Shown piece by piece: positions 1 through 27,101 of a stretch of 27,101 bases of DNA (positions are counted from its first letter, which is position 1; every line of letters starts with the position of its first letter). Origin of the DNA: Comamonadaceae bacterium (GTDB lineage: Bacteria; Pseudomonadota; Gammaproteobacteria; Burkholderiales; Burkholderiaceae_C); the NCBI GenBank assembly GCA_947457975.1, contig CANGYC010000001.1, forward strand, positions 1-27,101, given 5' to 3'. The position numbers and the translations under genes were made by a program. The notes under the pieces were generated by a model that saw only the letters and a program-made list of their open reading frames with translations, was not told the origin of the DNA and made no database searches.

Positions 1-236
1 CATAATCGTCGGTTTTCCCTGTTCGGCAGGGCAGCTGAAGATGCGCCGTATGGGCGCTTCTTATTAGCTACCGACCAGAACCCTGTCCAGGTCGCGGGCC
101 TTTCAAGTCAGCAACCAGGGCCTTGGCGACATTGCAGCCTGGCTGCTTGGCAGCTCACCGCGCTGCAGGTTAAGGCCTAAAAGTTGCCAAGGAGTTGCCG
201 AGGGCCGAGGGATTTTTAAAGCTCGAAGGACTCATC
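1..236. other. rpmH upstream region, probably origin-proximal
   Basis: No gene is complete here. The conserved order in this group places dnaA, transcribed leftwards, beyond position 1. The CAT at 1-3 could be the reverse complement of a start codon, but with one codon visible this cannot be shown. I looked for DnaA boxes (TTATNCACA and close variants) and found none, and the stretch is not AT-rich. The rpmH Shine-Dalgarno AAGGA lies at 226-230. A TTGGCA at 147-152 resembles a -35 element, but no good -10 follows at the right spacing, so I do not call a promoter. Confidence 0.4.
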
Positions 237-371
237 ATGAAACGCACTTATCAACCGTCCAAAGTCAAACGCGCCCGCACCCACGGCTTCCTGGCCCGCA
301 TGCGCACCCGTGGTGGCCGTGCCGTCATCAACGCACGCCGCGCCAAGGGCCGCAAGCGCCTGGCTGTCTAA
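237..371 (+). CDS. rpmH: 50S ribosomal protein L34
   Basis: This encodes the 44-residue L34 protein of the large ribosomal subunit. The sequence begins [15 protein letters not shown] and ends GRKRLAV, the strongly basic pattern of the family, and the length is exactly usual. The ATG at 237 is preceded by AAGGA at 226-230, six bases away. It is the first gene of the rpmH-rnpA-yidD-yidC-mnmE block, a well-conserved origin-side cluster that ties the translation machinery to membrane protein insertion. The rnpA start follows 11 bases after the stop, so the two are almost surely co-transcribed. Identification is certain from the sequence alone. Confidence 0.98.
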
Positions 372-382
372 GTCCAGGCCCT

Positions 383-844
383 TTGGTCCGGTTGGCGGGC
401 AAGGCCTTGTTGCGGCTCAAGACTCGGGCGCAGTTCCAGGCGGTGCTCGCCCAGCGCGTCATTGCCAAGTCCGAGCACTTTGCGCTTCATCGCCACAGCC
501 TCGAGGGCAGCGCCACGGCCGCTGGTCAGCCGGCCATGCCGCAGGCGCTCAGCGCCCCTTCGGCCGCAGTGGCCCGCCCCCTGTTCTCTCCGCTCGGGCT
601 CTGGCTGGGCGCCATGGTTCCCAAGCGCTGGGCCAAGCGCTCTGTCACCCGGCACGCCATCAAGCGCCAGATTTATGACGTCGCCGATGCCATGCTGCCC
701 ACGCACGACCAGGCAGCCTATCTGGTGCGCTTGCGCACCGGCTTTTCCCGTCAGCACTTTCTCAGCAGTTCGTCCGAGCAGCTCAAGCAGGCCGTTCGAG
801 CCGAGCTGCAGGGGCTGATGGCCCGCGTGTCTCCACCGGCCTGA
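383..844 (+). CDS. rnpA: Ribonuclease P protein component
   Basis: This is the protein subunit that assists the RNase P RNA in maturing tRNA 5' ends. The N-terminal RLKTRAQFQAVL and the C-terminal block KRWAKRSVTRHAIKRQIYDVA are the family's RNA-binding signatures. The usual core is RNxIKR; here the Asn position reads His (RHAIKR). At up to 153 residues it is longer than the typical 115-125. The extra length is an Ala/Pro/Ser-rich insert around residues 35-65, between the first strand region and LGAMVPKRWAKR. The start is uncertain: the TTG at 383 has AGG at 376-378 only four bases away, and TTG codons at 407 and 410 are alternatives. It sits between rpmH and yidD, as expected. The family call is secure; the start is not. 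Confidence 0.93.
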   Translation: MVRLAGKALLRLKTRAQFQAVLAQRVIAKSEHFALHRHSLEGSATAAGQPAMPQALSAPSAAVARPLFSPLGLWLGAMVPKRWAKRSVTRHAIKRQIYDVADAMLPTHDQAAYLVRLRTGFSRQHFLSSSSEQLKQAVRAELQGLMARVSPPA

Positions 845-851
845 ACCGAAC

Positions 852-1154
852 ATGTCGTCTTTGTTCACCACCGTCTCTCGATGGCCGCAGGCCTGCTTGA
901 TGGCCTTGGTGCGCGCCTATCGCTTGCTGCTCAGCCCCAGCCTGGGCTCGGCCTGCCGCTTCGAGCCCAGCTGTTCGGCCTATGCCCTGCAGGCGCTCGA
1001 GCAGCATGGCGCGGCCGGCGGCACCTACCTTACCCTGCGCCGGCTCGTCCGCTGCCACCCCTGGTGTGACGGGGGCTGCGATCCCGTGCCCTCCACCCTT
1101 TTCTCCCACCTGGCCTCCCCCGAGGCCCTGCCTTCCGCAAAGAAGCCTTCATGA
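852..1154 (+). CDS. yidD: Membrane protein insertion efficiency factor YidD
   Basis: A 100-residue YidD protein, a small membrane-associated factor that helps YidC-dependent insertion of inner-membrane proteins. The diagnostic stretch is visible at about residues 20-75: RAYRLLLSPSLG, then CRFEPSCSAYALQALEQHG, then RLVRCHPWCDGGCDPVP, with the conserved cysteines in place. An N-terminal amphipathic helix (residues 5-20) precedes it. The ATG at 852 lies seven bases after the rnpA stop. The last codons overlap the yidC start in an ATGA at 1151-1154, indicating translational coupling to its functional partner. The C-terminal tail after residue 80 is low in conservation, as is usual. Confidence 0.95.
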   Translation: MSSLFTTVSRWPQACLMALVRAYRLLLSPSLGSACRFEPSCSAYALQALEQHGAAGGTYLTLRRLVRCHPWCDGGCDPVPSTLFSHLASPEALPSAKKPS

Positions 1155-2857
1155 ATGACATTCGCCGCACCATCTTGTGGGTGATCTTTGGTTTCTCCAT
1201 GGTCCTGCTCTGGGACCAGTGGCAGATCCATAACGGACACAAGCCCACCTTTTTCCCGCAACCGGCCACGCCGCCGGCGGCCCAGGGCAGCCCGGCCGTG
1301 AAGTCCGATGCGGTGCCGGCCCCGGCCGTTGTCGCTGCCGCCGTCACCCCGGGTGCGGGCGTCAGTGCCGTGCCTGGCCTGGGCCAGCCCAGCGCGACGG
1401 CGCAGAAGCAGCGCATCGAGGTCAAGACCGACGTGCTGCAGCTGAGCTTTGACAGCGAGGGTGGCTCGCTGGTGCAATCGGTCTTCAAGCAATACGCCGA
1501 CCTCAATGACACGCGCAAGGGCTTCGTGCTGCTCGATGAGAGCGCAGGCCGCGTGTACGTGGCCCAGTCTGGCCTGATCGGTGCAGCCGGTGCGAGCCTG
1601 CCTACCCACAAGACCCTCATGACCGTGGTGCCCGGCGAGCGCGAGCTCAAGGACGGCCAAAACCAGCTGGAGCTGCAGTTCCAGTCGCCCGAGGTGGGTG
1701 GCCTCAAGCTGGTCAAGACCTATGTGTTCAAGCGCGGCTCCTACGACATCGCCGTCCGCCATGAGATGGTGAACGTGGGCAATACGCCGGTGACGCCCCA
1801 GCTCTACCTGCAACTGGTGCGCGATGGCAACAAGCCCGAGGGCGAGTCGGCCTTTTATTCCACCTTCACCGGTCCGGCCATCTACACAGAAGCCAAGAAG
1901 TACCAGAAGGTGGAGTTCACCGACATCGAAAAGAACAAGATCGAGATCGACAAGCAGTCCACCAATGGCTATATCGCCATGGTGCAGCACTACTTCGCCT
2001 CGGCCTGGCTGCTGGCCGATGGCATTCAGCGCGATCTCTTTGTGCGCAAGGTCGACAACAACCTCTACGCCGTGGGCATGATTGCCCCTCTGCAGGCCCT
2101 GGCGCCCGGCGCCAGCCAGGTGCTCGAGGCCAAGCTCTTCGTCGGTCCCCAGGAAGAAAAAACCCTGGAAGCGCTGGCCCCGGGCCTGGAGCTGGTGAAG
2201 GACTATGGCTGGCTCACCATTCTGGCCAAGCCGCTCTATTGGCTGCTGGACAAGCTGCACGGCGTGCTGCAGAACTGGGGCTGGGCCATCGTGGCGCTGG
2301 TGCTGCTGCTCAAGATCGCCTTTTACTGGCTAAACGCCAAGGCTTACGCCAGCATGGCCAAGATGAAGGCCATCAATCCCAAGATCATGGAGATGCGTGA
2401 GCGCCTGAAGGACAAGCCTCAGGAAATGCAGGTGGCCATGATGAAGATCTACCGCGAGGAGAAGGTCAACCCCATGGGCGGGTGCTTTCCCATCATGGTC
2501 CAGATCCCGGTGTTCATCGCCCTGTACTGGGTGCTGCTGTCCAGCGTGGAGATGCGCAACGCTCCCTGGGTGGGCTGGATCCGCGACCTCTCGGCCCCCG
2601 ATCCCTATTTCATCCTGCCCGTCGTGATGACCCTCACCACGCTGCTGCAAACGGCACTCAACCCCATGCCGCCCGACCCCATGCAGGCCAAGCTGATGTG
2701 GTTCATGCCTCTGATCTTCAGCGTGATGTTCTTCTTCTTCCCGGCGGGTCTGGTGCTGTACTGGATCACCAACAACATCCTGTCGATTGCGCAGCAGTGG
2801 GTCATCAACACCCGCATGGGTGTGCCGCCCCAGTTCAATATGCCCAAGTTCAAGTAA
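1151..2857 (+). CDS. yidC: Membrane protein insertase YidC
   Basis: A 568-residue inner-membrane insertase that integrates and folds membrane proteins, alone or with SecYEG. The first transmembrane segment (about residues 5-22) is followed by an Ala/Pro-rich linker to about residue 85. A beta-rich periplasmic domain then runs to about 345. The conserved five-helix insertase core starts near residue 351 (YGWLTILAKPLYWLLDKLH) and runs to the end, including the PMGGCFPIMVQIPVFIALYWVL region and a final basic tail. The length matches Gram-negative YidC (about 540-570). The ATG overlaps the yidD stop by four bases. The gene order yidD-yidC-mnmE is standard in this group. Confidence 0.98.
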   Translation: MNDIRRTILWVIFGFSMVLLWDQWQIHNGHKPTFFPQPATPPAAQGSPAVKSDAVPAPAVVAAAVTPGAGVSAVPGLGQPSATAQKQRIEVKTDVLQLSFDSEGGSLVQSVFKQYADLNDTRKGFVLLDESAGRVYVAQSGLIGAAGASLPTHKTLMTVVPGERELKDGQNQLELQFQSPEVGGLKLVKTYVFKRGSYDIAVRHEMVNVGNTPVTPQLYLQLVRDGNKPEGESAFYSTFTGPAIYTEAKKYQKVEFTDIEKNKIEIDKQSTNGYIAMVQHYFASAWLLADGIQRDLFVRKVDNNLYAVGMIAPLQALAPGASQVLEAKLFVGPQEEKTLEALAPGLELVKDYGWLTILAKPLYWLLDKLHGVLQNWGWAIVALVLLLKIAFYWLNAKAYASMAKMKAINPKIMEMRERLKDKPQEMQVAMMKIYREEKVNPMGGCFPIMVQIPVFIALYWVLLSSVEMRNAPWVGWIRDLSAPDPYFILPVVMTLTTLLQTALNPMPPDPMQAKLMWFMPLIFSVMFFFFPAGLVLYWITNNILSIAQQWVINTRMGVPPQFNMPKFK

Positions 2858-2874
2858 GGCAGACGCTGCGCTGT

Positions 2875-2921
2875 GGCACCCTCTTCCTCTGGGAGAGGGT
2901 GGGGGTGAGGGCAGCGGTGCC
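2875..2921. repeat. REP-like palindromic element between yidC and mnmE
   Basis: Two nested inverted repeats fill the gap after yidC. The outer arms GGCACC (2875-2880) and GGTGCC (2916-2921) enclose inner arms ACCCTCT (2878-2884) and AGAGGGT (2894-2900). The right part, GGGAGAGGGTGGGGGTGAGG, matches from memory a very common intergenic palindromic repeat of beta- and gammaproteobacteria. Only one copy is in the window. It could act as a transcript-stabilising or attenuating hairpin between yidC and mnmE, but there is no U-tract, so it is not called a terminator. Confidence 0.6.
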
Positions 2922-2958
2922 TGGGACCACGCAGATGCTTTGCTGAAAGTTTGCAGCC

Positions 2959-4395
2959 ATGCTTGCCCGCCAGCACGACCCCATCGTCGCCATTGCCACC
3001 GCACCCGGCCGCGGCGCCGTGGGCATGGTGCGGGTTTCTGGCCGGAACCTGGCCGCCTTGGCGCAGGCCCTCACCGGTCGCGTACTCCAACCGCGCCTGG
3101 CCAGCTACGGCCCCTTTCATGATGCGTCGGGCCAGCCCATCGACCAGGGTCTGGCCCTTTTTTTTCCCGCACCGCACTCCTACACCGGCGAAGACGTGCT
3201 GGAGCTGCAGGCCCACGGCGGGCCGGTGGTGTTGCAGCTCCTGGTGCAGCGCTGCCTGCAAGCTGCTGCCGAGGCTGATGCCAGCGGCCGCCCGCGCCTG
3301 GCCGGCCTGCGCGCGGCCCAGCCCGGCGAGTTCACGCAGCGCGCTTTTCTCAATGACAAGATCGACCTGGCCCAGGCCGAGGCGATTGCCGACCTGATCG
3401 ATGCCAGCACCGAGACCGCGGCGCGCTCGGCGGCGCGCTCGCTCTCGGGCGCCTTTTGCGAGGAGATCGCCGGCCTGCTCGAGCAGCTCGTGCACCTGCG
3501 CATGCTGGTCGAGGCCACGCTGGACTTTCCCGAAGAAGACATCGACTTCATCGAACAGGCCGATGCCAAGGGCCAGCTGCAGCGCCTGCAGCAGCGCTTG
3601 CAGACCGTCATGCAGCGCGCGCAGCAGGGTGCCATCCTGCGCGAAGGCATCAAGGTGGTGATTGCCGGCCAGCCCAACGCCGGCAAGAGCTCGCTGCTCA
3701 ATGCGCTGGCGGGTGCAGAGCTGGCCATCGTCACCCCCATTGCCGGCACCACGCGCGACAAGGTCTCGCAGCTCATCCAGATCGAGGGCGTGCCCCTGCA
3801 CGTGGTGGACACCGCCGGTCTGCGCGATCCCGAAGGCGCTGGCGTTGATGAAGTGGAGCGCATCGGCATCGCCCGCGCCTGGGCCGAGATCGAGAGCGCC
3901 GATGCGGTGCTCTTCCTGCACGACTTGGTGCGCCACCACGGGCAGGGCGAGGAGGCCCGCGAACACCGCGCCGCTGACCAGGCGATTGCCGAGCTGCTGG
4001 CGCGTCAGTTGCCCGCCGCCACGCCGGTGCTGCAGGTCTGGAACAAGGCTGATGCGGCCGCCCCTGAGGCGCTGGCTGCCTGTGAGGGCCTGCGCATCTC
4101 CGCCAAGACCGGCGCGGGCCTGGCTGGTCTGCGCCAGCGCCTGCTGGACATCGCCGGCTGGCAGTCCGCACCCGAAGGCCTCTTCATGGCCCGCGAGCGC
4201 CACGTGCAGGCCCTGCACACCGTGCGCGTGCAGCTCGAACAAGCCAGCGCGCAGCTCAGCTCGCCCGCTCCCGCCCTGGACCTGTTGGCCGAAGACCTGC
4301 GCCAGGCCCAGCAGGCGCTGAGCCACATCACAGGCGAGTTCACACCAGATGATCTGCTGGGCGAGATCTTCTCCAAGTTCTGCATTGGCAAGTAA
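2959..4395 (+). CDS. mnmE: tRNA modification GTPase MnmE (TrmE)
   Basis: With MnmG (GidA), this GTPase makes the 5-carboxymethylaminomethyl modification of wobble uridine in certain tRNAs. The protein is 478 residues. The N-terminal folate-binding TrmE domain (about 1-125) contains [21 protein letters not shown] helical domain follows, with the G domain inserted in it: P-loop GQPNAGKSS at about 237-245, then GTTRD, DTAG at 284-287 and NKAD at 362-365. The C-terminus ends FCIGK with the conserved Cys at 475. All motifs are intact and the length is normal (450-480). The start at 2959 gives [17 protein letters not shown], typical of the group, although the Shine-Dalgarno is weak. The gene closes the rpmH-mnmE block. 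Confidence 0.98.
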
Positions 4396-4434
4396 GGCCG
4401 GCCCGTCAGCGCTCATGAGCGATGATGCCCTGAC

Positions 4435-5850
4435 ATGCTGCCTGCCTCTTCCCCACCGACCGGCCTGATGGGTCGCGAGCGCCACCTCGCCGCCTTCACC
4501 ATCTTGCTGGGCATCGCCTTGTCGGTGCTGGACGCCACCAGCATCACCCTGGGCCTGCCGACCATGGCACGCGACCTGGGCGTGCCCGCCGACCAGGCCA
4601 TCTGGGTCATCAACGCCTTTCAGCTGGCCGCACTGGTGGCCCTGCTGCCGGTGGCCAACTGGGCCGAGCGCAGCAGCTTTCGCCGTGTGTACCTGGTGGG
4701 TGCGGCGCTCTGGGGCACGGCGTCTGCGGTGGCGGGCCTGGCCGATTCCTTGCCGCTCCTGATGGCTGCGCGCGTGGCCCAGGGCCTGGGTGCGGCCGGC
4801 CTCATGGCTGTCAACATGGCACTGGTGCGCCTGGTGTGGCCGCCGGCGCAGCTCGGGCGTGGCGTGGCCCTGAGCTCGGTGGTGGTGAGCCTGGCCACGG
4901 TGTGCGGGCCACTGGTGGCGGCGGCCATTCTGTCGGTGTCGTCCTGGCGCTGGCTGTTTGCCCTGAACGTGCCGGCCTGCGCGCTGGTGCTCTGGCTGGG
5001 CTGGCGCACCTTGCCCTTCAATGCACCCACACCCGGGTTGCTGCGCCCGAGCTGGCTGGACATGGTGCTCAATGCCGGCCTCTTTAGCCTGCTGTTTCTG
5101 GCCGCCGACTGCGTGGGCCGCTCGCTCAAGTCGGCCGCTCAGCGGACACAGTTCCTGGTGCAAGGGGCGCTGCTCTTGCTTGCCGGCCTCGTCGTGGCCG
5201 TGGTGCATGTGCGCCGTCAATCACGCCAGGCCCAGCCCTTGCTGCCACTGGACCTGCTGCGCATCCCCTTGTTTCGCCTCTCGATGATGACCTCCGTGGG
5301 CAGCTTTGCCGCGCAGACCATAGCCTATGTGGTGCTGCCTTTCTTGCTGCTGGAAGCCTGGCACGCACCGGCCGCCCAAGCGGGCTTCTTGATGTCGTGC
5401 TGGCCCGTCGGCACCTTTGTGGCCGCCTCGCTCGCAGGCCGCTGGATCGGCCGTTACCACAACGGCTGGCTGGGGGCCCTGGGTTTGGCTGGCCAGGCGC
5501 TGGGCTTGGCGGGCCTGGCCTGGGTGGCTTCGGTGGGTGGCCCCTACCTTGCCGTGGCCGCTTGCCTGCTCTTGTGCGGGCTGGGCTTTGGCCTGTTTCA
5601 GTCGCCCAACAACCACACCCTGATCACCAGCGCGCCGCCCGATCGCTCGGGCGCGGCCGGCGGCATGCTCGCCACCGGCCGGCTGACCGGGCAGACCTTG
5701 GGCGCCACCTTGGTGGCTGTGGTGTTTGCTGCCCATGGCCACGCCACTGAACAGTCGATGGCTGAGGCGCTGCTGGTGGCGGCGGTGCTGTCGGCCCTGG
5801 CCGCCATCGCCAGCTTTGCGCGCACGCGGCATCCGCTGCAGCCGCTCTGA
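4435..5850 (+). CDS. MFS transporter, DHA2 (EmrB/QacA-type) drug exporter family
   Basis: A 471-residue inner-membrane permease made almost entirely of hydrophobic segments. The DHA2 family signature LDATSITLGLP lies in the first membrane helix (about residues 30-40), followed by WVINAFQLAALVALLP. MAARVAQGLGAAGLMAVNMALV and the antiporter-type stretch VSLATVCGPLVAAAIL follow, with the rest spanning about 14 helices. Such proteins export toxic organic compounds using the proton gradient. The substrate cannot be told from the sequence, and no EmrA-like adaptor gene is next to it. The ATG at 4435 has no clear Shine-Dalgarno; the ATG at 4468 is an alternative. A strong terminator follows, separating it from the downstream operon. 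Confidence 0.88.
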   Translation: MLPASSPPTGLMGRERHLAAFTILLGIALSVLDATSITLGLPTMARDLGVPADQAIWVINAFQLAALVALLPVANWAERSSFRRVYLVGAALWGTASAVAGLADSLPLLMAARVAQGLGAAGLMAVNMALVRLVWPPAQLGRGVALSSVVVSLATVCGPLVAAAILSVSSWRWLFALNVPACALVLWLGWRTLPFNAPTPGLLRPSWLDMVLNAGLFSLLFLAADCVGRSLKSAAQRTQFLVQGALLLLAGLVVAVVHVRRQSRQAQPLLPLDLLRIPLFRLSMMTSVGSFAAQTIAYVVLPFLLLEAWHAPAAQAGFLMSCWPVGTFVAASLAGRWIGRYHNGWLGALGLAGQALGLAGLAWVASVGGPYLAVAACLLLCGLGFGLFQSPNNHTLITSAPPDRSGAAGGMLATGRLTGQTLGATLVAVVFAAHGHATEQSMAEALLVAAVLSALAAIASFARTRHPLQPL

Positions 5851-5868
5851 AGCCGCCTCAGGCGAAGA

Positions 5869-5901
5869 CCAGGCGCCACATCACAGCGTCTGGGCTTTTT
5901 T
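5869..5901 (+). terminator. Rho-independent terminator after the MFS gene
   Basis: CCAGGCGC (5869-5876) pairs with GCGTCTGG (5886-5893) in an 8-bp stem with one G-U pair and a 9-base loop. GC and then six T residues (5896-5901) follow. It lies 19 bases after the MFS stop codon and insulates the ABC/P450 operon from upstream transcription. Confidence 0.8.
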
Positions 5902-5917
5902 GCCTGCGCGGGAATGC

Positions 5918-5948
5918 TTGGTATTTCCACTAGTAGACATATCAACTA
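5918..5948 (+). promoter_or_regulatory. Candidate promoter with MarR-type operator dyad
   Basis: The 18-mer TAGTAGACATATCAACTA (5931-5948) is an imperfect palindrome, with 14 of 18 positions symmetric, of the TAGTnGA..TCnACTA form often seen for MarR-family operators. A second, wider dyad centred on ACTAGT has arms at 5918-5928 (TTGGTATTTCC) and 5935-5945 (AGACATATCAA) and overlaps it. TTGGTA (5918-5923) and TATCAA (5940-5945), 16 bases apart, could be weak -35 and -10 elements. The dyad lies between the terminator and the first gene of the operon, which itself encodes a MarR protein. The dyad is seen directly; the regulator match is inferred. Confidence 0.55.
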
Positions 5949-6024
5949 TCTGGCGGTGACAGTCGCGCATGCGGGCGCAGCACAAAGTCGGGCGTTTGCG
6001 AACTTCAACGAGCAGGAGACAAGC

Positions 6025-7194
6025 ATGGGTATGAGGACAAATTGGTTGGGCGCCGCCTTGTTGGCGGCGGGCATGGTCGGCGCCGCGCAGGCCCAGACCG
6101 TCAAGGTGGGCATCATTGCGCCCTTTTCAGGGCCTTTCGCGCATTACGGCACCTTGTTCAAGGCCGGCGCCGAGGCCTATGTGGCTAGCCAGGGCGGCAA
6201 GCTCGCCGGCCAGAACATCGAGTTTGTCTGGCGCGACGAGGGCGGCCCCAACCCTGCCAACACCCGCACTCTCGCTCAGGAACTCGTGGTCAAGGACAAG
6301 GTGGACTACATCGGCGGCATCGTCTTCTCGCCAAATGCGTCGGCGGTGGCGCCTGTCATCCAGGAATCGAAGACCCCCATGGTGATCTTCAATGCTGCTA
6401 CCAGCGACATCACCACCAGGTCCGACTACTACATCCGCACCAGCTATACGCTGTGGCAGGTCACGGTGCCGGCGGCGCAACACGCGGCCAAAAAGGGCTA
6501 CAAGCGCGTGGTCACGGCTGTTTCGGACTACGCTCCCGGCATTGACGCCGAGACCGCTTTCAAGGCCGAGTTCAGCAAGCTCGGCGGTCAAGTCACCGAG
6601 TCCATCCGCATGCCTGTGCGCACCACCGACTTCGCGCCCTTTGCCCAGCGCATCAAGGCCAGCGGCGCGCAGGCCGTCTATGTGTTCCTGCCCGGCGGCC
6701 CCCCCAACCTGGGCTTTGTGAAGGCCTACCAGGAAAATGGCCTGCGCCAAGCCGGCATCGAGTTCCTGGGTACTGCCGAGACCGACGAGTTCGACCTGCA
6801 AAAGTTCGGCGACAGCGCGCTCGGCCTGACGACCCTGTTCCACTATTCCGGCGCGCGCGACAGCGCCGCCAACAAGGCCTTCGTGGCCGCCGTGAACAAG
6901 CAAAACAAGGAGGCGGTCATCAACTACGCCACCGTAGGCGCTTGGGACGGCATGTATGTGATCCACAAGATGATCGAGGCCACCGGCGGTAAGCGCGACG
7001 GCGACAGGGCCATGGCTGCGGCCAAGACGCTCAAATGGGAAAGCCCGCGCGGGCCGGTGTCCATTGACCCCAACACCCGCCACATTACTCAGAACGTCTA
7101 TCTCCGCGTCGTTGAAAAAGGCCCGGGTGGCCTGCTCATCAACAAGGAAGTGCAGACCTTCCCTGCCCAGCCCGACCACGGCCTGGCCAAGTAA
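6025..7194 (+). CDS. ABC transporter periplasmic binding protein, branched-chain amino acid/aromatic acid type
   Basis: A 389-residue LivK-like (type I fold) solute-binding protein. Residues 1-23 are a Sec signal peptide ending AAQA, with cleavage before QTVKVGIIAPFSG. The mature protein shows the family pattern: VKVGIIAPFSGPFAHYG, a DEGG.NPANTR stretch, and a second lobe with GYKRVVTAVSDYAPG. The ATG at 6025 is chosen because AGGAG (6014-6018) is six bases upstream and the signal peptide then begins properly; an upstream in-frame ATG at 5914 would bury the signal peptide. It is the first gene of a complete importer that continues into a P450 system. The ligand is therefore more likely the aromatic acid substrate than an amino acid, because this binding-protein family includes known aromatic-acid receptors. 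Ligand identity is inference. Confidence 0.9.
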   Translation: MGMRTNWLGAALLAAGMVGAAQAQTVKVGIIAPFSGPFAHYGTLFKAGAEAYVASQGGKLAGQNIEFVWRDEGGPNPANTRTLAQELVVKDKVDYIGGIVFSPNASAVAPVIQESKTPMVIFNAATSDITTRSDYYIRTSYTLWQVTVPAAQHAAKKGYKRVVTAVSDYAPGIDAETAFKAEFSKLGGQVTESIRMPVRTTDFAPFAQRIKASGAQAVYVFLPGGPPNLGFVKAYQENGLRQAGIEFLGTAETDEFDLQKFGDSALGLTTLFHYSGARDSAANKAFVAAVNKQNKEAVINYATVGAWDGMYVIHKMIEATGGKRDGDRAMAAAKTLKWESPRGPVSIDPNTRHITQNVYLRVVEKGPGGLLINKEVQTFPAQPDHGLAK

Positions 7195-7220
7195 GCGCAG
7201 CTCAGACCTCGGGGGACGGC

Positions 7221-8087
7221 GTGACCTTGCTGGCCAACATCCTGATTGATGGCATCGCCTACGGCATGGTGCTGTTCATCATCGCGGTGGGTCTGTCGGT
7301 CACCCTGGGGCTGATGCGCTTCGTGAATCTGGCCCATGGCGCCTTTGCCATGACGGGCGGCTACCTGGCCGCCTGGCTGGTGGGCGCGCAGGGCTGGCCA
7401 TTTGCGTGGGGCGCTCTAGCGGCGGTGGTCCTCACTGGATTGCTCGGCATGCTGCTCGAGGCCTTGGTGCTGCGCAGGCTCTACCGGCGCAGCGAGTTGC
7501 AGCAGGTGCTCTTCACCATTGGCCTGACCTTTCTCTTCGTGGCCACCGCCAATCTGCTGGCCGGCCCCGAGGTGCAGCTCATCCCTCTGCCCGGCTGGCT
7601 CAAGACGCCGGTCGATCTGGGCATCCGCACCTTGCCCGCGCAGCGCCTGCTGGTCATCGCCGCAGGCCTGGCGGTGCTGCTGCTGAGCGCCTGGGTGCTG
7701 GGGCGCTCGCGCTTTGGCATTTGGCTGCGCGCCACGGTGGATAACACCGGCGCTGCTGCCGCTTTAGGCATTCCGGTGCAGTGGGTTTATGCACTGACCT
7801 TTGGCGTGGGCGCTGCCCTGGCCGGGCTGGGCGGCATCCTGGGCGCCGAGCTCATGCCCCTGGAGCCCTACTACCCCATCAAGTACCTGGTGCTCGTGTT
7901 GGTGGTGGTGGCCGTGGGCGGCATGGGTAGCATCACCGGTTCGGCGGTGGCTGCCCTGGCCTTGGGCACCATCGAGACCGCGAGCAAGTACCTGGCTTCG
8001 GACTGGGGTAGCCTGTTTTTCTTCCTGTCCATGGCGCTTTTCCTGGCCTGGCGCCCGCAGGGGCTGCTGGTGGCCCGGCGCACCTGA
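7221..8087 (+). CDS. ABC transporter permease, LivH type
   Basis: A 288-residue inner-membrane permease of the branched-chain amino acid (HAAT) uptake family. It has about eight hydrophobic segments and the family stretch GLSVTLGLMRFVNLAHGAFA near residues 27-46. The C-terminal GGMGSITGSAVAALALG loop contacts the ATPase in this family. A GTG start at 7221 follows a GGGGGA stretch and lies 26 bases after the binding-protein stop. It pairs with the next gene (LivM type) to form the membrane channel. By position it serves the same substrate as the binding protein; amino acid transport remains possible. Confidence 0.93.
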   Translation: MTLLANILIDGIAYGMVLFIIAVGLSVTLGLMRFVNLAHGAFAMTGGYLAAWLVGAQGWPFAWGALAAVVLTGLLGMLLEALVLRRLYRRSELQQVLFTIGLTFLFVATANLLAGPEVQLIPLPGWLKTPVDLGIRTLPAQRLLVIAAGLAVLLLSAWVLGRSRFGIWLRATVDNTGAAAALGIPVQWVYALTFGVGAALAGLGGILGAELMPLEPYYPIKYLVLVLVVVAVGGMGSITGSAVAALALGTIETASKYLASDWGSLFFFLSMALFLAWRPQGLLVARRT

Positions 8088-8105
8088 ACACCCGGCCCTG
8101 CTCTC

Positions 8106-9101
8106 ATGACCGGCCTGACCCTTCATGCCCCGCCGCTGTGGCGCCAGGTGCTGCCCTATGCGGCCTTGCTGGGCTTGGCGCTGCTGATCTATTTTGTGTT
8201 CCCGGACCAGTTGCCCATGGCTGCGCGCATTGCGGCCCTGGCCATCTTCGTGATGTCACTGGACCTGGTGGTCGGCTACGGCGGGCTGGCCACGCTGGGC
8301 CATTCGGCCATGTACGGCGTGGGCGCCTACGCGGCCGGCCTGCTGGCCACGCACCTGACGGGCAACCCGCTGCTGGGCCTGCTGGCTGGCGCTTGCGCAG
8401 GCGCGCTGCTGGCGTTCCTGAGCGGGCTTTTTCTGTTGCGCTATGAGGGCCTGACCTTTTTGATGCTGACCATCGCCATCAGCCAGATCGCGCAGAACCT
8501 GGCCAGCAAGCTGCGCCAGTGGACGGGCGGCGATGATGGACTGTCTGGATTCACCATCAACAAAATCCTGGGCTTGGCCTCGTTTGACCTGCAGGGCCGG
8601 GTGGCCTTTGTCTACTGCTTTGCCGTGATGTTCATCAGCCTTTGGCTGATGCGCAGGCTGATGGCCTCGCCATTTGGCCTGGCCTGCGTGGGCATCCATC
8701 AGAACCGCCAGCGCATGGCGGCCCTGGGCACGCGCATCCGCTGGCAGCTGCTCAAGCTCTACACCATCTCCGGCGCGTTCGCCGGCATCTCGGGTGCGCT
8801 GGCCGCCCAGGTGGCGCAGATCGTGGGTCTTGATACCCTGGGCTTTGAACTTTCGGCCGAGGCCCTGGTGATGCTGGTGCTGGGCGGCGCCGGTAACCTG
8901 TGGGGCGCGCTGGTGGGCACGGTGGTCTTTGCCAGCATCCACCACTGGGCCTCCACGCTCAACCCCTATCACTGGCTGTTCATCATTGGCGGCATGCTGG
9001 TGATCATGGTGCTGGTGCCGCGCGAGCGCTGGGGCCAGGCTTTGTCTCGGCGGCTGCAGGTGTTCAGGCGCGCGGCCACGCCGGCGGGAGCGTCCTCATG
9101 A
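8106..9101 (+). CDS. ABC transporter permease, LivM type
   Basis: A 331-residue second permease of the importer, with about nine to ten membrane segments. The LivM signature LDLVVGYGGLATLGHSAMYGVGAYAAG is seen in several pieces around residues 50-80. The ATPase-contact region near 235-270 reads SGAFAGISGALAAQV, then GGAGNLWGALVGT. The start lies 18 bases after the LivH-type stop. Its own stop overlaps the following ATPase gene in an ATGA at 9098-9101, so the membrane and motor subunits are translationally coupled. Length and topology are normal for the family. The substrate is taken from operon context only. Confidence 0.93.
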   Translation: MTGLTLHAPPLWRQVLPYAALLGLALLIYFVFPDQLPMAARIAALAIFVMSLDLVVGYGGLATLGHSAMYGVGAYAAGLLATHLTGNPLLGLLAGACAGALLAFLSGLFLLRYEGLTFLMLTIAISQIAQNLASKLRQWTGGDDGLSGFTINKILGLASFDLQGRVAFVYCFAVMFISLWLMRRLMASPFGLACVGIHQNRQRMAALGTRIRWQLLKLYTISGAFAGISGALAAQVAQIVGLDTLGFELSAEALVMLVLGGAGNLWGALVGTVVFASIHHWASTLNPYHWLFIIGGMLVIMVLVPRERWGQALSRRLQVFRRAATPAGASS

Positions 9102-9847
9102 GCGCGCTGCTGCTCGAGACCCGGCAGCTGCGCAAATCGTTTGGTGGCCTGCAGGTTACCCGGGACATCAACTTGCACCTGCAGGCCGGGGAGAAGGTTG
9201 GTCTGATTGGGCCCAATGGCGCGGGCAAGACCACGCTGATCAACCTCATCACCGGCGTGCTGACGCCCAGCGCCGGCAGCGTGTGCCTGGCCGGCGAGGA
9301 TGTGAGCGCGTTGAGCCAGGCCCAGCGTGTCAAGCGCGGCCTGGTGCGCACCTTCCAGATCACCCAGCTTGCGCCCACCTTGCCGGTGCGGCTGCAGGTG
9401 GAAATGGCTATTCACGAACGCGAGGGTTCCATCGGCCGACTCTGGCGGCCGCTAGGCAGTTACAGCGCGGTGCAGGGCGAGGCCCAGAGCATCTTGCAGT
9501 CCCTGCGCATGGACGCGCTGGCTGCACGCGCCCCCGTGGAGCTGGCCGATGGCGAGCCGCGTCTGGTCGAGATCGCGCTGGCCATGGCCTTGCGCCCGCG
9601 CGTGCTGCTGCTTGACGAGCCCATGGCCGGCGTGCCATCCGGCGAGCGCCAGGTGGTGCTCCAGGCCCTGGACGGTCTGCCCGCAGACTTGGCGATCCTC
9701 ATGATCGAGCACGACATGGATTTGGTTTTCAATTTCGCCGACCGCATGATGGTGCTGGCCGAAGGCGCGGTGCTGGCCGAGGGCAGCCCGGCAGAGATCC
9801 GTCGCCACCCGGCGGTGCGCGCGGCCTATTTGGGCGAGGAGGGCTAA
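9098..9847 (+). CDS. ABC transporter ATP-binding protein, LivG type
   Basis: A 249-residue ATPase subunit. Walker A GPNGAGKTT is at residues 38-46, Walker B LLLDEP with D173-E174, and the switch histidine H205 lies in MIEHDMD. The signature loop reads LADGEPRLVEIA (149-160), whereas LivG proteins usually have LAYGEQRRLEIA, so two positions of the ATP-contacting motif are unusual (Tyr to Asp and Gln to Pro). The VRTFQ motif (83-87) is present. The start is the ATG overlapping the LivM stop; the frame is open further upstream, but that part is antisense to nothing and codes over livM. It forms the motor heterodimer with the next gene. Confidence 0.93.
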   Translation: MSALLLETRQLRKSFGGLQVTRDINLHLQAGEKVGLIGPNGAGKTTLINLITGVLTPSAGSVCLAGEDVSALSQAQRVKRGLVRTFQITQLAPTLPVRLQVEMAIHEREGSIGRLWRPLGSYSAVQGEAQSILQSLRMDALAARAPVELADGEPRLVEIALAMALRPRVLLLDEPMAGVPSGERQVVLQALDGLPADLAILMIEHDMDLVFNFADRMMVLAEGAVLAEGSPAEIRRHPAVRAAYLGEEG

Positions 9848-9850
9848 AGC

Positions 9851-10561
9851 ATGGCTTTGCTGGAAGTCAGTGACCTGCACGCCGGTTATGGCCCAGTGCA
9901 GGTGCTGCACGGCATTGAATTGGCCGTTGAGCCCGGCGAGCGACTGGCCCTGATTGGCCGCAACGGCGTGGGCAAGACCACATTGCTCAAGGCCTTGATG
10001 GGGCTGGCCGATGTGCGCCGGGGCGCGGTGCGTCTGGAGGGCCGCCCCCTGGGCCAGACCGGGCCTGGCGCCCGCGCGCTGGCGGGCCTGGGCTATGTGC
10101 CTCAGACGCGCGACATCTTTCCTTCGCTCACGGTGGAGGAAAATTTGATCGCCGGTCTCAAGGGCCGACCGGTGCGCTGCGTGCAGGAGGCTTATGAGCT
10201 GTTTCCGCGCCTGGCCGAACGCCGGCGCAATGGCGGTAGCCAGCTCTCCGGCGGCGAGCAGCAGATGCTCAGCGTGGCGCGCACGCTGCTGGGCCAGCCG
10301 CGGCTCTTGCTGCTCGATGAGCCGCTGGAGGGACTGGCGCCCATCATCTGCCAGGAGCTCATGGCTGCTTTCACCCGGCTGGCCAGCCAGACCGGCGTGG
10401 CCGTGGTGCTGGTCGAACAAAAGGTCGATGCGGCGCTGCGCTTTGCGCAGCAGGCCATCGTGCTCGAGCGCGGCGCCGTGGTCCACCGGGAAGCCTGCCA
10501 CAGCCTGAGCGCGCGGCCCGAGTTGCTTGAGCGCTATGTGGGCGTCGCGGGTGCCCATTGA
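9851..10561 (+). CDS. ABC transporter ATP-binding protein, LivF type
   Basis: A 236-residue ATPase, the partner of the LivG-type subunit. Walker A GRNGVGKTT is at residues 36-44, the signature LSGGEQQ at 132-138, and Walker B LLLLDEP with D156-E157 followed by LEGLAP, the LivF hallmark. A VLVEQKVDAAL stretch contains a Gln where most ABC proteins have the H-loop His, which is usual for LivF (VEQN-type). Only three bases separate it from the previous stop. It is the last transport gene. The P450 start is 21 bases downstream with no terminator between, so transport and oxidation genes share one transcript. Confidence 0.94.
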   Translation: MALLEVSDLHAGYGPVQVLHGIELAVEPGERLALIGRNGVGKTTLLKALMGLADVRRGAVRLEGRPLGQTGPGARALAGLGYVPQTRDIFPSLTVEENLIAGLKGRPVRCVQEAYELFPRLAERRRNGGSQLSGGEQQMLSVARTLLGQPRLLLLDEPLEGLAPIICQELMAAFTRLASQTGVAVVLVEQKVDAALRFAQQAIVLERGAVVHREACHSLSARPELLERYVGVAGAH

Positions 10562-10582
10562 ATCTAAAGAGGGAACTCTCAC

Positions 10583-11809
10583 ATGACCACTGACTCCGTG
10601 CCAGCAGCCCCCGCTGGCGTGCCCGTGCTGGACGTCGATCCGTTTTCCAACGCACTGCTCGCCGACCCCTATCCCTACCATGAGCGCCTGCGCGCGGCTG
10701 GCCCCGTGGTGTGGATGCCCAAGTACGGTATCTATGTCACCGGCCGCCATGAGCCGGTGCGCCAGGTCCTCAACGACCACGAGAGCTACATCTCTTCGGC
10801 GGGCGTGGGGCTGGCCAACTTCAGCAAGGAGCCGCCCTTTCGGCCCAAGAGCCTGATCCTGGAGGCCGACCCGCCCAATCACACCCGCGCGCGAACCATC
10901 CTCTCGCGCATCCTGTCGCCGCGCACCGTCGCCCAGATCCGTGAAAGTTTTGCCCAGGAGGCCGACCACCTGCTCGACGGCGTGCTCGAGGCGGCCCGCC
11001 GCGGCGAGATCGTCGACGGCGTCCCGCGCATCGCCGAGGCCTATCCGCTCAAGGTCTTTCCCGACGCCGTGGGCCTGGGATCCGATGGTCGTGAGAACCT
11101 GCTGCTTTACGGCGACATGATTTTCAACGCCTTCGGCCCGCGCAACGAACTGCTGATCCGTTCGGCCGAGAAGGTGCAGCCAGTGACGGCCTGGATCATG
11201 GCGCACTGCCAGCGCGCCATGCTGCGCCCCGGCGGCTTTGGCGACCAGATTTACCAGGCCGCCGACGCCGGCGAGATCAGCCAGGATGAGGCGCCCATGC
11301 TGGTGCGATCTTTCCTTTCGGCGGGCGTGGACACCACGGTCAATGGCATCGGCAATGCCTTGTGGTGCCTGGCCACCAACCCCGAGGCCTATGCCAGGCT
11401 CCACGCAGATCCCAGCCTGGCGCGTCAGGCCTTCGAGGAATCGCTGCGCTACGAGTCGGCCGTGCAGACCTTTTTCCGCACCACCTCGCGCGAGGTGGAA
11501 CTGACGGGGATCCCCATGCCCGCCGGCTCCAAGGTGCTGACCGTGCTGGCCGCCGCCAACCGAGACGAGCGCCAGTGGCCGGACCCCGATCGCTTTGACA
11601 TCGGCCGCCGGCCCACCGGTCACATGGCATTTGGCTCGGGCATCCACGGCTGCGTGGGCCAGGTGGTGGCTCGGCTGGAGGGCGAGCTCATCCTTGCGGG
11701 CATCGCCAAGCGCTTTGCACGTATCGAATTGGCGGGCGAGCCCACGCGCCGCCTGAACAACACCTTGCGCGCGCTGGCCTCGCTCCCCCTGCGCTTGATC
11801 CCCGCCTGA
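10583..11809 (+). CDS. Cytochrome P450, CYP199A-like (para-substituted benzoate type)
   Basis: A 408-residue soluble bacterial P450 monooxygenase. Family landmarks are the I-helix SAGVDTT with the acid-alcohol pair D250-T251, ExxR at E286-R289, and heme loop FGSGIHGCVGQ with ligand Cys357. Long stretches resemble CYP199A2/A4 of Rhodopseudomonas palustris as I recall them: SLILEADPP, EAYPLKVFPDAVGL, FNAFGPRNEL, VRSFLSAGVDTTVNGI and LNNTLRAL. Residues equivalent to the CYP199A4 carboxylate anchors (Arg92, Ser95, Arg243, Ser247) appear as R87, S90, R242 and S246. The pocket phenylalanines 182, 185 and 298 appear as F181, F184 and F297. This predicts hydroxylation or O-demethylation of a para-substituted benzoic or cinnamic acid. 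GAGGG near 10568 serves as ribosome site. Ferredoxin and reductase follow. The subfamily call is from memory, not a search. Confidence 0.9.
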   Translation: MTTDSVPAAPAGVPVLDVDPFSNALLADPYPYHERLRAAGPVVWMPKYGIYVTGRHEPVRQVLNDHESYISSAGVGLANFSKEPPFRPKSLILEADPPNHTRARTILSRILSPRTVAQIRESFAQEADHLLDGVLEAARRGEIVDGVPRIAEAYPLKVFPDAVGLGSDGRENLLLYGDMIFNAFGPRNELLIRSAEKVQPVTAWIMAHCQRAMLRPGGFGDQIYQAADAGEISQDEAPMLVRSFLSAGVDTTVNGIGNALWCLATNPEAYARLHADPSLARQAFEESLRYESAVQTFFRTTSREVELTGIPMPAGSKVLTVLAAANRDERQWPDPDRFDIGRRPTGHMAFGSGIHGCVGQVVARLEGELILAGIAKRFARIELAGEPTRRLNNTLRALASLPLRLIPA

Positions 11810-11826
11810 TCGTCGACTGATTTGCC

Positions 11827-12150
11827 ATGCCTGTTATTTATCTGATCACCCACGAAGGCCAGCGCACCGAGCTGCACGTCCCGCAAGGCCAAAGCGTCAT
11901 GCAGGCAGCGGTGGCCGCTGGCGTGCGGGGCATCGTTGGCGAGTGCGGCGGCTCTGCCATGTGCGCCACCTGCCACGTCTACATCGACCCGGCTTGGCTG
12001 GACAAGGTCCAGCCGCCGCTGTCCAACGAGCTCGAGATGCTGGAGTGCACCTCTAGCGAGCGCTTGCCGCAAAGCCGGCTGTCCTGCCAGATCAAGGTCC
12101 ACGCCGAGCTCAATGGGCTGGTGCTGCGAATGCCGGCCAGCCAGCAATGA
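11827..12150 (+). CDS. [2Fe-2S] ferredoxin, putidaredoxin/adrenodoxin type
   Basis: A 107-residue one-electron carrier that would pass electrons from the reductase to the P450. The cluster ligands follow the vertebrate-type spacing: C40, C46 and C49 in ECGGSAMCATCH, and C87 in SRLSCQIKV. The fourth-ligand motif LSCQIKV is typical of P450-partner ferredoxins such as putidaredoxin and palustrisredoxin. An extra Cys74 is probably not a ligand. The start at 11827 lies 17 bases after the P450 stop. The stop overlaps the MarR gene start in ATGA (12147-12150). Adjacency to the P450 mirrors the CYP199A2/palustrisredoxin pair. The role is well supported; partner specificity is inferred. Confidence 0.95.
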   Translation: MPVIYLITHEGQRTELHVPQGQSVMQAAVAAGVRGIVGECGGSAMCATCHVYIDPAWLDKVQPPLSNELEMLECTSSERLPQSRLSCQIKVHAELNGLVLRMPASQQ

Positions 12151-12713
12151 AGGCCGCCCAGGTCGCAACGCAGGTCGAGCGCCCTTCGGCGCTGATCGAC
12201 CTCGACCGCTATGTGCCGGGCTATCTCACTTGGATTTCCAACAAGCTTTCGGGCGGGGCTTCGCAGGCCTACCTCACAGCTTTCGGCACCGGGATCGAAA
12301 CCTGGCGTCTGCTGGTGCTGCTGGCCATTGAGCGCACCTTGTCGGCTCAGTACGCCTGCCGGGTGATCGGCATGGACAAGGCCTCGGCCAGCCGGGCCTT
12401 TAAGCGCATGCAGTCCGACGGGCTGATCACCATTGGGCTGGATGCGAATGACGGCCGCCTGCGCCTGGCCAGCATCACGGCCAAGGGCCAGGCCCTGCAC
12501 GACGAGATCCGCGAGCTGGCCCTCGAGCGCGAACGCGCCCTGCTGTCCCCCTTGTCCTCCGAGGAGCAGGAGGTGCTGCTCGATCTGCTGCGCCGCCTGC
12601 ACGACAACCTGCCGGCTGTCGAGGATGCCACCCGGCGCTACCTACAGCAGCGCCATCCGCAGGCGCTGCGCAAACGAGTCAACCGACCAGGCGCCAACAA
12701 AGGCCAGCCATGA
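12147..12713 (+). CDS. MarR-family transcriptional regulator
   Basis: A 188-residue winged helix-turn-helix protein. The DNA-binding core runs about residues 55-112. A helix AQYACRVIGMD leads to the recognition helix KASASRAFKRMQSDGL (78-93) and a wing DANDGRLRLASIT with the conserved Asp-x-Arg pattern. Helices before (20-50) and after (115-168) would form the dimer interface. MarR proteins often repress aromatic-acid genes and release DNA when the acid or its CoA ester binds. The gene is embedded between ferredoxin and reductase, overlapping both by four bases, so it is expressed with the operon it probably controls. A matching dyad lies at 5931-5948. The C-terminal tail (170-188) is basic and longer than usual. 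Confidence 0.9.
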   Translation: MKAAQVATQVERPSALIDLDRYVPGYLTWISNKLSGGASQAYLTAFGTGIETWRLLVLLAIERTLSAQYACRVIGMDKASASRAFKRMQSDGLITIGLDANDGRLRLASITAKGQALHDEIRELALERERALLSPLSSEEQEVLLDLLRRLHDNLPAVEDATRRYLQQRHPQALRKRVNRPGANKGQP

Positions 12714-13933
12714 GTGGGGATCCGATTGTGATTGTGGGTGCCGGACATGCGGCGATGGCGCTGTGCGCCAGTCTGGTCGATGCCGGCCACGGCCCACGCG
12801 TGTGTCTGGTCGGCGACGAAGACGCGCTGCCCTACCAGCGCCCGCCTCTGTCCAAGGCCTTCCTGAAAAACCCCGATGAGCCAGCGCAGCCGCTGCGCGA
12901 TGCGGCTTGGTTTGCCGCGGCCGGCGTGCAGTGCCTCCTGGACGATCCCGTCCAGTCCCTGGATCGTCAAGCCCACAGCCTGGGCCTGCGCTCGGGCCGC
13001 AGTCTGGCCTACGGCCAGCTGGTGCTTGCGACTGGCGCACGCGCACGCCGCCTGCCCGGCTGGCCTGCAGCGTCCAATGTCCATGTGCTGCGCAGCGCGC
13101 AGGACGCGCGCGCCCTGCGCGAGGCCTTGGCGGCCTGCCGCTCACTCACCATCCTGGGCGGCGGGTTCATCGGCCTGGAGGTGGCGGCCACCTGCGCGGC
13201 CCTGGGCAAGCCGGTGACGGTGCTCGAAGCGGGTCCGCGCCTGATGGGCCGGGCCGTTTCCGAGGCGCTGTCCGCGCATGTGCTCGCGCAGCACCGGGCT
13301 GCCGGCATCCGCATCGAGCTGCTGGCGGAAGTGGGCGCCCCCAGCTTCAGCCACCAGCGCCTGGTCCGGCTGGATGGTGCCTCGGGCGCATACGCGGTCG
13401 ATCAGTTGCTGCTTGCCATCGGCGCGCAGCCCAACACCGAGCTGGCCGAGGCGGCCGGCCTGGCCTGCGCCGATGGCATCGTGGTCGATGGCCTGCAGCG
13501 CACCAGCGATCCGCAGATCCTGGCCATCGGCGATTGCACGCGCTTTGCGTGGCGCGGCGCCGACCTGCGGCTGGAGTCCATTCAGAACGCGCAGGACCAG
13601 GCCCGCGTGGCGGCGGCTACGCTGCTGGGCGGGTCACCGCAGCCTTACCAGCCCCTGCCCTGGTTCTGGTCCGAGCAGGGCAGCATGCGCTTGCAGATGG
13701 TGGGTCTGCTGGATCCCGGCCCGGTACGCACCGTGCAGCGTGCCGGTGCCCAGCCCGGCAGCTTCAGCCTGTTTCACTTCCAGCAGGAACTGCTGCGCTG
13801 TACTGAGGCGGTCAATGCGCCGGCCGACTTCATGGTCGCGCGCAAGCTGCTGGAGGCCGGCGTTCAGCCCACGCCCGAACGGATCGCAGATCCCGCTCAG
13901 CCGTTGCGCACCTTGTTGCCTGCGGCGGGCTGA
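12710..13933 (+). CDS. NAD(P)H-dependent ferredoxin reductase (FAD), P450-associated
   Basis: A 407-residue flavoprotein of the oxygenase-coupled ferredoxin reductase family (putidaredoxin reductase, palustrisredoxin reductase). The N-terminal FAD motif VIVGAGHAA is at residues 7-15. PYQRPPLSK (41-49) is the family hallmark. The NADH-binding motif GGGFIGLE is at 150-157, and the second FAD motif ILAIGDC ends at 276. The C-terminal dimer domain contains PWFWSEQ. It would take electrons from NADH and reduce the upstream ferredoxin. It overlaps the MarR gene by ATGA (12710-12713) and ends the operon. A convergent gene follows 78 bases later. The length is normal. Confidence 0.94.
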   Translation: MSGDPIVIVGAGHAAMALCASLVDAGHGPRVCLVGDEDALPYQRPPLSKAFLKNPDEPAQPLRDAAWFAAAGVQCLLDDPVQSLDRQAHSLGLRSGRSLAYGQLVLATGARARRLPGWPAASNVHVLRSAQDARALREALAACRSLTILGGGFIGLEVAATCAALGKPVTVLEAGPRLMGRAVSEALSAHVLAQHRAAGIRIELLAEVGAPSFSHQRLVRLDGASGAYAVDQLLLAIGAQPNTELAEAAGLACADGIVVDGLQRTSDPQILAIGDCTRFAWRGADLRLESIQNAQDQARVAAATLLGGSPQPYQPLPWFWSEQGSMRLQMVGLLDPGPVRTVQRAGAQPGSFSLFHFQQELLRCTEAVNAPADFMVARKLLEAGVQPTPERIADPAQPLRTLLPAAG

Positions 13934-13938
13934 GTCGC

Positions 13939-13976
13939 TGGGGCCCGCGATGAGCCGGCCGCGCGAAGAGGCCCCA
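13939..13976. terminator. Hairpin between convergent genes, possible terminator
   Basis: TGGGGCC (13939-13945) can pair with GGCCCCA (13970-13976) around a GC-rich loop. It sits in the 78-base gap between the ferredoxin reductase gene and the convergent phosphatase gene. There is no T-tract on either side, so termination here would not be classical. This is a weak call. Confidence 0.3.
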
Positions 13977-14011
13977 AGCTATGCAAGTCGGGGCCGCTCC
14001 ATCGGCCTTGC

Positions 14012-14623
14012 TCAGGCGAACATGAAGCGCCCGCGCATGCGGCCGGTGGTGTCGACCAGGAAGGCTTCGCCCATGGCGGGGTACTGGTCGGTGAGGTCGG
14101 TCATGTTGACCTGGTGCGTGACCCACACCTCGAATTGCCGCTCGGGAATCTGTGCAAGCCGTACGCGCAGCTGTGCGGTCTGGGCGGCCTGCGGGCGGCT
14201 GTCGCCGAAGGTGGAGTTCAGGGCCGGCCACTCGGTGGCGCTGCCAAAGGCCAGCTCGGCCGTGTGTCGGCAGCGGCACCACTGGCTGCTGCGCACCTCG
14301 CGCGGCAGCAGCTTGCGCTGGGCGAACCATTGGCCCAGACGCTTTGATTGCTCGCGGCCGGCCAGACTGAGCTGGCGCTGCGTGCCGCATTCATCGAGCC
14401 GGAAGCCGGGGGGGTCGCCCAGGCCGGGCTCGGTCTGGGCATGGCGGATCAGCACGGCGCAGCCGCCCTGGCGCAGCTGCCCGGCGAACACGGCCGCTTC
14501 CCTGACCTGGTTGTTGGCATAGGCGGGGCCCAGCGCCAGGCCGGCTGCGCCCACCAATAGCTGCCGGCGGCGGGGGCCGTGCGTTTTCAAGGAAATGGCT
14601 TCGTGCTGCATGACGCGCATCAT
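14012..14623 (-). CDS. Tat-exported histidine phosphatase superfamily protein
   Basis: A protein of about 203 residues. The N-terminal twin-arginine signal reads RRRQLLVGAAGLALGPAYA (about residues 18-36), so the protein is probably exported folded to the periplasm. The phosphoglycerate-mutase-like domain has the catalytic LIRHAQTE with R60-H61, a second Arg in EVRSSQ (R111), and the second catalytic His in VTHQVN (H170). This is the minimal set for branch-2-like histidine phosphatases. The physiological substrate is unknown. The start is uncertain: tandem ATGs at 14623 and 14620 and one at 14611 are in frame and none has a clear ribosome site, but all keep the Tat motif. It lies 57 bases downstream of apt on the same strand. 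Confidence 0.82.
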   Translation of the reverse strand: MMRVMQHEAISLKTHGPRRRQLLVGAAGLALGPAYANNQVREAAVFAGQLRQGGCAVLIRHAQTEPGLGDPPGFRLDECGTQRQLSLAGREQSKRLGQWFAQRKLLPREVRSSQWCRCRHTAELAFGSATEWPALNSTFGDSRPQAAQTAQLRVRLAQIPERQFEVWVTHQVNMTDLTDQYPAMGEAFLVDTTGRMRGRFMFA

Positions 14624-14680
14624 GCCAAGGCGGACGCGGCCCAGTGCGCTGCAGGGTCATGCGGCCAGCGCCGCTCAGCC

Positions 14681-15226
14681 TCAGTGCCCGTCGAAGTCCA
14701 CCAAGGTGAACAGCGGCAGGCCCGAGGCCTTGAGCCGCGCCGAGCCGCCCAGCTCGGGCAGGTCGACGATGGCGGCGCCCTCGATCACCGTGGCCCCGAG
14801 TTTTTCCAACAGCCTGCGGCCGGCCATCATGGTGCCGCCGGTGGCGATCAGGTCGTCGATCAGCAGCACGCGCTGGCCGGGCTGCACCGCATCGGTGTGC
14901 AGCTCCACCGTAGCGCTGCCGTACTCCAGCTCGTAGGTTTCCTCCACGGTGGTGAAGGGCAGCTTGCCTTTCTTGCGGATCGGCACGAAGCCCACGCCCA
15001 GCTCGTAGGCCACCACCGCGCCCAGGATGAAGCCGCGCGCATCGAGCCCGGCCACCACGTCGGGCCGCAGCGCCGGGTCCATGTAGCGGTGCACAAAGGC
15101 ATCGACCAGCACCCGGAAGACGCGTGGGTCCTGCAGCAGCGGCGTGATGTCGCGGAACTGCACGCCCGGGGCCGGCCAGTCGGGCACGGTGCGGATATGG
15201 CGACGCAGGAAGTCATGCACATTCAT
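14681..15226 (-). CDS. apt: Adenine phosphoribosyltransferase
   Basis: A 181-residue cytosolic salvage enzyme converting adenine and PRPP to AMP. The PRPP-binding motif [13 protein letters not shown] is at residues 120-132 with the acidic pair D124-D125. [15 protein letters not shown] (55-69) and the RKKGKLPF flexible loop (84-91) are also characteristic. The N-terminus [22 protein letters not shown] matches the family's [17 protein letters not shown] block and sets the start at 15226, though the frame is open upstream. Length is usual (170-185). The Kef-type antiporter gene ends 16 bases upstream on the same strand, so the two are probably co-transcribed without an obvious functional link. 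Confidence 0.96.
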
Positions 15227-15242
15227 CACGGTCACGGCGGAT

Positions 15243-17228
15243 TCATCCTTTGAGCAGTTTGTCTTCAGCCAGCGCCAGCGCGGCCGGCCGGCCTGAGAGC
15301 ACCAAGGTGTCGCCACCCTCGAGCAAGGAGCCGTCGTCGATGGGCACACTTTGCCCGCCCGCGCGGCGCAGGCTCACCACGCGCACCCCCACGGCGTGCA
15401 GCGCCAGCGCGTCCAGCGGCTTGCCCGCCAGTCTGGCGCCAGGCGGCAGGTTGACGGTGGACAGCCGCTCCTGCTCCATCTCATGCAGGCTGCTGTCGTC
15501 GGCGCCGTGGAAGTAGCCGCGCAACAGGTTGTAGCGGGCGTCTCGCTGGTCCTGCACCAGGCGGATCACGCGCCGCATGGGCACGCCCACCAGGGCCAGC
15601 GCGTGGCTGGCCAGCATCAGGCTGCCCTCAATGGCCTCGGGCACCACTTCGGTGGCGCCGGCGGCCTGCAGTTGTTCGAGGTCGTGGTCGTCCACCGTGC
15701 GCACGATCACCGGTACGCTGGGTGAATGCTCGCGCACATTGGCCAGCACCTTCAGCGCACTGGCGGTGTCCAGGTAGGTCACCACCACGGCGCTTGCGCG
15801 GGCCAGGCCCGCGGCCATCAGCGACTGCGGCCGCACCGCGTCACCAAACACTACCGAGTTGCCGGCGGCGGCGGCCTGGCGCACGCGGTCGGGGTCGAGG
15901 TCGAGCGCGATGTGCGGAATGTCTTCCTTGTCCAGCATGCGGGCCAGATTTTGGCCGCAGCGGCCGTAGCCGCAGATGATCACGTGCTTGTGGGTATTGA
16001 TGGCCTTGCGGGCGATGCTGGTCATCTGCAGCGACTGCTGCATCCATTCGCTGCTCACCAGCTTCATGACGATCTGATTGGCGCTCAGGATGATGAAGGG
16101 TGTGGCCAGCATGGACAGCACCATGGCCGCCAGCACCGGGTTGAGCAGGCTGGCGGGCACCAGCCGGCTGTCCTGCGCCAGCGTGAGCAGCACAAAGCCA
16201 AATTCGCCGGCCTGCGCCAGGTACAGGCCCGTGCGCAGCGCCACGCCTGCCGTGGCCCCCAGCACCCAGGTCAGGGCCGTGATGAGGGCCAGCTTGAGCA
16301 GCACCGGCACCAGCAGCAGCACCAGCACCAAGGGCCAGTTGCCCGCCACCTCGCGCCAGTCGAGCATCATGCCGATGCTGATGAAGAACAGGCCCAGCAG
16401 CACGTCGTGGAAGGGCCGGATGTCGGTTTCCACCTGGTGCTTGTATTCGGTCTCGGAAATCAGCATGCCGGCCACGAAGGCGCCCAGCGCCAGGCTCAGG
16501 CCGGCCAGTTCGGTGAGCCAGGCCAGCGCCAGCGTTACCAGCAGGAGGTTGAGCACAAAGAGCTCTTCGCTCTTGCGCCGCGCCACCAGGGTGAGCCACC
16601 AGCGCATCACGCGCTGACCGCCTGTGAGCAGCACGCCCACCAGCACCGTGGCTTTCAAGAGGGCCAGGGCCAGCGCACCGAAGAGTTCTTCGGCTGGCGA
16701 GCCCAAGGCAGGAATGATCACCAGCAGGGGCACCACGGCCAGATCTTGAAACAGCAGGATGCCCATCACGCGGCGGCCATGCTCGGTCTCGAGCTCCAGG
16801 CGTTCGGCCAGCATCTTGACCACCAGCGCCGTGCTGCTCATGGCCACTGCGCCTGACAGCGCCAGCGCGGCCTGCCAGGACAGGTTCCACAGGCGGGGCG
16901 CGCCCCAGCTCAGCAGCAGTGAGCCGCCCACCACCAGCAGCATGGTCAGCACCACCTGGCACAGGCCCAGGCCGAACACGTGCCGGCGCATCGCGCGCAG
17001 CTTGCCCAGGTTGAATTCCAGGCCAATGACGAACATCAGGAACACCACGCCGAATTCGCCCAGGTGGCGCACGCTGTCCGCGTTGTCCGCCAGGGCCAGC
17101 GCATTCGGGCCGATGACCACGCCCACCGCCAGGTAGCCCAGCACGGGCGGCAGCTTGAGGTAGCGGCAGACCACCACGCCCATCACCGCGGCCAACAGGT
17201 AAAAGAGCGTGAGTTCGAGTCCAGACAT
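15243..17228 (-). CDS. Kef-type K+/H+ antiporter (CPA2 family) with RCK domains
   Basis: A 661-residue protein. Residues about 5-385 form a CPA2 cation/proton exchanger domain of 12-13 hydrophobic helices, with the [11 protein letters not shown] signature at 159-169 and [15 protein letters not shown] at 246-260. Residues about 415-530 form an RCK_N (TrkA-N) Rossmann domain starting [19 protein letters not shown] TrkA-C domain runs about 570-655. The arrangement fits KefB/KefC-like potassium efflux, often gated by glutathione adducts or nucleotides. No KefF/KefG-like partner is adjacent, so the exact subtype is left open. The start at 17228 ([10 protein letters not shown]) is chosen because translation further upstream would run antisense into kdsD. 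The gap to the divergent kdsD is 51 bases. Confidence 0.92.
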
Positions 17229-17267
17229 CGTCCAAGCATGGTAGCGGATGCCTCTGCGGCGGCTCAC

Positions 17268-17273
17268 TAGAAT
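17268..17273 (+). promoter_or_regulatory. -10 element TAGAAT, predicting a leaderless kdsD transcript
   Basis: TAGAAT matches five of six bases of the sigma-70 -10 consensus and ends six bases before the kdsD ATG at 17280. Initiation seven or so bases downstream would fall on or next to the start codon, leaving no 5' leader. There is also no Shine-Dalgarno in the 51-base gap. No convincing -35 is seen. Confidence 0.5.
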
Positions 17274-17279
17274 GCGGTC

Positions 17280-18272
17280 ATGACCCTCGGCGCCAAGACC
17301 TTCGATCCTGCACAGTCGCTGGCACTGGCCCGCAAGACCTTCGAGATCGAGGCAGCGGCCGTGCTGGGCCTGGCGGCGCGCGTTGGTGCAGACTTCAGCC
17401 GTGCCGTGGACCTGATGCTGGCGTGCCGTGGCCGCATCGTGGTCATGGGCATGGGCAAGAGCGGCCACATCGGCCGCAAGATTGCTGCCACGCTCGCCTC
17501 CACCGGCACCCCCGCCATGTTCGTGCACCCCGCCGAGGCCAGCCATGGCGACCTGGGCATGATCACGGCCGAGGACGTGGTGCTGGGCATCTCCAATAGC
17601 GGCGAGAGCGAAGAGCTCACCAATCTGCTGCCCACGCTGCGCCGCCAGCAGGTCAAGCTGATCGCCATGACCGGTGGCCTGGGCTCCTCCCTGGCGCGCC
17701 ATGCCAATGTGGTGCTGGACACCAGCGTGTCGCAGGAAGCTTGTCCGTTGAACCTGGCGCCCACCGCCAGCACCACGGCCCAGCTGGCCATGGGTGACGC
17801 CCTGGCCGTGGCCCTGCTCGATGCACGCGGCTTCAAGCCGGAAGACTTTGCCCGTTCACACCCCGGCGGATCGCTCGGCCGCAAGCTGCTCACGCACGTG
17901 AGCGATGTCATGCGCACAGGCGAGGCCGTGCCGGCTGTCGGTGCGGACGCGGGTTTTAGCGAACTCATGCGCGAGATGAGCAGCAAGGGTTTGGGCGCCA
18001 CCGCCGTGGTCGATGAGCAGCGCCGCGTGCTGGGCATCTTCACCGACGGCGATCTGCGCCGCCTGGTCGAGCAGGGCCAGGACCTGCGCCAGCTGCGTGC
18101 GGCCGATGTGATGCATGCCCAGCCGCGCACCCTGCAGGCCACAGCCTTGGCGGCCGAGGCGGCTGCGCTCATGGAGCAGCACCGCATCACCAGCGTGCTG
18201 GTGGTGGACGAGGCCGCGCGCCTGTGCGGCGCGCTCAACAGCAACGATCTCATGCGGGCCAAGGTGATCTGA
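17280..18272 (+). CDS. kdsD: D-arabinose 5-phosphate isomerase (KdsD/GutQ family)
   Basis: This interconverts ribulose 5-phosphate and arabinose 5-phosphate, the first step of Kdo synthesis for lipopolysaccharide. The 330-residue protein has an N-terminal SIS sugar-isomerase domain (about 45-180) with GRIVVMGMGKSGHIGRKIAATL, the HPAEASHGDLG active-site stretch and SNSGES phosphate loop (105-110). Two CBS domains follow (about 208-265 and 274-328), beginning VSDVMRTGEAV and AADVMHAQPRTL. The length is standard (about 320-330). The ATG at 17280 lies directly behind a -10-like TAGAAT with no ribosome site. The stop overlaps the kdsC start (TGATG at 18270-18274). Genes kdsD, kdsC and lptC form an LPS operon. 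Confidence 0.97.
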   Translation: MTLGAKTFDPAQSLALARKTFEIEAAAVLGLAARVGADFSRAVDLMLACRGRIVVMGMGKSGHIGRKIAATLASTGTPAMFVHPAEASHGDLGMITAEDVVLGISNSGESEELTNLLPTLRRQQVKLIAMTGGLGSSLARHANVVLDTSVSQEACPLNLAPTASTTAQLAMGDALAVALLDARGFKPEDFARSHPGGSLGRKLLTHVSDVMRTGEAVPAVGADAGFSELMREMSSKGLGATAVVDEQRRVLGIFTDGDLRRLVEQGQDLRQLRAADVMHAQPRTLQATALAAEAAALMEQHRITSVLVVDEAARLCGALNSNDLMRAKVI

Positions 18273-18874
18273 TGACCCTGCCAGCCAGTCACCCGCCTGC
18301 CCTGTCCTTCACCCCCGAGCAGTTGCTGCCCGCGCAGGACGTGCGCGTGGCCTTCTTCGATGTCGATGGCGTGCTCACCGACGGCGGCCTGTATTTCAGC
18401 GAGCACGCCGAGCGTGCGGCGCCCACCGGCCAGTTCTACGTGGCCAGTGAGACGATCAAGCGCTTCAACACCCTGGACGGTCATGGCCTGAAGCTGCTGC
18501 AAAAGGCGGGCATCACGCCCGTGGTGATCACTGGCCGCGACAGCCTGGTGCTGCGTGCGCGCCTGGATGCCCTGGGCATCACGCATGCCTATTTCGGCAC
18601 GGAAGACAAGCGCCCCGCGGCCGAAGAGACCCTGGCCAAGCTGGGCCTGGACTGGCACCAGGCCGCGGCCATGGGCGACGACTGGCCCGATCTGCCGGTG
18701 ATGCGCCGCGCTGCCGTCAGCTGCGCTCCGGCGCATGCCCATGCAGAGGTGCGTGCGGCTGCTCACCATGTGACGCAGGCCGCCGCCGGCCATGGTGCCG
18801 TGCGCGAGTGGTGCGACCTGCTGCTCACGGCCACCGGACACTACGCACGCCTGTTGGGCGACTACTTGCGATGA
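18272..18874 (+). CDS. kdsC: 3-deoxy-D-manno-octulosonate 8-phosphate phosphatase
   Basis: A 200-residue HAD-superfamily phosphatase that releases Kdo from Kdo 8-phosphate in the cytosol. Motif I is FFDVDGVLTDG with D30 and D32; motif II ITGRDS is at about 86-91; motif IV GDDWPDL at 135-141. The missing cap domain and the tetramer-type FNTLDGHGLKLLQKAG stretch are KdsC features. A stretch SEHAERAAPTGQFYVASETIK, seen as two short pieces around 43-63, makes it slightly longer than E. coli KdsC. The start at 18272 overlaps the kdsD stop by one base, and the stop overlaps lptC by ATGA (18871-18874). This is strong coupling within the LPS operon. Confidence 0.96.
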   Translation: MTLPASHPPALSFTPEQLLPAQDVRVAFFDVDGVLTDGGLYFSEHAERAAPTGQFYVASETIKRFNTLDGHGLKLLQKAGITPVVITGRDSLVLRARLDALGITHAYFGTEDKRPAAEETLAKLGLDWHQAAAMGDDWPDLPVMRRAAVSCAPAHAHAEVRAAAHHVTQAAAGHGAVREWCDLLLTATGHYARLLGDYLR

Positions 18875-19572
18875 ATCTGCCGGACCTTTTTCCGGCGCCC
18901 ACCGCGGCAAATCTGCGCCCTCGGCAGCTGCTGCGCGCTGTGCTGGCCGTCTGGGACCGCTTGGCGATTTACCTGCCCATGGTGCTCATGGCCGTGCTGG
19001 CCTTGCTCACCTACTGGATGGTGCGCCTGGCGCCGCAGTTGGCCGAGCCGCAGGAACCACAGCCCAAGACGCACGAGGTCGATTTCTTCATGCGCGGCGC
19101 CACCATGCGCACCTATGACAAGGACGGTCGCCTGCAGAGCCAGCTCTTTGGCGCCGAGATGCGGCATTACGACGACAGTGCCACGGTCGAGGTCGACCAT
19201 CCCCGCTGGAAGTCCACGGCACCCGATGGGCGCGTGACGCATGCCACCGCCCGACTGGCCCTTAGCCGCGACGATGGCTCGGAACTGCAGCTCTTCAATA
19301 ACGCGGTGGTGGTGCGCGATGCGCTGACCACCGCGCGCAGCGGCATGCTGCCTCGCCAGGAGTTTCGTGGCGACTTCCTGCATGTCTTCGCCAAAGACGA
19401 GCGCATGTTGTCGCACCTGCCCGTGCGCTTTTTCAGTGGTCAGGATGAATTCAGCGGCGAGAGCTTTCGCTATGACCACCTTAACCGCACAGTCGAACTC
19501 GAAGGCCGCGCCAAGGCGCGCATCATGCCCCGGGCCACACCCTCTCAGCCCTCTTCTGCACGTCGCCCCTGA
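18871..19572 (+). CDS. lptC: LPS export protein LptC
   Basis: A 233-residue bitopic inner-membrane protein that receives LPS from LptB2FG and hands it to periplasmic LptA. One membrane helix lies near residues 33-53 (LAIYLPMVLMAVLALLTYWM), then the periplasmic LptC beta-jellyroll with DFFMRGATMRTYDKDGRLQSQL and the typical FSGQDEFSGESFRYDH near the end. The start is the ATG overlapping the kdsC stop; the frame is open upstream but only within kdsC. In many proteobacteria lptA and lptB follow directly; here a repeat tract and a terminator follow instead. The sequence evidence for LptC is good, supported by the operon. Confidence 0.93.
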   Translation: MNLPDLFPAPTAANLRPRQLLRAVLAVWDRLAIYLPMVLMAVLALLTYWMVRLAPQLAEPQEPQPKTHEVDFFMRGATMRTYDKDGRLQSQLFGAEMRHYDDSATVEVDHPRWKSTAPDGRVTHATARLALSRDDGSELQLFNNAVVVRDALTTARSGMLPRQEFRGDFLHVFAKDERMLSHLPVRFFSGQDEFSGESFRYDHLNRTVELEGRAKARIMPRATPSQPSSARRP

Positions 19573-19580
19573 GCGAAAAG

Positions 19581-19610
19581 GGTGGCAAAGGGCGGCAAAG
19601 GGCCGCAAAG
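19581..19610. repeat. Three tandem 10-bp repeats after lptC
   Basis: Three successive 10-base units, GGTGGCAAAG, GGCGGCAAAG and GGCCGCAAAG, fill 19581-19610. A degenerate fourth unit (GAGCGAAAAG) precedes them. They begin nine bases after the lptC stop and are non-coding. Their function is unknown; they could arise by slippage. Confidence 0.75.
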
Positions 19611-19649
19611 GGTGCGTCGACCTCAGCGCGCTTTTTTTGCGGGCATGAA

Positions 19650-19679
19650 AAAACCCTGGTGCCAAGGCGCCAGGGTTTT
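19650..19679. terminator. Bidirectional Rho-independent terminator
   Basis: AAAACCCTGGTGCC (19650-19663) pairs with GGCGCCAGGGTTTT (19666-19679), a nearly perfect 14-bp stem with a 2-base gap, so the true loop is a few bases larger. T residues flank it on the plus side and an A-run (19648-19653) gives U residues on the minus side. It lies between the convergent lptC and RRM-protein genes and can serve both. Confidence 0.85.
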
Positions 19680-19754
19680 GGGTGCACGTCGGAACGTGCG
19701 CTGCGTCAGGACCGGGCCGAATCGATGTTCAGGCGCGGTCCAGGGACAGCTGGA

Positions 19755-20183
19755 TCAGTAACCGCCGCGGCCACCGCCGCCGCCGCCACGACCGCCGCCA
19801 CCGTAGGGGCTGCGGAAACCGCCGTCACTGCCGCCGCCGCCGTAGCCGCCGCCGCCCGAACGGCCACCACCGCCGCCGCCGCCGAAGCCACCACCGCTAC
19901 CGCCGCCGAAGCCACCGCTGCGGGGAGGACGAGCCTCCATCGGACGGGCTTCGTTCACCACCACACTGCGGCCGCCCATGGACTGGCCGTTCATGCCGTT
20001 GATGGCGGCTTGCGCCTCGGCGTCGCTGCCCATTTCCACGAAGCCGAAGCCCTTGGAACGACCGGTGTCGCGCTCCATCATGACTTTGGCGCTGGTCACA
20101 GAACCGAATTCAGAAAAGGATTGCTGCAGATCTTCGTCGCGCACCGAGTACGGCAGATTGCCGACGTAAAGTTTGTTGCCCAT
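19755..20183 (-). CDS. Glycine-rich RNA-binding protein, single RRM
   Basis: A 142-residue protein with one RNA recognition motif and a glycine-rich tail. RNP2 LYVGNL is at residues 5-10 and RNP1 KGFGFVEM at 44-51, both with the aromatic residues that stack on RNA. From about residue 86 the chain is nearly all Gly, Arg, Ser and Tyr in GGX and RGG-like units, ending GGRGGY. Such proteins are known in cyanobacteria and many proteobacteria and are often cold-induced, acting as RNA chaperones; that role is inferred. The ATG at 20183 is preceded by AGGAG (20191-20195), which lies inside a hairpin stem. The tail is written in GCC/CCG-type triplet repeats on the plus strand. Confidence 0.93.
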   Translation of the reverse strand: MGNKLYVGNLPYSVRDEDLQQSFSEFGSVTSAKVMMERDTGRSKGFGFVEMGSDAEAQAAINGMNGQSMGGRSVVVNEARPMEARPPRSGGFGGGSGGGFGGGGGGGRSGGGGYGGGGSDGGFRSPYGGGGRGGGGGGRGGY

Positions 20184-20186
20184 CTT

Positions 20187-20226
20187 GGGACTCCTAAAAA
20201 CACTGAAACGAAAGCGATGGAGTCCC
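20187..20226 (-). promoter_or_regulatory. 5' UTR hairpin hiding the Shine-Dalgarno of the RRM gene
   Basis: On the plus strand GGGACTCC (20187-20194) and GGAGTCCC (20219-20226) are perfect 8-bp inverted repeats with a 24-base loop. In the minus-strand mRNA the downstream arm contains the AGGAG ribosome site (20195-20191), three to four bases before the start codon region, so folding blocks translation. The loop is U-rich. This would fit temperature control or binding by the protein itself. Confidence 0.65.
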
Positions 20227-20294
20227 GAAAGCACAAACGCGCGAAACTGACCAATCACCTGACTTGCGTGGTGGTCGCCCTCCACGCCCAAAGG

Positions 20295-20325
20295 ATTATG
20301 CGCGAGATTGCTTAAATGCCGTCAA
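20295..20325 (-). promoter_or_regulatory. Candidate sigma-70 promoter of the RRM gene
   Basis: On the minus strand TTGACG (20325-20320) and CATAAT (20300-20295) each match five of six consensus bases, separated by 19 bases, which is at the long end of the allowed range. Initiation near 20288 would give a leader of about 105 bases that includes the Shine-Dalgarno hairpin. Confidence 0.5.
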
Positions 20326-20326
20326 G

Positions 20327-20604
20327 GAAAGTAACTGGTGATTACCCTTTTTTCTTTCATCTTGCCAATGGGCGAGGCTGTAAATTCCCAAAACTTGACC
20401 GGCGTCTTTGCGAAACCCAAAAAATCCATTTAATTCAATGACTTACAAAAAGTCATCAAGAAACTAAACGGCCAAACCATACTCGGCCGTGAAACCCGGG
20501 CTGTGGTTTTTTTACCGATATTCTTCAGTTTGCCGGGCGTCCTGCGCGCCAAATAGGCCGGCCTGACGCCCGGGCCGGCGCGGGAATCCCCGCGCGCCTG
20601 GGGC
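20327..20604. other. AT-rich intergenic region with hairpins and an orphan plus-strand terminator
   Basis: No coding frame is convincing here. A 7-bp hairpin ATGACTT/AAGTCAT lies at 20438-20456. A terminator-like structure for the plus strand follows. AAACCA (20474-20479) pairs with TGGTTT (20504-20509), with an inner CTCGG/CCGGG stem (20482-20486 and 20496-20500) and T residues to 20513. Its 5' half competes with another hairpin, ACGGCC (20468-20473) with GGCCGT (20485-20490). Nearer amt, CCGGGCGTC/GACGCCCGG (20533-20541 and 20565-20573) and GCGCGGG/CCCGCGC (20578-20584 and 20589-20595) may end the amt transcript, but they lack U-tracts. Confidence 0.5.
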
Positions 20605-21807
20605 TTACCAGTTCACTTCCCGGTCTGGGGTGGCGCCGATGCGGTGCACGCTCAGGTCGGCGCCTTCGAACTCTTCTTCCTGCGACAGACGCAGCCCGAC
20701 GCTTGCCTTGATGAGGCCATAGACCAACCAGCCGGCCAGGCCTGCCCAGGCCACGCCCATGGCGGTGCCGATCAGCTGCGCCGATAGGTTCACCCCGCCC
20801 AGGCCGCCGAAGGAAGCGCTGCCGAAAATGCCGCAGGCGATGCCGCCCCAGGCGCCGCACAGGCCGTGCAGCGGCCAGACGCCAAGCACATCGTCGATCT
20901 TCCAGCGGTTTTGCGTGAGCGTGAACATCACCACGAAGATGGCGCCGGCCACGCCGCCCACCACCAGCGCGCCCAGCGGATGCATCAGGTCCGAGCCCGC
21001 GCACACGGCCACCAGGCCCGCCAGCGGGCCGTTGTGCACAAAGCCCGGGTCGTTCTTGCCCATGAGCAGCGCCACCAGGGTGCCGCCCACCATGGCCATC
21101 AGCGAGTTCACGGCCACCAGGCCCGAGATCTTGTCGATGGTCTGGGCGCTCATCACATTGAAGCCGAACCAGCCCACCGTGAGGATCCAGGCGCCCAGCG
21201 CCAGGAAGGGAATGTTCGAGGGCGGGTGGGCCGACATGGCGCCGTCCTTGCGGTAGCGGTTGCTGCGTGCGCCCAGCAGCAGCACGGCCGGCAGCGCCAG
21301 CCAGCCGCCCACGGCGTGCACCACCACCGAGCCGGCGAAGTCGTGGAACTCGTCACCCGTGGTGGCCTTGATCCAGGCCTGCACGCCGAACTGCTGGTTC
21401 CAGACGATGCCCTCAAAGAAGGGGTAGATCAAACCCACGATCACGGCCGTGGCCAGCAGCTGCGGGTAAAAGCGCGAGCGCTCGGCGATGCCGCCGGAGA
21501 TGATGGCCGGAATGGCCGCCGCAAAGGTGAGCAGGAAGAAGAACTTCACCAGCTCGTAGCCATTTTTGGCGGCCAGCTGCTCGGCCCCCACGAAAAAGTG
21601 CGTGCCGTAGGCCACGCCGTAACCGACCACGAAATAAACCACGGTGGAGACTGAAAAATCCACCAGGATCTTGACCAGGGCATTGACCTGGTTCTTCTTG
21701 CGTACGGTGCCCAGCTCCAGAAAGGCAAAGCCCGCATGCATGGCCAGCACCATGATGCCGCCCAGGAGAATGAACAGCGCATCTGAGCCCTGTTTTAGTG
21801 CTTCCAT
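20605..21807 (-). CDS. amt: Ammonium transporter (Amt/MEP family)
   Basis: A 400-residue inner-membrane ammonium channel with 11 hydrophobic segments. The substrate-recruiting Asp and first pore His are D156 and H164 in DFAGSVVVHAVGG. The second pore His is H314 in WPLHGLCGAWGG. Both match the twin-His arrangement of E. coli AmtB (His168 and His318). Other family stretches are GGIAERSRF and PGFVHNGPLAGLVAVCAGSD in pieces. There is no cleavable signal peptide, and the C-terminal cytoplasmic tail is about 30 residues. The usual glnK (PII) partner gene is not adjacent in this window. The start at 21807 has AAAGGA about ten bases upstream. Two NtrC-like half-sites lie 40-80 bases upstream, suggesting nitrogen control. 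Confidence 0.95.
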   Translation of the reverse strand: MEALKQGSDALFILLGGIMVLAMHAGFAFLELGTVRKKNQVNALVKILVDFSVSTVVYFVVGYGVAYGTHFFVGAEQLAAKNGYELVKFFFLLTFAAAIPAIISGGIAERSRFYPQLLATAVIVGLIYPFFEGIVWNQQFGVQAWIKATTGDEFHDFAGSVVVHAVGGWLALPAVLLLGARSNRYRKDGAMSAHPPSNIPFLALGAWILTVGWFGFNVMSAQTIDKISGLVAVNSLMAMVGGTLVALLMGKNDPGFVHNGPLAGLVAVCAGSDLMHPLGALVVGGVAGAIFVVMFTLTQNRWKIDDVLGVWPLHGLCGAWGGIACGIFGSASFGGLGGVNLSAQLIGTAMGVAWAGLAGWLVYGLIKASVGLRLSQEEEFEGADLSVHRIGATPDREVNW

Positions 21808-21846
21808 GAAAGATGATTCCTTTAAAACGACGAAATCACGCCTTGT

Positions 21847-21886
21847 TTTGGTGCACGAGCCCACAAAACACGCATGATGCACCAAA
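21847..21886 (-). promoter_or_regulatory. Inverted NtrC-like half-sites upstream of amt
   Basis: TTTGGTGCA (21847-21855) and TGCACCAAA (21878-21886) are perfect 9-bp inverted repeats with a 22-base spacer, centres 31 bases (about three helical turns) apart. TGCACCA is the NtrC half-site, though the two halves face outwards relative to a classical site. No sigma-54 -24/-12 element was found between them and amt. Confidence 0.45.
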
Positions 21887-22002
21887 GAAAAGCAAGATTT
21901 GCGCCTGTGCGCGGGTTCGGTGCGTCGTTCGGTGGGCGGCTCACGTAATATCGGGGCGATGGCCGGTACCGGTGGGTTCGCCGGCGCAGCACCTTCTCAC
22001 GC

Positions 22003-22413
22003 ATGCCTGAAGACGCCAGCCTTCCCTTTTATTCGGCCCATGAGCTCATGGCGCTGGGCCGCCGTGGCCAGCAGGCCCCGCCCTGTTCGCACTGCGGTGC
22101 GCTCGCCTGTGCAGGCTGGGAGTCGGTGCCTGGCGGCTTTGATGCGGCGCAGCTGCGCTGCCTGGGCACACTCAGGCCGGCCGGCGACGAGGACCCGACG
22201 CTGCTTGAATACCACCCGCATGGCACCCACGCCTGGTCGGCCGATGCGCCCATTGCCCCGGGCTGGTTCCCCTACAACCGCTGCGACGTCTGGGCCTGCA
22301 CGACGTGTGAGCGGCCCTACCTGCGCTACACCGAGTACGGCGGCTACTACACCGACCCGCGCATCCGGGCTCTGCATCCCGACCTGGTGGTGACCGAGGA
22401 GTCGGGCGGCTGA
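22003..22413 (+). CDS. Uncharacterised cysteine-rich protein, possible zinc ribbon
   Basis: A 136-residue protein I do not recognise as a named family. Two CxxC pairs, C28-SH-C31 (followed by C36) and C99-TT-C102 (preceded by C94), look like the two knuckles of a zinc ribbon. Between them lie an aromatic and Pro-rich stretch (GWFPYNRCDVWACTTC) and a histidine-rich HPHGTH. The C-terminal RYTEYGGYYTDPRIRAL is also rich in Tyr. There is no signal peptide or membrane segment. Codon third positions are mostly G or C, as in neighbours, which supports coding. The stop is immediately followed by the zwf GTG start with no gap, so it is likely co-expressed with zwf and pgl. Function is unknown. Confidence 0.75.
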   Translation: MPEDASLPFYSAHELMALGRRGQQAPPCSHCGALACAGWESVPGGFDAAQLRCLGTLRPAGDEDPTLLEYHPHGTHAWSADAPIAPGWFPYNRCDVWACTTCERPYLRYTEYGGYYTDPRIRALHPDLVVTEESGG

Positions 22414-23876
<1,463 letters not shown>

Positions 23877-23880
<4 letters not shown>

Positions 23881-24590
23881 GCCCCGGCCCCTGGCCTGTC
23901 TGGCACCAGGCGCCGGATGCCGCTTCAGCGGCGCAGGCGCTGGCCGGGGCCGTGGCCGCGCAGTTGCGCGAGGCCACGGACCGGCGCGGCCAGGCGCTCT
24001 TGGCCGTCTCCGGCGGCCGCTCTCCGGTGGCTTTTTTCGAGGCATTGCACAGCCAGGCGCTGCCCTGGGCTCAGGTGACCGTGCTGCTGGCCGACGAGCG
24101 TTGCGTGCTCCCTGATGCGCCCGACAGCAATGCCGCCCTGGTGCGCCGGCACCTGCTTAAGGGCCCGGCGGCTGCCGCGCATTTCCTGCCCTTTTTTGAC
24201 GCGCTGCCGGCCACGGGGCCCGAGCAGGCGGGCCTGGCCGCCCTGGCTGAGGCCCGATTGGCGAAGCTGCCCTGGCCCCTGGATGTGCTGGTGCTGGGCA
24301 TGGGCGAGGACGGCCACACGGCCTCGCTCTTCCCGGGGGCGCCTGGCCTGGAAGAGGCGCTGTCGGGCCCGGCACGGGTGGCCTGGGTGCGGCCGACCTC
24401 GGCGCCGCACGCCCGCCTGACCCTGACCTTGCCCGTCCTTGAACAGGCCCGGCATGTTCACCTGGCCCTGTCGGGACCTGCCAAGCGGGCCGTGTTCGAG
24501 CGCGCATGCGCCCAGCCCGGTCCGGCGCTGCCCATCTCGCTGGTGCTGCAGCGGCCGGGGCCGCCTGTGGAGGTCTGGTACGCGCCCTGA
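23877..24590 (+). CDS. pgl: 6-phosphogluconolactonase
   Basis: A 237-residue enzyme hydrolysing 6-phosphogluconolactone to 6-phosphogluconate, the step after Zwf. The family motifs are LLAVSGGRSPVAFF near residues 41-54, LLADERCV, and GMGEDGHTASLFPG near 140-153 with the catalytic His. The start is the GTG at 23877 overlapping the zwf stop (GTGA), giving VSPGPWPVWHQAPD; an in-frame ATG at 23814 would lie within zwf and is rejected. Length is usual for the DevB/SOL type. The overlap couples the two enzymes of the oxidative pentose phosphate branch. No strong terminator follows; a 7-bp GC hairpin TCCGCGC/GCGCGGA at 24605-24627 lacks a T-tract. Confidence 0.95.
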
Positions 24591-24652
24591 TGGCGCGTCA
24601 TGAGTCCGCGCCTTCGGGCCGCGCGGAGCCAGGGCCGTGGCCGTAGCCCGGC

Positions 24653-24658
24653 TATACT
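24653..24658 (+). promoter_or_regulatory. -10 element TATACT of the metX promoter
   Basis: TATACT matches five of six consensus bases and lies just upstream of the riboswitch, so transcription would start near 24663-24666, about at the first base of helix P1. No clear -35 is visible in the GC-rich sequence before it. Confidence 0.55.
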
Positions 24659-24662
24659 TTTA

Positions 24663-24710
24663 GAGCGCCGATTTGCTCAGCTTGCGGGCGCTCAAGAAAT
24701 TCAGCTAAAG
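24663..24710 (+). ncRNA. SAM-II (SAM-alpha) riboswitch
   Basis: Helix P1 is GAGCGCC (24663-24669) with GGCGCTC (24687-24693). It encloses GATTTGCTCAGCTTGC, whose GAUUU and UUGC blocks are the SAM-II loop signatures. After P1 come AAGAAAT and then AGCTAAAG (24703-24710), containing the conserved GCUAAA that completes the pseudoknot and contacts SAM. Aligned by eye to the crystallised metagenomic SAM-II RNA, the conserved blocks fall at the same spacing. It binds S-adenosylmethionine and turns off the downstream methionine biosynthesis genes. An intrinsic terminator follows. Confidence 0.88.
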
Positions 24711-24724
24711 ACGATTTGCCCCCG

Positions 24725-24761
24725 CCCGGATCGCCTTCAGCGATGCCGGGTTTTGTTTTTT
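24725..24761 (+). terminator. Rho-independent terminator of the metX leader
   Basis: CCCGGATCGC (24725-24734) pairs with GCGATGCCGGG (24740-24750), with one bulged G and a CTTCA loop, followed by TTTTGTTTTTT (24751-24761). It lies between the riboswitch and the metX start. Its 5' arm overlaps CGCCCG (24723-24728), which can pair with CGGGCG (24685-24690) in the riboswitch P1, a possible antiterminator. Confidence 0.9.
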
Positions 24762-24771
24762 CAGGTGCCAC

Positions 24772-25926
24772 TTGTCCCTTGTTGCCACGCCCCAGTCCAT
24801 GCATTTTGAGGAGCCGCTGGCGCTCACCAGCGGTGCGTCCCTGCGCGGCTACGACCTGAGCTACGAGACCTACGGCCAGCTCAATGCCGACAAGTCGAAC
24901 GCGGTGCTCGTGTGCCATGCGCTGAATGCCTCGCACCATGTGGCCGGTGTCTACCTCGACAGCCAGGGCCAGGTGATGCCCCGCTCCGAAGGCTGGTGGG
25001 ACACCCTGATTGGCCCGGGCAAGCCCCTGGACACCGAGCGCTTTTTCGTCATCGGTGTGAACAACCTGGGTTCGTGCTTCGGCTCGACCGGGCCCATGCA
25101 TGTGAACCCAGACACCGGCCAGGTCTATGGCGCGGATTTCCCCGTGGTCACCGTCGAGGATTGGGTGAACGCCCAGGCCGTGCTGCTCGACCGCTTGGGC
25201 ATTGGCCAACTGGCCGCCGTGATTGGCGGCAGCTTGGGCGGCATGCAGGCGCTCTCCTGGACGCTGCAGCACCCCGAGCGTGTGCGCCACGCCGTGGTGG
25301 TGGCCAGCGCCCCCAACCTGACGGCCGAGAACATTGCCTTTAACGAGGTGGCGCGCCGCGCCATCGTCACCGACCCCGATTTCCATGGCGGCCACTTTTA
25401 CCGCCATGGCGTGATTCCCAAGCGGGGCCTGCGCATTGCCCGCATGATCGGCCACATCACCTACCTGAGCGACGACGTGATGAACGAGAAGTTCGGCCGT
25501 CAGCTGCGCGCCATCGCGGCTGAGGTGGGCCGGGACCGCGCCTACCAGTTCACCACACAGGACGTCGAGTTCGAGATCGAGAGCTACCTGCGCTACCAGG
25601 GCGACAAGTTCGCCGAGTATTTCGATGCCAACACCTATCTGCTGATCACCCGGGCGCTGGACTACTTCGACCCGGCCCGCTTGCACGGCGGTGATCTCTC
25701 AAAGGCCTTTGCCCAGGCCGCGGCCAAGTTTCTGCTCGTGAGCTTCACGACGGACTGGCGCTTTTCTCCGGCGCGCAGCCGCGAACTCGTCAAGGCCCTA
25801 TTGGACAACCAGCGCGACGTCAGCTACGCCGAGATTGACGCGCCACACGGCCACGACGCCTTCCTGCTCGACGACCCCCGCTATATGGCGGTGGTGCGCT
25901 CCTACTTTGACAAGGTGAGCCTGTGA
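24772..25926 (+). CDS. metX: Homoserine O-acyltransferase MetX (probably succinyltransferase type)
   Basis: A 384-residue alpha/beta-hydrolase-fold enzyme that activates homoserine for methionine synthesis. The nucleophile is Ser154 in GGSLGGMQ; the other triad members are D328 in TTDWRFSP and H361 in [18 protein letters not shown] (97-108) is the oxyanion region. It resembles Pseudomonas MetX, the group reassigned as succinyltransferases (MetXS), so succinyl-CoA is the likelier donor. The TTG at 24772 is preceded by AGGTG (24763-24767), and [11 protein letters not shown] fits relatives; the ATG at 24799 has no ribosome site. The start lies right after the attenuator. The stop overlaps metW (GTGA). 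Confidence 0.94.
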
Positions 25927-26519
25927 ACGCCGCCCCCCCTGTGTCTGCCGATCTGCGCCATATCGCCCGCCTGGTGCCCGAAGGCTCGCGCGTGCTCGAC
26001 CTGGGCTGCGGCACCGGCGAGCTCCTGGCCCACCTGATGCGCGAGCGTGGCTGCACCGGCTACGGCGTGGAGCTCAATGATGCGAACGTGCAGGCCTGCG
26101 TGGCCCGCGGCGTCAATGTCATCCAGCTCAACCTCGAAGACGGGCTGGCGCTGTTTGCCGACAGCTCCTTCGACGTGGTGCTGCAGATCGACACCCTCCA
26201 GCATCTGCGCAACACCGAGGTCATGCTGCGCGAGACCGCCCGCGTGGGCCGCATGGGCATCGTGGCCTTTCCCAACTTTGCCCACTGGCCCAACCGCCTG
26301 GCCGTGCTGCGCGGCCGCATGCCGGTGACCAAGGTGCTGCCCTACCAGTGGTACGACACGCCCAACATTCGCGTGGGCACCCTGCGCGACTTCCGGGCGC
26401 TGGCCCTGAAGAACCGCCTGCACATCCTCGACGAGTTCGGCCTGCAAGACGGGCGGGAGCTGCGCTGGTGGCCGAACGTGCGGGCCAGCCGCGCCGTCTT
26501 CAAGGTTCAGCGCGCATGA
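25923..26519 (+). CDS. metW: Methionine biosynthesis protein MetW
   Basis: A 198-residue protein with a methyltransferase-like fold. The motif [12 protein letters not shown] lies near residues 24-35, GYGVELND follows, and [12 protein letters not shown] near 77-88. MetW-specific stretches are [15 protein letters not shown] and [19 protein letters not shown]. It is almost always next to metX in Beta- and Gammaproteobacteria and is needed for efficient MetX activity, apparently through a complex. The start is a GTG at 25923 overlapping the metX stop. Its stop overlaps the chromate transporter start in ATGA (26516-26519). The length is normal. Its regulation is by the SAM-II riboswitch upstream of metX. 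Confidence 0.96.
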
Positions 26520-27101
26520 GCCATGGCGCGCCGGGCCAGCCGCCGGCCGAGGTGCCCTTCCGCGAGGCCCTGCGTTTTTGGTTCAAGCTGGGCCTCATCA
26601 GCTTTGGCGGGCCTGCGGGCCAGATTGCCATCATGCACCGCGAGCTGGTCGAGCGCCGGCGTTGGATTTCCGAACAGCGGTTTTTGCATGCGCTGAACTT
26701 TTGCATGCTGCTGCCCGGCCCCGAGGCCCAGCAGCTGGCCACCTACCTGGGCTGGCTGATGCACAAGACGCGCGGCGGCATCGCTGCCGGCACGCTGTTT
26801 GTGTTGCCCTCGCTGCTGCTGCTCATCTTGCTGAGCTGGATCTACATGGCCTGGGGCACTCAGCCCCTGGTGGCCGGTCTTTTTTACGGCATCAAGCCGG
26901 CGGTGGCCGCCATCGTGCTGCATGCGCTGCACCGCATCGGCCGCAAGGCCTTGGGCGATCCACGGCGCCTGCCCTTGCCCTGGCTGCTGGCGGTCGGCAG
27001 TTTTGTGGCCCTGGCCTTTCTGCACCTGCCCTTTCCGGCCGTGGTGCTGAGCGCCTTGCTCATCGGCTGGGGGGTGTCGCGCTGGGCGCCGCAGGCCCTG
27101 G
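26516..27101 (+). CDS. chrA: Chromate transporter ChrA, N-terminal part (runs off the window)
   Basis: An open frame of 195 visible codons with no stop before the window end. The CHR-family signature is clear at residues about 13-85: FREALRFWFKLGLISFGGPAG, then MHRELVERRRWISEQRFL, then LNFCMLLPGPEAQQLATYLGW. Four hydrophobic segments follow. ChrA proteins export chromate by proton-driven transport; other roles (sulfate or anion transport) have been suggested for members not linked to resistance. The ATG overlaps the metW stop (ATGA), so it is coupled to the methionine genes. Full-length proteins have about 400 residues, two CHR halves; only the first is seen. No chrB is visible. Confidence 0.9.
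   Translation, partial: MSHGAPGQPPAEVPFREALRFWFKLGLISFGGPAGQIAIMHRELVERRRWISEQRFLHALNFCMLLPGPEAQQLATYLGWLMHKTRGGIAAGTLFVLPSLLLLILLSWIYMAWGTQPLVAGLFYGIKPAVAAIVLHALHRIGRKALGDPRRLPLPWLLAVGSFVALAFLHLPFPAVVLSALLIGWGVSRWAPQAL

What the first reader, a model, noticed from the sequence alone, without database searches (positions are those of the whole stretch)
6025..13933. Aromatic-acid importer and complete class I P450 system in one operon
Nine genes on one strand with gaps of 26 bases or less, and three ATGA overlaps: binding protein, two permeases, two ATPases, P450, ferredoxin, MarR regulator, ferredoxin reductase. No terminator is seen inside, and a strong one lies just before. Uptake, oxidation, electron supply and control of one substrate appear packaged together. 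CYP199A-type P450s are known with their ferredoxin; joining them to a dedicated branched-chain-type ABC importer and an embedded regulator is what deserves a look.
Basis: partly seen in the sequence, partly recalled or inferred. Interest (0 to 1): 0.78.

Follow-up and report, generated by a model that had tools for sequence, protein, structure and literature searches.

The report
Methoxybenzoate import-and-demethylation operon
Nine neighbouring bacterial genes look like one switchable unit that pumps in a plant-derived aromatic acid and lets a P450 enzyme cut off its methyl group; the unit and its control site recur in distant bacteria, so its function can be tested directly.

Summary
In detail: nine co-directional genes (6025-13933), gaps of 26 bases or less, three ATGA overlaps, a terminator hairpin upstream. 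The P450 is 57% identical to CYP199A2 and keeps its substrate-anchoring residues; the binding protein is 57% identical to PDB 4EVS. The package is conserved: 10 of 10 other sampled family genomes with a P450 at least 62% identical, 6 of 11 P450-bearing genomes of a second family, and a Pseudosulfitobacter plasmid. It was not found at the loci of 30 examined genomes (of 42) of a third family that includes CYP199A2-type P450s. New here: a MarR-type palindrome before the first gene, in 14 of 15 held-out packages, once in this MAG; and neighbours in some relatives fitting O-demethylation: formaldehyde dehydrogenase, formylglutathione hydrolase, PobA, pcaIJF. Best reading: a MarR-controlled importer plus class I P450 turning a 4-methoxybenzoate-type acid into 4-hydroxybenzoate and formaldehyde. 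Ligand, reaction and co-transcription are inferred. Neither pobA nor class III formaldehyde dehydrogenase was found in this MAG (78% complete). New variant of a known kind.

The parts
5869..5901 (+). terminator-like hairpin with six T, ending the upstream MFS unit
   Evidence: fold; missed by the scan (loop of 9)
5915..5932 (.). second, weaker operator-like palindrome, starting 16 bases before the main one
   Evidence: 13.4 bits; such a pair at 16 bases in 14 of 18 Burkholderiales-type packages
5931..5948 (.). main MarR-type operator-like palindrome TAGTAGACATATCAACTA
   Evidence: 30.0 bits (a training site); the only place in the own MAG with up to 3 mismatches to the consensus; motif in 14 of 15 held-out packages
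6025..7194 (+). periplasmic binding protein of the importer (Peripla_BP_6), signal peptide by eye
   Evidence: 210 of 367 identical to PDB 4EVS
7221..8087 (+). ABC importer permease, LivH type
   Evidence: below urea and LivH cut-offs
8106..9101 (+). ABC importer permease, LivM type
9098..9847 (+). ABC importer ATPase, LivG type
   Evidence: Walker A
9851..10561 (+). ABC importer ATPase, LivF type
   Evidence: Walker A and LSGGE
10583..11809 (+). cytochrome P450, CYP199A type
   Evidence: pocket residues; 227 of 396 identical to 2FR7
11827..12150 (+). [2Fe-2S] ferredoxin, putidaredoxin-like
   Evidence: cysteine pattern
12147..12713 (+). MarR-family regulator, presumed to bind 5915-5948
   Evidence: MarR_2 36.9 bits, cut-off 27
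12710..13933 (+). FAD ferredoxin reductase
   Evidence: nucleotide-binding motifs

Best explanation
One MarR-controlled catabolic operon for 4-methoxybenzoate (p-anisate) or a close para-substituted benzoate. Without substrate, MarR sits on the palindrome(s) at 5915-5948 and blocks the operon, its own gene included; an aromatic effector releases it. The binding protein catches the acid in the periplasm and the importer (two permeases, two ATPases) pumps it in. Electrons from NADH pass through the FAD reductase and the [2Fe-2S] ferredoxin to the P450, which holds the carboxylate with Arg87, Ser90 and Ser243 and removes the para methyl group, giving 4-hydroxybenzoate and formaldehyde. PobA with the protocatechuate pathway, and a formaldehyde oxidation route, finish the job; in some relatives these are coded next to the package. 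Shown: gene anatomy, conserved order, conserved operator motif, conserved pocket residues, catabolic neighbours in some relatives. Inferred: the ligand, the sense of regulation, the reaction, co-transcription.
For: Anatomy. P450 pocket: R87, S90, L93, F181, F184, R242, S243, S246, A247, T251, V294 and F297 match the CYP199A4/PbdA residues named in PMC11854964 and PMC11530827. SBP 57% identical to 4EVS; R. palustris SBPs of this kind bind 4-hydroxybenzoate (PMC3223731 section 10). Linkage. Operator motif: 14 of 15 held-out packages beat the 99th percentile of 841 background windows; the one miss, L182, has its site 194 bases before a formaldehyde dehydrogenase gene that precedes the SBP. Formaldehyde dehydrogenase in 7 of 89 loci, formylglutathione hydrolase in 4, PobA in 2, pcaIJF with a PcaR-type regulator in L185. 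In L181 the motif stands before frmA-P450-fdx-fdr and again 44 bases before a TRAP importer in place of the ABC importer. In two Rhodopseudomonas/related genomes the unlinked orthologous importer adjoins a Rieske protein with a LigXa_C domain.
Against: The own MAG shows neither pobA nor class III formaldehyde dehydrogenase; 7 of 27 package genomes, four of them at least 96% complete, show no such dehydrogenase at E <= 1e-150. Formaldehyde or 4-hydroxybenzoate genes adjoin only a minority of packages. The excess of pobA is modest (21 of 22 against 103 of 150). SBP ligand could be 4-hydroxybenzoate itself. No motif at 12 bits at the examined Rhodopseudomonas-type marR/P450 loci. In package P450s the site of CYP199A4 Phe185 is Phe in 13, Met in 9, Val in 8 of 30, so substrates may differ between packages.
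Confidence: 0.72

Rival explanations
1. The importer is a broad or 4-hydroxybenzoate-directed benzoate importer and the P450 works on only one of the acids it brings in.
For: RPA0985 and RPA4029 bind 4-hydroxybenzoate strongly (PMC3223731 section 10); 4EVS is 57% identical to this SBP; that paper has no mention of anisic or methoxy compounds, so the related SBPs were not shown to bind them.
Against: Its genes travel with a P450 and, unlinked, with a LigXa_C-type Rieske protein, rather than with pobA alone.
Confidence: 0.25
2. The P450 is mainly a hydroxylase of other para-substituted benzoates or cinnamates (alkylbenzoates, 4-methoxycinnamate, 4-coumarate), not a 4-methoxybenzoate O-demethylase.
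For: CYP199A enzymes are promiscuous: p-ethylbenzoate is hydroxylated and desaturated (PMC11530827), coumarate by CYP199A2 (PMC11591617). Pocket positions vary among packages.
Against: Formaldehyde-oxidising genes beside the package or P450 in 7 of 89 loci and in a Rhizobium plasmid point to a methoxy substrate.
Confidence: 0.15
3. Importer and P450 are two transcription units that merely adjoin.
For: In L072 and L073 (one genome) they are 1.3-1.8 kb apart and a motif stands before the P450.
Against: In the window the gap is 21 bases, with no motif match (best -13 bits there) and no terminator-like site.
Confidence: 0.08
4. A branched-chain amino acid or urea importer, by chance next to a P450.
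For: Family resemblance to UrtABCDE and LivKHMGF models.
Against: All five subunits fall below the urea and Liv cut-offs; nearest solved SBPs are 4EVS and 4F06 of Rhodopseudomonas; conserved linkage.
Confidence: 0.02

Closest known systems
CYP199A2 / CYP199A4 systems of Rhodopseudomonas palustris
   Same: P450 57% identical with the same anchoring residues; ferredoxin next to the P450; a MarR gene beside it (marR divergent, L190-L193).
   Different: There no package importer and no reductase match lie in the fetched stretch (L190-L193); the SBP orthologue is about 0.9 Mb away in G1142 and G1100; no motif match at 12 bits.
PbdAB of Rhodococcus jostii RHA1 (PMC11530827, passages and section 7 seen)
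   Same: CYP199A P450 for p-methoxybenzoate and veratrate.
   Different: A single reductase PbdB as partner; no importer mentioned in the main text (0 matches for transporter). A Rhodococcus opacus plasmid relative has a VanB-type reductase and pobA, no ABC importer in the stretch.
Aromatic-acid HAAT importers of R. palustris (RPA0668/hbaEFGHI, RPA0985, RPA4029, RPA1789; PMC3223731 section 10)
   Same: Same importer architecture; SBP kind (57% to 4EVS; that 4EVS is RPA0985 with 4-hydroxybenzoate is recalled).
   Different: No P450 is named there (0 matches); the nearest orthologue adjoins a PcaR/PobR-type regulator, a glutamine-synthetase-like gene and a LigXa_C Rieske gene.
GntR-type plasmid sets of Paracoccus yeei, Paracoccus sp. 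MA and Haematobacter massiliensis
   Same: Importer genes with a CYP199-like P450 (54-56%), ferredoxin and reductase.
   Different: GntR in place of MarR, a second P450, importer outside the package clade (SBP 44-47%).

Membership tests
CYP199A P450 subfamily | over 55% identity to a named member (nomenclature rule, recalled) | tested here: met
   57.3% to CYP199A2 over 396 aligned residues
CYP199A P450 subfamily | carboxylate-anchoring Arg92, Ser95, Ser244 (and Arg243) of CYP199A4 | tested here: met
   R87, S90, S243, R242; mapping, where chain numbers run one ahead of the paper's
CYP199A P450 subfamily | O-demethylation of 4-methoxybenzoate | not testable with these tools
   needs enzyme assay
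Class I P450 system | separate [2Fe-2S] ferredoxin and FAD reductase | tested here: met
   electron transfer itself not testable
HAAT (branched-chain-type) ABC importer | SBP, two permeases, two ATPases of the Liv/Urt kind | tested here: met
Urea or leucine/isoleucine/valine importer | NCBIfam cut-offs for Urt or Liv subunits | tested here: not met
   all five below cut-off
Aromatic-acid SBP of the 4EVS kind | sequence relation | tested here: met
   57.2% over 367 residues
Aromatic-acid SBP of the 4EVS kind | binding of an aromatic acid | not testable with these tools
   needs thermal shift or calorimetry; pocket contacts of 4EVS were not available here
MarR-controlled catabolic operon | MarR gene above the Pfam cut-off | tested here: met
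   36.9 bits against 27
MarR-controlled catabolic operon | conserved palindrome before the first gene | tested here: met
   14 of 15 held-out packages
MarR-controlled catabolic operon | this MarR binds that palindrome | not testable with these tools
   needs gel shift
Single operon | one transcript over nine genes | not testable with these tools
   spacing and overlaps fit; RNA needed

The most novel reading that the evidence does not exclude
A self-contained import-plus-demethylation cassette, assembled once around a dedicated aromatic-acid importer, moves between Burkholderiales and Rhodobacterales (also on a mobilizable plasmid) together with its MarR switch. The importer slot is exchangeable: a TRAP importer under the same operator in L181, and at least two other ABC importer lineages beside other CYP199 P450s; conversely the same importer kind sits with a LigXa-like Rieske oxygenase in Rhodopseudomonas-type genomes. 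Uptake and demethylation of scarce methoxylated lignin acids would be selected as a pair.
Probability: 0.55. Interest if true: 0.58.

Novelty: new variant of a known kind. Interest (0 to 1): 0.48.

Why it matters
O-demethylation is a bottleneck in using lignin-derived aromatics (stated in the abstract start of PMC6021390), and uptake is rarely tied to the enzyme. This locus predicts a matched set, importer, P450, both redox partners, sensor and operator, so a ligand, a biosensor promoter and an electron chain can be tested together. It also predicts the ligand class of a group of importers that public records call branched-chain amino acid transporters. I found no paper that describes the unit: the searches were made; of the four papers that hold both CYP199 and ABC transporter I saw the matching passages of three and only the listing of the fourth; most subscription papers are not held.

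Tried and rejected
Rejected: a branched-chain amino acid or urea importer (cut-offs missed). A first impression that the CYP199A4 Arg92/Ser95 anchors were lost was wrong: the differing residues lie elsewhere, and with the one-residue offset the anchors are R87 and S90. A motif shared by every CYP199/marR locus was not found: the Rhodopseudomonas- and Bradyrhizobium-type loci examined have no site at 12 bits, except one of 12.3 bits in L099 that lies over 600 bases from the P450. Of nine loci tested for a motif before the P450 itself, five have one (L072, L073, L080, L205, L206) and four do not (L006, L014, L015, L181; in L181 it stands before the frmA gene ahead of the P450). In the full 91-row P450 tree the two package groups are not joined and deep forks are weak; in a 57-row subset that I chose they are one side of a branch, support 85/79, not starred, so one origin of the P450 part is allowed, not shown. 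Whether position 180 (Ile here, Val in CYP199A2/A4, Ala in the R. opacus relative) is the PbdA residue that PMC11530827 links to veratrate is uncertain: by my count its number, Ala174, does not map exactly, and I did not see PbdA's own alignment. Paper searches with broad terms gave nothing on point.

Rows dropped: L019-L023 (weak or partial hits); L069 and L070 (same records as L008 and L012); L011 in the held-out test (site identical to L009's); P450 pieces covering under 300 query residues or holding stops in the trees; L079, L072, L004 and L005 in the importer tree (not all five subunits present and clean). L004, L005 and L072 were labelled package by hand in the P450 trees because liv genes adjoin the P450 on cut contigs. 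'Package' elsewhere means an SBP at least 50% identical to the window's in the stretch. The background windows of the operator test include the P450-upstream regions, so its maximum (23.7 bits) is itself a true-looking site (L073). Of 42 genomes with hits, 30 were examined, one locus each except for some with two or three; in L207 (G1088) an importer 43-51% identical lies 6 kb downstream on the other strand, cut by the stretch, so that one is undecided. Of 8 family genomes with best P450 identity of 51% or less, 6 were examined.
Full report
Observation. The nine genes, their order, strand, gaps (26, 18, -4, 3, 21, 17, -4, -4) and the three ATGA overlaps are as described. A terminator-like hairpin with six T stands at 5869-5901, after the upstream MFS gene; the consensus scan did not list it because of its 9-base loop. 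No terminator-like site lies in a gap between the nine genes. Pfam and NCBIfam support an SBP, two permeases, two ATPases, a P450, a [2Fe-2S] ferredoxin, a MarR protein and an FAD reductase.

What the proteins are. The P450 is 57.3% identical (227 of 396) to CYP199A2 (PDB 2FR7). The residues named for carboxylate and ring binding in CYP199A4 and PbdA (passages of PMC11854964, section 7 of PMC11530827) are kept: R87, S90, L93, F181, F184, R242, S243, S246, A247, T251, V294, F297. Position 180 is Ile, Val in CYP199A2/A4 and Ala in a Rhodococcus relative; PMC11530827 links an Ala/Val difference in PbdA to veratrate activity, perhaps this one, so veratrate may be a poor substrate (tentative). Across 30 package P450s R92, S95, L98, F182, R243, S244, S247, A248, T252 and F298 (CYP199A4 numbers) are invariant, while F185 and V295 vary. 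The SBP is 57.2% identical (210 of 367) to 4EVS. The importer subunits miss the urea and Liv cut-offs. The ferredoxin is closest to putidaredoxin; the reductase's best solved match is 3FG2, then BphA4-type and putidaredoxin reductases. PMC5320714 cites a structure of the reductase of the CYP199A2 system (reference list); that this is 3FG2 is recalled.

Conservation. The window lies in a 2.3 Mb MAG, 78% complete, with one P450 match, this one. Of 22 loci from the named collection, 17 are near relatives (L002-L018): in 13 of 17 liv genes adjoin the P450 (11 with SBP and all four liv genes, 2 on cut contigs), one contig starts inside the P450, and three lack the package importer (L006, L014, L015). 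Nine of the 11 also have fdx, marR and fdr in the window's order; L018 has them as fdx, fdr, marR; in L010 no fdx or fdr was matched. Of 399 sampled genomes of the same family, 19 have a match (own included); the 10 others whose best P450 is at least 62% identical all carry the package, split by 1.3-1.8 kb in G314; 6 examined of 8 at 51% or less do not. In a second family (198 genomes, 11 with matches) 6 of 11 carry SBP, four liv genes, P450 and fdx; a reductase was matched next to fdx in only 3 of these 6 and a marR in 5 (with G690). That family is unnamed, but Paracoccus sp. M683 (L018) and a Pseudosulfitobacter plasmid carry the like set and their importers group with it, so it is probably Rhodobacterales. 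In a third family, which includes genomes with the CYP199A2 peptide (L190-L193), none of 30 examined genomes (of 42 with hits) has a package SBP in the fetched stretch; one is undecided (L207). In L190-L193 marR is divergent from P450-fdx. The SBP orthologue there (56-57%) with its importer lies about 0.9 Mb away in G1142 and G1100.

Descent. A concatenated importer tree puts 18 Burkholderiales-type and 8 second-family package importers (L018 among these) in one clade, support 1.0, apart from 7 unlinked Rhodopseudomonas-type importers (FastTree, midpoint root). For the P450 the picture is weaker (see tried and rejected). Other importer lineages adjoin CYP199-like P450s: L205 and L206, and the GntR-type plasmid sets. 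So the pairing arose more than once, while this package importer probably joined once.

Operator. DNA upstream of the SBP holds a palindrome near TAGTTGATATATCAACTA. A symmetric weight matrix from 11 sites was tested on 15 held-out packages: in 14 the best site within 300 bases upstream of the SBP beats the 99th percentile of 841 background windows. The miss, L182, has an 18.2-bit site 194 bases before a formaldehyde dehydrogenase gene that precedes the SBP. In Burkholderiales-type packages a weaker site starts 16 bases from the main one in 14 of 18; in the second group paired sites are 36-38 bases apart in 7 of 8. The own MAG has one place with up to 3 mismatches, the one here. In L181, whose P450 falls among package P450s but has no ABC importer beside it, a 12.9-bit site stands 92 bases before frmA-P450-fdx-fdr and a 24.3-bit site 44 bases before a DctP-DctQ-DctM (TRAP) importer: another importer under the same motif.

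Neighbours that tell the reaction. Class III formaldehyde dehydrogenase lies in the stretch of L003, L006, L007, L012, L071, L181 and L182 (7 of 89 loci), S-formylglutathione hydrolase in L006, L007, L012, L071. NCBIfam names the dehydrogenase above cut-off in L003, L006, L012, L181, L182 and in the genome of L071 (G200); the contig-cut copy in L007 is below it. It is on the same strand just upstream of the SBP in L003, L182 and, with the hydrolase between, L007, and just upstream of the P450 in L181. In G260, G786 and G200 the copy by the package is the only one found; a chance position within 10 kb would be about 0.5% each (my estimate). But 7 of 27 package genomes show none at E <= 1e-150 (the cut L007 copy among them). 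PobA lies by L018 and L079, and pcaIJF with a PcaR-type regulator by L185. A Rhizobium plasmid has P450-fdx-fdr-frmA-fghA-gfa, a Rhodococcus opacus plasmid P450, IclR, pobA. pobA is found in 21 of 22 package genomes against 103 of 150 family genomes, a modest excess. In Rhodopseudomonas-type genomes the orthologous importer adjoins a PcaR/PobR-type regulator (L226), glutamine-synthetase-like genes (L227, L231) and Rieske proteins with a LigXa_C domain (L226, L231); that LigXa is an O-demethylase is recalled. Formaldehyde and 4-hydroxybenzoate are the two expected products of 4-methoxybenzoate demethylation.

Against. The own MAG shows neither pobA nor the dehydrogenase. Incompleteness may explain it, but the sister MAG G785 (with pobA) also lacks the dehydrogenase, so another formaldehyde route must be assumed. 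Only a minority of packages have such neighbours. The ligand could be 4-hydroxybenzoate. Control by the embedded MarR is inferred from gene and motif staying together.

Known or new. Each part belongs to a known family. The unit was not found described in the searches made, though public records such as NZ_CP022418 carry it with generic names. I rate it a new variant of a known kind, of moderate interest because it makes clear, linked predictions.

Noticed in passing
L002:5271 and window 14027: In the near-identical locus L002 a short piece like the 3' end of the downstream histidine-phosphatase gene lies upstream of the SBP, a possible scar of insertion or rearrangement. In L003, L004 and L017 the MFS gene lies on the other side of the package.
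   Followed up: partly
L226, L227, L231: The orthologous importer of Rhodopseudomonas-type genomes sits with a PcaR/PobR-type regulator, a LigXa_C Rieske protein and a glutamine-synthetase-like protein: a second, different oxygenase paired with the same importer kind.
   Followed up: partly
L181:11754-14622: A TRAP importer preceded by a strong match to the package's operator motif, near frmA-P450-fdx-fdr.
   Followed up: partly
L233, L234, L235: Plasmids of Haematobacter and Paracoccus carry importer genes with two P450 genes, ferredoxin and reductase under a GntR-type gene; an IS3 transposase lies close by in P. yeei.
   Followed up: partly
L238: Rhizobium plasmid pRL12: P450-fdx-fdr-frmA-fghA-gfa, a P450 directly followed by a whole formaldehyde detoxification set.
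   Followed up: no
own MAG (G000) and G785: No class III formaldehyde dehydrogenase found in either, nor in four package genomes at least 96% complete; how they handle formaldehyde is open.
   Followed up: no
L014: A 73% identical P450 without the partners in a MAG named Caenispirillum; it groups with Comamonadaceae P450s, so transfer or a misbinned contig.
   Followed up: no
window 15243-25926: Downstream genes are mostly housekeeping: a KefB-like exchanger, a SIS-CBS protein, LptC, an ammonium transporter, G6PD and a hydrolase.
   Followed up: no
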